From Maribacter antarcticus DSM 21422 (lineage in GTDB: Bacteria > Bacteroidota > Bacteroidia > Flavobacteriales > Flavobacteriaceae), in contig NZ_JHZC01000016.1 in NCBI RefSeq assembly GCF_000621125.1, forward strand, positions 42,017 to 106,016: DNA of 64,000 nt, read 5' to 3'. The notes beneath the pieces were generated by a model. It had not been told where the DNA came from. It did no database searches and worked only from the letters and a program-made list of their open reading frames with translations. Shown here piece by piece: positions 1 to 64,000 of the stretch. Both the position numbers and the translations under genes were made by a program. Positions within the stretch are counted from its first letter, which is position 1, and every line of letters begins with the position of its first letter.

Positions 1-811
1 TGATTAAAAAATGAAAAGTATATTTCTATTTAAGATGGAATATTAGTTACATTATGAAAGACATCTTAAAGGAACGGTAATCTAATACGGCTTATACTGT
101 ATACGTTTATTAGGTGAACATCATTATAGCTTTTCAGTGCGAAAAAATTGTATTTAAGCCTTTTTAGCAGAAGTAAAAGGCGAAATAAAAATCACTTTTA
201 TCAGAAAATTTTCAAATTACTCGGACTAAAGATTAAAATTTATAATTTTTCTTTCTTGATGTTATCTTTATGCCTGTTTTTGGGGTAGTGCGATATCCCC
301 TAATTGTGGTAACGCGATTACCTTTTTAGACAAGGTCTATGAAAGTTAATATTGCTTGGTCTGAATTATGAATTAAATCAGGTAGTTCAACCAGTTTTCA
401 TCTAAAACTGCTAACTTATTTCCCTTTTGAACTTTTAATAAACCAATTCTCCATTACTTGTAATTTGAGCCATATGGTTTTGAACTAAAAAAAATCCATA
501 TTGTAACAAGATTTGTCTGAATTAAAGTACTCAAAATCAAAATATTATCTAAAGCCTTAAAAGCAAACTATGTAAATCAAATAGAAGGCTTATTTAACTG
601 GTTCAATTTAATATACTCCCTAAATATTTGATTTGAAATAACCACGAGGACCGTGTGCAATAAATCCGAAACTTTCCTGTTTTCTAATTATGATAGTTTT
701 GTTTCAATCTCTCGTACATTCTAAGTTTTTATTATAGATGTTGTTGAGCTTGAAATATATTTCAATTTTACTGAATTTGAATCAAATTTGACATTTTAAC
801 CATAATATACA
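1..811. other. Non-coding or decayed spacer upstream of gmd
   Basis: No open frame of useful length is visible on either strand. The DNA is AT-rich with scattered stops. On the minus strand around 630-690 a short stretch reads like protein (residues ESFGFIAHGPRGYF) but is bounded by stops and I could not place it in a family. The promoter for the gmd operon should lie here; the last 80 bases are very AT-rich, but no exact TAnnTTTG element at a good distance was found. Confidence 0.4.
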
Positions 812-1924
812 ATGAAAAAAGCCCTCATTACTGGAGTAACAGGCCAAGACGGAGCCTATCTAAGTGAATTCCTTTTAAAAAAAGGCTACGAAGTTCACGG
901 TCTTAAAAGGCGATCATCTTTGCTTAATACAGACCGTATTGATCATTTATACCAAGACCCCCATGTTGAAGACAGAAACTTCATACTCCACTACGGGGAT
1001 ATGACGGACAGCACCAATCTTATCCGATTGATTCAGGAAATACAACCCGATGAAATTTATAACCTAGCAGCCATGAGCCATGTTCATGTGTCCTTTGAAA
1101 TTCCAGAATATACGGCCAATGCCGATGGTATAGGTACGTTGCGGATTTTGGACGCTGTTCGGATTCTAGGTCTGGAAAAAACAACACGAATCTACCAGGC
1201 CTCCACTTCGGAACTCTATGGTAAGGTACAGGAAGTGCCACAATCAGAAACCACTCCTTTCTATCCCAGAAGCCCCTATGCAGTGGCAAAAATGTACGCG
1301 TATTGGATTACCGTAAATTATAGGGAAGCCTATGGCATGTTCGCTTGCAATGGTATATTATTTAACCATGAATCCCCTATTCGAGGAGAAACTTTTGTGA
1401 CCAGAAAAATCACCAGAGCTACAGCGCGTATCGCCTTAGGCTTACAAGATCAATTTTATTTAGGAAACTTGGATGCTCAAAGAGACTGGGGCCATGCCAA
1501 GGATTATGTGCGTATGATGTGGATGATTTTACAAGCAGATGAAGCCGAGGATTGGGTGATTGCTACTGGCAAAACTACGACCGTACGCGAATTTGTGCGC
1601 CTAAGCTTTGCAGAAGCAGGTATTGCACTAGAATTTAAGGGAGAAGGCGTTAATGAAAAGGGGTTTATAAAAAATTGTAGCAACGAAAAATATCAATTAC
1701 CCATAGGAAAAGAAGTCTTGGCGGTAGACCCAAAATACTTTAGACCAACAGAAGTTGAGTTACTCATAGGAGACGCGACCAAAGCACGGACCAAATTAGG
1801 ATGGCAAACAGAATATGATTTGGCCGATTTGGTAAGTGATATGGTAAAAAGCGATTTAAAATTAATGCAAAAAGATCAGTATTTGAAAGAGAGTGGGTAT
1901 CGAATTTTAAATTATTTTGAATAA
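812..1924 (+). CDS. gmd: GDP-mannose 4,6-dehydratase
   Basis: Converts GDP-D-mannose to GDP-4-keto-6-deoxy-D-mannose, the first step to GDP-L-fucose and related deoxyhexoses, in the cytoplasm with NADP(H). The protein is 370 aa, close to the family norm. The N-terminus carries the extended-SDR nucleotide motif ([10 protein letters not shown]), followed by the Gmd signature with RRSS and NTDRIDHLY, and the catalytic YAVAK lies near residue 155. [16 protein letters not shown] is a characteristic Gmd substrate-binding segment. The ATG is preceded by an A/T-rich leader, as is common in Bacteroidota. It is followed 5 bases later by fcl, the next enzyme of the same pathway, so the two are almost certainly one operon. 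Confidence 0.96.
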
Positions 1925-1929
1925 TAGTA

Positions 1930-3024
1930 ATGGAAAAAAATTCAAAAATTTTCGTGGCTGGCCATCGTGGGTTAGTTGGCACGGCAATCGTGAAAAATCT
2001 AAAAACCAAGGGCTATTCCAATTTAGTGGTTCGTACGCACAAACAATTGGATTTAACAGACACGACAGCTGTATCCACTTTTTTTATTGAAGAAAAACCC
2101 GACTATGTGTTTCTAGCAGCAGCAAAAGTGGGCGGGATTGTAGCAAATAATAGGTATAGAGGTGAGTTTATTTATGAGAACTTGATGATTCAAAACAATG
2201 TGATACATCATGCTTATCTAAATAAGGTGAAAAAATTATTATTTTTGGGTAGTACTTGTATTTATCCCAAAGCTTGTCCACAACCTATGAAGGAGGACTA
2301 TTTGTTGACTGATATTTTAGAATATACCAACGAGCCCTATGCAATTGCAAAAATTGCTGGTATAAAAATGTGCGAAAGTTATAATTTACAGTACGATACT
2401 AACTTTATGGCAGTAATGCCGACCAATTTATACGGCCCACATGATAATTTTGATTTAGAAAAATCACATGTTATGCCAGCTTTGATACGTAAAATTCATT
2501 TAGGCAAAGCTTTAGAAAATAATAATTGGGAATCCATAAGGGCCAACATAAACCACCTACCCATAGATGGGATAAATGGTAAAGCAGATAAGGATACTAT
2601 ACTAGAGGTACTAGCTAAGTTTGGCTTGAGCCAATCTACCGATGGCAAGGTACAAGTAGAAATTTGGGGCTCCGGAAAACCCATGAGAGAATTTTTATGG
2701 TCAGAAGATATGGCCGATGCTTGTGTATTCTTGATGGAAAATCAAAATTTTATGGACACCTATCCTAGCGGTAGCAAAGAAATCCGAAATACGCATATAA
2801 ATATTGGTACTGGCGAAGATATATCTATTTCAGATTTAGCTTTGCTAATACAGAAACAAATAGGCTTTAGCGGAACCCTTTATTTTAATCGTGACAAGCC
2901 AGATGGCACCTTAAAAAAACTCACAGATGTAACTAAATTAAATAAGTTAGGTTGGAAGCATACCATGTTATTGGAAAAAGGTGTGGGTGAAGTTTATTCT
3001 TGGTATCTAAAAGGCTGCCAATAA
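1930..3024 (+). CDS. fcl: GDP-L-fucose synthase
   Basis: Epimerase-reductase that turns GDP-4-keto-6-deoxy-mannose, made by the upstream Gmd, into GDP-L-fucose using NADPH. Seen in the sequence: Rossmann motif GHRGLVGTAI at the N-terminus, the AAAKVGGI motif, the active-site Ser region LGSTCIYPK, YxxxK as YAIAK, and the C-terminal motif PDGTLKKLTD. At 364 aa it is longer than the roughly 320-residue enterobacterial enzyme because of an insertion of about 40 residues near positions 195-240, between the helix after MPALIRK and the WGSGKPMREF segment. I recall similar longer Fcl proteins in Bacteroidota. It supplies donor sugar for the polysaccharide made by this locus. Confidence 0.95.
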   Translation: MEKNSKIFVAGHRGLVGTAIVKNLKTKGYSNLVVRTHKQLDLTDTTAVSTFFIEEKPDYVFLAAAKVGGIVANNRYRGEFIYENLMIQNNVIHHAYLNKVKKLLFLGSTCIYPKACPQPMKEDYLLTDILEYTNEPYAIAKIAGIKMCESYNLQYDTNFMAVMPTNLYGPHDNFDLEKSHVMPALIRKIHLGKALENNNWESIRANINHLPIDGINGKADKDTILEVLAKFGLSQSTDGKVQVEIWGSGKPMREFLWSEDMADACVFLMENQNFMDTYPSGSKEIRNTHINIGTGEDISISDLALLIQKQIGFSGTLYFNRDKPDGTLKKLTDVTKLNKLGWKHTMLLEKGVGEVYSWYLKGCQ

Positions 3025-3083
3025 TTTCAAATGAAAGAATAATTGTCCCTAAGTAAGAATAAACCCCGGATATAACGAACAAT

Positions 3084-4517
3084 ATGAGTTTAGGAAAAAA
3101 AATGTTCACGGGTGTGCTTTGGAGTGCCGTAGACAAACTCTCTACCCAAACCGTACAGTTTATCTTGGGTATTATTTTAGCGAGGTTACTCACACCCACT
3201 GAATATGGTACGGTTGGACTATTATTAGTTTTTATTACAATTTCCAAAGTATTTATGGATAGTGGTTTTACAGTAGCACTTATTCAAAATCAAGAAAGAA
3301 CCGATGCAGATATTTCTACCGTTTTTGTATTTAATATTGCCATCAGTTTAATATCCTACAGTGTACTTTGGATTGCAGCCCCATACATTGCAAGTTTCTA
3401 TAACTTAGAAATTATTTCATCACTTCTTAAAGTTTTAGCTTTATCCCTCATAATCAATGCTTTTTACTCCGTTCCTTATACGTTAATATCCATCACCTTA
3501 GATTTTAAAACAATTAGTAAAATCAATTTTGCTTCTACTATTTTTTCTGGTCTTATTGCCGTTTATATGGCATATCATGGTTATGGTGTTTGGGCACTTG
3601 TAGCCCAAACGCTAATTAATTCTATTACTATGGTAGTGATGGTTTGGATTTTTAACTCTTGGCGACCTTCTTTTGTCTTTTCAAAAAAGTCTTTTAAAAA
3701 ATTATTTTCCTACGGCTCCAAATTACTAGTATCTTCTCTATTGGAGCGTATTGTCAGTGATTTATCTTCCTTACTTATAGGCAAATATCTTTCCACTAAG
3801 AATTTGGGCTTTTACACACGCGGAACCCAGTTTACTAATTTTTTCTCAAGTGGCTTAAGATCAATACTTGACCGAGTTTTACTACCTGGCTTAGCAACGG
3901 TCCAAAATGATATGGATTTACTGGTGCGGCATGTAAAACAAATCATACGATTAAATGCATTAATTACTATTCCCATATTCTTTGGGTTATTTATTTTATC
4001 AAAGCCAATCATACAAGTACTATTAACAGATAAATGGATTATGGCGGTACCTATTATGCAAATTTTCTGTATTGCTCGTCTGATTACACTAATATGCAGT
4101 ATCAATGTAAACTTATTATATATTATCGGACGTACTGATTTGGCATTACGACAACAATTTTTAAAAATTACTGTTCGGATAATTTTGGTGATGTTATCCA
4201 TTAAGTTTGGTATTATCTATATTGCTTTAGCGGAACTGCTATCAACTGCTATTCACTATTTCATAAATAGCTATTACCCAGGCAAACTGATGAACTACGG
4301 AGCTTTTAAACAACTAAGGGATGTACTACCTTTCTTTATTGCCGGGCTCGTTATGGCGATTATTGTCTACTTTACTACTATAGGAATAGAAAATAATATT
4401 CTAAAGCTAGTTTTTGGACCTTTAGTCGGTATTTCAACTTATCTTTTAATGATTAGGTTATTGAAAATTAAAGAGCTTAAATATTTAATTCAAAAAATTA
4501 AAGAATTGAAAAAGTAA
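3084..4517 (+). CDS. Wzx-type polysaccharide flippase (MOP superfamily)
   Basis: Predicted inner-membrane transporter that flips the lipid-linked repeat unit to the periplasm. The 477-aa protein starts with an amphipathic helix and the segment LGIILARLLTPTEYGTVGLL, typical of polysaccharide biosynthesis proteins of the PST/WzxC-like group. Hydrophobic segments follow throughout (I judge about 12-14 membrane helices), with a basic Lys-rich C-terminal tail. It sits 59 bases after fcl and 32 before an acetyltransferase, in the same direction, and a Wzy-like protein lies three genes on, which supports a Wzx/Wzy-dependent pathway. The family is clear; the substrate is not readable from sequence. 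Confidence 0.88.
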   Translation: MSLGKKMFTGVLWSAVDKLSTQTVQFILGIILARLLTPTEYGTVGLLLVFITISKVFMDSGFTVALIQNQERTDADISTVFVFNIAISLISYSVLWIAAPYIASFYNLEIISSLLKVLALSLIINAFYSVPYTLISITLDFKTISKINFASTIFSGLIAVYMAYHGYGVWALVAQTLINSITMVVMVWIFNSWRPSFVFSKKSFKKLFSYGSKLLVSSLLERIVSDLSSLLIGKYLSTKNLGFYTRGTQFTNFFSSGLRSILDRVLLPGLATVQNDMDLLVRHVKQIIRLNALITIPIFFGLFILSKPIIQVLLTDKWIMAVPIMQIFCIARLITLICSINVNLLYIIGRTDLALRQQFLKITVRIILVMLSIKFGIIYIALAELLSTAIHYFINSYYPGKLMNYGAFKQLRDVLPFFIAGLVMAIIVYFTTIGIENNILKLVFGPLVGISTYLLMIRLLKIKELKYLIQKIKELKK

Positions 4518-4549
4518 ATATCATAGGTATTTATTTATAATTTTAAAAA

Positions 4550-5263
4550 ATGTTAAAAAGTCTAATCTTAAGATGGAATTGGTCCTTACAATTGGCAAAT
4601 TATATTTATAAAAAACGCCAACAGCATAGGATAAAACTAAAGTTAGGAAAATCAGTATTTCTTGGATTTTCTGTGGTGTTGGAAGGGCATAATTTCATAA
4701 ATCATCATACCACCGTGACCAATTCGTATTTGGGTTTTGGCTCTTATGTTGCCAATGACTCAAAAATAGCAAAAACCAAAATAGGCAGATACTGCTCCAT
4801 AGGACCAAGGGTTATTTGTATTTTTGGAAATCACCCAACCAAACAAATCGTTTCTACGCACCCATCTTTATTTTCCACTTGGGGACAGACAGGGTTTACC
4901 TATGCCAAAAAGCAACTTTTTTCGGAGTTTGCGGAACCTATTTCAAAAGGTTCCCCTTATACCATTTCTATTGGGAACGATGTTTGGATAGGAGCCGATG
5001 TGCGAATTTTGGATGGAGTTCAGATTGGTGATGGAGCCATAGTTGCGGCAGGATCAATAGTGACAAAAAATATAGCACCCTATAGTATCGTTGGTGGGGT
5101 ACCGGCCAAACTTATCAAATACCGCTTTACTGAGGCTCAAATTATTTTTTTAAAAGGATATAAATGGTGGGAGAAGCCGCAGGATTGGATTACCAAAAAT
5201 GCCCATTTGTTCGCTGATATTGAAAAATTCATGAAATACCTTAACGCATCTGATGACCACTAA
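4550..5263 (+). CDS. CatB/LbH-type O-acetyltransferase
   Basis: Predicted cytoplasmic acetyl-CoA-dependent O-acetyltransferase that decorates a sugar of the polysaccharide. The 237-aa protein shows left-handed beta-helix hexapeptide repeats, for example around IAKTKIGRYCSIGP and SIGNDVWIGADVRILDG, then IGDGAIVAAGSIVTKN and the family's closing motif GGVPAKLIKYRF. A His in the GNHPTK segment is a candidate catalytic base by analogy with the CatB group. Its 3' end overlaps the next glycosyltransferase by 11 bases, indicating translational coupling. The acceptor sugar cannot be told from sequence. Confidence 0.85.
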   Translation: MLKSLILRWNWSLQLANYIYKKRQQHRIKLKLGKSVFLGFSVVLEGHNFINHHTTVTNSYLGFGSYVANDSKIAKTKIGRYCSIGPRVICIFGNHPTKQIVSTHPSLFSTWGQTGFTYAKKQLFSEFAEPISKGSPYTISIGNDVWIGADVRILDGVQIGDGAIVAAGSIVTKNIAPYSIVGGVPAKLIKYRFTEAQIIFLKGYKWWEKPQDWITKNAHLFADIEKFMKYLNASDDH

Positions 5264-6416
5264 GCTCGCCATAGTTATTGTTGCGTATAACCGTAAAAAT
5301 TCGCTGCAACGCTTACTCAAAAGTGTAGGTAATGCTAGCTACCCAAAAGCTGATATTCCTTTGATTATTAGCATTGATTGTGCTTCTGATAATTATGATG
5401 TTGTACAGGTTGCCAACGCGTTTAAATGGAAGCACGGCACAAAAAAAGTAGAATACCAAAAAGAAAACTTAGGCTTACGAAACCACATCTTACAATGTGG
5501 TGCGTATGCAGTTACTTTTGGAGCAGCTATAATTTTAGAGGACGACCTTTATGTTTCTCCCAATTACTATCAATATACTTCTGAGGCATTGCAATTTGCT
5601 AATAATAAACCCTATATCGCTGGCATATCCCTTTATAGTCATCAGTTTAATGTTCATAGTCGTAGTAATTTCTCTCCTTTACTAGATGGTTATGACAATT
5701 GGTATTTTCAATTCGCATCTTCTTGGGGTCAGGCCTGGACAAAAATTCAATGGGAATCTTTTTATGCATGGTATATAACACAGGAGGTTTTGGAGCCTCA
5801 CCCTAGCCTACCGGATAACGTAACCCGTTGGTCAGAAAAATCTTGGCTTAAATACTTTATAGCTTATTTGGTGGAAACGGATACTTATTTCCTTTATCCT
5901 AGAGCTTCTTACACCACTAATTTTAGTGATATGGGTACGCATGTAGGAAAAGACACTACCACTTTTCAAATACCTCTTGACTTTAGCAAGGACCCCCAAT
6001 TTCAATTCAGCACCCTTAAAGAAAGTTCTAGTGTCTATGATGTTTTTTATGAAAATAGAAAATTACATTTATATTTAAACCTAAAAGAAGCAGACTTACA
6101 TACCAATCTCTATGGTAAAAAAAACAATCAGACTGATAAAAGATATATCTTAACGTGCAAAATACTGCCCTTTAAAATCATTAGAAAATTTGGGAAATCC
6201 TTAAAACCCCATGAAGCCAATATTCTGGTGAGTAATACGGGTAATGACCTGTTTTTATATGAAGCTCAAATAGCAGACAAAAATAGTTTTAAAGAGGATG
6301 TCTACCGTAAAATTATGTACGACATTAAAAGTTTAAATCGCAATGAAGCAAAAATTGTTCTATTCCAATTGCTAAAGGAGCAATTTAACCGTGGTTTAAA
6401 AAAACTGGGACTATGA
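5253..6416 (+). CDS. Glycosyltransferase, GT-A fold (GT2-like)
   Basis: Predicted transferase that adds one sugar to the growing repeat unit on the cytoplasmic face of the membrane. The N-terminal 110 residues form a GT-A nucleotide-binding domain: LAIVIVAYNRKNSLQRLLKS, and a DxD-type metal site as ILEDDLYVSPNYY. The pattern IVIVAYNR...LEDDL, followed by a long C-terminal part with many Trp/Tyr, resembles bacterial relatives of GNT-I-like transferases more than classical GT2. The C-terminal 100 residues are not recognised. It overlaps the acetyltransferase upstream (11 bases) and the membrane protein downstream (ATGA, 4 bases), so it lies inside a tightly coupled operon. Confidence 0.8.
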   Translation: MTTKLAIVIVAYNRKNSLQRLLKSVGNASYPKADIPLIISIDCASDNYDVVQVANAFKWKHGTKKVEYQKENLGLRNHILQCGAYAVTFGAAIILEDDLYVSPNYYQYTSEALQFANNKPYIAGISLYSHQFNVHSRSNFSPLLDGYDNWYFQFASSWGQAWTKIQWESFYAWYITQEVLEPHPSLPDNVTRWSEKSWLKYFIAYLVETDTYFLYPRASYTTNFSDMGTHVGKDTTTFQIPLDFSKDPQFQFSTLKESSSVYDVFYENRKLHLYLNLKEADLHTNLYGKKNNQTDKRYILTCKILPFKIIRKFGKSLKPHEANILVSNTGNDLFLYEAQIADKNSFKEDVYRKIMYDIKSLNRNEAKIVLFQLLKEQFNRGLKKLGL

Positions 6417-7582
6417 AAATGTGGAATTATCTTCAAAAAATCGGTCTAATCTATATTATACCCTTTGTTCTGTACTTGATAAATCCATATAGTATGGGAT
6501 TTTTGTTCGGTTATCTTTTAATATTGTCCCTATTACTGAATGGGAAGAAATTGATTCATTACTTAGATAGGGATTTTGTATTTCTTAGCCTTTTTGCGAT
6601 TACTTATGCTTTATTTTACGCTATGAATCAAAAAAGTGGGATACAACTTATTTTTATATATGCCCTTTTCCCTGGTTTCTTTTATCTATTTGGGAAGTAT
6701 CTAGTAATAGATGGTATGACAACAGGCCACTTGGTATTTTTATTTTTTACAATTGGGTTTCTATTTTCTTTGTCACCATTAATTTCTGTGGTCATCAACC
6801 TAAGAGAGGGAGGATTTGTTCAGCTTAATCGAGAAGTTCCACTGTTTTGGGATGGTAAAGAGACTAAAGCTACATTAATGTCCGCCTACCTCACCTTTAA
6901 TATGTGTCTTCCTATTATTTATTTAATTAAGGAACGAAAAATACCCTGGTTAATGCAAAGTATAGTCGGGGTAATTTTTATAATCTCTTTACTAAGTGTA
7001 TTTCGTTTGGGCAGTCGCACACAATTGGTCATTTGTTTTCTTTCCATTGTGCTAAGTTTGTTGTTTATAATCCCCAAACAAACGGTAAAAGCAAACACGA
7101 AATTATTTTTATTTTTGTTATTTATTACTGCTTTAATTTTAAAATTTGTGCCGTTAAATTTGAATGCGGATTATTTCTCGGTCTTAGGTTCTCGTTTGCA
7201 AGAAAGTGGTAATATATCCAGTGCCGGTGGACGCTCAGCATTATGGTTACAAGGCCTTGAAAATTTATTCACTCATCCTCTAGGATGGCAAGGACCCAAT
7301 GTACGTTATGCTCATAACCTTTGGTTGGATGTAGCTCGCTATGCCGGAATTATTCCCTTCGGACTTTTGCTGATTTTCACTCTAGGTTCTTTACGAAACA
7401 CCCTTAAGGCGGTACGGAAGGCTCCCAAAGAACTGCTCTTGAATACAACGATGTTAATTTTTACGATGGCTTCCATGCTTATCTTCTTTGTAGAGCCAGT
7501 TATGGAGGGTCTTTTCTTTTTGTTTACAGTCTATTGCCTTTTTCAAGGTATTATCAATAATTATTTAAAAAAAAATAACTAA
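6413..7582 (+). CDS. O-antigen polymerase/ligase-like membrane protein (Wzy candidate)
   Basis: A 389-aa polytopic membrane protein (about 10-12 hydrophobic segments) that most likely polymerises the lipid-linked repeat units in the periplasm. The only well-marked motif is in the large loop near residues 255-300: GGRSALWLQGLENLFTHP followed by AHNLWLDVARYAG, the His-Asn plus following helix seen in O-antigen ligase/polymerase (Wzy_C/WaaL) proteins. Together with the Wzx-type flippase in the same operon, Wzy is preferred over WaaL. It is the last gene of the first plus-strand block and converges on the asparagine-synthase-like gene; no strong terminator hairpin is visible in the 42-base gap. 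Confidence 0.78.
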   Translation: MKMWNYLQKIGLIYIIPFVLYLINPYSMGFLFGYLLILSLLLNGKKLIHYLDRDFVFLSLFAITYALFYAMNQKSGIQLIFIYALFPGFFYLFGKYLVIDGMTTGHLVFLFFTIGFLFSLSPLISVVINLREGGFVQLNREVPLFWDGKETKATLMSAYLTFNMCLPIIYLIKERKIPWLMQSIVGVIFIISLLSVFRLGSRTQLVICFLSIVLSLLFIIPKQTVKANTKLFLFLLFITALILKFVPLNLNADYFSVLGSRLQESGNISSAGGRSALWLQGLENLFTHPLGWQGPNVRYAHNLWLDVARYAGIIPFGLLLIFTLGSLRNTLKAVRKAPKELLLNTTMLIFTMASMLIFFVEPVMEGLFFLFTVYCLFQGIINNYLKKNN

Positions 7583-7624
7583 AAAAATTAAAACATCCTA
7601 TTTACATCTCTAAACGTTGCCATT

Positions 7625-9109
7625 TTAAAATTTTTTAATCCTTTCAAAAAGGCCAAATGAAATTAAAGTGGATTTAATGTACCCTTTTATTTTTTCCTTT
7701 TTTGATATCGGATTAATAGGTGCTGATAATACTTCCGGCCATAATAATTTTACAGTTTCTGTAAAGAAAGAATCGTTTTGATTATTTCTGAATTGGGAAT
7801 CCACACTTAACATTATATCTATGATTTCCCTGTTATTAAATGGTATAAAAATCTCTTGCGCTATATCCCATTCCAACTGGCTTTGTGCTTGCCAACTTCC
7901 AACCCTATGTTCCATATAAAATAGGTCTCTAATATCGTAACCTAATTTTTCAACATTAGGTACACTTTTAATCCAGTTTGAAAGTTCCTGCTCTACAAAA
8001 CTTAAATCTCTCCATCCTGGAACGATATTTTTAATTTGTTCAGCAGTTATAACCCCATTCAATTTACATTTTATAAAATAAGCTGACCTACCAATTTCAA
8101 CACAATTACCCCTAACCGCTATTCGTTTAGCTGGAAAACTCTTGCTAATGCCCCAAGCTATAGTACCCCAATCATCAAGATGAGAATTTGAGGTATTTTC
8201 TTTATATAATTTTAAGAAAGACTCATCAGCTTTTTCTGTGCAATCGATTACATTGTGGGTGTATCCTTGGTTTTCTAGTACCTTTCTTGGAATGCTAATA
8301 TCAGCTGAATCACTGTTGAGATTTCTGTACTTAAGTGTATAAAAAAAGACATCCTTGGCAATATTTTTAGTGGCACTTAACAAAAGTCGAGAATCTAATC
8401 CAGCGGTCATTGCTGCCGCTAATTCAAAACGATTATTAGCAACTTTCATAGTCTTACTGAGTAAATTCGCAAGTGCTGTTACTCCCTCCTCACGAGTTCT
8501 TGTTACAATTTTATGTTTTGCGTTTGGCCAGTATCGAATTTCTTTATTTAAAGCTGTGTCAAAATAAAAATTTGGCAGTAATTGGCAAACATTTTGGAGA
8601 AGAGTAATTCCGCAGGGTAACCAGTGTTCTTTCGTATTTTTTACATATTGGGATTGAACATATTCTACCCGCTCGGGACTTTCGACCAAATCAAATATCA
8701 ACTTGAAAAGTTCCGGTTGTGAAGCTAGATGCATTCCATCCTCATTCCTGCTATAATAAACAGTCCTAAGACCACAGGCGTCATGAAATACTTTATATGT
8801 TTCATTAGTTTTGGTAATCAAAACAAAACGACCTACAAGTTTATTTAGGTATTCAAAAAAATCTTCTTCATTAGCATTACGGTTAGCAATTTCCTCTAAA
8901 AGTTCTTCATTGGTTTTATCGCCGCAATGTGGATTTAACCAATATCCTAAAAGGATAAATGTTTTATTTTCTTTTTGTAAGTAATTCAATTCTAAATCGG
9001 GATGCACATATAAATAGCTTTCTCCACAATTTCTAACTTGCCAATTGGACAATACTTCTGTTGGTTTTGGAGATAGTAAGAACTGTCTTCTAAATTTTAG
9101 ATTATTCAT
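7625..9109 (-). CDS. Asparagine-synthase-like protein without glutaminase Cys
   Basis: 494-aa two-domain protein of the asparagine synthase (AsnB) type. The N-terminal half (about 1-200) resembles the class II glutamine amidotransferase fold (GRFVLIT, then HDACGLRTVYYS), but residue 2 is Asn, so the catalytic Cys2 is missing and glutamine hydrolysis is unlikely. The C-terminal half has a PP-loop at about 233-241 (AMTAGLDSR) in place of the canonical SGGLDSS, still compatible with ATP binding. Such proteins are frequent in polysaccharide loci, where they are suspected of amidating sugar acids or activating carboxylates; that role is inference. It is transcribed against the preceding block and is the last gene of the minus-strand block, far from acyltransferase-3. 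Confidence 0.75.
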   Translation of the reverse strand: MNNLKFRRQFLLSPKPTEVLSNWQVRNCGESYLYVHPDLELNYLQKENKTFILLGYWLNPHCGDKTNEELLEEIANRNANEEDFFEYLNKLVGRFVLITKTNETYKVFHDACGLRTVYYSRNEDGMHLASQPELFKLIFDLVESPERVEYVQSQYVKNTKEHWLPCGITLLQNVCQLLPNFYFDTALNKEIRYWPNAKHKIVTRTREEGVTALANLLSKTMKVANNRFELAAAMTAGLDSRLLLSATKNIAKDVFFYTLKYRNLNSDSADISIPRKVLENQGYTHNVIDCTEKADESFLKLYKENTSNSHLDDWGTIAWGISKSFPAKRIAVRGNCVEIGRSAYFIKCKLNGVITAEQIKNIVPGWRDLSFVEQELSNWIKSVPNVEKLGYDIRDLFYMEHRVGSWQAQSQLEWDIAQEIFIPFNNREIIDIMLSVDSQFRNNQNDSFFTETVKLLWPEVLSAPINPISKKEKIKGYIKSTLISFGLFERIKKF

Positions 9110-9368
9110 ATAATTCTAAGTTTTCATATTGGTTATTTTGATTTAATTATTATAATTCAACCTATATATTCCATTTGTTAATTAGTTTTCTCTTTTAACA
9201 ATTAAAAATAATTCTATTAAAACACTTAAAAAATATCGCATAATTTACTGTAATATGAATGCTTGCATATAAAACAAGTATTCAACTTACAAAAATCACT
9301 GAACAACAACTACAATATCCAAGAATCTAATTTATAGATATTAAATTAAACAATTATTATTTTTAAAA

Positions 9369-10175
9369 TTGGTAGAAGGAACCATAGAAAGAGCCACAAA
9401 CCTTTTACCCCAAACTTACAAAGGAGAAATTTTAGTTACGGCAGAAGCGTTCAAGGGTTTCGGTTCATTCTTTGGGCTTGCTTAAAAAAATGGTCATTGC
9501 AGATTCATCAGCGTCATATTTAGATGACCATTTTAAAAAATATTTAGAATACAACGGTGGAACCTTTTGGCGTTGGGCACTATTCATTTTGTAATATACA
9601 TTTACTGTGATTTTAGTAGCTATTCAAACATTGCGATTGGGGCCTCCAAGGTATTTGAATTAATGTCAAATTTTTAGTTTTCCTACTTTTCAAGGGATAT
9701 AGCTGAATTTTGGATAAGGGGGTACATCTGCCTATCCGTGTGGTTCAGAGATTACGCCTATATCCCTCTTGGGGGCAACAAAGAGGGTGCATGGATGAAG
9801 TTGCGTAATACCTTTATCATTTTTTTCGGTTAGTGGCTTTTGGCACGTTGCCAACTGGACTTTTATCATTTGGGGTTTATTGAATACCCTCTATCTTTTT
9901 CCTCTTTTATTAACCCCTCAAAACAGAGCAAATATTAAAGTGGTGGCAAAAGGAAAATACCTTTCTTTTGTTAAAAAAGTTCTCCAAATAGAAGTAACAT
10001 TCATCCTAAACTGTTTTTACCTGAATCTTTTTCAGGGCAAATAGCCTTGCACGTACCTAGCTTTATATAGTGGACATGTTTAATATTTCAATTATTTCAA
10101 AATCCAAAAGTACTTCCTATGACCTTAAGCGTATTACTGGCCTTATTATTAATAATCTATTTGGTTAGAAAATAA
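9369..10175 (+). pseudogene. Decayed MBOAT (AlgI-like) O-acyltransferase
   Basis: A stretch without an open frame which, read across frames, gives a clear MBOAT/AlgI protein. From 9369: LVEGTIERATNLLPQ. Next, one frame away: VIADSSASYLDDHF and GGTFWRWALF. From about 9606: CDFSSYSNIAIGASKVFEL. Then IAEFWIRG, WFRDYAYIPLGGN and LRNTFIIFF. Another frame gives SGFWHVANWTFIIWGLLN with the conserved His, and a hydrophobic tail with stop near 10173. In-frame stops and at least three frame changes are present, and the N-terminal third is missing. MBOAT enzymes O-acylate exported polysaccharides. It lies opposite to the genes on both sides, so it is a relic of an earlier gene content. DNA from 10176 to 10480 may hold its further decayed C-terminus. 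Confidence 0.85.
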
Positions 10176-10480
10176 AAGATTTTGGATATTCTCATAATAT
10201 ATTGTTGGACGCTACTAGATATACAGAGGTGATTTTATTTATATCACTAATTATTTTGACCATTAGGTTCCAACTAAAAAAACTGAATTTTAAACGGTTG
10301 AAAAAATATACGCTGTTGATTTATTCACAAATACTGTCTACAATTTAATTAGTTTTTTTCTGAATTTTGTTGAAATAATTCTGGAAAATTTATTTTTATT
10401 TTCGATTTATTTTGCATGTATCAAGGAATGACACATACTTTTATAGAAAAATATACAGCACCTGATTAACAACGTCGTTG

Positions 10481-11548
10481 TTATTGCTTGAAAAACTTAT
10501 TTTTCAACCATTTACCACCTTTAAGTTCAATAAAAGTATAGGTTAGTTGGCTATAAAATAAGGTTATGCTAAGTGTAACTAAAAGCACCATTAGCTGATT
10601 TAATGCCGTCATTTCTATTTTTACTAATTTAAAAGCTGCCGTTGGAATCAATAATATTAAAATAAAATGATTCAAATAAACAGAGTATGATATTTTACCC
10701 AAAAATGTAAATATATTTGAATCCATTAATTTGCTCAACTTACCACTTGTTTGAATAAAAATCAAAATAAATAGAGAAAAATAGATTGGATAGGCCAAAA
10801 TGGCAATGATACTTTTTTGTACACCTGTATAGCTATTTACAATAAAGAACAATACGCCTAAGCCAATAAAACCTATATACTCCCATACATTATGAAGATT
10901 AAATTTATATTTAGACAAAAACCAAACAAAATACCCTAAATTAAATGCCACTAGACCTCTAACAAATCGAAAATCTAAAAATATACCAAAATATTTATTG
11001 TGTACCAAAATTGCGAAACCAATTATTATGATAGCAAGCAATATCAAATTTTGCTTTGATTTTATAGCCAAAATAGAGACCAAACCAAAAACAAAATAAG
11101 AAATCATCTCAGCCGAGATAGACCAAGAAGGGCCATTAATGCCTCCTGTATTACCTAATATCGGTGTTGAATTCATAAATAAGATAGAATCAAAATAACG
11201 TATTAATAGTTCAGAAAAAGAGTCTACATTTTCAACAAATTCTGGAAAGATAAAATTGAAAATCAAATCAAAAATAAAATATACGGTTACAGAATAAATT
11301 AGTAGAGGATATAATCGGATAAAGCGTTTCTTCATATAAGACCAAAAATCTTTGTAGCTAGTTAAATTTGAATAATTATAACTAATGACAAAACCTGATA
11401 AAACGAAGAAAAAATCTACAAAAGACCAAGATTCGCGAATTATAAAACTGTTATAAAGCCAATCTGGCATTGTAAATGCACGCAAATGAAAAAAAACTAC
11501 CATTAAGCTAAACAAACCTCTTAAACCATCTAATTTTGTAATCCTCAT
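10481..11548 (-). CDS. Acyltransferase-3 family membrane acyltransferase
   Basis: Predicted inner-membrane acyltransferase (OafA/WecH type) adding acetyl or similar groups to a glycan. 355 aa, with about ten hydrophobic helices. The N-terminus has the family hallmark MRITKLDGLRGLFSLMVVFFHL, with the conserved Arg and the His at the end of TM1, and FFFVLSGFVISYNY follows in TM2. A WSISAEMISYF segment gives the conserved Ser-x-E. It is separated by 126 bases from the next minus-strand gene. A 15-base palindrome (10468-10482) overlaps its stop but is too weak to call a terminator. Substrate unknown; the gene appears intact, unlike the second acyltransferase-3 at 25.7 kb. Confidence 0.88.
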   Translation of the reverse strand: MRITKLDGLRGLFSLMVVFFHLRAFTMPDWLYNSFIIRESWSFVDFFFVLSGFVISYNYSNLTSYKDFWSYMKKRFIRLYPLLIYSVTVYFIFDLIFNFIFPEFVENVDSFSELLIRYFDSILFMNSTPILGNTGGINGPSWSISAEMISYFVFGLVSILAIKSKQNLILLAIIIIGFAILVHNKYFGIFLDFRFVRGLVAFNLGYFVWFLSKYKFNLHNVWEYIGFIGLGVLFFIVNSYTGVQKSIIAILAYPIYFSLFILIFIQTSGKLSKLMDSNIFTFLGKISYSVYLNHFILILLIPTAAFKLVKIEMTALNQLMVLLVTLSITLFYSQLTYTFIELKGGKWLKNKFFKQ

Positions 11549-11674
11549 AAAAAATTATTTTATAAATCAAGGTGCAAAGAACACCCTTATAATGGGTTAA
11601 GACACAAAATTCGTTGATTCAAACATATATTAGTTAAGAAACCGTGTCTAATGCAGTTTGGATAAAATATAAAT

Positions 11675-12940
11675 TTAAGTGATTTTCATTACACAAAGGG
11701 CTCTTTGGCCTGTATGTACTGAATCAAAACACACTACGTCGCTATTGCGATTCATTCGGGGATGAAAATCACAACTCCAATGCTTAAAAGCTTGGGATTG
11801 AAACTTCTTAAACGATTTTAAAGAGGCTAGATGCTCCACGGCATTAGTAGTAGCATCTACTTTATATAAATTAGCCATTCGGGAGCGATTAGGGTAGGTA
11901 TCGGTCACAAAAGAACTAGAGGTAATAAAGCTTTGGTGACCATCCGAGTTCAATTGGGGATACGCTACTATCTGATAGTCTTGGAGGGTAGGTTCCTTAA
12001 ATAAAACATGGCAATCTATATCTCCAATCCGGCAATACGCCACAATTTGATTTTGATTGTTCCAAACGTAATGTGACACCATATCGTTGGTAGGTGCTAT
12101 ATAACATTTTTTCTCTTGGCGATCATAACTTACAAGCCTAGAGTGCCTGTTGAAGGTATCGAACTCGTCTACCCAACGGTGTAAAAAAGAAATATATCTG
12201 TTATCCGAGGAAAACAAAGAATGGGTTACGTAATGAAAACAATTCTCAAAACCCGAAGACATCTCACCTACTTTGGTAAGCTCCCTTAGGCTTATTAATA
12301 ATTCCTTTTCCCCTGTTTTTAAATTTCCAAGAAAAAGACCTGTTTGCTCTGGCATTTTTTCGGTATTGTAATGCCCCTCTTCAGTGATACCGGCATAACC
12401 ATAGCCCAGCATATAGCGTTCTAATCGGCCGTAGTTGAAGGTAGATGCATAAATACCGTCATGCGATACATGATCGATAGGAAAAGGAATAACCGTTTCT
12501 TGCTGCGTTTCAATGTCAAAGATCTTAGACACCAATTGCTTTTCGTCCACCACTGCGTTATATATCAATTTGTCTTTTCCCACCCATTGTAACCTGCAAC
12601 CCTTATGATAGTTCCAAGCGTGCGTCTCTCCTATTTGTATATAATCTCCCAACTCACCATTTTTATGGTCAAAATAGCCCACATGTAGTACGTCTTCTGC
12701 AGTGTTCATCCGAAAAGGAATGGTCAATTGGTTGCCCAACAGCTTGCTATCGTCGTAAGAAAAAGGGCAAACGTCATGGAATCCAAAAAAAAAACCTTCT
12801 TTAGCTTGGATGGGATTTTTAGAATAATTTTTTTTATTAGGCAGCAAATCAAAAACCGTTTGATATATATTTCTAATACCAGCTTTAAGGTGTTGATTTT
12901 TCTTTACCGCATCATAAACCAGCTTTTCTATTTTATTCAT
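11675..12940 (-). CDS. Polysaccharide-locus protein of unknown function, predicted beta-propeller
   Basis: I do not recognise a named family. The ATG at 12940 (421 aa) is preferred over an upstream ATG at 12973 because it forms an ATGAATAA overlap of 8 bases with the stop of the preceding GT4 gene. After a helical N-terminus (about 30 aa) the protein is built of beta-rich segments with repeated blade-like patterns, such as DVLHVGYFDHKNGEL, KIFDIETQQETVIPF, YISFLHRWVDEFDTF and ANLYKVDATTNAVEHL, alternating with conserved-looking Trp/His clusters (GETHAWNYHKGCRLQW, KHWSCDFHPRMNRN). There is no signal peptide, so it probably stays in the cytoplasm. The arrangement suggests a TolB/oligogalacturonate-lyase-like propeller, but catalysis is unknown. 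Translation coupling ties it to the glycosyltransferase. Confidence 0.6.
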   Translation of the reverse strand: MNKIEKLVYDAVKKNQHLKAGIRNIYQTVFDLLPNKKNYSKNPIQAKEGFFFGFHDVCPFSYDDSKLLGNQLTIPFRMNTAEDVLHVGYFDHKNGELGDYIQIGETHAWNYHKGCRLQWVGKDKLIYNAVVDEKQLVSKIFDIETQQETVIPFPIDHVSHDGIYASTFNYGRLERYMLGYGYAGITEEGHYNTEKMPEQTGLFLGNLKTGEKELLISLRELTKVGEMSSGFENCFHYVTHSLFSSDNRYISFLHRWVDEFDTFNRHSRLVSYDRQEKKCYIAPTNDMVSHYVWNNQNQIVAYCRIGDIDCHVLFKEPTLQDYQIVAYPQLNSDGHQSFITSSSFVTDTYPNRSRMANLYKVDATTNAVEHLASLKSFKKFQSQAFKHWSCDFHPRMNRNSDVVCFDSVHTGQRALCVMKIT

Positions 12941-14060
12941 GTCGTACGTATAATTTCTTATAAACTGCTGCAATGTTTTTCCAATTAAAGGGTAACATTA
13001 AAGCATCAAAATCAGTATAGTTTTCATAATTCTTCACAATGTATGTAATGCCGGAGGCTATAGCTTCAACATTATCCGGGTCTACCGCTCTTCCTGCCTC
13101 GTAATTCTTCAAAAATCCGTCTATTCCTTCTCCTTTAGAGTATAAAACTGGTTTTCCCTGCGACAATGCCTCTATGTACACTAACCCAAATAATTCATAT
13201 TTTGATGGCATAACAAAGATGTCACAGGCTCTATAAGCTTGTTTAAGAAACTCCCCAGCATTAATTTTCCCCTTATAGTCTACCCAGGGAAAGGATTGTA
13301 TCAGGTCAACAAACCCCTTAAAATAGTCCGGCTCCGATTTACCTTCAGGTCCAATGATTGTTAGCGTGTAATCATACTCCCCGGCAGCATTCAGCCGTTG
13401 TACAGCCTCGATTAAAAGCAAAATATTTTTCCGTTCTATAATTTGGCCAACATATAGTAATTTCACGGTATAATCCAAAGGGATTGCCGCTGGTTTTTGA
13501 AGCTGGTTCAGCCACATATCGTCTATTCCATTAGGAATCACCAGCACCTTAAGCAAAAGCTCAGCTACCAAAGATTTAGGCATCATAGCAAATAATTTAT
13601 CCCGATACATATTGGAGATAAACACAATCCTATCCGCATTTTTCAATACACGATGAATAAAAGACCTACGATGCCACATTAGTCGATATTGCAATTCTAT
13701 ATCCGTAGTTCTAACAGCTACGATATAACTAATATTATATTTTTTCTTCAACTTATAGGCAAGCGCACCATCGGTAAAAAGGTTGTGCGCATGAATAAAA
13801 TCAATATCGGTTACCAACCCCTTGGAACATATTGACTTATAAATTTTTTGGATTTTCCCAAAATAATTATACTTGTGAATGGGCTTAATAATCTTTTCAA
13901 AAATTAGCTCCGTCTGTTTCAGGGTAACTTCATTTTCCGGCTCGCGATTAATCTTAATCGGAATATAAACCCGTTGTTGGATGTCAACATCAATTTCGGT
14001 GTATAATTGAGCGTACAAGTGATTGTCAATGTAATAGGAATTTAAATGTAATATCTTCAT
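12933..14060 (-). CDS. Glycosyltransferase family 4
   Basis: Predicted GT-B retaining glycosyltransferase of 375 aa acting in the cytoplasm on the lipid-linked repeat unit. The C-terminal donor-binding domain is clear: VIPNGID, KLLYVGQIIERKNILLLIEAV and the E-x7-E motif in PSKYELFGLVYIEALSQG, followed by VDPDNVEAIASG. The N-terminal domain starts MKILHLNSYYID without a signal peptide. It is the first gene of the minus-strand block and its stop overlaps the start of the downstream unknown gene by 8 bases. The upstream 680 bases contain no gene, so its promoter lies there. Donor and acceptor are not inferable. Confidence 0.88.
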   Translation of the reverse strand: MKILHLNSYYIDNHLYAQLYTEIDVDIQQRVYIPIKINREPENEVTLKQTELIFEKIIKPIHKYNYFGKIQKIYKSICSKGLVTDIDFIHAHNLFTDGALAYKLKKKYNISYIVAVRTTDIELQYRLMWHRRSFIHRVLKNADRIVFISNMYRDKLFAMMPKSLVAELLLKVLVIPNGIDDMWLNQLQKPAAIPLDYTVKLLYVGQIIERKNILLLIEAVQRLNAAGEYDYTLTIIGPEGKSEPDYFKGFVDLIQSFPWVDYKGKINAGEFLKQAYRACDIFVMPSKYELFGLVYIEALSQGKPVLYSKGEGIDGFLKNYEAGRAVDPDNVEAIASGITYIVKNYENYTDFDALMLPFNWKNIAAVYKKLYVRHE

Positions 14061-14743
14061 GTAGATTTAATAAATTATCCTAGGTCAACTAACGCAAATT
14101 TACTTTATTTATTTTATACCTACTCCGAATTACTTTGCATTATAAATTTGATGGGAAGACCCCGATTGCCCCATTATACCTTACATAAATCCTTTATAGA
14201 TTAAAAATATATTGTTCTTTCTAAAATAAGGTATTTGGTTCAAACCTGAGTCAAATGGCCTTGTCTCAGCTCTAAAAAACGTTCTCAATGATATGCTTAG
14301 GAATAGATTTCTTAATTTAAAAAACCCCTACTGGTGAAGAGAAACAGCAAACACATTGACCACGCTGACAGGGTCATTTCTAATTCCATTTCAATATAGC
14401 TATAGGGTATATAAACCATAGACCAACCCTGGATAAGCCATTTCTAGTTTAAGGAAAAGCTATATCATACTAAATAACAGGAAACAATCATTGAAGAGAA
14501 CAATATACCCAGGCAGTCGCTTTATAATTTTACTGTTACGCCATATTGCCACGTCTCTAGGTAAATGCATGTTCTCCTTGTCTACAAGACTGGACTTTTA
14601 AAGGCTACAAGTCGCTTTTGTCAAACACCTTATAAATTGGATGTAGCTTGGATGTTCGACAAAATGCATTATTTCACCTTGCTTTCATACTAAGTCTACA
14701 TATATTTCGTTGTTTAAAATATCTCTTTAAAGCTATATTTTGA
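14061..14743. other. Gene-free divergent spacer, possibly decayed coding DNA
   Basis: About 680 bases between the divergent GT4 and GT2 genes. No intact frame is present. Around 14255-14345 the plus strand reads LVSALKNVLNDMLRNRFLN followed by LKNPYW and a stop, which has the look of former coding sequence; NPYG-type ends occur in UDP-GlcNAc 2-epimerases, but the match is too weak to name. Promoters for both flanking genes must lie at its edges; I saw no exact TAnnTTTG at a convincing position (TATATTTTG ends 3 bases before the GT2 start). Confidence 0.4.
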
Positions 14744-15613
14744 ATGAATCACATTGCAGTTTTATACACCTCACATAATAGAAAAACCAAAACGCTAAAG
14801 GCATTGGCATCTTTAAAAAATGCTTGGCATAGCCATAAACAACCTTTACAAATTACAATTTACTTAACAGATGATGGTTCTACAGACGGTACTACAGTAG
14901 CTGTAAAGCAACAATTTCATGAAGTAATTATACTTCAGGGCAACGGAAATCTGTTTTGGGCCGGCGGGATGATCAATTCTTGGAAAGAAGCTATCAAAAA
15001 CCAACACAACGGTTATCTTTTGCTAAACGACGATACGTTTATCAGCGAAAATATTTTTGATGACATAGCACTTACCGACGAGTATGCTTTAAAAACATAT
15101 GAAAAAAAAGGGGTTTATATTGGTTCTACAAAAGACCCTGAAACAGAAAAATTAACCTACGGAGGCGCCGTAATTACCAACCGGTTCCTTTACCAGTTTA
15201 CAATTTTAAAACCAGACGGTGGGTTTCAGGAATGTGATTTGGGCAATGCCAACATTATGTATGTAAATGCCGGGGTAGTAGATAAAGTAGGTATCTTATC
15301 CGAGGGCTATGTTCATGGTATTGCCGATTACGATTATACCTTAAAATGTAAAAAAAACGACATCCCTGTGCTGATAATGCCTAATTATTGTGGTTCCTGC
15401 GAAAGGGATACCAAAGGACTCTATCACAGTTTTCATTTAATGACTTTTAAGGAGCGGTTAACGCATTTATACAGCCCAACAGGAATCGCTTTCAATTCTA
15501 GGCTACTTTTTATGCGAAAATTCTTTCCGTATCGTTATCCTATATTCTATTTAGTTGGTTGGTTAAAAGTTCTATTTCCTAAAGTCTACCTTATAGCTAG
15601 GCATAGAAAATAA
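14744..15613 (+). CDS. Glycosyltransferase family 2 (rhamnosyltransferase-like)
   Basis: 289-aa cytoplasmic GT-A transferase. The N-terminus IAVLYTSHNRKTKTLKAL and TDDGSTDGT give the nucleotide-sugar-binding start, and LLLNDDTFIS supplies the DxD-type metal site (NDD). NANIMYVNAGVVDKVG and GIADYDYTLKCKKNDIPV match the acceptor-side segment of the rhamnosyltransferase/RfbN-like GT2 branch (the D-Y-D-Y-T motif). It is the first gene of the second plus-strand block, 122 bases upstream of a GT4. Precise sugar unknown. Confidence 0.87.
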   Translation: MNHIAVLYTSHNRKTKTLKALASLKNAWHSHKQPLQITIYLTDDGSTDGTTVAVKQQFHEVIILQGNGNLFWAGGMINSWKEAIKNQHNGYLLLNDDTFISENIFDDIALTDEYALKTYEKKGVYIGSTKDPETEKLTYGGAVITNRFLYQFTILKPDGGFQECDLGNANIMYVNAGVVDKVGILSEGYVHGIADYDYTLKCKKNDIPVLIMPNYCGSCERDTKGLYHSFHLMTFKERLTHLYSPTGIAFNSRLLFMRKFFPYRYPIFYLVGWLKVLFPKVYLIARHRK

Positions 15614-15735
15614 AGCAAGTATGTTTACTTTATTAAAATTAATTTTAAGAAATCATATACAAGATTTTTCTTATGCTTTGTTAAGGTTTATATGCCTTAA
15701 TTAGGGATTCTAAAAACACATTAAAAACATACGCA

Positions 15736-16935
15736 ATGAAAATTCTTTATATCCACCAATATTTCAATACCCCAGAAGACGGTGGCAGTACACGTTCCTA
15801 TTGGATAAGTCAGGAACTAATTAAAAACGGACATGAAGTGGTAATGATTACCAGTACCCGAAACAAGGAGGAGGAAGGTTCAAAAAAAACGATAGATGGT
15901 ATTAGCGTAATATATTTGAAAGCATATTACAACCAACATATGGGGTTCTTGGGAAGATTGCAAGCCTATATGAAGTTTATGTGGAAAAGCACTATAGAGG
16001 CCTTTAAGCAAAAAAGCATTGCCCTGGTGATTGCCACCTCCACTCCCCTAACCATAGGGATACCCGCTCTGCTCATTAAAAAACTAAAAGGAACTATGTA
16101 CCTCTTTGAAGTCCGCGACCTTTGGCCTGAGGTACCAATACAAATGGGTGCCCTAAACAATTTTTTCCTAAGATCGGCCGCCTTGTGGCTCGAAAAAAGT
16201 ATCTACAAAAATGCCTCACATATTGTGGCACTTTCCCCCGGTATGGAGGACGGGGTGCTCCAAACTGGTATAAAGCAAAGCAAAGTGACCATGATTCCCA
16301 ATATGTCTAAAATAGACCACTTCTTTCCGCGCCCCCATAATTTGGGACTTTTAGAGAAATACGACCTTAAAAATAAAAGTTTTAAATTGATTTACTTCGG
16401 TTCTATGGGCCTATCCAATGGCATAGATTATATTTTGGATACCGCGAAGCTGCTAAAAGCCCACGCGAATATTGAGTTTATTTTTATTGGATACGGCTCG
16501 ATGATAGAATCGCTCTTGGAATATTGCAAAAAAGAAAACCTTGACAATGTTCGTTTTCTAGGCCGTTTTGGTATTGCTGAAGCTGCTGATCTGGTAAATC
16601 TTTGCGATATTACCTTGGTAACCTTTGCTAATATACCAATTTTGTATACGAACTCGCCCAATAAGCTTTTCGATTCTTTGTCGGCCGGAAAACCAATTAT
16701 TGTAAATTCTAAAGGTTGGACAAAAACTATGGTAGAAACGAACCACTGTGGTATTTATGTAGATCCCGAATCGCCAATTGATTTTGCAAATAAAATCCTA
16801 GAACTTAAAAAGAATCCAAACTACCTAGCCTTGATGGGTAGCAACGCTAGAAAATTAGCGGAAAGCACCTATGATAAATCTATTCTCTGTGCCCAATTTG
16901 CCAATGTGGTTAAGGGTTTGTTACCTAAAAGTTAA
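15736..16935 (+). CDS. Glycosyltransferase family 4 (WbuB-like)
   Basis: 399-aa GT-B transferase. MKILYIHQYFNTPEDGGSTR at the start, FEVRDLWPEVPIQMG and the C-terminal segments IYFGSMGLSNGIDYILD and VTFANIPILYTNSPNKLFDS are the hallmarks of the WbuB/WcaI-like subgroup, which often transfers an N-acetylated 6-deoxyhexosamine such as FucNAc as the second sugar. That specificity is family knowledge, not shown here. It lies 5 bases upstream of the priming transferase, a pairing that is common because this GT acts right after the priming step. Confidence 0.87.
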   Translation: MKILYIHQYFNTPEDGGSTRSYWISQELIKNGHEVVMITSTRNKEEEGSKKTIDGISVIYLKAYYNQHMGFLGRLQAYMKFMWKSTIEAFKQKSIALVIATSTPLTIGIPALLIKKLKGTMYLFEVRDLWPEVPIQMGALNNFFLRSAALWLEKSIYKNASHIVALSPGMEDGVLQTGIKQSKVTMIPNMSKIDHFFPRPHNLGLLEKYDLKNKSFKLIYFGSMGLSNGIDYILDTAKLLKAHANIEFIFIGYGSMIESLLEYCKKENLDNVRFLGRFGIAEAADLVNLCDITLVTFANIPILYTNSPNKLFDSLSAGKPIIVNSKGWTKTMVETNHCGIYVDPESPIDFANKILELKKNPNYLALMGSNARKLAESTYDKSILCAQFANVVKGLLPKS

Positions 16936-16940
16936 TACTC

Positions 16941-17555
16941 ATGTACCCTATAATAAAGCGTTTATTAGATTTTTTAGTGGCTTTTACTGTCTTGCTATTG
17001 GCCTTACCCTTGTTGGTGGTCATTACCCTGACCCTTTATGTGGTAAACCAAGGTAAACCCTTTTTTATTCAACACAGGCCAGGTAAAAACGAACGGATTT
17101 TTAAAATTATAAAGTTCAAATCAATGAACGATAAAAAAGGCCCTGACGGAATACTTTTACCAGATGGGGAGCGTATCACTAAATTTGGAAAATTTGTGCG
17201 AAAAAGTTCCTTGGATGAATTGCCTCAGCTATGGAACGTACTTAAGGGCGATATGAGTCTTATTGGGCCTCGACCCTTACTCATTTCATATCTTTCCAGA
17301 TACAACCAAGAACAACGTAAACGACACAAAGTAAGGCCGGGCATTACCGGATGGGCTCAGGTAAACGGACGAAATGCAATTTCTTGGAAGAAAAAATTCG
17401 AGTACGACGTTTGGTATGTTGAACATATCTCTTTGAAACTTGATGTTAAAATATTTTTCAACACTTTTAAAAAGGTATTCAAGGGAGCTGATATTTCAGC
17501 ATCGAATAACGCTACTATGCAAGAATTTATTAAAAATGAACAGCAGAACCAATGA
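16941..17555 (+). CDS. Priming phosphoglycosyl transferase (bacterial sugar transferase, PglC-type)
   Basis: Starts repeat-unit synthesis by moving a sugar-1-phosphate from a UDP-sugar to undecaprenyl phosphate at the inner membrane. At 204 aa it is the short monotopic PglC-like form without the extra transmembrane domain of WbaP/WcaJ. Visible: membrane re-entrant helix (residues 5-28), a basic patch plus FKSMND, the catalytic Asp-Glu in SSLDELPQLWNVLKGDMSL, IGPRPL, and the C-terminal RPGITGWAQVNGRNAI. WbuB-like genes directly upstream often accompany transferases handling diNAcBac or FucNAc-type sugars. No acetyltransferase or aminotransferase of the PglD/PglE kind is in the window. Confidence 0.93.
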   Translation: MYPIIKRLLDFLVAFTVLLLALPLLVVITLTLYVVNQGKPFFIQHRPGKNERIFKIIKFKSMNDKKGPDGILLPDGERITKFGKFVRKSSLDELPQLWNVLKGDMSLIGPRPLLISYLSRYNQEQRKRHKVRPGITGWAQVNGRNAISWKKKFEYDVWYVEHISLKLDVKIFFNTFKKVFKGADISASNNATMQEFIKNEQQNQ

Positions 17556-17791
17556 TTCACTTGTATAGTTTTTCAACTTAAAAAAATAATACAGGATAAT
17601 ATATAGGTTTTAAAAAGCGGCCAAGGGCTTTAGATTAATAATTGTGAATAGGATAAATATGTCAGGCTTTCGTTGGATAATAAAAATTTCGGGAAGGTTT
17701 GGCTTTATAAAAGTAAAATAGAGTATGATTAATGCCAATTAAGTAATAATAATACTAGTATGAGGTACGTTATATTATTTCAATTTAAAGT

Positions 17792-18544
17792 GTGATGATG
17801 AAAACAGTAATGATTTTAGGAGGGACTACAGGTGTTGGTAATGAAATACTAAAGTCTTGTTTAGAAAAAGGCTACAATGTGGCTTTTTGTGGTAGAAAGT
17901 CTTCTGTAGGCAATCAAATTATCCAATCACTACAATCAGAAGACAAGCTTTATTTTCATGAACTTGATCTTAACAGTATAGAAGAAATCGAAAATTTTCA
18001 CCTCCAGACCATTAAGCGGTTTGGAAAAATTGATGCCTTAATTTTGTATGCTGGTATTACACCAGTAGCATCATTACTGGATACTGAAGAAGATATTTAC
18101 AATAGCGTATTTAATATTAACCTCAAAGCCCCATTTTTCTTATTAAAGCATGTTTTAAAGTCAATGATTAATAACAATTCCGGTTCCATTGTTTTCTTTG
18201 GGTCAGCCCATATGGATTATGGTGAAATCGATAGGGCTCCTTATGCACTTACCAAGAATGCTCTTTATACCTTATCAAATCACATTGCACATCATTATGC
18301 CAAATATGGAATACGATCAAATTATTTGGTTATGGGTTGGACAAACACAGAAGGAGAAATTGAATTGAGGACTAAAGAGGGTATGAGTGAAGAAGAATTA
18401 AAAAGTAAAGCCTCCAAAATTCTTCCAATGGGTCGTATGCTAAATCGGTTTGACCCTATACCAGCAGTAATGCACTTTATCTCTGATGATTCTGCTATGA
18501 CAACTGGGTCTATCATGAGAGTTACTGGAGGAGAGTACATATAA
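17792..18544 (+). CDS. Short-chain dehydrogenase/reductase (module gene 1)
   Basis: 250-aa classical SDR, NAD(P)-dependent. It has the TGxxxGxG-like motif MILGGTTGVGNEI, a mid-chain NNAG-equivalent (ILYAGITP), a catalytic Ser region (FFGSAHMDYG) and the YxxxK pair as YALTKNA. The C-terminal GSIMRVTGGEYI is the usual SDR end. It starts with three Met codons; the first is used here. A 236-base spacer separates it from the priming transferase, so this may be the start of its own transcription unit. The next gene begins 9 bases after its stop. Substrate unknown; a sugar or sugar-acid is likely from context. Confidence 0.82.
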   Translation: MMMKTVMILGGTTGVGNEILKSCLEKGYNVAFCGRKSSVGNQIIQSLQSEDKLYFHELDLNSIEEIENFHLQTIKRFGKIDALILYAGITPVASLLDTEEDIYNSVFNINLKAPFFLLKHVLKSMINNNSGSIVFFGSAHMDYGEIDRAPYALTKNALYTLSNHIAHHYAKYGIRSNYLVMGWTNTEGEIELRTKEGMSEEELKSKASKILPMGRMLNRFDPIPAVMHFISDDSAMTTGSIMRVTGGEYI

Positions 18545-18553
18545 TTAACATTC

Positions 18554-19372
18554 ATGATTGAATCATTAGTTTTTCATTCTAATTCCGAGCTTTTAGAAGG
18601 ACCAGTATTTGATAAAAAAAATAATTGCCTCTATTTTGTATCAATTTTAGACTATTTAATTTATTTTTATGATGCTAGTACCAAAGAAATTCTAAGTATA
18701 AAACTGGATTCCCCAGTCAGTTGTATTTTTATATTAGAAAGAAAAAAAATCTTAGCAGCATCTAAAAATGGATTTTTCGAAATTAACTTTACAACCTTAC
18801 AAAAGCAATTTGTTTTTCAAATTGATATTGATAAATCAGTTAGGTATAATGATGGCATCCAAGATGCTATAGGAAGATTTATTATTGGAACTATGGGATT
18901 TCCTGAAGTAAAGGAAAATATAGGAAAGGTGTTTTCATATCATAAGGGGCAATTCAAAACAATTATTGAAAATACTAGTATTTCTAATGGTTTAGCATTC
19001 TCACTAGATAATAAATTACTCTACTTTATTGATACACCAACAAAAAAAGTAGCAAGGTATTCTTATGATTTAAGAACAGGAGAAGCGCAATTTGAATCAA
19101 ACGTAATCGCATTTAAAGGTGCAGGGAGTCCTGATGGAATGTGTATTGATAACAAAGGTATGTTATGGATTGCGGAATGGGGAGGAGGATGTGTGTCTCA
19201 ATGGAATCCTTTAAATGGATTCAGACTAAAGGAACTAAAATTACCATGTCTGAACGTTACATCTTGTTGTTTTGATATTCATTCAAACTTATATGTCACT
19301 ACTGCTAAGTCTGAATCTAAAAAAGATATTTACGGTGGTGGTTTATTTTACATTGAATTAAATAAAATTTAA
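18554..19372 (+). CDS. SMP-30/gluconolactonase-type six-bladed propeller
   Basis: 272-aa protein of the SMP-30/Gluconolactonase/LRE family, divalent-metal-dependent lactonases. The four metal-ligand positions of this family are visible and correctly spaced: Glu15 in LLEGPVFD, Asn99 in RYNDGIQD, Asn145 in SNGLAFS and Asp194 in GSPDGMCID. There is no signal peptide, so it should work in the cytoplasm, probably opening a sugar lactone (aldonolactone). Being 9 bases from an SDR and 4 from a GT2 strongly suggests that the lactone is an intermediate in making the sugar transferred by this module; that is inference. Confidence 0.87.
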   Translation: MIESLVFHSNSELLEGPVFDKKNNCLYFVSILDYLIYFYDASTKEILSIKLDSPVSCIFILERKKILAASKNGFFEINFTTLQKQFVFQIDIDKSVRYNDGIQDAIGRFIIGTMGFPEVKENIGKVFSYHKGQFKTIIENTSISNGLAFSLDNKLLYFIDTPTKKVARYSYDLRTGEAQFESNVIAFKGAGSPDGMCIDNKGMLWIAEWGGGCVSQWNPLNGFRLKELKLPCLNVTSCCFDIHSNLYVTTAKSESKKDIYGGGLFYIELNKI

Positions 19373-19376
19373 ATTT

Positions 19377-20609
19377 ATGAACACTGTTAAAATTAGTGTA
19401 ATTGTTCCAATTTTTCGAATTGAAAAATATTTACCTAAATGTATAGACAGCCTTTTAAATCAGTCTTTTTTAGACCTCGAATTAATTTTGGTAAATGATG
19501 GCAGTCCTGATAATTGCCCAAAGATTTGTGATGAGTATGCCAAAAAAGATACTAGAATTAAGGTTATTCATAAAGAAAACGGAGGACTTGTAAGTGCAAG
19601 AAAAGAAGGTTTAAATAATGCCAAAGGCAAATACGTCACATTTGTAGATGGAGATGATTGGGTTGACAAATTTTATTTGGACATCATGTTTAAACTTGCT
19701 GACATAAATGACGCAGACCTTGTTGTTACCGGTCACTTTAGAGAGTTTGACGGAAAAATTGAAACAATCAAACCAAAAAACGTCGGCGTTTACAATGAGG
19801 AAGAACTAAAATCCCATATACTTCCCAATGCTATTTATAATGGTGAATTTTGCGAACATGGGATATCAACATACGTTTGGAATAAACTGTTTAAAAGGGA
19901 ACTGTTAAGTCAAATTCTTTTTAATGTACCCGACGCCATTGTAATGGGCGAAGATGCCGCAATTACTTTTTCCTACTTAACTATTTGTAAAAGTTTAGTC
20001 ATAAGTAGCACACCACTTTACTACTATAGACAGCGACACGATTCTATTGTAAAATCTGTAGAAAATCCAAAAATTGAATATTATAGGTTGGGATTACTTA
20101 TGAATTATTTGCAATCGAAACTTAAAACGTCCCTCGATGAAAAGAATATAAAGGAACAAATCACTTATTATCTGTACTCTCAGATTTTGGTAAGATCTGG
20201 TGGATTAATTTACGATGAAAGTGGGGGGCAACTATTCAATCCATTTTCAAATGTGGAATCCAGGTCCAGAGTTGTAGTGTATAGTTCTGGTTCTTTCGGA
20301 CAACACATACTATCCACCAATATTAAAAACAATTTTTTTGAGGTTGTTAATTGGATAGATATCGATTATCATGAACTAAAAATTGGTGAAAATCATGTAA
20401 AACCGATTAGTTCCATAACAAAGTCGGACTATGATTATTTGATCATAGCAACAATTAATCCCTCGTATTATAAAAACATTAAAAAAGAATTGAGTCTGGT
20501 GGGTGTTGATGAGAAAAAAATTGTGCAAATTAAAACAGATATAAATGAAATCAGTAAACTACTTCTTCAATTAGGGTTTGATAGTGATTTTGTATTTCAA
20601 AACAACTAA
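19377..20609 (+). CDS. GT2 glycosyltransferase fused to a C-terminal Rossmann-like domain
   Basis: Residues 1-230 are a standard GT2 domain: ISVIVPIFRIEKYLPKCIDS, LVNDGSPDNCP, ENGGLVSARKEG and FVDGDDWVD (DxD). Residues about 298-400 form a second domain beginning RVVVYSSGSFGQHILST, with alternating beta/alpha pattern and DYDYLIIATINPSYY. This is the G-x-x-x-x-G nucleotide-binding-like domain found at the C-termini of some capsular biosynthesis proteins, where it resembles the N-terminus of PglD-type proteins. The SSGSFG loop retains the small residues for binding a nucleotide. Whether it binds a cofactor is unknown. It starts 4 bases after the lactonase gene. Confidence 0.85.
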   Translation: MNTVKISVIVPIFRIEKYLPKCIDSLLNQSFLDLELILVNDGSPDNCPKICDEYAKKDTRIKVIHKENGGLVSARKEGLNNAKGKYVTFVDGDDWVDKFYLDIMFKLADINDADLVVTGHFREFDGKIETIKPKNVGVYNEEELKSHILPNAIYNGEFCEHGISTYVWNKLFKRELLSQILFNVPDAIVMGEDAAITFSYLTICKSLVISSTPLYYYRQRHDSIVKSVENPKIEYYRLGLLMNYLQSKLKTSLDEKNIKEQITYYLYSQILVRSGGLIYDESGGQLFNPFSNVESRSRVVVYSSGSFGQHILSTNIKNNFFEVVNWIDIDYHELKIGENHVKPISSITKSDYDYLIIATINPSYYKNIKKELSLVGVDEKKIVQIKTDINEISKLLLQLGFDSDFVFQNN

Positions 20610-20659
20610 ATTCTATTGAAATTTAATATAACTACCATTTAAAAAATAAGGTTTTACCT

Positions 20660-21934
20660 ATGAAAAAACTTATAATATTAGGAGGGAATCCTGAAACAGC
20701 CATTTTAGTTGATATAGCGATTTCAATGGGTATATATACTATTGTAGTTGACCCAAACCCAGATGCGCCCGCAAAAAAGAATGCATCTGAAACTTACGAT
20801 ATAGATGGTTTTGAAGTTGATAAAATTGTTCAATTAGCAAAAGACCTAAAAGTTGACGGTATTTTAGTTGGTGTAGCAGATATTTTGGTTAAGCCCTATG
20901 GAGAAATTTGCGAAAAGTTAAATATGCATAACTATGCTACCAAAGAAGCAATTGAGGCTTTTTGTAGTAAGGATGGCTTTAAAAGATATTGCGAAAAATT
21001 TGACATACAAGACATACCTGGCACCTATTTGGGTACTAATTCAAGTATAGAAAAACCAAAACATATTGAATACCCAGTAATGATTAAGCCTGTTGATAAT
21101 GGTGGTGGCGTTGGTATGAAAATTTGTAGAAACGACAAAGATTTTAAAGAATCCGTAAAAACTGCATTACAGTTCTCTAAAAAGGGTGTTGTACTTGTTG
21201 AAAAATATATGGAATGTGATGATATGGCAGCCTACTATACGTTTAGAAATGGTATCCCATATCTTTCTGCCACTTATGACAGAATAACCACTAAAATGCA
21301 AGGAGATTTTAGTCCTGTGGGTATCGGAGCCATCTATCCTTCCAAAAACACAGATTTATTTTTTGAAAAAATACACCCAAAACTATGTGATTTTTTCAAA
21401 AAATTAAATATTCAAAATGGCATACTTAATCTTCAATTTTTTGTGGAAAATGGTTTTTTCTACGCCTACGACCCAGGGTTTAGATTGCAGGGTGAAGCGC
21501 CACATATTCATTTGGCTCATATTAATGGTTTTGACCATAGAAAAATGCTGATTAATTTTGCCTTTACCGGTGTTTTAGGAGAAGACGATTTCCCTGAAAA
21601 GAATGACTACATGTTTAAGGGTAAAAAAGCATGCACCATTTGGATTCTTTTAAAGGAAGGAACAATTAATGCTATTAAAGGAATGTCTGAAATAAAGGCT
21701 GATAAAAATGTCATTTTTGTTTTAGATAGATTTAAGGAAGGTGATGTTGTTGAAAAGGAATGGCTAGGAACCGAGAGACAAGTTTTTGCTCGTGTATATG
21801 TTGTAGCAGATTCAATTGAAGAATTGAATGCTAAAATGTCGGAATTTAAAGATACGCTAGTGATTACAGATAATTCTGGAAATGACATGATATTAACATG
21901 GCCAGAAACAATAAATGCAGAAAACTACCTTTAA
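20660..21934 (+). CDS. ATP-grasp ligase (CarB/PurK-like), substrate unknown
   Basis: 424-aa ATP-grasp enzyme that should join a carboxylate to an amine or other nucleophile through an acyl-phosphate. Domains: an N-terminal Rossmann-like preATP-grasp domain (KKLIILGGNPETAILVD to about 100), then the ATP-grasp core with YPVMIKPVDNGGGVGMK, VLVEKYMEC and the metal-site region LNLQFFVENGFFYAYDPGFR (Gln/Asp/Arg in place of the common E-x-N), then a small C-terminal domain. It lacks a fused partner. Its position between the GT2 and two SDRs suggests it amidates or conjugates a sugar acid or amino acid in this module. That role is inference; a carbamoyl-type or D-Ala-D-Ala-type reaction cannot be excluded. 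Confidence 0.83.
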   Translation: MKKLIILGGNPETAILVDIAISMGIYTIVVDPNPDAPAKKNASETYDIDGFEVDKIVQLAKDLKVDGILVGVADILVKPYGEICEKLNMHNYATKEAIEAFCSKDGFKRYCEKFDIQDIPGTYLGTNSSIEKPKHIEYPVMIKPVDNGGGVGMKICRNDKDFKESVKTALQFSKKGVVLVEKYMECDDMAAYYTFRNGIPYLSATYDRITTKMQGDFSPVGIGAIYPSKNTDLFFEKIHPKLCDFFKKLNIQNGILNLQFFVENGFFYAYDPGFRLQGEAPHIHLAHINGFDHRKMLINFAFTGVLGEDDFPEKNDYMFKGKKACTIWILLKEGTINAIKGMSEIKADKNVIFVLDRFKEGDVVEKEWLGTERQVFARVYVVADSIEELNAKMSEFKDTLVITDNSGNDMILTWPETINAENYL

Positions 21935-21968
21935 TACTAACATATAGAATTAACTATTAATAAAAAAT

Positions 21969-22709
21969 ATGGAAAATAAAACAGCCGTTATTACGGGTGG
22001 CTCTAGAAATATAGGTTTGGCTATTGCCGAAAAATTTTACACTATTGGTTATAATGTAGCCATTTTAAGTGTTTCTGAGAACAGTGCTAAAAAAGCTGCC
22101 AAAAATATTGACCATACAGGCAAAAAAGTAATTGGATACAGATGTGATGTTACAGATGAAACATCAGTTAAAGAAACACTTGAGCGTATTAATTCGCACT
22201 TCGGTGGGATAGATATTCTTGTAAATAGTGCTGGTATTTTGGATATGGCAAGCATAGAAGAAACGTCTATTGAAGAGTGGGATCATGTTATGGCCGTTAA
22301 TCTTAGAGGTACATTTACAATGATTCAAAAATCAATTAAATATTTGGAAAAAAGTAAGCATCCGAGAATAATAAATTTATCATCCAATTCTGGGCGTATG
22401 GGAGGATTTGAAAACGGAATGGCCTATAGCGCATCTAAGGGTGGAATAATAGCATTGACTTATGGTTTAGCTAGAAGACTTGCTAAACAAAAAATTACAG
22501 TAAACTGCATTGCACCGGGCACTATTGAATCTGATATGTCTGCCGCACGTAGTCCAGAGGTATTAAAAAAATTAAAAGAAAGATTCCCTTTAGAAAGATT
22601 TGGAACACCAAAAGAAGTTGCCGCAGCAGCTTGCTACTTTGCAAGTGATGATGCTGGGTTTACTACTGGCTCTGTTCTAGATGTCAACGGAGGATTATTC
22701 ATGGGATAA
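21969..22709 (+). CDS. Short-chain dehydrogenase, FabG-like (module gene 5)
   Basis: 246-aa classical SDR. Motifs: GGSRNIGLAIAEKF (cofactor), NSAGILDMA, catalytic Ser in INLSSNSGRMGG and YSASKGGIIALTYGLA (YxxxK), then VNCIAPGTIESDM and the C-terminal TGSVLDVNGGLFMG. The residues that follow the glycine motif (ILSVSENSAKK) do not settle NAD versus NADP. It resembles 3-oxoacyl-ACP reductase, but the setting makes a sugar oxidoreductase more likely. It begins 34 bases after the ATP-grasp gene and ends 13 bases before the next SDR. Confidence 0.85.
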   Translation: MENKTAVITGGSRNIGLAIAEKFYTIGYNVAILSVSENSAKKAAKNIDHTGKKVIGYRCDVTDETSVKETLERINSHFGGIDILVNSAGILDMASIEETSIEEWDHVMAVNLRGTFTMIQKSIKYLEKSKHPRIINLSSNSGRMGGFENGMAYSASKGGIIALTYGLARRLAKQKITVNCIAPGTIESDMSAARSPEVLKKLKERFPLERFGTPKEVAAAACYFASDDAGFTTGSVLDVNGGLFMG

Positions 22710-22722
22710 AATATAAATAAAT

Positions 22723-23496
22723 ATGAAATCAAATATATTAGAATCATTTAGTTTAGCTGGAAAAAAAGCAATCGTAGTTGGTGGTGCCGGCGATCTTGGA
22801 AAGGCAATGGTTGAAGCGATATCTCAAGCAGGTGCACAAACTGTAGTTATTGACTTTGATGAAAAAGTTTTTGACCTTTGCGAGCAATTTAAAAAAGATG
22901 GTCTTAAAGTAGATGCATTACAAGCAGATATTAGCAAAATATCTGAAATTAAAGAATCATATCAATCTGCATTAGATATACTAGGAGGAAAAGTAGATAT
23001 TTTAATTAACTCAGCAGGAATACAAAGAAGATACCCTAGCGAAGATTTCCCTGATGAAGAATGGAGTAAGGTAATTGCTATTAATCTAGATGCCACTTTC
23101 TATTATTGCAAATATGTTGCAAAAAACATGATAGAAAATGGAGGGGGAAAAATAATAAATATTGCATCTTTAATGAGTTTCTTGGGTGGTATAACCATAC
23201 CTGCTTACGCCGCTTCTAAAGGTGGTGTTAGTCAATTAACAAAAGCACTTTCAAATGATTGGGCAGCTAAAGGAATATGTGTTAATGCGATAGCTCCCGG
23301 TTATATGGATACTCAGCTTAATACTGCTTTAATAAACGATAAAAAAAGAACTGAGGAAGTTTTTATTAGAGTACCTATGAAAAGATGGGGTAATGGTGAA
23401 GATCTAAAAGGATTAACTGTTTTCTTATGTTCATCTGCAAGTGATTACATTACAGGTACTGTTATACCAGTTGATGGAGGATATCTAGGAAGATAG
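22723..23496 (+). CDS. Short-chain dehydrogenase, KduD/gluconate 5-dehydrogenase-like (module gene 6)
   Basis: 257-aa SDR. The N-terminal phrase FSLAGKKAIVVGGAGDLGKAM, the acidic residue after beta-2 (VVIDFD, favouring NAD), NSAGIQRRYPSEDFP, the catalytic Ser in IASLMSFLGG, PAYAASKGGVSQLTKAL and WAAKGICVNAIAPGYMDT place it near 2-deoxy-D-gluconate 3-dehydrogenase (KduD) and gluconate 5-dehydrogenases, which act on sugar acids. This fits the lactonase four genes upstream. It is followed at once by a hairpin, so it closes the six-gene module. Confidence 0.86.
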   Translation: MKSNILESFSLAGKKAIVVGGAGDLGKAMVEAISQAGAQTVVIDFDEKVFDLCEQFKKDGLKVDALQADISKISEIKESYQSALDILGGKVDILINSAGIQRRYPSEDFPDEEWSKVIAINLDATFYYCKYVAKNMIENGGGKIINIASLMSFLGGITIPAYAASKGGVSQLTKALSNDWAAKGICVNAIAPGYMDTQLNTALINDKKRTEEVFIRVPMKRWGNGEDLKGLTVFLCSSASDYITGTVIPVDGGYLGR

Positions 23497-23499
23497 ATG

Positions 23500-23535
23500 T
23501 ATTTGGCTTTTAATATTTTCATTAATAGCCAAATA
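23500..23535 (+). terminator. Stem-loop after the SDR module
   Basis: Inverted repeat TATTTGGCT (23500-23508) / AGCCAAATA (23527-23535), a perfect 9-bp stem beginning 3 bases after the stop codon. The loop contains TTAAT/ATTAA, which can extend the stem past one mismatch. The downstream DNA is AT-rich (atatatttatag) but without a clean T run, so it is a probable transcription end for the module. Confidence 0.65.
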
Positions 23536-23777
23536 ATATATTTATAGAATAGGTCTATAAAATTATAATGAAAATAAACCGAAGTCTTTAATCCGATAAA
23601 CATGTTGCAATACAATTTTATTAGGTGAGACTTTAGGTTTCAATAATTTTGCAACCCATTTCTATTTTACCAATTATATGGATAAATATCTAGATTATTA
23701 CACTGTGACATTTTTAAGACATTGGTAATTCTCTGAATTTAATTTAAAAATTTGACTAAATACAACAGTTACAAGCA

Positions 23778-24821
23778 ATGAAGTTAAGCATAATTATTCC
23801 TTTATATAACAAGGAAAAACATATTGAACGTTGCTTGGAAAGTCTTTCCGTACAGGATATCTCACCTAGAGATTATGAGGTTATAATTGTTGATGACGAT
23901 TCCAAGGATTCGGGAGTAGATACTGTACAAAATTATGCCAATAACAATGCAGATGTAAATATTCATTTAATTCAGCAACAAAACCAAGGGCCTAGTGCTG
24001 CTCGAAATAATGGTTTAAAATTGGCCAAAGGAAAGTATGTCTATTTTCTAGACGCCGATGATTACATAGCATTGAATACCTTAAATTGTTTATTAGAATT
24101 ATGTGAGAAAAACAACTTAGATATAATAGAATTCGACACTAGAGAAATAACTGATGGAACAGAACCTTCTACTGAACTAAGTACATTACCATTAAATTCA
24201 CAAGGGTTAGCAGTTCCTGTTGTGAATGGGCCTACATATATTATTAAATATAATTTCAGAAATCAAGCTTGGAGATATATTATCAAAAGAAGCTTCATTT
24301 TAGATACAAAAATAAAGTTTTTAGAAAAAATGCGTGCCTACGAAGATTTGATTTTTACCGTAAATCTATTCCTTCAATCCAACAGAATATCAAAAGCAAA
24401 CATAGATGCACACAGGTATGTTAGAGTTGCCAATTCTATTGTTACCACTAAAAACTCAAAGAAAAACTTGGAATTCCTTCACAGTATGGTTGAAGCCGTT
24501 TCTGAGCTATCTATTTTAATAAATAATCTTAAAATTTCAGAGCAAAATCACTTCAAACTTATTAGTAGATTGAAAAACAAACAGTATGTCGTTGTTTATG
24601 CTTTATTGGTCAGGGCATTTAAATATCGTCTCAACACAAAGGAGTTAAACACAATATTGATTGAATTAAATACGTTAGAAGCCTATCCTATCAACCCGAG
24701 AGTAGAAGGTATTGGAAAAGGAAGTTTATTTCACTTACTGTTTTTTTTGCCAATTTTCAATAATAAAACATACTGTTTATTCGGTTTAAAAATTATGAAT
24801 CGGCTACTTTTTTTTAAATAG
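23778..24821 (+). CDS. Glycosyltransferase family 2
   Basis: 347-aa GT-A transferase, cytoplasmic. The first 110 residues are textbook GT2: LSIIIPLYNKEKHIERCLES, VIIVDDDSKDSGVD, NQGPSAARNNGLKLAKG and FLDADDYI (DxD). The remainder is a helical acceptor-binding part ending in a hydrophobic stretch (LFHLLFFLPIF) that may lean on the membrane. A 280-base spacer, with the module terminator, separates it from the SDR genes, so it starts a new unit; the next gene follows after 59 bases. Confidence 0.88.
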   Translation: MKLSIIIPLYNKEKHIERCLESLSVQDISPRDYEVIIVDDDSKDSGVDTVQNYANNNADVNIHLIQQQNQGPSAARNNGLKLAKGKYVYFLDADDYIALNTLNCLLELCEKNNLDIIEFDTREITDGTEPSTELSTLPLNSQGLAVPVVNGPTYIIKYNFRNQAWRYIIKRSFILDTKIKFLEKMRAYEDLIFTVNLFLQSNRISKANIDAHRYVRVANSIVTTKNSKKNLEFLHSMVEAVSELSILINNLKISEQNHFKLISRLKNKQYVVVYALLVRAFKYRLNTKELNTILIELNTLEAYPINPRVEGIGKGSLFHLLFFLPIFNNKTYCLFGLKIMNRLLFFK

Positions 24822-24880
24822 TCATTGTGTAAGTCATAGATTGATCCGAACGCTAAAATTTCAAACTAAAAATATAAAAT

Positions 24881-25678
24881 ATGATTTGTTTCCTTGTACC
24901 TGTAAAGAGTGAGAAACTTTCTTCTGATTGGGATATATTCAGTGAATTGGTTAAGCGTAGCCTTAAGTCAATTAACGGTCAAAAAGACAAGGATTTTCAG
25001 ATTGTAGTAGCTTGTCATGAATTACCCTCAAATAAATTTGATCACCCACAAGTTCATTACGTTCAAGTTGATTTTGACATACCACAGTTAACCAATGAAG
25101 ATTGGGAAAAAGACAGGCAATTAAAAGAAGGCGATAAAGCCAGAAAGATTCAAGTTGCATATGATTATGCCATAGAAAACTTTAATGTTGACTATTTTAT
25201 GGTTGTTGACTCTGATGATTGCATAGATAATGGCATTAGCAAATATGTAAACTCAAGAATAAAAAACAATATTCCAGGATGGTATGTTAATAAGGGATAC
25301 TTCTATACTGAAGGAAGTAAATTTGCTTTTATGATTCGCAGTAACTTTAATCTTAGGTGCGGCACATGCATCATTATAAAGAAAGAATTATTTAAACAAG
25401 TATTACAACAAGAACCCTACCTATATTACGTTCATGAAAAAATAGAACTAGACGATAACCTTTTGTTACTACCTTACCCGAAACCAGCTGCACTATACAG
25501 CATGGCTAATGGAGAAAACCATTATATGTCACAATCAAAAATGATGAATTTAATTAACCAAACCAAGTTATTTACCGTTGGGCATATAAAAAGTGTATAC
25601 TCGAAACTTACACGCTATAGACCAAGATTTATAGGAGGTCGTTTTAGAAAAACTTTTAATTTTTATAAAATAAGCTAG
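24881..25678 (+). CDS. Putative glycosyltransferase, GT-A fold
   Basis: 265 aa without a confident family name. The N-terminus MICFLVPVKSEKLSSDWDIF, the central DYFMVVDSDDCIDNGISKYV (a D-x-D-D metal site) and a following Trp-Tyr-rich part match a GT-A glycosyltransferase, probably the small group annotated as galactosyl/fucosyl-like or unspecified GT2 in polysaccharide loci. The C-terminus is strongly basic (about residues 240-265: many Arg/Lys), as if to hold the membrane surface. It lies between a GT2 and a broken acyltransferase on the same strand. Confidence 0.68.
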   Translation: MICFLVPVKSEKLSSDWDIFSELVKRSLKSINGQKDKDFQIVVACHELPSNKFDHPQVHYVQVDFDIPQLTNEDWEKDRQLKEGDKARKIQVAYDYAIENFNVDYFMVVDSDDCIDNGISKYVNSRIKNNIPGWYVNKGYFYTEGSKFAFMIRSNFNLRCGTCIIIKKELFKQVLQQEPYLYYVHEKIELDDNLLLLPYPKPAALYSMANGENHYMSQSKMMNLINQTKLFTVGHIKSVYSKLTRYRPRFIGGRFRKTFNFYKIS

Positions 25679-25716
25679 ATTAAACTTAATCAAAACTGAT
25701 CAATTTTTTTAGAGTT

Positions 25717-26775
25717 TTGACTATACCATTTTTCCATGTATTTAAATTCAATTACTATTTTAAGGGCGTTGCCATTATAATAATTGTAGCATCTCATTGT
25801 GATAATATCTCTAACCTTACACCAAATAACTTTTTCTTTCGTCTATTAATTAATATAACTGCAGGTGGCACAGTTGTCTTTGTATTCCTATCTGGATTTC
25901 TATATCATCACGTCTTTTACTTAAACGAGAGGACTCACATTTTTTTAAGAAAACGGATTAAAAAGTTGCTAACCCCGTATTTGATATTATCAATTATTCC
26001 AATAGTTTACAAGATACATTATCATCCTAATATTTAGTCTAGTTTTATATCCGCAGAGAATACAAGTATTCTAAACGACTACATATATCCAGTTTTCCTA
26101 TTTTTGATAAGTGGGGACCATCTTGTTGCCCATTGGCATGTACCTTTTGCCATGTTATTATTTTTATGGTTTCTTCTACCTATTCGTTTTATAGAAGCTA
26201 AAACGAAAATTCAAATCTTCATGTTGGCGATTACTTTTGTTATTTCCGTTGTTGTTCAAAGAACTTTACCATTGAGATTATTAATTGTACAGTCTTTAGT
26301 CTATTTTACACCTGCCTATTTATTTGGCATTTATTGTTCCCTAAATAAGGCTAACGTATATTCCTTTTTTAGGGCTAAAGAATACCTGTTTTTAATTCCT
26401 TTTCTAGTTATATTACTGGCACAAACCCAATTGGGAATTGTGGGAAACAATAATAAATCCTTTTTTTCATATGAAGGAATAGATTTCCTTCTTCCTCAGA
26501 AAATCTTTCTATGCCTTTTTCTAATGGTATGGCTACACCGTTTTGAGGGTTTTAACAATAAATATATTTTGTTACTAGCTAAAACAAGTTTTGCTATCTA
26601 TTTTCTACATGGTTATGTTTTGAAGCTTCTCTATATTTTAAAAGAACAACTAGGAATTGAGCAGTTTACCCAACCAATATTAGCTTTTATTATTGGCTTA
26701 ATTTTACTTGTATCTATTAGCATGTTATTTGCCATACTTATTAAAAGCATATTAAAAATAAATCATCGTATATAA
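25717..26775 (+). pseudogene. Acyltransferase-3 gene interrupted by one amber codon
   Basis: One reading frame runs from 25717 to 26775 and is broken only by TAG at 26035-26037 (codon 107). The first part reads FNYYFKGVAIIIIVASHCDN and VVFVFLSGFLYHHVF, the TM1/TM2 hallmarks of acyltransferase-3 proteins (conserved His; FxxSGFL). The second part holds the remaining hydrophobic helices with HWHVPFAMLLFLWFLLP and SFAIYFLHGYVLKLL. There is no in-frame ATG at the start: the frame opens at a TTG at 25717. If read through, the product would be about 352 aa, the normal size. A recent nonsense mutation or sequencing error is most likely; other genes here use TAG as a normal stop, so recoding is improbable. 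Confidence 0.82.
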
Positions 26776-27111
26776 CAGGGTATTAATTATCTTAAACCTG
26801 TTCCAACCCAATACACAATCATGTATTATTTAAATTATGTACTCAGAAAGTTTGAACATATCTTATAGGTGCTAGCAATTTAAAATACACTGCTTTTCAC
26901 TGTTTTATTTCGGTAAATTGAACTCAAGTAATTATATTAGAATCCACAAAATGATTCAAAAATTTGACTAACCGAAAAAAACCACCTACAATATAAAGTT
27001 GATTAATTGCTTTTCGCCTTTTTTTGAAAATTATAATTGATTTTTAACCTGTGAATACTTTCACGCAAAATTTGCAATAATTAAAGCGAAGTTTAATTTT
27101 AAATTGTCAGT
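26776..27111. other. Gene-free spacer upstream of the DUF1919 gene
   Basis: 336 bases of AT-rich DNA with no coding frame. It must contain the promoter of the 27112 gene, but no exact TAnnTTTG element is present at a convincing distance and no strong hairpin was seen after the broken acyltransferase. Confidence 0.4.
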
Positions 27112-27780
27112 ATGTTAAGAAAAATCTACAATCAAAGAACCAAAATCGGAAAAATCCTTTCCCAAAAAATAATCAAGGATAATTTCACGATAATTTCAGA
27201 TGACTGTTGGGGCGGACAAATCTATAGGCAATTATCCATTCCATATTATACGCCAACAGTTGGTTTATGGATTGGAGGCGATGACTATTTGAAATTTATT
27301 GAAAATTTAAATAATACTAACGCCTATAATATTCAGAAGGTCAATTCCAAAGAGACTTATCCTATAGGGAAATCTTCAGATGCTCAATTCCATTTTCTTC
27401 ACTATGAAAATTTTGATTTAGCCGTTCGGACATTTAAAAGAAGGTATGATAGGATTATTTGGAATAGACTACTTTATAAAATTGATTTGGAAAAGCCTGT
27501 ATTTAATGTTGAGCATATTAAGAAATGGAATGATATGCAACTTGAAAATAGTATTGCATTTTATTCAGATGGTGTACTTAAAGAATGGAATGGTGATATT
27601 CATAACGGAGTTTATATAAAAAATTGGAATATAGATGGGACAGAAATGTTTGATATTTCCAGAGGTTATTTTAATATTTTTAATTGGTTGAACGAAGGAA
27701 AGATTAATAAATCTATAATTTATTCTATACTTAATTTTTTGATTTTTGACCCTAAGGTCTATCGCAAGCTACGAAAATAA
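27112..27780 (+). CDS. DUF1919 family protein
   Basis: 222 aa matching the DUF1919 family, known mainly from exopolysaccharide and capsule loci. The family pattern is visible: FTIISDDCWGGQIYRQL, YYTPTVGLWIGGDDYLKFIENL, and later YPIGKSSDAQFHFLHY with a Lys/Arg-rich stretch (FKRRYDRIIWNRLL). The function is not established; a sugar-phosphate or glycosyl-transfer-related role has been guessed for the family. No signal peptide or transmembrane segment. It is alone between two spacers and is the last polysaccharide-type gene of the region. Confidence 0.78.
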   Translation: MLRKIYNQRTKIGKILSQKIIKDNFTIISDDCWGGQIYRQLSIPYYTPTVGLWIGGDDYLKFIENLNNTNAYNIQKVNSKETYPIGKSSDAQFHFLHYENFDLAVRTFKRRYDRIIWNRLLYKIDLEKPVFNVEHIKKWNDMQLENSIAFYSDGVLKEWNGDIHNGVYIKNWNIDGTEMFDISRGYFNIFNWLNEGKINKSIIYSILNFLIFDPKVYRKLRK

Positions 27781-28113
27781 TGCACTTACCCTCCGAGCAC
27801 CATTTCATAAATTAAAGATTATCCTTAGCAATTGTCTGTGAACAGTCCCACGGCAGAATGTCAGTTCGAAAAGACTATTCCTCTAGGGACCAACTCACAT
27901 TTCATCAATGATTTTTTTACTATACCAATAGGATTTAATCACTGTTAATTGGTTAAACAAAAGTTTTCCAAATAGCAATTATTATATATTTATAATCCAT
28001 ATTTAATCAACCACAGCCAATACAAACATCAGAACCGAGTATGAAGGACTAAACCACTATGGACTAAAGTACCATAGGTTTATAAATCCAACTAAAGTTA
28101 GCAGTATGGAGTA
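27781..28113. other. Spacer at the right end of the polysaccharide locus
   Basis: 333 bases with no supported gene. It separates the DUF1919 gene from an IS200-type remnant and marks the passage from accessory to core chromosome. One end of the former insertion element may lie in it, but no clear element ends could be assigned. Confidence 0.4.
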
Positions 28114-28419
28114 TTACTCCAACGTAAAGGAGTCCGTGTCATTGCCTGATTTTCTATGATGTTCCAAATACTCATTGATCATCTTGTCCGTAATGTTTCC
28201 TGCACTCCAACAACCGAAACCGATCGCCCAAAAATAACGACCCCAATATTTCTTCTTCAGCTTAGGGAATTCTCGTTGAAGTTTTCGAGAACTTCTGCCT
28301 TTCAATTTCTTCACCAGAGTAATGACATCCTGTGATGGGCGATATTCCAAGTGCATGTGTACGTGGTCTTTACTTACAACACCTTTTAAGATTTGAACCC
28401 CTTAAGCGACACATACTTC
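28114..28419 (-). mobile_element. IS200/IS605-type transposase (TnpA, Y1 HUH) remnant
   Basis: C-terminal two thirds of a small Y1 transposase. Reading the minus strand from 28419: EVC..GVQILKGVVSKDHVHMHLEYRP, with the HUH motif as H-V-H at 28357-28365; then the diagnostic LVKKLKGRSSRKLQREFPKL, YWGRYFWAIGFGCWSAGN and ITDKMINEYLEHH, which carries the candidate nucleophilic Tyr. A TAA (28402-28404) interrupts the frame upstream of the HUH motif and the first 50 or so residues are gone, so the open part (ATG at 28356, 80 aa) lacks the start. A full TnpA is about 140-155 aa. No TnpB gene or subterminal hairpins were identified. It is immobile by itself. Confidence 0.8.
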
Positions 28420-28633
28420 TATAACAATAAAAGAAGGCACACAGAGATCGGAAAAGTGCCGCCAAGTCAAATGTATATCACAAAGAAAATAGCGTCATAA
28501 CAAACTAAAGAATACCTTTAAGCTGTCCTACACATCGGGAGTATTGTAGTCTAGCTGTCTTTTATCTTATAAATTTTCTTGTAATAATTTAGAAAACTAA
28601 CTTTACAACCACATCAAAAAAACATAAAAAGTA

Positions 28634-28677
28634 CAATAGGGTTTGGGTAGTAAAAATTTACTATCCAAACCCTATTG
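28634..28677 (-). terminator. Strong rho-independent terminator of the OmpA-family gene
   Basis: Two 21-base arms (28634-28654 and 28657-28677) pair over their full length with a single mismatch, which is a G-U wobble in one strand's RNA, and a 2-base spacer at the tip. The arms begin CAATAGGGTTTGG. On the minus strand the hairpin is followed by a T-rich run (ctttttatgttttttt), and it lies 31 bases after the stop of the OmpA-family gene. Confidence 0.88.
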
Positions 28678-28707
28678 GGATGATTTTAATCCACGCTTAC
28701 TAAGTTT

Positions 28708-29898
28708 TTAGAATTTCAAAACTATAAACTCAGACCTTCTGTTTATTTTATGCTTCTCCTCTGGACAGTAAGTAGTATCATCACACTCGTTCAATAGATG
28801 ACTTTCACCATAAGCCTCTGTAAGGAGTTTAGCGTCTCCTACTCCTATAGAAATCAAATAATTTTTGGTGCTCTGTACTCTTTTTTCAGAAAGCCAATCG
28901 TTATATTTTGAAGCTCCCCTAGAATCGGTATGTGATGTTATTTTTAATTCTATAGTTGGAATTTCTTTTAAGATACTAGCTAGGGAATTCAAAATTCCCT
29001 TTGATTCTTTAGTGAGAAAGGAGGAGTTTAAATCAAAATAAACATACCCCAACTCAGCAATACGTTTTTCAATGGCATCTTTTCTATCTCGTTCAGCTTT
29101 TAACTTAGCTTCTTTAACAGTCGCTAATGCCGCTGCTTTCTTCTCGTTCTTCAATCGTTCCGCTAGCAACAGTGCTTCTTTTTCTCTATTTACTGCTGAA
29201 ATAGAGTCCATTTGGCGTTGCTTTTCCTTTTCTATAGCAGCCAACAGCTCCAACTTCTCTTCTCCTCTTCTCGAAAGTCCTTTTTCAATTCCAAATTGAT
29301 AAACAACTCCTGCTGCATGCTGTAGGTGATTCGTTGCACCATTCTCACTTCCCATAGACCATTTACCAGAGGAACTAAAATCCAACCCCCATCTATCTGA
29401 GAACCATGTTCTAAAACCAACAACGGCATTGTATGTACCTCTACCAAGATTATTGGCATCTGTATATCCTAAACCAATACCTACATAAGGATCAAACCAT
29501 CCCGTCTGTCCAACAATCTTATTTAAATCATAGGTAAGTCTAGCATCCAGTCCAAGGTAATCGATATTTTCTGGATTACGTGAGCCATCAATAATGTTAC
29601 CTTCCTTATATTGATTATAGGTACCTATAGCTTCAATACCTAAACCACTTTTAAAATACCTGCCTATACTAATTCTGGAAGGAAAAGGCACCATATTCCA
29701 CGAATCTGAAACATTGAATAGCCCGTTGAATACGTTTCCGGAATCGTTTACTGCATTTAAACCTACCCCAAAAATCCAAGAACTTTGTACGATGCTATCT
29801 TTTGCGGTGATTTGTAAATCCTCTTCAGTATTTTGAGCGCTCATCATTGCACCCAAAAGCATTGAGGTAACTAGAAAAGAAAGAATTGGAGATTTCAT
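28708..29898 (-). CDS. OmpA family outer-membrane protein
   Basis: 396 aa. Signal peptide at residues 1-21 (cleavage after MMSAQ-like end). Residues about 30-200 form an outer-membrane beta-barrel (FGVGLNAVNDSGNVFNGLF, WFDPYVGIGLGYTD, aromatic-ended strands). Residues 205-275 are a charged, Lys/Glu/Ala-rich helical linker, probably coiled coil. The C-terminal 110 residues are the peptidoglycan-binding OmpA domain: YVYFDLNSSFLTKES, ITSHTDSRGASKYNDWLSE, RVQSTKNYL, YGESHLLNEC and NRRSEFIV, with a Cys pair near the end. It anchors the outer membrane to the cell wall. Single-gene unit with its own terminator. Confidence 0.92.
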   Translation of the reverse strand: MKSPILSFLVTSMLLGAMMSAQNTEEDLQITAKDSIVQSSWIFGVGLNAVNDSGNVFNGLFNVSDSWNMVPFPSRISIGRYFKSGLGIEAIGTYNQYKEGNIIDGSRNPENIDYLGLDARLTYDLNKIVGQTGWFDPYVGIGLGYTDANNLGRGTYNAVVGFRTWFSDRWGLDFSSSGKWSMGSENGATNHLQHAAGVVYQFGIEKGLSRRGEEKLELLAAIEKEKQRQMDSISAVNREKEALLLAERLKNEKKAAALATVKEAKLKAERDRKDAIEKRIAELGYVYFDLNSSFLTKESKGILNSLASILKEIPTIELKITSHTDSRGASKYNDWLSEKRVQSTKNYLISIGVGDAKLLTEAYGESHLLNECDDTTYCPEEKHKINRRSEFIVLKF

Positions 29899-29959
29899 AA
29901 TATATTGTTTTATTTCAGTAGGCTAAATTAATTCAATTAAATAGCATCATCAAAAATTA

Positions 29960-29974
29960 CCTACAAAATGTAGG
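29960..29974 (-). terminator. Short hairpin after the lipoprotein gene, possible weak terminator
   Basis: CCTACA / TGTAGG arms with a 3-base loop, about 48 bases after the stop of the PrcB-like lipoprotein gene on the minus strand, followed by TAATTTTTGAT. The stem is only 6 bp. It lies upstream of the OmpA-family gene and overlaps a TACATTTTG sequence that could instead be part of a promoter. Confidence 0.35.
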
Positions 29975-30021
29975 ATTATTCGTTAGATAGTTGAACGAGT
30001 CAATTTATCGGTCGTAGTTCC

Positions 30022-30465
30022 CTATTTAATAACAATTTTTTTATCACTAAGCGGAAGTTTGTATACCCTAAAAGGACTAGTAATAGCAGTATTATTCACA
30101 TTGCTTTTTGAATTCAATTTACTGATAATATAGGATTTTGCAGTTTCATTTTTCAAAACTAAACCTAAACTCGCAGCGGCAGTTTCGCCCTCACACCAGA
30201 CAAGCAACATATTCTTATCGAAATCGATTTTAGGAAGAGGTAGCCCAGGCTTTCTGGTTTGGTTGATTTTAGAAAAAAACGATTCTAAAGATTTTTGATT
30301 CTTTATCATAATTACTTCTTCAACGACTTCTCCACTATAACCATCTTGGAGTATCAATTCCATTATTGACGTATCGGTTTTAACATTCGAAACTATATGT
30401 TGACCTCTACAAGAACTACATAGTCCCGAAAGCGACAAAGCTAGTAGGAGTACTAACCTACGCAT
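30022..30465 (-). CDS. PrcB-like domain lipoprotein
   Basis: 147 aa. N-terminus MRRLVLLLALSLSGLCSSC is a type II signal peptide with lipobox ending at Cys19, so the protein is probably lipid-anchored in the periplasm or outer membrane. The remainder shows the pattern of the PrcB C-terminal domain: a strand with VIMIKNQKSLESFFSKI, PKIDFDKNMLLVWCEGE, and the closing SPFRVYKLPLSDKKIVI. In the family's namesake PrcB is part of a surface protease complex in Treponema; here only the fold is suggested. The start overlaps the end of bshA by 8 bases, so it is translated with it. Confidence 0.6.
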   Translation of the reverse strand: MRRLVLLLALSLSGLCSSCRGQHIVSNVKTDTSIMELILQDGYSGEVVEEVIMIKNQKSLESFFSKINQTRKPGLPLPKIDFDKNMLLVWCEGETAAASLGLVLKNETAKSYIISKLNSKSNVNNTAITSPFRVYKLPLSDKKIVIK

Positions 30466-31597
30466 TACTCAACCTGCTTTTGTGAGCGCGCTCATACACC
30501 TCCTCGTACAAAGGCACAACCTTCTGTATGTCAAACTTATGCGCTTCACGTATCGCATTCATCTTAAACGTCTCCAAGGTATCGTCATTTTCAAGAATAG
30601 CTATGGCATTTTTGGCCATATCGTCTATTGCGCCAATCTCACTTAAAAATCCTGTAACACCATGGTTATTTACCTCTGGGATTCCGCCTGCATTACTGGA
30701 GATTACCGGCACCCTATTTACCATAGCTTCTAACGCCGCAAGACCAAAACTTTCAGACTCGGAAGGCAACAGGAACAAGTCTGAAAAACAAAGAATTTTA
30801 TCTATTTCATTACTATTTCCCAAAAATATGACACGGTCAGATATGCCCAAGGCCTCACATAACTTTTCCGCTCCTTCCTTCTCAGGTCCCTCGCCTACCA
30901 TAATCAATTTGGCTGGTAGTGTTGACTGAATTTTATGAAATACTCGTATCACATCAGGTATACGCTTCACTTTTCTGAAATTACTAATATGGGTAACGAT
31001 GCGTTCTTCATCTGTAGCCATTTTAGAACGTTGGCAGTCGGTAAAGTTGTTTTTGTATTTATTGGTGTCGATGAAATTTGGAATTACTTCTATTTCTCCT
31101 TTAATATCAAAAGTTTCTAGTGTTCGCTTTTTTAAGCTTTCTGAAACAGACGTAACCACATCCGACTGGTTAATGCTGAACGTAACCGCAGGCTTATAGA
31201 ACGGATGTTTCCCAACCAATGTAATATCGGTGCCATGAAGTGTGGTTATCATTGGAACATAAATCCCCTCTTCTTCCAGCATCTTTTTAGCCATATACCC
31301 AGCATACGCATGTGGTATGGCATAATGTACATGTAGCAAGTCTATTTCATGTAATTTAATCGTATCTACCAATTTGCTCGAAAGTGCAAGCTCATAGGGC
31401 TGGTAGTGGAAAAGAGGATACTCAGGAACGTGTACCTCATGAAAAAATATATTATTATTCAACAACTCTAACCGCACGGGTTGCCTATAAGTTACAAAAT
31501 GTACCTCATGTCCTCTATTGGCCAAAGCAATTCCAAGCTCTGTTGCTACAACACCGCTACCTCCAAAGGTAGGGTAACATACTATTGCTATTTTCAT
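30458..31597 (-). CDS. bshA: N-acetyl-alpha-D-glucosaminyl L-malate synthase
   Basis: First step of bacillithiol synthesis: a retaining GT4 transferring GlcNAc from UDP-GlcNAc to L-malate in the cytoplasm. The 379-aa protein has the BshA signature from the first residues (MKIAIVCYPTFGGSGVVATE), the HVHYAIPHAYAGYMAK segment, HGTDITLVG, VIPNFIDT, and the GT4 E-x7-E in PSESESFGLAALEA. Length matches the family. bshB and bshC are not in the window. It overlaps the PrcB-like lipoprotein gene by 8 bases and starts 17 bases after the GH3-fusion gene, a neighbourhood I recall from other flavobacteria. Confidence 0.94.
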   Translation of the reverse strand: MKIAIVCYPTFGGSGVVATELGIALANRGHEVHFVTYRQPVRLELLNNNIFFHEVHVPEYPLFHYQPYELALSSKLVDTIKLHEIDLLHVHYAIPHAYAGYMAKKMLEEEGIYVPMITTLHGTDITLVGKHPFYKPAVTFSINQSDVVTSVSESLKKRTLETFDIKGEIEVIPNFIDTNKYKNNFTDCQRSKMATDEERIVTHISNFRKVKRIPDVIRVFHKIQSTLPAKLIMVGEGPEKEGAEKLCEALGISDRVIFLGNSNEIDKILCFSDLFLLPSESESFGLAALEAMVNRVPVISSNAGGIPEVNNHGVTGFLSEIGAIDDMAKNAIAILENDDTLETFKMNAIREAHKFDIQKVVPLYEEVYERAHKSRLSNA

Positions 31598-31614
31598 CGT
31601 AGTAAAACTACATT

Positions 31615-34524
31615 TTAATTTAGAATTGAATCGTAAATTGCTTGCTGAATCCTTGTTCTTAACCCAGATTTAACTAAAAGCCTATTCGAGGCGCTAGGAT
31701 AGGTTCTGTTCGATAAAAAAACATAGACAATCTCTTCTTCCGGATCCGCCCAAGTATAGGTTCCTGTAAAACCGCTATGCCCAAAACTCTTTCTCGAGAC
31801 ACATCCACATGTAGGACCGCTATTTTCCAATTGTGGCTTATCAAAACCTACACCGCGTCTTACATTCTTATCACAGAAATAGCATTTATTAAATTTCTCA
31901 ACCGTTCGATAGGTGAAAAATTGTGTGCCACCGTAATATCCCTGCTGTAAATACATTTGCATTATTTTGGCAATATCATTGGCATTGCTAAAAAGACCAG
32001 CATGCCCTCCTACCCCACCCTGCATAGCGGCACCCATATCATGCACATACCCTTGAATAGTTTGGTACCGGTAATACGTATCTTCTTCAGATGGAACGAT
32101 TTGATTTTTAGAAAACCTGTCTAAGGGATTATATAATGTGTAATTGGCACCTAACCTAGCATACAAAAAATCATTGGAAAGCTTGTCCAAGCGTTCCTCG
32201 TAGGTATCCTCCACATATTTCTTCATCACGTAGTAAGGCACATCACTATACCGGTATCGATTGGATTTCAAATCTTGGCGGCCAATACGGTCATAAATAG
32301 AATCTTTATATGAATCGATAATGTAAAGATTGTCAGACACCTTGTTAGAAAAACCTGGCGTGGGTTCCTTTCTGTATAACAGCTTAGAAGGTTTTTTATC
32401 CTCATCCAAAGTATTGATATAAAACGGAATCCATGCCGGCAACCTGCCGTAGTGGGACAAAGCCTTTAATACCGTAACATTTTTTATTTCTGTATCGATG
32501 TAGCGCGGCTCCAACTCCTCAAAAGTATCGTTCAGGGCTATCTTACCTTCCTCCTCCATTTTCATCACCATGGGCAAGGTGGCAAGTATCTTAGTAAGAG
32601 ATGCTAAATCATAAATTGACTCATTGGAAATACTATCTTTTGATTCATACGTAGGTTTACCAAAACTTTTACTGTAAACCACTTTTCCCTTTCTTGTTAT
32701 AAGTACCTGTGCACCTGGGAACATAAGACTATCTAACCCGTTTTGAACCAGCCTATCTACCACAGCTAATCCTGTTGAACTCATCCCTACACGTTCCGGA
32801 TGGGTATATCCCAATCTTTTGATAGATTTCAATTGAATCCCCGTACCCATAGGAAACTCAGAACTAGAATTCACGGGGATGGTTCCTAATGATGGGATGG
32901 CTCCAAAAAGTATTTCCGCAGTCTTTCGCTGGGAAATGGGGCTATTTTGATAGGACATGACCACAGCATCAATATTTTGAAAGGTCGCTATTTGTGAAAG
33001 TGCATAGGGTTTTGCAAACACACATAGTACGAGGTTGGATGATCTTAGATTTGATATTTCCTGAAGCCACGTAAGTTCTGTTTTTGAGAATTGATATGAC
33101 TCCCAAGGGCTTGCATTACTTTTATGGTGGCCTATAATTACCAAATTATAATCGGACAACTTTGTCTTAAGCGTAGCTATATCGCTACCATTTACCTGTG
33201 TTACACTGGCATATTTCTTCAGCGTCTCCACAAAATCATCATTTGGAGCAGCTCCAAACTTTATGTAGGCAATCTTTTTATTCTGCAAATTCTTTATTCC
33301 AAGAATATCGAACTTATTTTTCAAAACGGTAATCGCCTGTTCTATTGCCTCTTCATAAACTACATCGTCTTCTATAGAATTTAGGTCTTCATATAAGTTT
33401 TTTAGCTTGATTGGTTGATACTCGTGGAGGCCAACCTTATACTTGGCCATGAGTATCTTTTTCACCGACTCAGACAAACGTTGTTCGGTAATCTTACCTT
33501 TTCCGTATGCCTTTATTAGTTGCTCCTTTGCTTCTGCTACATTTTCGGGCATCAACAAAATATCGTTCCCTGCAATAAAAGCAGCGAGTTCCACTTCGCC
33601 ATTAGTACCATAATTAGCGACTCCTTTCATGTTCAGGGCATCGGTGAACACCAACCCTTCAAAACCCATCTTCTCTTTTAGAATACCTGATATAATCTGT
33701 TCAGATAACGATGACGGTAAGCCTTTTTTTAGTTCCAGTGCGGGTACTTCTAGATGAGCCACCATGACGCTACTCAATCCATTTTTTATTAATTTTTTAA
33801 ACGGATATAGTTCCAAGCTATCCAAACGTTCTTTTGAGAAATCGAGAACCGGTAGGGCATGGTGTGAATCAACAGCAGTATCACCATGACCAGGAAAATG
33901 TTTTCCGCTAGACAGGACACCCACACTTTCCATCCCTTTCATAAAGGCAACACCTTTATCAGCGACATTCTCTCTATTCTCCCCAAAGGAACGGTTTCCG
34001 ATTATGGGGTTTTTTGAATTTGTATTGATATCTATATCTGGCGCAAAGTTGATATGTACGCCTAGTCGATTGGCATGTATACCTACTTGGCGTCCTACCT
34101 TTTCAACTATCTTGTTATCTGTAATTGCTCCTAAAGTCATATTCCACGGAAACGCATAGGTAGAATCCAATCGCATGGCAAGTCCCCATTCTGCATCCAT
34201 ACCTATAAGTAAGGGTGTTTTGGAAACCGATTGATACACATTACACAGTTTAGCTTGCTGTACGGGGCCTCCCTTTGAAAATATAACACCGCCTACTTGG
34301 TGGGTAGTTATCATATCCTTGATCCTATCAGTTGCTGCTTTGTTTTGGTTGGATGCGATACTCACCATAAAGAGTTGGCCCATTTTCTCCTCCAAAGTCA
34401 TACCGCTATATTCTAGGTCTACCCATTGCTGTTGTGCAAGGCTATCGGTTGTCATTAACGGATCTTGACCACTAACCGAATACATACTTAGGATAAACGC
34501 AAGTAAGATGAAAAATGGACGCAT
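31615..34524 (-). CDS. GH3 beta-N-acetylhexosaminidase fused to a beta-lactamase-like serine hydrolase
   Basis: 969 aa from the ATG at 34524, which directly precedes a good signal peptide (MRPFFILLAFILSMYSVSGQ); an ATG 48 bases earlier would spoil it. N-terminal half: GH3 of the NagZ type with MGQLFMVSI, the catalytic His/Asp loop SGKHFPGHGDTAVDSHH and nucleophile Asp in LVFTDALNMKGV; residues to about 560 contain the C-terminal GH3 domain. C-terminal 370 residues: class C beta-lactamase/PBP fold with SxxK as ASLTK, YxD/N as YSD and FGHSGFTGT as the HxG motif. Likely exported to the periplasm to trim peptidoglycan or other amino-sugar glycans. The fusion is known in Bacteroidota. Confidence 0.9.
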   Translation of the reverse strand: MRPFFILLAFILSMYSVSGQDPLMTTDSLAQQQWVDLEYSGMTLEEKMGQLFMVSIASNQNKAATDRIKDMITTHQVGGVIFSKGGPVQQAKLCNVYQSVSKTPLLIGMDAEWGLAMRLDSTYAFPWNMTLGAITDNKIVEKVGRQVGIHANRLGVHINFAPDIDINTNSKNPIIGNRSFGENRENVADKGVAFMKGMESVGVLSSGKHFPGHGDTAVDSHHALPVLDFSKERLDSLELYPFKKLIKNGLSSVMVAHLEVPALELKKGLPSSLSEQIISGILKEKMGFEGLVFTDALNMKGVANYGTNGEVELAAFIAGNDILLMPENVAEAKEQLIKAYGKGKITEQRLSESVKKILMAKYKVGLHEYQPIKLKNLYEDLNSIEDDVVYEEAIEQAITVLKNKFDILGIKNLQNKKIAYIKFGAAPNDDFVETLKKYASVTQVNGSDIATLKTKLSDYNLVIIGHHKSNASPWESYQFSKTELTWLQEISNLRSSNLVLCVFAKPYALSQIATFQNIDAVVMSYQNSPISQRKTAEILFGAIPSLGTIPVNSSSEFPMGTGIQLKSIKRLGYTHPERVGMSSTGLAVVDRLVQNGLDSLMFPGAQVLITRKGKVVYSKSFGKPTYESKDSISNESIYDLASLTKILATLPMVMKMEEEGKIALNDTFEELEPRYIDTEIKNVTVLKALSHYGRLPAWIPFYINTLDEDKKPSKLLYRKEPTPGFSNKVSDNLYIIDSYKDSIYDRIGRQDLKSNRYRYSDVPYYVMKKYVEDTYEERLDKLSNDFLYARLGANYTLYNPLDRFSKNQIVPSEEDTYYRYQTIQGYVHDMGAAMQGGVGGHAGLFSNANDIAKIMQMYLQQGYYGGTQFFTYRTVEKFNKCYFCDKNVRRGVGFDKPQLENSGPTCGCVSRKSFGHSGFTGTYTWADPEEEIVYVFLSNRTYPSASNRLLVKSGLRTRIQQAIYDSILN

Positions 34525-34619
34525 GAGTTTTAAATGTATGGAGATAACCTTGAACAATGAAAAATATTGCATTTCATCGATATAACCAAGTAAAACAAGG
34601 TATTTAAAGCCGTTTTAAC

Positions 34620-35102
34620 TTAAACAAAACGAGCATGCCAACTCTCCGAAGCAGGAACTTCCCAGTGCTCTTTGTATTCGCCTTTGGTAGCTACAAGGTT
34701 ATTAAAAACAATGGTGTTTTTTGAAACTGCCTTTTGTTTGGCCATAGCCTTGAACTCTAACAAGGTCTTATAGGCTACAAATTCGCCTTGCTTGTAAGAG
34801 ACGTTCATTTTATCGAGTAGCGCTACGTTGTATTTTTTCTCCAATTGCTGAATAAAATTTACTGAAGCATCAATAGAACAACCTGTAGCAGATTGTGAAC
34901 TTTGATCTAGAGCGATGACCAAAAATCGTTTGTATCGCACTTCATAACCTGCGTTTAAATCTTTTCCGTGCGCAGTCCAGTGTCCAATAAAATCATTAAG
35001 TTCAGCACCTATGACTTCTAACTCGGCCGGAGTAAAGCTTCTATTGGCCTGATAAATCCAAATACGTGATGTATCTGGCAATGTGTTAAAATCTACTAAC
35101 AT
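34620..35102 (-). CDS. Conserved Bacteroidota protein (often labelled ABC transporter ATPase)
   Basis: 160 aa from ATG 35102 (MLVDFNTLPDTSRIWIYQ). An upstream ATG at 35138 would overlap the preceding gene by 23 bases; the inner start leaves a 13-base gap, as normal in operons. No Walker A or B motif is present, so the common database label of ABC transporter ATPase is not supported by the sequence. Seen instead: an alpha/beta protein with RSFTPAELEVIGAELNDFI, HGKDLNAGYEVRYKRFLVIALD and SGCSID-like GCSIDASVNFI. Function unknown. It closes an operon with two Fe-S proteins; the GH3 gene lies 95 bases further. Confidence 0.72.
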   Translation of the reverse strand: MLVDFNTLPDTSRIWIYQANRSFTPAELEVIGAELNDFIGHWTAHGKDLNAGYEVRYKRFLVIALDQSSQSATGCSIDASVNFIQQLEKKYNVALLDKMNVSYKQGEFVAYKTLLEFKAMAKQKAVSKNTIVFNNLVATKGEYKEHWEVPASESWHARFV

Positions 35103-35115
35103 CTTTGGGGTATTT

Positions 35116-35907
35116 TTAAAGTTCCTCTGCGGTGGCAATCAGCTCCGCAATATCCATCACTGCAATCGATGCCTCTTTTTCTTTATTCTTTACGCCATCG
35201 GTCATCATGGTATTACAAAATGGGCAACCAGCAGCTATGATTTCCGGTTGGGTTTCCAAAGCCTGTTCTGTACGAACTATATTCACCTCCTGATCCCCTT
35301 TTTCCGATTCCTTAAACATTTGCGCACCACCAGCACCACAACATAATCCGCGAGACTTACAGCTTTTCATTTCTACAAGTTCTGCATCCAATTTTCTAAT
35401 CAGTTCTCTAGGTGCCTCATAAACGCCATTTGCCCTACCCAAATAACACGGGTCGTGAAAGGTTATTCTTTTTCCTTTAAAAGCACCACCTTCCATGGTT
35501 ATCCGACCTTCATCCAACAAATCCTTTAAGAATTGGGTGTGATGCATAACATCATAACTCCCACCAAGTACGGGGTATTCGTTCTTAATGGTATTAAAAC
35601 AATGGGGACATGCCGTAACTACCTTTTTAACACCGTAGGCGTTCATTATTTCGATATTCGCGAAAGCCTGCATCTGAAATAGAAACTCATTACCAGACCT
35701 CTTAGCAGGATCACCAGTACAACTTTCCTCTGTACCCAATACGGCAAACGAGACCTGCGCCTTATTCAATATCTTAACAAAGGCTTTTGTTATTTTTTTG
35801 GCCCTATCGTCAAAACTACCCGCACAGCCTACCCAAAACAAAACCTCTGGTTGTTGTCCGGCTGCAAATAATTCTGCCATGGTAGGTACTTTCAATTCAG
35901 TTGACAT
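35116..35907 (-). CDS. CCG-domain Fe-S protein (HdrB/LutA/GlpC-like)
   Basis: 263-aa cytoplasmic or membrane-associated protein with two Cys-rich CCG domains, as in heterodisulfide reductase subunit B, GlpC and LutA. Motifs: ACPHCFNTI, HDPCYLGR, CKSRGLCCGAGGAQMF (the CCG) and GCPFCNTMM. An additional WVGCAGSFDDR near the N-terminus is the first domain's start. It probably binds a non-cubane or 4Fe-4S cluster and passes electrons with its partner encoded 10 bases upstream, an HdrC-like ferredoxin with membrane helices. The physiological substrate is not known for this pair in flavobacteria. Confidence 0.87.
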   Translation of the reverse strand: MSTELKVPTMAELFAAGQQPEVLFWVGCAGSFDDRAKKITKAFVKILNKAQVSFAVLGTEESCTGDPAKRSGNEFLFQMQAFANIEIMNAYGVKKVVTACPHCFNTIKNEYPVLGGSYDVMHHTQFLKDLLDEGRITMEGGAFKGKRITFHDPCYLGRANGVYEAPRELIRKLDAELVEMKSCKSRGLCCGAGGAQMFKESEKGDQEVNIVRTEQALETQPEIIAAGCPFCNTMMTDGVKNKEKEASIAVMDIAELIATAEEL

Positions 35908-35917
35908 TTTCTTCTAT

Positions 35918-37246
35918 TTATGATTCTTTGCTCCAATTAAGTCGGTCCATTTGATTAAAGGGCCACGGAGCACCATTATTTTCTATATTCCCCATCATAT
36001 TATTCAAATCTGTTGGAGCGGCAGACTGCTCCATAACAAGATATTGACGCATATCCATAATTATAGATAATGGGTCTATACTCACAGGACAAGCCTCTAC
36101 ACACGCATTACAAGATGTACATGCCCATAGTTCTTCTCTAGTAATAAAGTCATCTAGCAGTTGCTTTCCATCGTCTTTAAAGACCCCTTTATTTTCATCG
36201 ATGTTCTTCCCTACTTCGACCAAACGATCTCGAGTATCCATCATTATTTTTCTTGGGGACAACATCTTACCCGTTTGGTTTGCAGGACATTCATCCGTGC
36301 ATCTTCCACATTCCGTGCAAGTGTATGCATTTAGCAATTGAACCCAACTTAAATCCTGTACGTCAGATGCACCAAACTTTTCTGGAACTGGAGCATCCTC
36401 AGCCGGCGCAGCAAATGGGTCTGCACCAGGGTCCATCATCAGTTTTACCTCATTCGTGACCGATTCTAAATTAGGTAATTGACCTATTGGTGTAAGCTTA
36501 CCATAATAGGTATTGGGAAAGGCTAATAAAATATGTAAGTGTTTAGAATAATAGAGGTAGTTTAAAAAGAACAGGATACCAGCAATATGTAACCACCACG
36601 CTGTTCTTTCAATCCCAATTAAAGTAGCTTCGGATAGCCCTTGAAACCAGACTGCAATAAACTGACTTATAGGAAACGAACCTGCTTGAACATAATAGTC
36701 AGCGCCCATTTGTTGCAATTGATAATCAGAGGCATTCATGGTTAAAAATAAGAACATCAACACTACTTCTATGTAGAGAATAAGATTCCCATCCTGTTTA
36801 GGCCATCCCTCCATCTCCGGTTTTGTAAAACGTTTTAACCGAATAACATTTCTTCGTATCCAAAAAAGCACTACCGCTACGATGACTAAAAAAGCCAATA
36901 TTTCAAAAGAAGCAATCAAAAAATTATAAACTGGTCCAAGTCCAGCAAAAATCCTGTGGGTACCTAGAAGTCCGTCAATAATTATTTCCAGCACTTCAAT
37001 ATTTATAATAACAAAGCCGACGTATACGATAATATGAAGAAAACCAGCAATCGGTCTCACCACCATTTTACTCTGCCCAAGAGCAATATTAGCCATATTC
37101 TTCCAACGCTGAGAAGTATTATCACTTACCTCCACGTCTTTTCCCAAAAAAATGTTTCGTCGTAAACGAACTACATTTCTGACAAAAAAGCCAACTCCAA
37201 AAAGGAATAGGATGGCAAATAAGATGTTAGGTATATACTGCATCAA
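35918..37246 (-). CDS. Membrane-anchored 4Fe-4S ferredoxin (HdrC/GlpC-like oxidoreductase)
   Basis: 442 aa. The N-terminal 250 residues hold about five to six hydrophobic helices, several with His residues able to bind haem b (IAGFLHIIVYVGFV, WWLHIAGILFFLN, YYSKHLHILL). The C-terminal part has two classical 4Fe-4S motifs, CTECGRCTDECP and CTSCNACVEACP, each CxxCxxCxxxCP. This layout matches NarI-like/HdrC fusions that move electrons between quinones and a CCG-type partner, here the next gene. It starts directly after the MCE gene (stop and start adjacent). Confidence 0.87.
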   Translation of the reverse strand: MMQYIPNILFAILFLFGVGFFVRNVVRLRRNIFLGKDVEVSDNTSQRWKNMANIALGQSKMVVRPIAGFLHIIVYVGFVIINIEVLEIIIDGLLGTHRIFAGLGPVYNFLIASFEILAFLVIVAVVLFWIRRNVIRLKRFTKPEMEGWPKQDGNLILYIEVVLMFLFLTMNASDYQLQQMGADYYVQAGSFPISQFIAVWFQGLSEATLIGIERTAWWLHIAGILFFLNYLYYSKHLHILLAFPNTYYGKLTPIGQLPNLESVTNEVKLMMDPGADPFAAPAEDAPVPEKFGASDVQDLSWVQLLNAYTCTECGRCTDECPANQTGKMLSPRKIMMDTRDRLVEVGKNIDENKGVFKDDGKQLLDDFITREELWACTSCNACVEACPVSIDPLSIIMDMRQYLVMEQSAAPTDLNNMMGNIENNGAPWPFNQMDRLNWSKES

Positions 37247-38212
37247 TTAATTTTCTATAGTTTCTGCGGGGTCATCTTCAGGAACCGCATATTCCGATTG
37301 CTTTTTACCAAAAACCGAGACGTTTACATAGCGTTTGGGGTTCAAACGAAAGTCCTGCAAAAGCAAATCAAGCTCCCTTGAAGCACTATTTAGATTGGAA
37401 TATAATTCTTTATCGGTCATAAGCTTACCAAGAGTACCATCGCCTTTTTCTAATCTTGACATAATAATATCCAAACTCGCAACGGTTGATTGTAAGCTAG
37501 ACAAGGTAGTTCCCAACCCTGCATTATTGAGCGAATCTGATAGCTTGGCAAAATTGGAGGTAAGTACATCAATGTTATCTAAAGAACTACCCAACTTGCC
37601 TTGGTTCTCCTTTAGTAGCTCATCCAAGGTACTGGCACTCCCATTAAGGCTCACCATAAGTTGACTTAAGCCGTTAATCGCTTTTCTTAAATCGCTCCTT
37701 GTATTTTTATCCAAAATATCGTTTACATTCATCAAAACAGAATCTGCATCTGTAACCGCTGATTCAAACTTCTTGAATAAAGGTGTTAATTTTTGTTGAG
37801 CAAGTTCTGTGAGTCCAGGTCTTGTATCGGTGTTTAATGTATCTCCGGATTGCACGTTGGGTGAGTCATCAAAAACAGGGACAATCTGTAATCCCTTACC
37901 GCCTATGATACCGGTATCGTATAGCTCTACCGTACTATTTTTAGTAAATTGAAATTCACTACTTACAGTAAACGTGACTACTAAATTACCTTGCGTATCT
38001 ATAAAACGAACATCATTTACTTTACCTACGCCGTATCCATTTATCGACACTACGGTCCCGGATTGCAATCCCCCTACATTTGGATATACCGCATAAAGTG
38101 TTTTACTATTGTCAAAAAGAGGAGTGGATTTTAGGTAACTAAATCCCATGATAAAAAGTAAGATTCCTCCTATTACTATTATTCCTGTTTTAAGCTCCCT
38201 GGATAGTTTCAA
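37247..38212 (-). CDS. MlaD/MCE family lipid-transport protein
   Basis: 321 aa anchored by a single N-terminal helix (residues 10-27, IIVIGGILLFIMGFSYL). MCE domain at about 38-115: LYAVYPNVGGLQSGTVVSIN, GYGVGKVNDVRFID, VELYDTGIIGGKGLQIVP. The rest is a long helical part with Leu/Ser-rich repeats (residues 140-280), as in periplasm-spanning MCE proteins. Probably carries phospholipids between the membranes. The companion ATPase and permease genes (MlaF/MlaE) are not adjacent. It sits between the amidase (57 bases) and the Fe-S operon (0 bases). Confidence 0.9.
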   Translation of the reverse strand: MKLSRELKTGIIVIGGILLFIMGFSYLKSTPLFDNSKTLYAVYPNVGGLQSGTVVSINGYGVGKVNDVRFIDTQGNLVVTFTVSSEFQFTKNSTVELYDTGIIGGKGLQIVPVFDDSPNVQSGDTLNTDTRPGLTELAQQKLTPLFKKFESAVTDADSVLMNVNDILDKNTRSDLRKAINGLSQLMVSLNGSASTLDELLKENQGKLGSSLDNIDVLTSNFAKLSDSLNNAGLGTTLSSLQSTVASLDIIMSRLEKGDGTLGKLMTDKELYSNLNSASRELDLLLQDFRLNPKRYVNVSVFGKKQSEYAVPEDDPAETIEN

Positions 38213-38268
38213 AAAAATAGATTTAATGTTATAAACAAAGTTAGAAATAATTATTACAATAATTACGG

Positions 38269-39627
38269 TTATTGCGAAACCTCCTTTAGCGCCTCGCTAA
38301 TGGTAATTCGCACACCATCTCGGTAAGCCACAATATAAGCTGTGGAAAACCCTCTTGAGGCAGCTTTAGATTTCATCATTTCAGCTTCGCGATGCGAACG
38401 GGTCTCCCCATACAAATAACGATACAGCTTCTTATACGGTTCTTTTGATATACGATTTAATCCATTGAAATAGTCAGAATCAGAAGCTAAATCCTTACTA
38501 CTAGCCATTAATTGTATCTTAAAAACCACGTTTGTATCAGTTCGTTGGGCTTCCTTAATTTCTGCGACAGGTTTTTCATTCGTTACCTTAATATCTTCGT
38601 TATTTACTGCCTTGGTGCTTATATTGCTACTTTTTTCGCCTCTTTGAGGAACTGTAGCTATAGCCTTAGCACCTACTTCTATTTCTTCTTGCGTTGCGCT
38701 AATTGGTTCTTTTTCTTTTTCTGCTACCTTATTTTCTGATAATACTTTCTCGCTAGCTAGCTTTTCCATTTCAATAGCTTCGGCTGTAATCCTTTTTGGT
38801 TCATCAGCAGCATCGGATTTTTTCGACACCAGTACTGGCGAAGTATTCGCTTTCGTAGCGCCCTTATATTTTAAAATAGCATTAGCAATTGCCGTACCCA
38901 TTTCTACTTGCCCTTTATTAGAGTTGAGGTATGCGCCTTCGTTTTTGTTGGTAAGAAACCCAGTTTCTACCAAAACGCTGGGCATAAAAGTCTGATGAAG
39001 CACAATGAAACCTGCTTGTTTTACCTTTCTATCATTTCGTTTTAACTTTCCTGAAAAATTATCTTGAATCATCTTTGCCAGGGCTATACTCTGATCTAAA
39101 AATTCTTCTTGCATAATAGTTAAACCTATAACAGACTCTGGAGCATTAATATCATAATCGGCATAACGCGTTTCGTAATTATCCTCAAGGTAAATAACGG
39201 AGTTTTCCTTTTTTGCGATTTCGAAATTTTGTTTGTTCGCATGCAGCCCTAAAACAAAAGTACCTGCACCATGTGCGTCCGAAGTATGCGAATCACAATG
39301 TACAGAGACAAAAAGGTCTGCATTTGCCTTGTTTGCAATCTCCCCTCGCACAAAAAGATTTATAAACGTATCGTCTTTACGAGTATACATTACCTTAATA
39401 TCTTTGTTACTTCCCAAAAGCTCACCCACTTTGAGTACAATATTCAGGGCAATGTTTTTTTCCAGATAACCATTCCCTAAATTACCAGGATCATGACCTC
39501 CATGCCCTGCATCCAAGACTACAACGAAAGGCTCTACCGATACCGTTTGGGTATAAAAAGGTGTAAACGAAAATAATAGCAAGGAAGACGCTAAAAATAA
39601 AATAGACAAGAGCGATTTAATTTTCAT
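38269..39627 (-). CDS. N-acetylmuramoyl-L-alanine amidase (Amidase_3) with extra C-terminal domain
   Basis: 452 aa, exported: signal peptide residues 1-22. Amidase_3 domain at about 33-245 with the zinc ligands and catalytic Glu visible: His in VLDAGHGGHDPG, Glu in YLEKNIAL, His in SVHCDSHT and Glu in VLVETGFLTN. It cleaves the stem peptide from MurNAc in cell division and separation. A low-complexity Lys/Glu/Ala linker (250-350) leads to a C-terminal FKIQLMASSKDL...YRYLYGETRSHREAEMMK segment that looks like a divergent SPOR-type peptidoglycan-binding module (FKIQL plus repeat pattern). First gene of the minus-strand operon, divergent from lptD. Confidence 0.9.
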   Translation of the reverse strand: MKIKSLLSILFLASSLLLFSFTPFYTQTVSVEPFVVVLDAGHGGHDPGNLGNGYLEKNIALNIVLKVGELLGSNKDIKVMYTRKDDTFINLFVRGEIANKANADLFVSVHCDSHTSDAHGAGTFVLGLHANKQNFEIAKKENSVIYLEDNYETRYADYDINAPESVIGLTIMQEEFLDQSIALAKMIQDNFSGKLKRNDRKVKQAGFIVLHQTFMPSVLVETGFLTNKNEGAYLNSNKGQVEMGTAIANAILKYKGATKANTSPVLVSKKSDAADEPKRITAEAIEMEKLASEKVLSENKVAEKEKEPISATQEEIEVGAKAIATVPQRGEKSSNISTKAVNNEDIKVTNEKPVAEIKEAQRTDTNVVFKIQLMASSKDLASDSDYFNGLNRISKEPYKKLYRYLYGETRSHREAEMMKSKAASRGFSTAYIVAYRDGVRITISEALKEVSQ

Positions 39628-39704
39628 GTTCTTATGGTGTTTTTAAACCCCTTCTTATGGTTAAAATTATGGTAATACCCTACTTAGGGAATAAAAAATA
39701 TATG

Positions 39705-39712
39705 TAAGTTTG
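39705..39712 (+). promoter_or_regulatory. Putative -7 promoter element for lptD
   Basis: TAAGTTTG matches the Bacteroidota -7 consensus TAnnTTTG exactly. The expected transcript start (about 39718) lies upstream of the TTG start at 39773 chosen for lptD, and after an in-frame TTG at 39710, which therefore is unlikely to be used. No clear -33 TTG is seen at the usual distance. Confidence 0.5.
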
Positions 39713-39772
39713 ACATCGGAAACCAATGTCTCATTGGATTGCCAAATTGTTACAAAAATAGGATATAAAGCC

Positions 39773-42499
39773 TTGCAATCAAATAAACATTACGTACTTT
39801 TCCTCTTGATTTTTTTAGTCGGCGCATTTTCTAGCAAAGCTCAAGAGCAAAAAGTTGTACCGTTATCCGTAACAGCGGTACAGGACACCATAGTAGCACC
39901 TCTTTTTCTGGCGCCTTTAGGTCAGGATAATATTCTATTAGATTCCGTTGCTACGGATTCTCTCAACAAAAAAAAACCACTATTACTTGACAAAATTACA
40001 TATAAGGCCAAAGACTATGTAAGGTTAAGTCAAAAAGAAAACAAGATTTATCTGTACAACGAGGCAGAGATATATTATCAAGATACCGAATTGAAAGCAG
40101 GGGTCATCACCATGGACTACGTTAAAAATGAAGTCTATGCGGGCCGTTTAAAAGATTCATTAGGAAATTACACGCAATTACCCTATTTTAAACAAGGAGG
40201 TAGTGTTGTTATTCCGGACTCGATTCGTTTTAATTTTGATACCCAAAAAGCTATTATTTGGAATTCCAGAACAGAACAACAGGCCGCCGCAGGAGCCTTG
40301 GGTAGTGATTCTATGAAAGTATATGCAGAAAAAACAAAAAAAGAAAACGACTCTGTTTATTTTTTGAGTGAGGCTAAACTAACTACAGCAACTGACACCA
40401 TAGACCCAGACTATTATATACGCATAAAAAAGGCGAAATTCGTCCCTAAGAAAAAGGTGATAGCAGGGTTCAGTAGTATTTATATCGAAGATGTACCCAC
40501 TCCTATTTTTATGCCCTTCGCCTATTTTCCCCTTACTGTAGGGCGGGCTGCAGGTATATTAATGCCTGCCTTTGGCAATGACCCTAATACAGGTTACTTT
40601 TTGCAAGACATGGGTTACTATGTGCCTTTAGGTGATTATGCAGATGTTACTTTTTCTGGTGATTTCTACACCAACGGGAGCTGGGGTATGCGCGCAGCAT
40701 CTATTTACACAAAACGCTATAAATATAGGGGAAACATTAATTTTAGGTACGAAAACCAGGTACGTAGTCAAAAAGGATTTAGCGATTATAGTTTATCAAA
40801 AAACTATAATATCCAGATTTCCCACTCACAGGATCCCAAAGCGAGTCCCAACTCCAGGTTTTCTGCTTCGGTGAACCTTGGGAGTAGTGAATTTTATCGA
40901 AATTCCTTACAGCAGCGAAATTTACCGAATACCCAAAACAACACCTTATCATCATCCATATCCTACTCCAAAACATTTCCAGCCTATCCATCGGTAAATA
41001 TGAGCTTAACCGCCACTCATTCGCAGTTGACCTCACCGACGGCTACAGCAGACAACCCTGACAATATTACCATGAGTCTTCCTACGCTACAAACAAGTAT
41101 GGAACGGATTTTTCCCTTTGCTAAGAGAGACGGAATCAAAAAAGGATTTATACAAAATATAAATTTTCAATATGACTTAAACGCCCAGAACCGCCTTACT
41201 ACAAATGACCAAGATTTTTTAACCAGTAGAATGTTCAACAATGCAAGGGTTGGGGCTAGACATCGCATACCCATAAGCACCAATTTTAAAATAGCAAAGT
41301 ATTTTAGTGTAAGCACAAGCGCAAACTATGAAGATATTTGGACCTTGGAGACATTTGACAAACGTTTTGACGCAGAAACCAATACTACGGTACGAGATAC
41401 TATCAGTGGCTTTGATCGCTTTAACCAATACAATTTTAGCGCAAGCATAGGAACGACGCTATACGGAACATTTGATTTTGGGGAAGATAAAAAAATCCAA
41501 GCCATAAGACATGTGATGCGCCCCTCTATCAGTTATGGCTACGCGCCTTCCTTTGATCAGTATTATGATCAGTATATAGATGGAAATGGGGAGGTTGTAC
41601 AATTTACGCGTTTTGAAGGCACCTTAAATGGGGTCCCAAGACTTGGGCGCTCCAATAGCCTTAGCTTTTCCCTAGCTAACGTGTTAGAAGCCAAGGTTAG
41701 TGATAAAGATTCAACTAAATTAGAAGCTAAAAAAGTACCCTTACTAAGTAATTTAAATATATCCAGTGCATACAACTTAGAATCGGATTCACTGCGGCTT
41801 AGTCCATTGAGTATAAATGGTGGAACGAATATATTGGACAATAAAATGTCCATTAACTTCTCTGCTAATTTGGACCCTTATGCTATTGATAACAATGGAA
41901 TGCGCATCAACACTTTAAATGCTAACAATGGAGGAAGTCTTTTTAGGCTTACGCGAGCTAACGCCAATATCACCTACTCCATTAGTAGTGATATGTTTGG
42001 AAAAGATAAAGATGAAGAGGAGGAGGAGGAGGAGGAGAATCCGTTTGATTACGTGGCTCAAAGTGGCGGCAGAACGGACGACTTGTTTGGCAGGGCGGAT
42101 AGCTTTTCCGACAATCCTATGGATAATAATAAAGACGATAGTGATATTGAAAACCCCAAATATGGCACCAAGATTCCTTGGAATTTTAGATTAGCATATT
42201 CTGCAGGATACAGTAACAGCGCAAGGCAGAACACCTTTGGCAACAATGCGCTTATGTTCTCAGGTGATATTGAACTATCGCCTAGATGGAAAGTTGGAGG
42301 GTCCTCTGGATACGACTTTCAAAACTCCGGTTTTACCTTAACACAACTTCGTTTTGAACGTAATTTAGGTAGTTTTAATATGCGTTTTAATTGGACCCCA
42401 TTTGGGCAATATAAAAGATGGTTTTTCTTCATAGGTATAGACGCTTCCATTCTTAGCGACTTAAAATGGGAAAACCGAAGTCAACCCGTAAGAAATTAA
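39773..42499 (+). CDS. lptD: LPS-assembly outer-membrane protein LptD-like
   Basis: Large outer-membrane beta-barrel that inserts LPS into the outer leaflet. 908 aa from TTG 39773 (LQSNKHYVLFLLIFLVGAFS, a good signal peptide); a longer frame opens at TTG 39710 but lies on the promoter element. Residues about 80-230 form the OstA/LptD-N periplasmic domain (YLYNEAEIYYQDTELKAGVI), followed by the LptD barrel with IEDVPTPIFMPFAYFPL, GILMPAFG and many alternating strands to a final aromatic-rich strand. An acidic run of eight Glu lies in a loop late in the barrel. Neighbours (amidase, ridA) match other flavobacteria. No LptE is near. Confidence 0.85.
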   Translation: MQSNKHYVLFLLIFLVGAFSSKAQEQKVVPLSVTAVQDTIVAPLFLAPLGQDNILLDSVATDSLNKKKPLLLDKITYKAKDYVRLSQKENKIYLYNEAEIYYQDTELKAGVITMDYVKNEVYAGRLKDSLGNYTQLPYFKQGGSVVIPDSIRFNFDTQKAIIWNSRTEQQAAAGALGSDSMKVYAEKTKKENDSVYFLSEAKLTTATDTIDPDYYIRIKKAKFVPKKKVIAGFSSIYIEDVPTPIFMPFAYFPLTVGRAAGILMPAFGNDPNTGYFLQDMGYYVPLGDYADVTFSGDFYTNGSWGMRAASIYTKRYKYRGNINFRYENQVRSQKGFSDYSLSKNYNIQISHSQDPKASPNSRFSASVNLGSSEFYRNSLQQRNLPNTQNNTLSSSISYSKTFPAYPSVNMSLTATHSQLTSPTATADNPDNITMSLPTLQTSMERIFPFAKRDGIKKGFIQNINFQYDLNAQNRLTTNDQDFLTSRMFNNARVGARHRIPISTNFKIAKYFSVSTSANYEDIWTLETFDKRFDAETNTTVRDTISGFDRFNQYNFSASIGTTLYGTFDFGEDKKIQAIRHVMRPSISYGYAPSFDQYYDQYIDGNGEVVQFTRFEGTLNGVPRLGRSNSLSFSLANVLEAKVSDKDSTKLEAKKVPLLSNLNISSAYNLESDSLRLSPLSINGGTNILDNKMSINFSANLDPYAIDNNGMRINTLNANNGGSLFRLTRANANITYSISSDMFGKDKDEEEEEEEENPFDYVAQSGGRTDDLFGRADSFSDNPMDNNKDDSDIENPKYGTKIPWNFRLAYSAGYSNSARQNTFGNNALMFSGDIELSPRWKVGGSSGYDFQNSGFTLTQLRFERNLGSFNMRFNWTPFGQYKRWFFFIGIDASILSDLKWENRSQPVRN
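42014..42037 (+). repeat. GAG trinucleotide repeat in lptD
   Basis: GAA followed by seven GAG codons, encoding eight consecutive Glu in a predicted external or periplasmic loop of the LptD barrel. Because the unit is three bases, slippage would change loop length and keep the frame. Confidence 0.85.
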
Positions 42500-42509
42500 A
42501 TTTTAGAAA

Positions 42510-42890
42510 ATGAAAAAAATCATCAACACTGATAATGCGCCAGCACCCATAGGTCCTTACAACCAAGCTATTTTAAGTGGAAATACCTTGTATATATCAG
42601 GTCAAATTCCAATGGACCCAAAAACAGGAACCTTGATAGAAGGAGATATCAAAAAAGAAACCGAGCAATCTATGGAAAACCTGAAGGCTATCTTAACTGC
42701 AGCTGAGATGAGTTTTGACCACGTGGTAAAATCTACTATTTTCTTGAAAGACATGCATCAATTCTCAAAAGTAAATGACGTATACGGAACTTATTTTGAC
42801 GCTGAAACTGCACCCGCTAGAGAAACTGTAGAAGTAGCAAACCTACCTAAGTTTGTAAACGTGGAGATTTCAATGCTTGCTGTTAAGTAG
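42510..42890 (+). CDS. ridA: RidA family enamine/imine deaminase
   Basis: 126-aa trimeric cytoplasmic enzyme that hydrolyses reactive 2-aminoacrylate and other enamines from PLP enzymes. The family motifs are complete: APAPIGPYNQAI, YISGQIPMDPKTG, QSMENLKAILTAAEMSFDHVVKSTIF, FLKDMHQF and PARETVEVANLPK with the conserved Arg, then the C-terminal VNVEISMLAVK. It begins 10 bases after lptD, so it is likely co-transcribed, and converges on the sugar kinase gene with a 65-base gap. Confidence 0.94.
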   Translation: MKKIINTDNAPAPIGPYNQAILSGNTLYISGQIPMDPKTGTLIEGDIKKETEQSMENLKAILTAAEMSFDHVVKSTIFLKDMHQFSKVNDVYGTYFDAETAPARETVEVANLPKFVNVEISMLAVK

Positions 42891-42955
42891 TTTGTAGTTT
42901 AAGATAAAAAATATCGAAAAAATTACTGGAATATTCAAAGAACCAAGATAGGCCA

Positions 42956-43807
42956 TTACATATTAGCCTTATGAAACTCAACTAACCCTTCTATAGGGCG
43001 TTGTCTTATGACACCAACAATAAGGTCATTCCGCTCTAAAACCGTAACCAGCTCATCTCTTAGATAATGAGCAATACTTCCTACAAAATTAACAGGAACT
43101 TTGGTTGCGAGCTCAAATTGCATAATGTAGTTATTGATAAATTGCTGAAAGCCTTTATCAATAACTCCTTTTGCGTATGGATGTTCTTTATTTTCAACCA
43201 GAAAGCGAGCAAAGGTGGCCAAATAGGTATTTGGATTGGGTTGCTTGTATAAATTTTCTTTGATGTGATCTGCTTCTAAATTGTATTCTTTAGCAAACTT
43301 TATCCCAAGATCTTGAGGCATTTTATGGAAATAATAGTCTCGTATAAGTTTACGTCCAAAAAAATTACCGCTCCCATCATCCATAGGAATATAACCAAGT
43401 GAGGTAACCTTCTGGAACAGCTGATGCCCATCGTAATAACTGCAGTTAGACCCTGTTCCTAAAATACACACAATACCTTGTGTTCCAATTTTAGTAGTTG
43501 CAAAGATAGCTGCATACGTATCCTCCTTTACATACGCCTTGGCGTTTGGAAAGAACTCCTTAAAAATATCCTTTAAAAATAGCTTCATGCGATTCGTTCC
43601 GCATCCTGCGCCATAAAAATGAAGATGAGTGACACTCTCTCTGTTCTTAGACAGCTCAAAATTGTTCGCCAGCCGATCTTCTATCACTTCTTTTGTAAGC
43701 ACTTCTGGACTTAAGCCTAAGGTCTGGGTTAAAAAAAGCTGGTTTCCCTTACTATCCAAAGCAATCCAATCCGATTTTGTAGCACCACTATCAACAATTA
43801 AAATCAT
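42956..43807 (-). CDS. BadF/BadG-type sugar kinase (N-acetylglucosamine kinase-like)
   Basis: 283-aa ASKHA-fold ATPase of the BadF/BadG/BcrA/BcrD group, close to eukaryotic-type GlcNAc kinases. Phosphate-1 motif at the N-terminus (MILIVDSGATKSDWIAL), the central GILGTGSNCSYYDG-like motif (VCILGTGSNCSYYDG) and GYIPMDDGSGNFFGRKL (phosphate-2/adenosine region), then the FVGSIAHYLRDEL adenosine motif. It probably phosphorylates an amino sugar, possibly GlcNAc or glucosamine from cell-wall turnover, which the GH3 enzyme elsewhere in the window could release; this link is inference. It is downstream of the pfkA-gap terminator, so it has its own promoter. Confidence 0.85.
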   Translation of the reverse strand: MILIVDSGATKSDWIALDSKGNQLFLTQTLGLSPEVLTKEVIEDRLANNFELSKNRESVTHLHFYGAGCGTNRMKLFLKDIFKEFFPNAKAYVKEDTYAAIFATTKIGTQGIVCILGTGSNCSYYDGHQLFQKVTSLGYIPMDDGSGNFFGRKLIRDYYFHKMPQDLGIKFAKEYNLEADHIKENLYKQPNPNTYLATFARFLVENKEHPYAKGVIDKGFQQFINNYIMQFELATKVPVNFVGSIAHYLRDELVTVLERNDLIVGVIRQRPIEGLVEFHKANM

Positions 43808-43832
43808 ATACCTATATGTTTAAAAAAGAATC

Positions 43833-43866
43833 CTGAAAATAAGGAAAAATACCCTTATTTTCAGGA
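43833..43866 (-). terminator. Rho-independent terminator of the pfkA-gap operon
   Basis: Perfect 13-bp stem, arms CCTGAAAATAAGG (43833-43845) and CCTTATTTTCAGG (43854-43866), with an 8-base loop. On the minus strand it is followed by attcttttttaaac, a T-run. It lies 67 bases after the gap stop codon and just before the kinase gene. Confidence 0.9.
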
Positions 43867-43933
43867 AAATTTACGTAAATCTAATACATTCCATAAACGC
43901 CATCAAAGCACAGCGCAAATACCGTGTTTTTTA

Positions 43934-44953
<1,020 letters not shown>

Positions 44954-44959
44954 TTAAAA

Positions 44960-45946
44960 TTATGTTGTCATTATTTCCGAAACCCGAATAAGTTCCTTGT
45001 CTATTTTTGTGTGGCCTTTTATGGCCTTATTGATAGGGGTAAGAATTAGCTTGTTATCCTGTATACCTACCATTAAACTAGTTTTGCCTTCCAGAAGCGC
45101 TTCTACTGCTCTTACTCCCATTCTACTAGCTAAAACCCTATCGTAACAAGAAGGGGACCCCCCACGCTGCATGTGTCCTAGTACAGATACGCGAACATCA
45201 TATATTGGAAGGTGTTCTTCTACATATTCCGCAAGCTCAAATACATTCTTTCCAGATTTATCACCTTCGGCTACGATTACTATACTAGAAGATTTTCCAG
45301 ATTGCTTACTTCTTTTCAAAGACTCCAATAAACGATCTAGTCCCAAATTCTCCTCAGGTATCAAGATTTCTTCGGCACCGGCACCAACCCCTGCATTTAA
45401 TGCAATATGGCCAACATCTCTACCCATAACCTCTACAAAGAACAATCTATTGTGCGAACTCGCTGTATCCCTAATTTTATCAATAGCCTCTACTACCGTA
45501 TTCAAAGCGGTATCAAAACCAAGTGTATATGTAGTTCCGAAAATATCATTGTCTATCGTACCTGGAATACCGATTACAGGAAAATTGTATTCTTGATTAA
45601 AAATCATGGCTCCTGTGAAACTTCCATCACCACCAATGACCACAAAAGCATCAATACCCTCTGTAACCAATTGGGAATAGGCCCTTTTTCTGCCTTCGGG
45701 TGTCATAAATTCCATGCACCTGGCGGACTTTAACATCGTTCCCCCTTTATTTATAATATTGTTTACGCTACGCGCATCCATAAGCTTAAAATCACCCTCT
45801 ATCATGCCTTGGTATCCTCTGTAGATTCCAACACATTCTAGCTTCAGATATGCACAGGTTCGCACAACAGACCTAATGGCAGCATTCATTCCTGGAGAAT
45901 CCCCCCCAGAAGTAAGTACACCTATTTTTTTTATTTTTGAAGACAT
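44960..45946 (-). CDS. pfkA: ATP-dependent 6-phosphofructokinase
   Basis: Phosphorylates fructose-6-phosphate to fructose-1,6-bisphosphate; rate-setting step of glycolysis. 328 aa. Motifs: IGVLTSGGDSPGMNAAIRSV (ATP site), FVVIGGDGSFTGA, the catalytic IPGTIDNDIFGT with the active-site Asp, VEVMGRDVGHIAL and VSVLGHMQRGGSPSCYDRV (substrate Arg and effector site). The GGDGS motif, rather than GGDDT, marks it as ATP-dependent, not pyrophosphate-dependent. First gene of the two-gene operon with gap. Confidence 0.97.
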   Translation of the reverse strand: MSSKIKKIGVLTSGGDSPGMNAAIRSVVRTCAYLKLECVGIYRGYQGMIEGDFKLMDARSVNNIINKGGTMLKSARCMEFMTPEGRKRAYSQLVTEGIDAFVVIGGDGSFTGAMIFNQEYNFPVIGIPGTIDNDIFGTTYTLGFDTALNTVVEAIDKIRDTASSHNRLFFVEVMGRDVGHIALNAGVGAGAEEILIPEENLGLDRLLESLKRSKQSGKSSSIVIVAEGDKSGKNVFELAEYVEEHLPIYDVRVSVLGHMQRGGSPSCYDRVLASRMGVRAVEALLEGKTSLMVGIQDNKLILTPINKAIKGHTKIDKELIRVSEIMTT

Positions 45947-46400
45947 GGAAAAATTTAAGCGAACGAAAGTACTAAAAGTTAATGCAATTATGAAATGGAA
46001 ACCGTCAGCAATTTTAATTCGCCCAACAATAAGGGTTTCGTGGTTATATTTTTACTAAAATTGGACATAAACCTGCGTTTTACTAACATTAAACAACCTA
46101 CAAAGATTAATAAATATATTCATATCCGCTTAAAAGGTACGACTACCGATACATTAGAGCTACTAGCCTTAAAAAGTAAAAATACATTCATAATGAATGA
46201 AAATGAATCTTTAAAACAATCGTAATGTTGCTTTTGTGAACTTTTTTTATATTTCAAAAGTAAGGCGTATCGTATAAATTTTTAACACGTTACTCGTTTT
46301 AACAGCGCTTAGCACAGTTGTAAAAAAATAACCAAACAAAACTAACCGAGAGGAATAAAAATACCCAGAACGTAGACGTCTCACAAAAACTTACATCCTA
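45947..46400. other. Spacer between tamB and pfkA
   Basis: 454 bases without a supported gene (short frames of 60-76 codons on the plus strand have no family features). The part next to 45946 should contain the pfkA promoter; on the minus strand a TACTTTCG, one base off the -7 consensus, lies about 30 bases upstream of the ATG, with a TTGC 13 bases further up, an unusually short spacer. No strong hairpin was seen after tamB. Confidence 0.35.
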
Positions 46401-49400
46401 CTAATCAATAGCTTGAGACCCTACGATAATAGTATCGGAAGATGTAGTGAAGATTTTCCTAAAGAGTTCCCTAAAGGTATTGAAATCAACTTCATAAGAG
46501 AGTCCGGCTCCTTGAGTAGAACCTTGCTGATCAGGCAAAAAGGCTTGAATTTCACGTTGTCGACTGAAGAATTTCGCACTCAATGTACCCTCATCGTTTA
46601 AGAGCAGCTGAATTTCAAAATCACCAGCAACAAGGTTTTCACTAGACGCTCCTACCGGAACCCCTACCTTACCATTGAATAAAACCCGATCGCTTATCTG
46701 GGTAGAAACCGTTAGCCCAATACGATTATCTGTCTCTATATCTGCATTACGATCTAAAATACCTTGTTCATAAGAAAGTCCGACATTTAATTTGTCATTA
46801 CCACCTCCTAAAATTGAATTCAATATACCAGACGCACTTTGTATTAGGTTACCGGTTATCGCTTGTTGGTTTATACCGCTTTGATCATTAACAAAATTAC
46901 CTTGTGCCAATAAAAAAATAGCATTCTTCTCTTCTATGGTTGGGTCTTGCAACCTATACTGAAGTTCGGATTGTACAATAGAATTGGTTCCAGGAAACTC
47001 TATGCCAAACTCTATATTCGGACTTTGAAGTTCCCCTGTTAATTTGATAACGACATCTGTAGGTATTCGTCTTGCAAAGCTCTGATTGTCTAATAAAGGG
47101 GCGGGGTTTGCATCAATGGAATATACCGCTTCCATATTCAAATCAGCCTCTAAAGGCTCCTGATCCCAATTGATGGTACCGCCAGGTTTAACAGCGAATT
47201 TTTTATCTATAATACCGCCAAACTTATAATTGAATTCCCCCGTAACCACAACAAAATCCCCATACATTTCAAACTTACCATTCGTATTTATCTGTAGCAG
47301 AATGATTCCGACTCCTGTACCCTTTAAAGAGCTACCTGTTTTCGTATCGGTCACTATTTCTACTTCAGCCTCTGGGGTAATATCCAAATCAAACTCTAGC
47401 TCCACACCCTGAGAATCTTTTAAACTACGTTGTTGGTCGATACTGTTTATACTATTTTTTTTAGTGAAATTTATAAAAGAATAATCTCCTGCACTAGCGA
47501 CATCGCTGAGGGGAATTTTTAAGGAGGTGCCTTTAGCCGTTTTTCCACTGACATTAATGTTAAGGGCTTTTGTAGGGCCGTATATGCGACCACTACCATT
47601 CAAGTATCCAGTACCATAATATAAGTCTCCTTCCTCAAAATCGGTGTCCAATATTAAGAAACGGTCATTGTTTGTGTCTACATTCAAATTTAATACCCAA
47701 TTTTTAAAGTAACTATGACTAATAGTACCGTCCAAATTTGCTCTAGTCCCCTTTGCCACATCGGTAAGTGCAATGTTCTCAAAGTTGAATGTTTGGTTAG
47801 AGAGCCACACTTTTGAACGCATACCAAAGCTATAATCTACGTTCAAATAAGGCACTGATATTCCAGCATTATCCAAAGTAAGAAGGCCGTTAAAATTTGG
47901 ATTGTCCACATCCCCGGTTATGGTTATACTGCCGTCTATACCTCCCCTAATACGATCAATTACACCTTCACCCAAAGGACTAAAAGGTTCTAAATCGAAA
48001 TTACTGAAATTGGCCATCAAGTTGGCCTTAGGAACTTTTTCTTTATTTTCTATCTTGCCTACGATACTAAACTTTTCGACGTCGTTATCCAATAGCTGAG
48101 AATTTACCTGAAACTCAGTTAAGTCCCTATTTCCAACAATACTAATTGCCAAATCCCCAAGCCGGGTATCGTTTACACCAAAGTCAACTATATTAAGACT
48201 AGAAGATGGCAAATAAATACCATCCTTCTGCAAGATATTGAGGTTTCCGTTTACTTCTCCTTGAAGTTTTAGGCTATCTATTACTGGGGTGATTTTATTC
48301 AACGATACTATCTTGAACTGGAGCTGTAGGTCTTTATAAGTAGAATCAGCGATTTGCCCCCTTAACCTTATCTGTTCACGCTGCTCATTGTTCATTACGA
48401 TTTCTTCGATGGTAATACTATCCAGAGAACGGTTCAGAATAACCTTATTCTTGGAATCTCCATCTTTATTCAAAACCCACTTATTCCCCTTAAAATTAAT
48501 ATCCGAAGTCTTTAAACCAATAACAGATTTATTATCCTTATTGAAGGTGTGATAAAAGTTGAGATTATAACTATCGTTAAGTTCGCTTCCTCCTTTAAAT
48601 TCAGACCTAAAAAACAAGGTATCCTTTAGGGTTGTATTGATGAGATTAAAATCCTTTAAATTATAATAAGGTGTGCTTAGCTCCCCTACCGAAACAAAGG
48701 TATTGAACAAAGGATTTTTATTGTCAATCTTTAATTCGATATTATCTGCCGCATTGCCATAGGCTTCTATACTGGGCGACTCAAAATTGAGTTTAAAATC
48801 ACCTTCGTCCGCCACTATTTTTCCTTTTATAAACGTGTTGGGATCAAAGCGCACTTCTGGAAAGAAAATATCAACTATTTTATTGTAAATTTTAAAATTA
48901 AAGGAAAGGTCTTGTCCACTAGAAATATCAGAAGGGCGGAAATTAGTATAAATACTACCCAGAGAGTTTTGAACAAGCTTACCAAGTTCTTTCACTTTAA
49001 AATTCCCCTTCATAAAACCAGTGATAATGTCGGGTGAATTAATGTTTATAGTTCTTACGCGTTCCTTATCAAAGGAAGAGGCAATGGCGAAATCGTCAAA
49101 GTAGTAGATGTCGTTTATATTCTCATAACTGGTGCTCGTAAAATTGATACCCCCAACTAAATTATCAAGCGTAGTCCCAGTAATATCCATAATTACCTTG
49201 CCTTTAAAAATGGAAACACTATCCTTAATAAAATTTAAGGTCTTAAGGTCGGCGTAGGCAACGTTGGCCATAAAATTAAAATTGTTTCGGTCCTTTCCAA
49301 AATCTGCCAATCCTTTAAAATCAAATTTGATGTTCCTATCATTACTTATTAGGGAACCATCAAATAGTTCATCTTTTAGAACTCCGGCAACTTTTAGGTT

Positions 49401-50768
49401 TTTATAGGTATATCTATTAAATTCAATGCTATAGACCTGACCGGTAACCTCTGTATCAAGCTTTTCTTTTACGAAACCCTTTCCTTTTACGTTAAAATCT
49501 AAGGTAGTTTTCCCAACAGTTGGACTTCCCACAAAATCACCTAAATCAAAATCTATTAAAGAAACAAAACCTTTGTAGGTTGCATTATCAATATTGTTGA
49601 AATCAGTCAACACGATATCAGTATAACTACTACCCACAGCAGTATTCAAGTTTACTTTGGCATCAATGGAAGAATTGGTTATGAAAGCATCACCCCTTAT
49701 TGTAAATTGTCCTAATTTACTAAACGAAGAGGGAAGGGAGTTTCCTACCAAATTGGGCAAAAGGGCATTTAATTGATAATAGTTGCTAGTTACGTTCTTC
49801 ATTTTTGCATCTAGTGCAAAAGGCTTTTGTTTATTAAAGAGGTTCTTAAAATTAAAATCTCCCCGTATTCCTGTATTATCTGAAAAAAGAAATAAATCAT
49901 CAGTATTTAAATCGTTAAGTACTCCACTAAGGTTTGCGCTAAATGTTGCTAACTTGCCATTTCCAAATTCATTATATAACAGATTTATTTCATCAAAAGC
50001 TACAGTAGATTCCTCAAAACTGGCTTCCAGATTCACCTTATTCAGGAAATCTACAAAATCCTTTCTGTTATAATTAAAAACAAGATTACCGTTGAGATTA
50101 GATAGTGGTGTTTTAATTTCAAGGGAATCAAAACGCATTTGCTCCCTGGTATATTTAAAAATAGTAGACATTTTTTCTACCTGAATACCTCTTTTACTTA
50201 AAAACGACATTTCAGCAATATTGGTAGAGACTTCCGGCCCTACTATCTGAAAATCCTTGCCAGCTATGTTTAGATTATTGAACAATAGAGTTTGCGCATT
50301 TTCTAGGTTTTCATCTATGTATTGGAACCTACTTTCGTTAATGTCTACAAAAGAAGAGGAAAAGAAAAATGGTGGAGCTCCCAGTGCCCTTGGTTTTTTA
50401 TCATCTAGTTTATCCACAAAAACATTTATGTTGGTCGTTCTTTCTCCCGCGTAAGTTTTAAGCTTAAAGTGAAGCCTATTAATTGTAATATCCCCAAACT
50501 CGAGTCTTCCTTGGGTTAAATTTCCCAAGCTCAACACCGAAGTCTTTAGATTATCTACATAAAACAGCGTATCTTGTTGATAATCTTCTATATATATCCC
50601 CTGTAAAGAAGTATCCCAAGAGATAAGGGAAAAACGCAACTTATCTATATTGATGTTGGTTCCAAACTCCTTGTTAAGAGCAGTTGTTGCATACTTAGCC
50701 AAGCTGGTCTGAACAACTGGTAAGGAAAGTACCATGGTTCCCAAAATACATATCAATAGCAGAACCAT
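46401..50768 (-). CDS. tamB: TamB-type translocation/assembly module protein (AsmA-like bridge)
   Basis: 1455-aa inner-membrane-anchored, periplasm-spanning protein. Residues 1-20 form the anchor helix (MVLLLICILGTMVLSLPVVQ); the anchor is preceded in frame by basic codons (KKLRKILIRT) up to a stop, so a non-ATG start slightly upstream is possible. The body is the repetitive beta-taco/AsmA-like fold with many short strands (LDGTISHSYFKNW, GVGIILLQINTNG), and the end is the DUF490/TamB C-terminal domain (ELTGELQSPNIEFGIEFPG, LAQGNFVN, RVLFNGKVGVPVG). TamB proteins help place outer-membrane proteins or move lipids between membranes. Divergent from tsaD, alone on its strand. Confidence 0.9.
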   Translation of the reverse strand: MVLLLICILGTMVLSLPVVQTSLAKYATTALNKEFGTNINIDKLRFSLISWDTSLQGIYIEDYQQDTLFYVDNLKTSVLSLGNLTQGRLEFGDITINRLHFKLKTYAGERTTNINVFVDKLDDKKPRALGAPPFFFSSSFVDINESRFQYIDENLENAQTLLFNNLNIAGKDFQIVGPEVSTNIAEMSFLSKRGIQVEKMSTIFKYTREQMRFDSLEIKTPLSNLNGNLVFNYNRKDFVDFLNKVNLEASFEESTVAFDEINLLYNEFGNGKLATFSANLSGVLNDLNTDDLFLFSDNTGIRGDFNFKNLFNKQKPFALDAKMKNVTSNYYQLNALLPNLVGNSLPSSFSKLGQFTIRGDAFITNSSIDAKVNLNTAVGSSYTDIVLTDFNNIDNATYKGFVSLIDFDLGDFVGSPTVGKTTLDFNVKGKGFVKEKLDTEVTGQVYSIEFNRYTYKNLKVAGVLKDELFDGSLISNDRNIKFDFKGLADFGKDRNNFNFMANVAYADLKTLNFIKDSVSIFKGKVIMDITGTTLDNLVGGINFTSTSYENINDIYYFDDFAIASSFDKERVRTININSPDIITGFMKGNFKVKELGKLVQNSLGSIYTNFRPSDISSGQDLSFNFKIYNKIVDIFFPEVRFDPNTFIKGKIVADEGDFKLNFESPSIEAYGNAADNIELKIDNKNPLFNTFVSVGELSTPYYNLKDFNLINTTLKDTLFFRSEFKGGSELNDSYNLNFYHTFNKDNKSVIGLKTSDINFKGNKWVLNKDGDSKNKVILNRSLDSITIEEIVMNNEQREQIRLRGQIADSTYKDLQLQFKIVSLNKITPVIDSLKLQGEVNGNLNILQKDGIYLPSSSLNIVDFGVNDTRLGDLAISIVGNRDLTEFQVNSQLLDNDVEKFSIVGKIENKEKVPKANLMANFSNFDLEPFSPLGEGVIDRIRGGIDGSITITGDVDNPNFNGLLTLDNAGISVPYLNVDYSFGMRSKVWLSNQTFNFENIALTDVAKGTRANLDGTISHSYFKNWVLNLNVDTNNDRFLILDTDFEEGDLYYGTGYLNGSGRIYGPTKALNINVSGKTAKGTSLKIPLSDVASAGDYSFINFTKKNSINSIDQQRSLKDSQGVELEFDLDITPEAEVEIVTDTKTGSSLKGTGVGIILLQINTNGKFEMYGDFVVVTGEFNYKFGGIIDKKFAVKPGGTINWDQEPLEADLNMEAVYSIDANPAPLLDNQSFARRIPTDVVIKLTGELQSPNIEFGIEFPGTNSIVQSELQYRLQDPTIEEKNAIFLLAQGNFVNDQSGINQQAITGNLIQSASGILNSILGGGNDKLNVGLSYEQGILDRNADIETDNRIGLTVSTQISDRVLFNGKVGVPVGASSENLVAGDFEIQLLLNDEGTLSAKFFSRQREIQAFLPDQQGSTQGAGLSYEVDFNTFRELFRKIFTTSSDTIIVGSQAID

Positions 50769-50798
50769 GATTGTCCTAATCAGTATTTTCCTTAATTT

Positions 50799-50826
50799 TT
50801 TGATAGGGCTTTATGTTTTACCTTTG
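50799..50826 (+). promoter_or_regulatory. Promoter for tsaD
   Basis: TTTG (50799-50802) and TACCTTTG (50819-50826) match the Bacteroidota -33 TTG and -7 TAnnTTTG elements with a 16-base spacer. The expected transcript start near 50832 lies upstream of the TTG start at 50852 and downstream of an ATG at 50813, which therefore cannot start this mRNA's protein. Confidence 0.65.
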
Positions 50827-50851
50827 TCATTTAATTTTTATTCCAAAACCG

Positions 50852-51874
50852 TTGGAAAACGAAACTAATTACATCCTTGCTATCGAATCGTCTTGCGACG
50901 ACACTTCTGCTGCCATTCTTAGGAATACTACTGTACTAAGCAATGTGGTTGCCAGTCAAAAAATACATGAACAATATGGTGGCGTCGTACCCGAACTTGC
51001 GTCCCGTGCACATCAGCAAAATATAGTTCCCGTAGTTGATCAAGCATTAGCTAAAGCAAATATCGATAAAAAACAGTTATCAGCCATAGCATTTACCCGC
51101 GGACCAGGTCTTATGGGGTCTCTTTTGGTAGGCACCTCTTTTGCGAAGTCCTTAGCCCTTGGTCTTGGACTTCCGCTAATTGAAGTAAACCACATGCAAG
51201 CCCATATTTTGGCACATTTTATCCAAGACACGAATATGTCGCCTCCAAAATTTCCTTTTTTGGCCTTGACCATTAGCGGAGGACATACCCAAATCTTAAA
51301 AGTCAGCGATTATTTTAAAATGGAGGTTTTGGGGCAAAGCCTAGACGATGCTGTTGGTGAAGCCTTTGATAAAAGCGCAAAAGTTTTAGGATTACCTTAC
51401 CCTGGTGGCCCTTTGGTAGATCAGTATGCACAGAAAGGTAACCCGCGTGCCTTTGAATTTCCTATACCCAAGGTAAAAGATCTTAATTTTAGTTTTAGTG
51501 GATTAAAAACAAGCATCCTATATTTTGTTCAAAGAAAAACGAAGGAAAATCCAGATTTTATCTCTGAAAACCTTGTTGATATTTGTGCTTCTATACAATA
51601 CACCATTGTAACCATTCTAATGCAGAAACTTAAAAAATCTGTTAAGCAAACAGGAATCAACACTATTGCTATAGGTGGAGGTGTCTCTGCTAATTCAGGT
51701 ATTCGGAAAGCGCTAGTAAATGCGGAAAAGGACTTGGGATGGACCGTGCATATTCCAAAATTTGAATATTGTACGGATAATGCCGCGATGATTGGTATTG
51801 TTGGGTATTTAAAATTCAAAAAAGAACTCTTTGCGGAGCAGAACGTTACCGCCAGCGCCAGATATAGTTTTTAA
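50852..51874 (+). CDS. tsaD: tRNA N6-adenosine threonylcarbamoyltransferase
   Basis: Catalytic subunit that puts threonylcarbamoyl on A37 of ANN-decoding tRNAs, with TsaB and TsaE. 340 aa from TTG 50852 (LENETNYILAIESSCDDTSAA), the usual length. Motifs: SCDDT, the metal-binding HQQNIVPV and VNHMQAHILAH (HxxxH), LTISGGHTQI, SLDDAVGEAFDKSAK, GGPLVDQYA, FSGLKTSI and IGGGVSANSGIR, with the final FEYCTDNAAMIG. The promoter upstream argues for the TTG rather than ATG 50813. It is followed after 9 bases by rsmE. Confidence 0.96.
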   Translation: MENETNYILAIESSCDDTSAAILRNTTVLSNVVASQKIHEQYGGVVPELASRAHQQNIVPVVDQALAKANIDKKQLSAIAFTRGPGLMGSLLVGTSFAKSLALGLGLPLIEVNHMQAHILAHFIQDTNMSPPKFPFLALTISGGHTQILKVSDYFKMEVLGQSLDDAVGEAFDKSAKVLGLPYPGGPLVDQYAQKGNPRAFEFPIPKVKDLNFSFSGLKTSILYFVQRKTKENPDFISENLVDICASIQYTIVTILMQKLKKSVKQTGINTIAIGGGVSANSGIRKALVNAEKDLGWTVHIPKFEYCTDNAAMIGIVGYLKFKKELFAEQNVTASARYSF

Positions 51875-51883
51875 ACCAATCTT

Positions 51884-52591
51884 ATGCAATTATTTTACAA
51901 CCCAAAATTAGAAGAAGAATCGAAACATTTTACGTTCGATAGTTTTGAAAGCAAACATATCGTAAAAGTATTACGTAGAAAAGTCGGAGACGAACTTCAA
52001 ATTACCAACGGCCGTGGCCTTTTTCTGTTCGCTACTATTACCGAAAGTGATGCAAAAGGGTGCACTGTAGCTATTACGCACCACAAAAAAATCCACCCTA
52101 CAAAACATCATCTTCATTTAGCGGTGGCACCAACCAAAATGAATGATAGGTTCGAGTGGTTCTTAGAAAAGGCTACAGAAATAGGAGTGCATGAAATCAC
52201 ACCCATACTTTGCGAAAGATCTGAAAGAAAAACCGTAAAAACAGAACGGTACGAAAAGGTGATTCAATCGGCCATGAAACAATCTTTCCAGGCCTATTTA
52301 CCTATTTTAAATCCATTGATTACGTTAGCTGAATTTTTGGAAAAGGATACGCAAGGGCTCTTGTTCATAGCACATTGCGAAGACACCGAACGCTACGAAT
52401 TAAAACGCAATATTGCACCAGACAGACCAATAACAATATTGATAGGCCCAGAAGGAGATTTCACCAAAGAGGAAATTAAAAAAGCAAAGACAAAAGACTA
52501 CAAACCCGTATCAATGGGCAAGACTAGATTACGAACAGAAACTGCTGCAATTGTTGCCTGCACTACGGTTACGCTTACCAATAATGGATAA
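51884..52591 (+). CDS. rsmE: 16S rRNA (uracil-1498-N3)-methyltransferase
   Basis: 235-aa SPOUT-fold methyltransferase that modifies U1498 of 16S rRNA using S-adenosylmethionine. N-terminal PUA-like part: SKHIVKVLRRKVGDELQITN. SPOUT domain with the deep trefoil knot: VAPTKMNDRFEWFLEKATEIGV, ITPILCERSERK, IQSAMKQSFQAYLP, ILIGPEGDFTKEE and the closing VSMGKTRLRTETAAI. Gene order tsaD-rsmE in one operon; 9-base spacing. Confidence 0.95.
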   Translation: MQLFYNPKLEEESKHFTFDSFESKHIVKVLRRKVGDELQITNGRGLFLFATITESDAKGCTVAITHHKKIHPTKHHLHLAVAPTKMNDRFEWFLEKATEIGVHEITPILCERSERKTVKTERYEKVIQSAMKQSFQAYLPILNPLITLAEFLEKDTQGLLFIAHCEDTERYELKRNIAPDRPITILIGPEGDFTKEEIKKAKTKDYKPVSMGKTRLRTETAAIVACTTVTLTNNG

Positions 52592-52661
52592 CCGCTTGTT
52601 CTTTAGCTTAACGCTGGACACAGTATACTTGTTATAATTTAAAAATAAAGTGATAGTCGCT

Positions 52662-52687
52662 GACCATTAAGCAGTCAATTAATGGTC
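52662..52687. terminator. Inverted repeat after rsmE, possible terminator
   Basis: Perfect 9-bp arms GACCATTAA (52662-52670) and TTAATGGTC (52679-52687) with an 8-base loop, 71 bases after the rsmE stop. No T run follows on the plus strand, so termination is uncertain. Confidence 0.4.
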
Positions 52688-52777
52688 CCCGAATAAAAAA
52701 AAGTCTAAAAAAAGTCGTGAAAATAATACCTTACTAAACAATAAAGCCACTTCCCTACTTTTCATACCGATATTATG

Positions 52778-52785
52778 TAAATTTG
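52778..52785 (+). promoter_or_regulatory. Putative -7 element for the DUF4159 operon
   Basis: TAAATTTG matches TAnnTTTG exactly, 19 bases before the ATG at 52805. A clear -33 TTG was not seen at the standard distance. Confidence 0.5.
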
Positions 52786-52804
52786 AATTTTTACACCTTG
52801 TTTT

Positions 52805-53455
52805 ATGCATCGCTTAATCGCTCTTATTGTTTTATGTGTTTTTCTGTTTATATCAGAAGTAAGGGCCCAAGAAGTGGCTATACTAAAATACAATGGCGGA
52901 GGAGACTGGTATGCTAATCCGACGGCTGTGCCAAATTTGATTCGATTTTGTAATGCTAACATAGGTACGCGTTTAAACGATAAGCCAAATACAGTTGAAG
53001 TGGGAAACGCAGCTATTTTCCAGTATCCATTTCTACATATGACAGGTCATGGTAACGTGGTATTTTCCCAAGAGGATCTTGAAAATCTGAGAACCTACCT
53101 GGTATCCGGCGGTTTTTTACATATTGATGATAATTATGGCATGAAACCCTATGTGACCAAACAGCTGGAGGCACTTTTTCCCAATACACCGTTAGAAGAA
53201 ATTGGCGCAGACCACCCTATATTTTCCCAAGAATACGACTTTCCAAAAGGGCTTCCCAAGATACACGAACACGACGGGCAACGACCACAAGCATTAGGCA
53301 TCTATTACGAGCAGCGCCTTGTCTTATTGTTTACTTTTGAATCTGATCTAGGTGATGGTTGGGAAGACCCCGCAGTACATAACGACCCAGAGGATATAAG
53401 ACAACAAGCCTTAAAAATGGGTGCAAATATCATTTCATATGTTTTTAAAAACTAA
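52805..53455 (+). CDS. DUF4159 domain protein, exported
   Basis: 216 aa with a signal peptide (MHRLIALIVLCVFLFISEVRAQ). The remainder is the DUF4159 domain, with a flavodoxin/GATase1-like glutamine-amidotransferase-type fold: KYNGGGDWYANPTAVPNLI, PFLHMTGHGNVVFSQED, LRTYLVSGGFLHIDDNYGM and LPKIHEHDGQRP. DUF4159 is common in Bacteroidota and other phyla, often near MoxR-type genes, but no function is established. It is the first gene of a three-gene operon (3-base gap to the next). Confidence 0.85.
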   Translation: MHRLIALIVLCVFLFISEVRAQEVAILKYNGGGDWYANPTAVPNLIRFCNANIGTRLNDKPNTVEVGNAAIFQYPFLHMTGHGNVVFSQEDLENLRTYLVSGGFLHIDDNYGMKPYVTKQLEALFPNTPLEEIGADHPIFSQEYDFPKGLPKIHEHDGQRPQALGIYYEQRLVLLFTFESDLGDGWEDPAVHNDPEDIRQQALKMGANIISYVFKN

Positions 53456-53458
53456 AGC

Positions 53459-54559
53459 ATGACCTCTAAAACCATTTCAAACGGATTATTGAGGACCATA
53501 GGGATTATAACAGGAATCCTACTGATTTTATATTTTCTATACATGGTCCGCTCCGTTTTGGCTTATTTGGCAATAGCTGCGGTCATCGCATTAATAGGTC
53601 GACCTATTGTTTTCTTTCTAAGAGAAAAACTTAGATTCCCCAATATTTTGGCAGTGATACTCGCAATGCTTGTTATGGTTGGGGTCATAGCCAGTGTTTT
53701 TGCCCTTTTTATCCCGCTGATATCCGAGCAGAGCAAAAATCTTTCCCTGCTGAATATGGATGGGCTACAAAAAAGTATCAACTCCCTTTATTTTGAAATT
53801 ACCCAATATTTGGGATTGTCAACAAATGTTGTGGGTGACGCCATTCAAGAAAGCAATATTGAACAGAATATTCTAGAAGGCTTAAATCTTAGTTTTATAC
53901 CTAATTTTCTCAACTCGTTTTTAAATGTACTTAGTACCCTCAGTATTGGTCTTTTCTCCGTGTTGTTCATTTCTTTTTTTTTCTTAAAGGACAGCAAGCT
54001 ATTTCAGAATGGACTATTGGTATTCGTACCAAATACAAAAGAAACAGGAACAATAAATTCTATTAATAAAATAAATGGACTGTTATCCCGATATTTCGTT
54101 GGTCTATTGCTCCAAATATTTATTCTTTTCGTAATCTATACCATTGTGTTATTGATTGTTGGAATAGAAAACGCCATAGTTATCGCTTTTTTATGTGCAC
54201 TTTTCAACGTAATCCCCTATATAGGTCCAATTATAGGTGGTGTGCTCATGATTTTGCTCACCATGACGAGCACCCTTGGCATGGATTTTAGTTCTGTTAT
54301 TTTACCGAACACAGGATATGTGATTATAGGGCTAGTAATTGGACAGTTGGTAGATAATTTTTTCTCACAACCATTTATATTTTCAAACAGCGTAAAATCG
54401 CATCCATTAGAAATTTTCTTGGTCATTATTATTGCTGGGCTATTGTTTGGCGTGGTAGGCATGATAATAGCTGTTCCGGGTTATACGGCCATTAAAGTGA
54501 TTTTAAAAGAGTTTTTATCGGATAACAAAATTGTAAAATCCCTTACCAAAAATTTATAA
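53459..54559 (+). CDS. AI-2E family transporter (PerM-like)
   Basis: 366-aa inner-membrane protein of the AI-2E/PerM family. Hydrophobic helices: about 15-33, 37-51, 62-88, then a soluble-looking part (95-165), then a C-terminal block of five or so helices with the diagnostic SILFISFFFLKD-like segment (LFISFFFLKDSK), IGIPFALLxALFNVIPYIGPIIGG-type motif (LCALFNVIPYIGPIIGGVL) and a final FGVVGMIIAVPGYT. Family members export or import small metabolites or act as ion antiporters; the substrate is not predictable. Confidence 0.92.
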   Translation: MTSKTISNGLLRTIGIITGILLILYFLYMVRSVLAYLAIAAVIALIGRPIVFFLREKLRFPNILAVILAMLVMVGVIASVFALFIPLISEQSKNLSLLNMDGLQKSINSLYFEITQYLGLSTNVVGDAIQESNIEQNILEGLNLSFIPNFLNSFLNVLSTLSIGLFSVLFISFFFLKDSKLFQNGLLVFVPNTKETGTINSINKINGLLSRYFVGLLLQIFILFVIYTIVLLIVGIENAIVIAFLCALFNVIPYIGPIIGGVLMILLTMTSTLGMDFSSVILPNTGYVIIGLVIGQLVDNFFSQPFIFSNSVKSHPLEIFLVIIIAGLLFGVVGMIIAVPGYTAIKVILKEFLSDNKIVKSLTKNL

Positions 54560-54566
54560 AGCAGTC

Positions 54567-55748
54567 ATGAACGATGCCATTTTGCATGCCGATGTCCAAG
54601 CGTTCATTACTGCGAATCTTACTAAAGACATCCCTACACTTTTGTTTCAAAAATCTCCATTCCTTAAGGTCTCAACAAAGGAATTGGCAGGTCAAATTGA
54701 GGCTAAACTCAAAAGCAGAAAGAAGCTACCGACATGGTTTTCTTTGGAAAACATTTATTATGCCAACAAGTTAAACATATCCCAAACATCATCCGAACAA
54801 ACCGCTACATACAAATCCAGTATTGTAAATGGAGATTCACTCGCAGATATTACTGCTGGCTTTGGTGTAGATATACATGCCTTTGGTCGGAAAATAAAAA
54901 GAGTTTTCCATGTAGAAAAGAACCCGATACTTAGCAAAATTGCGCAATCAAATTTTGATACTATGGGCATCGGAAACATTGATTTTGTTACAGGTGATGG
55001 CATCGAATTTTTAACCAAAATAGCACAAAAGTTCGATTGGATATATATTGACCCGTCTAGAAGAACCAATACGAATAAAAAAGTCTATTTCTTATCAGAC
55101 TGCGAACCAGATATTACAGGACATTTAAATCTGCTTTTTTCCAAATCAGACAATATCCTCATCAAGACGGGTCCATTGTTGGATCTTACTACAGGCACAA
55201 GACAGTTAACACATGTAAAAGAAATACATATTGTTGCCTTGGAAAACGATGTAAAGGAAGTTTTATGGGTACTAGCGTATGGTTTTAATGAAGAACCTAC
55301 AATTAAAGCAGTGAACCTGATAAAGAGTCAAGAGGCTATTTTCGAATTTTTACTTTCAGAAGAAAAAGCAGCCGTACCAACTTTCTCCCTTCCACGCAAC
55401 TTCCTCTATGAACCCAACGCAGCACTTCTAAAATCAGGTGCATTTAAATTAATTAGTGCAAGGCTTCATGTACATAAATTACATACCCACTCCCATTTGT
55501 ACACCTCCGAGATACATCAAAATTTCCAAGGAAGAAGTTTTAAAATAAGAACGGTAGTAGCCTATAATAAAAAGGCGATACAAAAACTTGGGCTTACCAA
55601 GGCAAATATTACCACGCGTAACTTCCCTGATGGTGTGGCTACAATACGCAAAAAACTAAAACTAAAGGATGGCGGGACCGACTACCTATTCTTTACCAGA
55701 AACTTGGAAAACAAGTTGATTGTTATCTCTTGTTATAGGCTATTTTAA
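54567..55748 (+). CDS. THUMP-like class I SAM methyltransferase (PG_1098 type)
   Basis: 393 aa. N-terminal helical part, then a Rossmann methyltransferase domain: DITAGFGVDIHAFG (motif I), VFHVEKNPILSKIAQ (motif II, acidic residue binding the ribose), FVTGDGIEFL and WIYIDPSRRTNTNKKV (motif IV as DPSRR). The C-terminal 110 residues show a ferredoxin-like domain and a THUMP-like domain (FQGRSFKIRTVVAYNKK, RNFPDGVATIRKKLKLKDGG). Proteins of this layout are typical of Bacteroidota and are presumed RNA methyltransferases; the modified base is unknown. 7 bases after the AI-2E gene, end of operon. Confidence 0.88.
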   Translation: MNDAILHADVQAFITANLTKDIPTLLFQKSPFLKVSTKELAGQIEAKLKSRKKLPTWFSLENIYYANKLNISQTSSEQTATYKSSIVNGDSLADITAGFGVDIHAFGRKIKRVFHVEKNPILSKIAQSNFDTMGIGNIDFVTGDGIEFLTKIAQKFDWIYIDPSRRTNTNKKVYFLSDCEPDITGHLNLLFSKSDNILIKTGPLLDLTTGTRQLTHVKEIHIVALENDVKEVLWVLAYGFNEEPTIKAVNLIKSQEAIFEFLLSEEKAAVPTFSLPRNFLYEPNAALLKSGAFKLISARLHVHKLHTHSHLYTSEIHQNFQGRSFKIRTVVAYNKKAIQKLGLTKANITTRNFPDGVATIRKKLKLKDGGTDYLFFTRNLENKLIVISCYRLF

Positions 55749-56430
55749 ACGAACATTAAGATACTTATACACAGTGTCCATATGCATAAGGTACCCAATA
55801 GCTTTATAGGTAGTGACAGCTGTTTTAAAATGTAATCGTATCTCACAAGTATTGGTATTTCGAAAACTATACTATCAAAAAAGCCAACATGGTAAAACAA
55901 TAAAAAAAAGCAGAAAGAACCACTCTTAAAAGGCATAATTCACCTTATATCTGATCTAAACTTAATGTGCAGCCAAGGTAAGACCTATTCACCATTCTAT
56001 ATTTTGCAAATTTTACAGTAGACAACAATGGGTATGAATGTAGGGTGGGTAACACAAAGGCAAACAAAAAACACACGTGCCTTTAAAGACCGAAATAAGG
56101 GTGCTAAACTTCTATAATACCATGTATCGACTTAATATGGCAAGGTGAGAGTGTATCTTTAGCAAGAAAATCAACCCAACGATTAACAATCCATTCTTTA
56201 CAAATACCATTCAATTGTAACCATCAAGCACCTACCTGTATCAAATTATTTGAATTTCTTTTCAACTAAAATCACATGACCAAAAAAAATACTTTTTTTA
56301 GCTGACTAGTGTAAAAAGCTGTTCTATTATCGATACAACTATAAAAAAGCACACCAACATAGCAGATGATTTTGATTTTTTAGCTATCTTAACGGAGTAA
56401 AAAAGAGATTGCCAAATTACACCTATCGCT
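55749..56430. other. Gene-free spacer
   Basis: 682 bases between the THUMP-like methyltransferase and the plug protein. No frame longer than about 60 codons with any coding character; AT-rich and full of stops. It marks the change from core genes to the carbohydrate-use region and should hold the promoter for the 56431 gene. Confidence 0.45.
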
Positions 56431-57075
56431 ATGAAAATCCTTATTACGTTTGTCTTAATTGTTTGCTATACAGCGCAAATTAATGCTCAAAAAAAAGAAA
56501 TACAATGGGTCAATGGTACCGTTTTAAACGCAGACCAGCAACCTGTAAAAAAGGCTGTAATTTATATCGATTCCGTAAAGACAAAAACTAAAACGAATAA
56601 GAAGGGTGAATTCAGAATAGGTTTAAAGCCTGCCAACAAAACTATTTCGGCATATTCTTGGAATTACGGTATCGTAACCAAAAACTATCAAGGTAATGAT
56701 GGTATGTTGATTGTTTTTCCTAAAAATGAGTCTGTAGTGTCTGAAGAGCAATTGGAAGAGTTAGGTTTCGAGACAAAGGTTAAAAGAACTAGAAGAGAAC
56801 CTAAGGATTATAGTAAGTATTTGAATATGTACCAACTGATTGCGACAGAAATACCAGGAGCTGTTGTCAACGGAACTTCTATTCGGTTAGTACCCCCTAA
56901 TTCGATTCAAAGTATTCAACAACCATTGATAATCGTAGATGGTAATCCTGTTAGTTCCATGGAGTATATTTTTCCTAGGGAAGTAGCTTCGGTAAGAGTT
57001 CTTCGGGATGACGCTGCTTCATTTTATGGTGCACGTGGTGCTAGCGGAGTCATACTTATTAAGATGAAAATGTAA
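56431..57075 (+). CDS. Stand-alone CarboxypepD_reg/TonB-plug protein without barrel
   Basis: 214 aa with a signal peptide (MKILITFVLIVCYTAQINAQ). Residues about 25-95 are a carboxypeptidase-regulatory-like beta-sandwich (NGTVLNADQQPVKKAVIYID, KKGEFRIGL). Residues 130-214 resemble the TonB-receptor plug: IRLVPPNSIQSIQQPLIIVD, then VASVRVLRDDAASFYGARG and ASGVILIKM, which mirror the plug signature DxxAxxYGxRGxNGVI. The protein stops where the 22-strand barrel of a SusC-type receptor would begin. It could be a plug that docks to another receptor, a TonB interaction module, or a truncated receptor. A few such small proteins exist in Bacteroidota. It lies 440 bases before GH43. Confidence 0.75.
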   Translation: MKILITFVLIVCYTAQINAQKKEIQWVNGTVLNADQQPVKKAVIYIDSVKTKTKTNKKGEFRIGLKPANKTISAYSWNYGIVTKNYQGNDGMLIVFPKNESVVSEEQLEELGFETKVKRTRREPKDYSKYLNMYQLIATEIPGAVVNGTSIRLVPPNSIQSIQQPLIIVDGNPVSSMEYIFPREVASVRVLRDDAASFYGARGASGVILIKMKM

Positions 57076-57514
57076 CCGATATAGCAACCATAAAGCTTGA
57101 ACTGAAGTCGATATAACAGATAAAGCATTTATGGCACGGAAACTTCCTAGCAAACCATATCACCGGTCTTACTCCCTGCAGCTTCCTGCCAACTAAAAAG
57201 AAGCACGAATAACGAATACCATAAGCTCAAGTTGATTTAATCAAACTCAGGTCATAAGTAAAAAGTAATCGGACTACTCCGGAAGTGGTTTAAGCATATC
57301 ATCCAATAAGATAAATTTACCCAACATCGTCTGATAGTGTGTTAAAGAAAAGCTGTTTAAATTTGTTATCGCATACAGATAACTATCATAAAGTCTATTT
57401 TATATAGAATGCTTCGCGTACTAGTCTAAGCAAAAGAAAGCTTATCTAAGTTTAAATTATTTTGTATTTTGTCTAACTTCGGTTTAAAATAAGAAGACTA
57501 GTAAGAATAAACTC
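57076..57514. other. Gene-free spacer upstream of the GH43-like gene
   Basis: 439 bases with no coding frame of note. Near its end TAACTTCG (57474-57481) is one base off the -7 consensus and could be the promoter for the hydrolase gene 34 bases further on. Confidence 0.4.
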
Positions 57515-58528
57515 ATGAAACAAAATTTAATTTTCACCATGTTATGTTTCTTAGTTTATGGACTCAGTTTTTCGCAGGAGACCCTAAAATTGAACAACCC
57601 AATAGCAGATGGGTGGTATGCCGATCTCGAAGGTGTAGTTTTTAATGACACCTATTGGGTGTACCCTACGTTCTCCGATGACTATGACAAGCAATTACAT
57701 TTTGACGCCTTTTCATCTAAAAACCAAGTGGACTGGAAAAAGCATGAACGCATTTTGGATACTACCAACATTAAATGGCTACGTCAGGCCCTTTGGGCGC
57801 CTTCAATCATAGAGAAAAATCAAAAGTATTTTCTATTCTTTGGTGCGAACGACATTCAAAGACCTGGCAGAAACTCTTATGACCCAACTAATGATATTAA
57901 TCATTATGGAGGTATTGGAGTGGCCGTAGCCGATACGCCTGTCGGACCATTTAGTGATCATTTGAGAGAGCCGCTTATATCTGATTTTTATAATGACGAC
58001 CAACCTATAGACCAGTTTGTATTCAAGGACGTAGCCGATACCTTTTATTTATTTTATGGAGGATGGAGTCATTGCAACCTAGGGATACTGAACGATGATT
58101 TTACCGGTTTTATGCCGTGGGAGGATGGTACTAACTTCAAAGAAATCACCCCAGAAGGATATGTGGAAGGCCCCTTTATGTTTTTACGAAACGAAATCTA
58201 CTATTTTATGTGGTCGGAAGGTGGATGGACCAATGGAACGTATAAAGTGGCCTATGCTATGGCCGAAAAAGCTACAGGACCCTATAAACGTATTGGCACC
58301 ATTCTAGAGTCCAGGGAGGGGGACATTGCTACCGGAGCAGGCCATCATTCGGTAATCAAAAGACGCGACAACGACGAGTATATCATGGTATAGCACAGAC
58401 GCCCTATCCCTAATGAAGATAGGGACCATCGTGTGACTTGTATGGATGTCATGGAATTTAATAGAAATGGTACTATCAAACCTGTAAAAATGACATTTGA
58501 AGGGGTGAAAGAAATCGCATCCGAATAA
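57515..58528 (+). pseudogene. GH43-type glycoside hydrolase interrupted by one amber codon
   Basis: A frame of 337 codons with TAG at 58391-58393 (codon 293); the sequence before and after is typical GH43. Signal peptide at residues 1-20. Five-bladed propeller residues: Asp37 in DGWYADLEG (base), Asp166 in PIDQF and Glu218 in PEGYVEGP (acid). Just before the stop: GAGHHSVIKRRDNDEYIMV; directly after it: HRRPIP, which in relatives forms the Tyr-His-Arg-Arg motif, so TAG replaces a TAC/TAT (Tyr). The remaining 44 codons continue (TCMDVMEFNRNGTI, KMTFEGV) to TAA 58526. It should hydrolyse arabinose- or xylose-containing oligosaccharides. Most likely a recent nonsense mutation or sequencing error. 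Confidence 0.85.
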
Positions 58529-58621
58529 GGATGTTTAACCAAAAAGGCAAATCACTTCGTTTGGTTTAATACTCAAAATGTTTACTATTCACTAAAAGAT
58601 AAAATACTAAGAATCGTTACT

Positions 58622-59692
58622 ATGTTACACATGAAAAAAGTGATTTATTTTGTATTTCTACTATGCTTGAGCTTAGTAGTAAGCGGTCAAGAAAATGTAT
58701 TGGAAACAAACAAATGGGCTGTCGAAAAGTCTATAAATTGGTATGCGCAGCATGATTGGATGACCGGTGCAAACTTTAACCCAAGCACGGCTATCAATCA
58801 GTTGGAAATGTGGCAAGAAGCTACTTTTGACCCAGAAACTATAGATAGTGAATTAGGTTATGCAGAAGGAATAGGCTTTAATACCATGCGCGTTTACCTT
58901 CATAGTTTAGCCTATAAAGCGGATGCTGATGGCTTTAAAAAGCGAATGGCTATTTATCTAGATATTGCCGATAAACATGGCATGAAAACAATGTTTGTCT
59001 TTTTTGATGATGTATGGGGAAAAAGTCCAAAAATAGGAGAACAACCAGAACCTAAAACAGGAACGCACAATTCTGGTTGGATGCAGGATCCAGGCGACCC
59101 AGCACACAAGAATGAAGCAAATTTCCCAGCATTAGAAACGTATGTAAAAGATATACTCAAAACCTTTGCCAATGATAAACGCATATTGATGTGGGATCTA
59201 TATAATGAGCCGGGTAATTCTGGAAAGGAAAATACGTCAATGCCATTGCTGAAAAATATTTTTACTTGGGCAAGAGAGGTAAACCCCAGCCAACCGCTTA
59301 CTGTGGGAATCTGGCATTGGAAATTTCAAGAACTCAATGCATTTCAGGCGCTCAACTCCGATATAATCACTTACCATAATTACGAAGATAAAAAACACCA
59401 CCAGCATGTCATTAATTTGCTAAAATCCCATGGCAGACCTTTGATTTGCACCGAGTATATGGCGCGTGCAAAAAATAGTCGTTTCTCTACTATTTTACCC
59501 TTATTAAAAAAGGAAAATGTAGGTGCAATCAATTGGGGTCTGGTTGCTGGAAAATCAAATACCAAATATATGTGGGGTACTCCCATTGAAGACGGCTCCG
59601 AACCTGATGAGTGGTTTCATGAGGTATTTAGAAAAGACGGTACGCCATATCGTAAAGACGAGACGGATTTGATACTAAAATTAAATTCTTAA
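58622..59692 (+). CDS. GH5-like (cellulase-fold) glycoside hydrolase
   Basis: 356 aa, exported (signal peptide to about residue 22; Met4 is an alternative start). A TIM-barrel hydrolase of the GH-A clan: catalytic acid/base Glu196 in MWDLYNEPGNS and nucleophile Glu278 in LICTEYMAR, plus TMRVYLHSLAY, MFVFFDDVWG and GAINWGLVAGKSNTKYMWG. Bacteroidota homologues are often named 1,4-beta-xylanase or cellulase-family protein, with uncertain subfamily. Probably cleaves a beta-linked polysaccharide or oligosaccharide; works with the GH43-type enzyme upstream and the aldose epimerase downstream. It follows the broken GH43 gene by 93 bases, same strand. Confidence 0.85.
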   Translation: MLHMKKVIYFVFLLCLSLVVSGQENVLETNKWAVEKSINWYAQHDWMTGANFNPSTAINQLEMWQEATFDPETIDSELGYAEGIGFNTMRVYLHSLAYKADADGFKKRMAIYLDIADKHGMKTMFVFFDDVWGKSPKIGEQPEPKTGTHNSGWMQDPGDPAHKNEANFPALETYVKDILKTFANDKRILMWDLYNEPGNSGKENTSMPLLKNIFTWAREVNPSQPLTVGIWHWKFQELNAFQALNSDIITYHNYEDKKHHQHVINLLKSHGRPLICTEYMARAKNSRFSTILPLLKKENVGAINWGLVAGKSNTKYMWGTPIEDGSEPDEWFHEVFRKDGTPYRKDETDLILKLNS

Positions 59693-59722
59693 AAGGAATT
59701 GTAATCAAAACTCAAATGTGTA

Positions 59723-60904
59723 ATGATAAGTTTAAACAATAAAGGTATCATACTAGGGATATTAGGGGTAGTGCTTTTGTGCTTTACAAACTGCAAGGAA
59801 AACAAACAGACGCTAAAGCAAAAGAACACCGTGATTCCTGGAGCATTCAATTCTAAGGTGTTAGATTCTAGTTTTGACACTATAATTAAAGGAAAACACG
59901 TCAAGCTGTACTGGTTGAAAACACCACAGTTGAAACTAGCGATAACAAACTACGGAGGGCGCCTTGTTGGGCTTTGGACCCGAGATAAGAGCGGTAAGTT
60001 TACGGATGTGATTATTGGAAGAGGCAGCACGAAAGAATATGTAAAAGGACCCGAATCATACTTTGGCGCAACTATTGGCAGAGTAGGAAACCGTATTGCC
60101 AAGGGAAAGTTCACTATTAAGAAAAAAGAATATACTATCCTTCCTAATAATAATGTGAATGCCCTACACGGAGGGGAACATGGTTTTCAAGATAAAGTCT
60201 GGAATGCACACCAGCCCGATGTGCATACACTGACATTAAACTACACTTCCCCAGATATGGAAGAGGGCTTTCCTGGCACTTTGATTGCTGAAGTAACTTT
60301 TACTTTGACCAAAAACAACTCCTTACTAATGGAATATAAGGCTACAACAAATAAGCCTACTATAGTTAATTTAACCAATCATGCCTATTTTAATCTTAAT
60401 GGAGAGGGTAGTGGAAGTATTTTAAATCACAAACTACAAATCCATGCGGAGAAATTCACTCCAGTTGACACACATTTAATTCCAACTGGTGAATTAAGAA
60501 ACGTTGCAGAAACTCCTTTTGATTTTTCTGAATCGCATACTATTGGAAAACGGATTGAAATGAATAACGAGCAGCTCGTTTTTGGTGGAGGTTATGACCA
60601 TAATTTTGTATTGAGCAAACATAAGCCAAACGTAATGAAACATGCAGCTAAAGTAATTGGAGATAAATCAGGTATTGTTATGGATGTTTATACAAAAGAA
60701 CCTGGAATCCAATTTTACTCTGGTAATTTTATGAATTCTGAAAATATATTAAAATCTGGTGCCAAAGATGATTTTCGATCTGCTTTTTGTTTGGAGACTC
60801 AACATTTTCCCGATGCACCTAATCAGCTAAATTTTCCTGCTATCCTATTAAACCCTTTTGAAACATACCGCACAGTTTCGGAGTATGCGTTCTCCATTTT
60901 ATAA
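59723..60904 (+). CDS. galM: Aldose 1-epimerase (galactose mutarotase), lipoprotein
   Basis: 393 aa. The N-terminus ends with a lipobox-like sequence (LLCFTNCKEN), so it is probably a periplasmic lipoprotein, unusual for a mutarotase in Proteobacteria but frequent in Bacteroidota sugar-use loci. Family motifs: ITNYGGRLVGLWTRDK, GPESYFGATIGRVGNRIAKG, NALHGGEHGFQDKVWN, the catalytic His in NLTNHAYFNLNG, GYDHNFVLS and catalytic Glu in FCLETQHFPDAPNQ. It balances alpha and beta anomers of released sugars. 30 bases after the GH5-like gene, so both are in one operon. Confidence 0.93.
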   Translation: MISLNNKGIILGILGVVLLCFTNCKENKQTLKQKNTVIPGAFNSKVLDSSFDTIIKGKHVKLYWLKTPQLKLAITNYGGRLVGLWTRDKSGKFTDVIIGRGSTKEYVKGPESYFGATIGRVGNRIAKGKFTIKKKEYTILPNNNVNALHGGEHGFQDKVWNAHQPDVHTLTLNYTSPDMEEGFPGTLIAEVTFTLTKNNSLLMEYKATTNKPTIVNLTNHAYFNLNGEGSGSILNHKLQIHAEKFTPVDTHLIPTGELRNVAETPFDFSESHTIGKRIEMNNEQLVFGGGYDHNFVLSKHKPNVMKHAAKVIGDKSGIVMDVYTKEPGIQFYSGNFMNSENILKSGAKDDFRSAFCLETQHFPDAPNQLNFPAILLNPFETYRTVSEYAFSIL

Positions 60905-61050
60905 GATTCTACTATTTTTTTAAACTCAAGAAGTTTCTAAAAATGATAGTATGATTCGCATGCTTTCAAATTAATAATAGGGAATGGAGTAGGTATCTTA
61001 TTTATAACCTTAGCTACATCAAAAAAGTATTTTGAATTAAACATGTATAA

Positions 61051-61077
61051 TACCTCAAGTTGAGGTACTGCGCAGTA
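61051..61077. repeat. Two overlapping palindromes
   Basis: TACCTCAAGTTGAGGTA (61051-61067, 8-base arms around one G) is followed at once by TACTGCGCAGTA (61066-61077, perfect 12-base palindrome), sharing the bases TA. Such perfect dyads in a spacer are candidates for operator sites or a small stem-loop; there is no T run after them. Confidence 0.6.
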
Positions 61078-61268
61078 AAGTATCACAAGTAAGGGTTCTC
61101 GACGACACTCGTACGTATGGGTATGGTTTTATTGAATAGCATATTTGAATGGATTTGAGTATCCGTTGAAGGAAAACTATTGCAAAAGGTCGTATTTTTA
61201 TGCTTAACGAAAAACATCTTACTCCTATAAAAATATGATTTAAAGTATGGGTTACTGTCTGTTTATCT

Positions 61269-61276
61269 TAAATTTG
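61269..61276 (+). promoter_or_regulatory. Possible -7 element for the cytochrome gene
   Basis: TAAATTTG matches TAnnTTTG exactly but ends only 4 bases before the GTG start at 61281. If used, the mRNA would be almost leaderless. It may be coincidental in such AT-rich DNA. Confidence 0.3.
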
Positions 61277-61280
61277 TTAT

Positions 61281-62501
61281 GTGTTAAAAAAAATAGTTGT
61301 CGGTGTTTCCTTTTTGATACTTTTAGTAATCGGGGTGCTTGTGTACTATCATTATAACGATACTTCCGAATCGGAATATCAGTATTTGAAAGTTGAATTA
61401 CCAGTACACTACAGCGGAAAGAAATTTGCTGGATCAGAATCGTGCATTCCCTGTCATGAATCTATTTATAAAACTCATATTTCAACCGCACACTATAATA
61501 CTTCCGCTCTGGCAGACTCAGAAAATATCCTCGGCAGTTTTAGCCCTAAAGAGAATGAGATAAATTTAGCTGGTGTAAAAGTGACAATGACACAAGAAGA
61601 AGGGGGTAGCTATCAATCTACAAAAACGTATCACGGAAAAGTACTTGAGAAATCAAAAATTGATATTACTATTGGTTCTGGAGTCAAAGGGCAATCCTAT
61701 CTTACCTTTGAAGAAGATTCTCTGTACCAATTACAGGCCTCATATTTCACTTTAACAGATAGTTGGATAAACAGCCCTGGGTTCCCTAACTATGGCTATA
61801 AAAGACCCGTGATGGACAACTGCATCAAATGTCACGTCACTTTTGCCAAGAATGAGAAATTTTCAGGTAACTCGAACGTTTATGATAAAAATTCGTTTAT
61901 GTATGGTGTAGATTGTGAACGCTGCCATGGACCTTCCCAAGAACATGTAGATTATCGCGTCGGGAATTTAAAGACGCTAGATTTCGACCCTATAGTTCGT
62001 GCAGAAACCCTAAACCGTCAACAACAAATGGATGCCTGTGCGCAATGCCATGCAGGACTTCGTACCAATCAAATTACTGAAAATCCATTCTCTTTTCTTA
62101 TTGGTGAAAGTTTAGAAGAAAATTCTAAGAATTTTAGTTCAGGTAAACCAAATACCGAATTGGATGTTCATGGCAACCAATATGGCCTTTTAATAAGCAG
62201 CCCGTGTTTCAAAGAGAGTGAAGAAATGAGCTGTGTTACTTGCCATGACCCTCACAAAAACCAAAGAGATAATTCACAATATTTTAATTCTAAGTGCTTA
62301 AGTTGTCATGAGCAACCACAAAACCTGCACACAGTTGATTCAGTATCGAACCTAACAGATTTCACTAACTGCATACAATGCCATATGCCAGAATTCCCTT
62401 CTCGTGTTATGAAGGTTAGGTCTATAGAGGATGGTTTAGAAAAATCGGTTGATGTTCGAACTCATCTTATTGGTATTTATATAGATAGTATATTACAATA
62501 G
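61281..62501 (+). CDS. Seven-haem c-type cytochrome
   Basis: 406 aa. Starts with GTG at 61281; an ATG two bases upstream is out of frame. One N-terminal hydrophobic helix (VGVSFLILLVIGVLVYY) anchors it to the membrane, facing the periplasm. Seven CxxCH haem sites: CIPCH, CIKCH, CERCH, CAQCH, CVTCH, CLSCH and CIQCH, the pattern of cytochrome c554/NrfB-like electron carriers, including MSCVTCHDPHKN. The haem-binding part starts at about residue 50. It probably carries electrons between periplasmic or surface enzymes; in Bacteroidota such proteins often sit beside SusC/SusD pairs, and a SusC-like gene follows 790 bases later. Confidence 0.9.
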   Translation: MLKKIVVGVSFLILLVIGVLVYYHYNDTSESEYQYLKVELPVHYSGKKFAGSESCIPCHESIYKTHISTAHYNTSALADSENILGSFSPKENEINLAGVKVTMTQEEGGSYQSTKTYHGKVLEKSKIDITIGSGVKGQSYLTFEEDSLYQLQASYFTLTDSWINSPGFPNYGYKRPVMDNCIKCHVTFAKNEKFSGNSNVYDKNSFMYGVDCERCHGPSQEHVDYRVGNLKTLDFDPIVRAETLNRQQQMDACAQCHAGLRTNQITENPFSFLIGESLEENSKNFSSGKPNTELDVHGNQYGLLISSPCFKESEEMSCVTCHDPHKNQRDNSQYFNSKCLSCHEQPQNLHTVDSVSNLTDFTNCIQCHMPEFPSRVMKVRSIEDGLEKSVDVRTHLIGIYIDSILQ

Positions 62502-63290
62502 TAAAATTGGTTACTGCTTTAACTATTTCTCCAAAATAAACTACCAAGTATTAATCATTTTAAGAAGTTGTTGAATTGTTGCATTAATAACTTGATTATA
62601 TTTCTCTCCGTTTGCATGGCCAGATATCAATGATGTACTCATTGGGGTTTGAGAATTTAAAAGTATACCTATAAAAAAGAGCTTAAGATAGGTTTGGAGT
62701 TAATTCTAGCTCAATAGGATAAATGGCCATTTCAATTTGTTTGAACTTATCAAGATTATACACAACACAATTTGTTCTATAACTCAACAAAAAAAGTAAA
62801 CATTTGAAAGCCATTCACAGCACTTGTGTTCCTTAATAATTTAGGAAAACCCTACAATTCATTTTTATACATCGTTTTCCATTTCTTAGGGTAACGATTA
62901 CAAACGTATAAAGTCAGTTAAATACATTGTGACATCAGAAAGTTAATAACCATTGATATATGGGATGGCGTACCTAGCCTGCTTCTAGAAGCGAACGGAA
63001 AGTTTAGTATCTAGTAGACTTTACTCAATGATTAAAATTGAAACTAAATCTGAGGTATTGCATTAAGCTATGCAAAGCCCGCATGGGATGTACGATTATC
63101 AAATCCTAATCCTCAGATGAATTTAAATACCAAATTGATTGATTTGTGTTAAAATATTTATGATATTTTGAAATTAACAACTTTTAACATAACTTCACAA
63201 GCGAGAAATTCTATTGAATTCTCAACGCAGTAATATAATTATTGATTCATCAACTAAAACTATTAACTTAACTAAACTAAAACTGAGCGC
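62502..63290. other. Long spacer upstream of the SusC-type gene
   Basis: 789 bases with no intact gene; a possible coding fragment on the minus strand (62541-62669) is listed separately. The last 200 bases must contain the promoter of the SusC-type gene; TATGATATTTTG at about 63169-63180 is close to, but not, the -7 consensus. The immediate leader (actaaaactattaacttaactaaactaaaactg) is unusually A/C/T-rich and low in G, which is common before highly translated Bacteroidota genes. Confidence 0.5.
62541..62669 (-). pseudogene. Possible C-terminal gene fragment, family unknown
   Basis: On the minus strand a stretch of 42 codons ending in TAG reads like the end of a protein: ILLNSQTPMSTSLISGHANG, then KYNQVINATIQQLLKMIN. 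The amino-acid pattern is balanced and helix-like, unlike random AT-rich DNA, and further upstream another frame gives MAIYPIELELTPNLS before a stop. No family was recognised. Confidence 0.3.
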
Positions 63291-64000
63291 ATGAGAAATC
63301 TTTTCTTTAAAAAATTGCCTTTAATAGTAGCCTTGTTATGTCTGGCAACTATTCAAGCACAAACAATCACTGGTACCGTCTCCGACGCCACAGGCCCATT
63401 GCCTGGAGCTAATGTGCTGGTAAAAGGAACAACAAATGGAACACAAACTGATTTTGATGGTAACTACACTATCGATGCCAATGCAGAGGCAACTCTTGTT
63501 TTTAGCTATATTGGTTACAAGACCGCTCAAGTTCCTGTAAGTGGACAGACTAATATTGATATTACCCTTGAAGAGGATGCTAGCAAACTAGACGAAGTTG
63601 TTGTTACTGGTTACGGTTCACAGGCCAAAAAGGATTTGACCGGTGCAGTTGCTGTAGTAGATGTAGATCAACTACTTGCTGTACCAGCAACAACGTTTGC
63701 CCAACAATTACAAGGTAGGGCTGCCGGTGTAAATATTGTCAACGATTCACGTGCAGGTGGTTCAGCTACCGTGCGTATTCGTGGTTTTGGTTCTGTAGGT
63801 AATAACGATCCTCTATACATTATAGATGGTGTGCCTTCCACAGATCCAGGAAACATAAACCCGAATGACATTGAGTCTTTACAGGTACTAAAAGATGCAT
63901 CAGCTGCATCTATTTATGGTTCTAGAGCGGCAAATGGTGTAATCATCATTACCACTAAAAAAGGAAAGATGGGAAAACCATCTATTTCGTATAATACGTT
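63291..64000 (+). CDS. SusC/RagA family TonB-linked outer-membrane receptor (5' part)
   Basis: Runs off the right edge; 236 codons visible from ATG 63291. Signal peptide MRNLFFKKLPLIVALLCLATIQA. CarboxypepD_reg domain at about 25-100: TITGTVSDATGPLPGANVLV, KGTTNGTQTDFDGNY, LVFSYIGYKT. Then LDEVVVTGYGSQAKKDLTGA, the SusC signature at the start of the plug, followed by ATVRIRGFGSVGNNDPLYII, DGVPS and DASAASIYGSRAANGVIIIT. These proteins form, with a SusD-like lipoprotein, the pedal-bin transporter for glycans or other large nutrients. The SusD gene is expected just beyond the window. It opens the transport part of the carbohydrate locus. Confidence 0.96.
   Translation, partial: MRNLFFKKLPLIVALLCLATIQAQTITGTVSDATGPLPGANVLVKGTTNGTQTDFDGNYTIDANAEATLVFSYIGYKTAQVPVSGQTNIDITLEEDASKLDEVVVTGYGSQAKKDLTGAVAVVDVDQLLAVPATTFAQQLQGRAAGVNIVNDSRAGGSATVRIRGFGSVGNNDPLYIIDGVPSTDPGNINPNDIESLQVLKDASAASIYGSRAANGVIIITTKKGKMGKPSISYNT

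Follow-up and report, generated by a model that had tools for sequence, protein, structure and literature searches.

The Pgl pathway leads to bacillosamine by PglF, PglE, PglD and PglC, and in the oxidation of xylose by Caulobacter the SDR XylB is paired with the SMP-30 protein XylC. According to the sections of PMC5207246 used here, the GT2-type transferase GT3 and the ATP-grasp protein CDR20291_0245 are both required for the amide-containing terminal glycan group in the type B flagellin modification of C. difficile. In the sugar cluster CA_C2186-2199 of C. acetobutylicum, as listed in Table 2 of PMC4000134, an "ATP-grasp amino acyl ligase" (CA_C2189) adjoins a glycosyltransferase, and excerpts of a review (PMC3210612) describe 2-hydroxyglutaric and malic acid as amide-linked, O-glycosylated components of the O-antigens of two fish-pathogenic flavobacteria.

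The window, that is the whole stretch of 64,000 nucleotides analysed from Maribacter antarcticus, encodes a cassette of six ORFs (A-F, Table 1) in the Pfam order SDR, SGL/SMP-30, GT2, ATP-grasp, SDR and SDR. The intergenic gaps are 9, 4, 50, 34 and 13 bases, and a spacer of 236 bases separates A from the preceding sugar transferase. The hairpin at the end of the module had a folding energy of -13 kcal/mol and a z-score of -3.5; an equally stable structure was found in 0 of 200 shuffles. Thus, the layout given in an earlier note (six same-strand genes with gaps of 4-50 bases, the 236-base spacer and a closing hairpin) was confirmed, and Pfam, alignments and models bore out the gene content it had listed, i.e. 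three SDRs, a lactonase with its metal ligands, a GT2 with an extra Rossmann-like domain and an ATP-grasp protein. By description, the cassette resembles the C. difficile type B genes (GT3, CDR20291_0245 and 0246) in having a GT2-type transferase and an ATP-grasp protein, but the partners named in the sections used are an ornithine cyclodeaminase-like protein, a FemAB-like protein and an FdtB-like aminotransferase, without an SDR trio or a lactonase. The cluster of C. acetobutylicum shares the adjacency of glycosyltransferase and ligase but is of the nonulosonate type and, as far as its table goes, lacks the lactonase/SDR set. With the Shewanella flagellin system, in the excerpts of PMC3765264, an SDR is common, whereas the cassette is absent. 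XylB-XylC of Caulobacter and like pathways share the pair of SDR and SMP-30 lactonase, but the cassette has a glycosyltransferase and a ligase in place of the dehydratase and the transporter. No description of the cassette was found in open-licence literature.

Table 1. Features of the cassette and its flanks, in window positions.
Feature	Position	Strand	Basis
Small phosphoglycosyl transferase, Bac_transf PF02397	16941..17555	+	Pfam 8e-64
A, classical SDR	17792..18544	+	Pfam
B, SMP-30/regucalcin-type lactonase (predicted)	18554..19372	+	SGL 6e-57
C, GT2 with C-terminal Rossmann-like domain	19377..20609	+	Pfam, AF2 model, alignment
D, stand-alone ATP-grasp ligase	20660..21934	+	AF2 model, fold comparison
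E, FabG-like SDR	21969..22709	+	Pfam, alignment, fusions with D in relatives
F, KduD/hexonate-dehydrogenase-like SDR	22723..23496	+	Best PDB match, invariant residues
Hairpin ending the module	23500..23535	+	Folding versus shuffles
GT2, kin of cluster c9	23778..24821	+	Clustering of 80 loci
Protein without Pfam match, kin of cluster c21; transferase-like by eye	24881..25678	+	Pfam, clustering

All three SDRs carry the Asn-Ser-Tyr-Lys set of classical SDRs (A, 70/70 aligned sequences; E, 12/12; F, 38/38). In A (aligned at > 200 aa), Ser138, Tyr151, Lys155, Asn110 and Arg35 were invariant, and Arg35 points to an NADP-type enzyme; since flavobacterial relatives begin with MKTV, the ATG at 17798 is a likelier start than the GTG at 17792. 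E has no acidic residue at the NAD position. F is predicted to be NAD-type by Asp44, which was invariant in 38/38 together with the catalytic Ser, Tyr, Lys and Asn. Its best PDB match was 2-deoxy-D-gluconate 3-dehydrogenase (1e-58), and by sequence it is closest to hexonate dehydrogenases. It stayed below the NCBIfam equivalog cut-offs of KduD (277.8 bits, cut-off 369) and gluconate 5-dehydrogenase (271.1 bits, cut-off 338.85); the name KduD was rejected because of this score, F being a relative only.

In B, residues E15, R97, N99, D100, N145 and D194, mapped onto regucalcin, were invariant in 49/49 aligned sequences (main cluster, > 240 aa). By comparison with regucalcin, we take Glu, Asn and Asp to bind the metal and Arg, Asn and Asp to form the substrate site. 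With these residues present, B is predicted to be an SMP-30/regucalcin-type lactonase; its PDB relatives include 7plb, which presumably is XylC. In loci of Clostridia, the SMP-30 protein is replaced by a hydrolase of the metallo-beta-lactamase (MBL) fold, and both were never found together in the 80 loci described below. The MBL metal residues (HxHxDH, H141, D165 and H215) were present in 20/20 aligned clostridial hydrolases (> 230 aa). Two members, run against the UlaG equivalog, reached 32.6 and 21 bits (cut-off 306), so that the name UlaG was rejected; the UPF0173 hydrolase model scored them higher (65.3 and 58.3), still below its cut-off of 144.

C is a GT2 by Pfam (3.4e-36), by the DxD-type motif D91-G-D93-D94, invariant in 45 aligned sequences, and by the GT-A fold of its AF2 model (pLDDT 92.5). 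The model has a C-terminal Rossmann-like domain (approximately residues 295-385) in which G305, F307, G308, W326, D328 and D330 were invariant in the same 45 sequences. The 50 Foldseek matches listed for the model were glycosyltransferases or polymerases. Pfam matches to the C-terminal domain were below the cut-off in the window protein, and none was found for that of the Comamonas GT2. One of these sub-threshold matches is C2185-like_N, a name that seemingly derives from a neighbour of CA_C2186-2199.

The AF2 model of D (pLDDT 92.1) has an ATP-grasp fold over its full length, and the closest full-length folds were 4dim and the L-amino-acid ligase 3vot; by its modelled fold, D is thus closest to an L-amino-acid ligase. 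ATP-grasp carboxylate-amine ligases have a metal/phosphate motif, E-x-N-x-R. In D, D271 and R275 were kept in 79/79 sequences (395-460 aa), but Gly is found at the Asn position, giving D-x-G-x-R; 4dim, the nearest PDB sequence, likewise lacks this Asn in the alignment. The Bacillus licheniformis ligase (3vot) and BacD are too distant from D in sequence for shared substrates to be assumed. Fusions of the ATP-grasp protein with SDR E were seen in Sporofaciens musculi, a Lachnospiraceae genome, and 19 further protein clusters.

The neighbourhood of D was compared in 80 loci, the best of 126 confirmed loci ranked by similarity to D (L001-L010 and L091-L120 lie outside these counts). A GT2, an SDR in the role of A and a lactonase-type hydrolase (SMP-30 or MBL-fold) accompanied the D relative in 63/80 loci. 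Since many of the 80 loci are close kin, they do not represent independent events. Before clustering, ORFs had been dropped if they overlapped a longer or a query-matching ORF by > 35%; a BLAST recheck that ran without this filter raised the clostridial hydrolase from 20 to 22 loci (1 of the 22 a contig-end fragment) and left SMP-30 at 50 of the 80 (2 fragments). The 63 loci were unchanged, since the two added loci have no GT2. A fell into one cluster in 70/80 loci, and a GT2 adjoined D in 73/80. Between 7 kb upstream and 4 kb downstream of D, a relative of the phosphoglycosyl transferase was located in 42/80 loci by BLAST (39/80 by clustering). Cluster c9 comprised 17 proteins in 16/80 loci, mostly located directly behind the cassette; c21 was seen in 10/80. 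Two loci of Comamonadaceae conserve the complete gene order that the cassette has in the window, and one of them, in Comamonas, adjoins flagellin genes. Searching plasmids by tblastn with the Comamonas D gave only distant ATP-grasps (20-24% identity, 12 records). The earlier note had named absence of co-occurrence elsewhere as what would speak against a module; the genes do recur together, and a compact, co-inherited, glycan-tied module is upheld.

Within the genus, A, C, D and a close B were present in exactly the same 5/36 genomes, which is more than chance, and the cassette was found in 3/395 genomes sampled from the class, its own included (four candidates scored per listed genome). Maribacter arcticus DSM 23546 also carries it (locus L011). 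Because of this patchy distribution, gain and loss of the cassette are likely. The earlier note had read separate acquisition from the AT content. The GC content of the module (0.328) is indeed below that of the preceding block (0.372), but the following flank is lower still (0.299), positions 10001-11600 have 0.273 and 43/234 windows of module size were equally AT-rich; this ground for acquisition was dismissed.

Could the cassette be a catabolic operon for non-phosphorylative sugar oxidation, located in a glycan locus by chance? Pairs of SDR and SMP-30 protein are a hallmark of such pathways, as in Caulobacter, F is similar to KduD, and 14/80 loci lie outside glycan loci. However, Pfam found no sugar-acid dehydratase, aldolase or transporter among the six genes, GT2 and ligase are the most constant members, and the cassette occurs in capsule-type loci and next to flagellin genes. 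For the first two reasons the catabolic operon was rejected, and we consider it highly improbable.

Here, the cassette likely sits in a capsule or O-antigen region, and the preceding phosphoglycosyl transferase likely loads the first sugar onto the lipid carrier. The earlier note had stated that no aminotransferase or 4,6-dehydratase is present; this holds for the six genes, but both are encoded on the same contig 27-30 kb upstream, 9-12 kb before the window start, apparently within the 5' portion of this glycan region. They could supply the amino sugar. As in the Pgl pathway, a 4,6-dehydratase and an aminotransferase of the DegT type are thus combined with a small phosphoglycosyl transferase, all on this contig and within ~30 kb. 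It differs in that no PglD_N match was found on this contig and no PglD-type acetyltransferase near the other genes; the only match in the genome at E ≤ 0.001 is on contig C5, and the ATP-grasp protein would acylate instead.

From co-inheritance, gene order, the D-E fusion, invariant catalytic residues, modelled folds and gene content we infer, with moderate confidence, that the SDRs and the lactonase make a polyhydroxy (aldonic-type) acid, which the ATP-grasp protein, beside the GT2, couples as an amide to an amino sugar. SDR A would oxidise C1 of a sugar to the lactone and B would open it to the acid; where present, F (NAD-type) might oxidise and E (NADP-type) reduce a hydroxyl of the acid, with net inversion. 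D would then activate the carboxylate with ATP to an acyl phosphate and attach the acid to a 4-amino-4,6-dideoxy sugar, at the free amine where a PglD-type enzyme would place an acetyl group; the upstream dehydratase and aminotransferase possibly make this sugar. Finally, C would extend the acylated residue, perhaps recognising it by its C-terminal domain. The oxidation, lactone opening and ATP-driven conjugation suggested before are plausible for this gene content, though as chemistry still conjecture.

Alternatively, an acidic sugar of the glycan, uronic or other, might be the partner to which D attaches an amino acid or amine; in this case, the SDRs and the lactonase would serve only to make or remodel that sugar. 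An amino-acid ligase among the closest folds, an upstream ORF that we take from its sequence to be UDP-sugar dehydrogenase-like, and the peptidylamido group of C. difficile, as given in the sections used, fit this possibility. The constant partners of D (SDRs, hydrolase and GT2; uronate enzymes lie outside this count) nevertheless point to synthesis of the acid partner, and 20/80 loci have a related aminotransferase nearby; we regard the alternative as unlikely. By analogy, the acid could also be a link of the chain, with its hydroxyl glycosylated by C and the following amino sugar amide-linked to its carboxyl by D. The adjacency of D and GT2 and the flavobacterial O-antigens mentioned above, as far as the excerpts describe them, are consistent with this arrangement, which we nevertheless judge rather doubtful. 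Equally tentative is its extension to a mobile, cross-phylum module for mixed glycoside-amide polymers, in which an acid made from a plain sugar would be glycosylated at its hydroxyl by the module's own GT2 and bonded peptide-like to an amino sugar by its carboxyl, the sugar acid thereby forming part of the backbone of capsules, O-antigens and flagellin glycans. In the parts of the open-licence literature covered, searches on O-polysaccharides of Maribacter and on aldonic-acid amides found no structure that could be assigned to a strain with the cassette.

Many of the rare acyl groups on surface glycans have no known genes, and the cassette provides a sequence handle on one of them. It comprises four to six genes with its own glycosyltransferase, two interchangeable types of hydrolase and a ligase-SDR fusion, and it ranges from marine Flavobacteriia to gut Clostridia and the vicinity of flagellin genes in a Comamonas. 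Returning to coupling of a sugar acid to an amino sugar as the favoured function, the cassette would represent a way of decorating capsules and flagella that has had no name so far. If this chemistry is true, an amide-linked sugar acid is predicted wherever the cassette occurs, and the cassette would provide a ligase that joins sugar acids with amino sugars.

Six ORFs follow each other in the window with gaps of 9, 4, 50, 34 and 13 bases, at the positions given in the earlier note, and its family calls, SDR (A), SMP-30/SGL lactonase (B), GT2 (C), ATP-grasp (D), SDR (E) and SDR (F), were borne out by Pfam. A 236-base spacer separates this cassette from the preceding gene of a small phosphoglycosyl transferase.

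Coordinates of the cassette and of neighbouring or related features
Feature	Sequence	Positions	Strand
A (SDR)	window	17792-18544	+
B (SMP-30/SGL)	window	18554-19372	+
C (GT2)	window	19377-20609	+
D (ATP-grasp)	window	20660-21934	+
E (SDR)	window	21969-22709	+
F (SDR)	window	22723-23496	+
Hairpin directly 3' of the set	window	23500-23535	
GDP-mannose dehydratase and presumed fucose-synthase-like gene	window	812-3024	
494-aa protein	window	7625-9109	-
432-aa protein	window	11675-12973	-
Protein with kin in cluster c21	window	24881-25678	
Acyltransferase-3, first ORF	window	25717-26037	
Presumed acyltransferase-3, second ORF	window	26104-26775	
205-aa piece	L121 (own contig, upstream)	12125-12742	
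Genes upstream of a Clostridia cassette	L077	1638-5242	
D-profile match	L092 (G449:C1)	2543583-2544845	

Named genomes were scanned with an alignment of D and the best 80 of 126 loci were kept; the counts are inflated by kinship, and some loci come from metagenome bins, which may be mislabelled. Among these 80, a C-type GT2 was near D in 73 and an A-type SDR or a stand-in in 74. An SMP-30 protein was present in 50 and a metallo-beta-lactamase-fold (MBL) hydrolase, its stand-in in Clostridia, in 22, never both together. GT2, SDR and hydrolase were all present in 63 of the 80 loci and in 49 of the 58 loci that extend 4.5 kb or more before D and 2.5 kb or more after it; in these 58 uncut loci the GT2 was missing in three and the A SDR in one. 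Eight of the 80 are devoid of a hydrolase, two of these perhaps only through the start of a contig, and a search of five hydrolase-less genomes revealed a distant SMP-30 elsewhere in three and none at E ≤ 1e-20 in two. E was found in 11 and F in 37 of the 80 loci; F accompanies E in ten of the 11, and in the eleventh (L058) the contig ends before the position of F. One match of the D profile (L092) has a single in-frame TAA, which reflects gene decay, an error in sequencing or extension of the match beyond the end of the gene.

The search for the same gene order proposed in the earlier note was successful: SDR-SGL-GT2-ATP-grasp-SDR-SDR is kept whole in two Comamonadaceae loci (L062 and L065), with the place of A filled by another SDR family. 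Several genes adjoining the L062 cassette we take, from their sequence, to be flagellin genes, and a gene in reach of the SGL-less set of a Ferrovum bin (L074) presumably encodes a FliD-like flagellar protein. The four core genes are rearranged on a Nautiliaceae contig (L063); in Clostridia the order is GT2-hydrolase-ATP-grasp-SDR, often with genes for an aminotransferase and for a sugar transferase in front. The L066 locus of Sporofaciens musculi encodes D and E as a single protein, of which residues 13-425 are 47% identical to D and residues 442-682 55% identical to E of the window. This two-part make-up was found in 20 among the 120 relatives of the L066 protein listed, its own entry included; in each of these, E of the window was the best match of the SDR part (53-58%). 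Upstream of another Clostridia cassette (L077), SDR, acyl-CoA-ligase-like and LuxE-like genes, named by eye, are perhaps a second acyl-supply module.

Among the D relatives that have an organism name, the closest (at least 88% identity) belong to Maribacter, which makes a Maribacter the likely host. D (E below 1e-200), C (E ≤ 1e-60) and A (E ≤ 1e-40) were found in the identical five of 36 Maribacter genomes, as was B at 73-100% identity; the chance of one gene matching the same five of 36 is 2.7e-6 with kinship ignored. F (E ≤ 1e-60) occurs in four of these five and in no other of the 36. Other SMP-30 proteins, with at most 39% identity at E ≤ 1e-30, are present in seven further Maribacter genomes, and one of the five cassette-bearing genomes has a second, distant SMP-30. 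In the class, D at E ≤ 1e-60 was found in three of 395 genomes, its own genome counted. Therefore, the cassette is accessory and inherited whole or nearly so.

In 11 of the 80 loci, the Winogradskyella type, A-B-C-D-F lies between the same flanking families, which we take to be DeoD- and SmpB-like, and A-B-C-D stands at another site in three further loci (L022, L025, L041). L043 and L041, read ORF by ORF with names by eye, contain no further glycosyltransferase within 10 kb on either side. Therefore, the core can stand without adjoining nucleotide-sugar genes, an argument that both its sugar donor and its starting sugar are common ones.

In the window, the GDP-mannose dehydratase and fucose-synthase-like genes are followed by genes for a Wzx-type flippase and a Wzy-like protein (a sub-threshold match); genes upstream on the same contig are presumably Wzc- and Wza-like. 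Two minus-strand proteins of this glycan region (494 and 432 aa) had no Pfam match at 0.001. Also upstream of the window, 27-30 kb before the module, are a PF02719 4,6-dehydratase and a DegT aminotransferase (best NCBIfam match LegC family, score under cut-off), which could supply a 4-amino-4,6-dideoxy sugar; other sugar-nucleotide genes, assigned by eye, lie in between. The single PglD_N match of the genome is on a different contig. Twenty of the 80 loci have a related aminotransferase within reach, which immediately precedes the cassette in L062 and L065; neither it nor a sugar transferase was found in the available flanking DNA of 30. A PIG-L deacetylase, near in five of the 80, could be an alternative way to bare an amine. 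Downstream of the cassette, a protein without Pfam match has its kin in cluster c21 (10 of 80 loci), near the cassette in Flavobacteriaceae. Two neighbouring same-strand ORFs, the first matching PF01757 and the second assigned by eye, look like halves of one acyltransferase-3 membrane protein and are likely a broken gene. The 205-aa piece looks, by eye, like the C-terminal portion of a nucleotide-sugar dehydrogenase and is possibly a remnant.

All regucalcin metal- and substrate-site residues are kept in B (49/49 sequences), the catalytic residues and Arg35 in A (70/70) and the MBL residues in the Clostridia hydrolase (20/20 aligned). Asp44 of F (NAD type) is kept in 38/38 sequences, and E has Ser (10/12) or Gly (2/12) at the matching position; such SDR residues are known in the family to indicate cofactor preference. 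In the PDB, F is closest to 2-deoxy-D-gluconate 3-dehydrogenase and gluconate dehydrogenases, and E to FabG. D has a fold predicted with high confidence, whose nearest neighbours are 3vot, an L-amino-acid ligase, and 4dim, followed by PurK and biotin carboxylases; the motif D-x-G-x-R, present in 79/79 sequences, counts against a plain ligase. In the model of C, a GT-A domain is joined by a second, Rossmann-like domain, which is touched by sub-threshold Pfam matches only (C2185-like_N, PglD_N).

Because of the sugar-type SDR, the swappable lactonase, the hexonate-type SDRs, the amide-ligase fold and the amino-sugar supply, the simplest reading, each chemical step of which we infer, is that an acid is made and then joined through an amide bond to an amino sugar in a surface glycan. 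The SDRs and the lactonase would produce a polyhydroxy acid, D would couple it, C may be the partner transferase, and E and F, as an option, may invert a hydroxyl through oxidation and reduction. The loci that lack a hydrolase, the GT2 or the A SDR, and the 30 with neither a sugar transferase nor a related aminotransferase, count against it. The best experimental parallel, with GT and ATP-grasp genes, is the C. difficile type B flagellin system, whose terminal peptidylamido sugar is reported to be lost in GT and ATP-grasp mutants (PMC5207246). O-antigens of two flavobacteria contain hydroxy acids with amide and glycosidic links, according to a review (PMC3210612), which shows that such bonds exist in the group, without a link to the cassette.

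In the accessible parts of open-licence papers no description of the six-gene set was found. The member families and N-acylated amino sugars are already known; what is new is the occurrence of the cassette across phyla, the exchange of one hydrolase type for another and the fusion of D with E.
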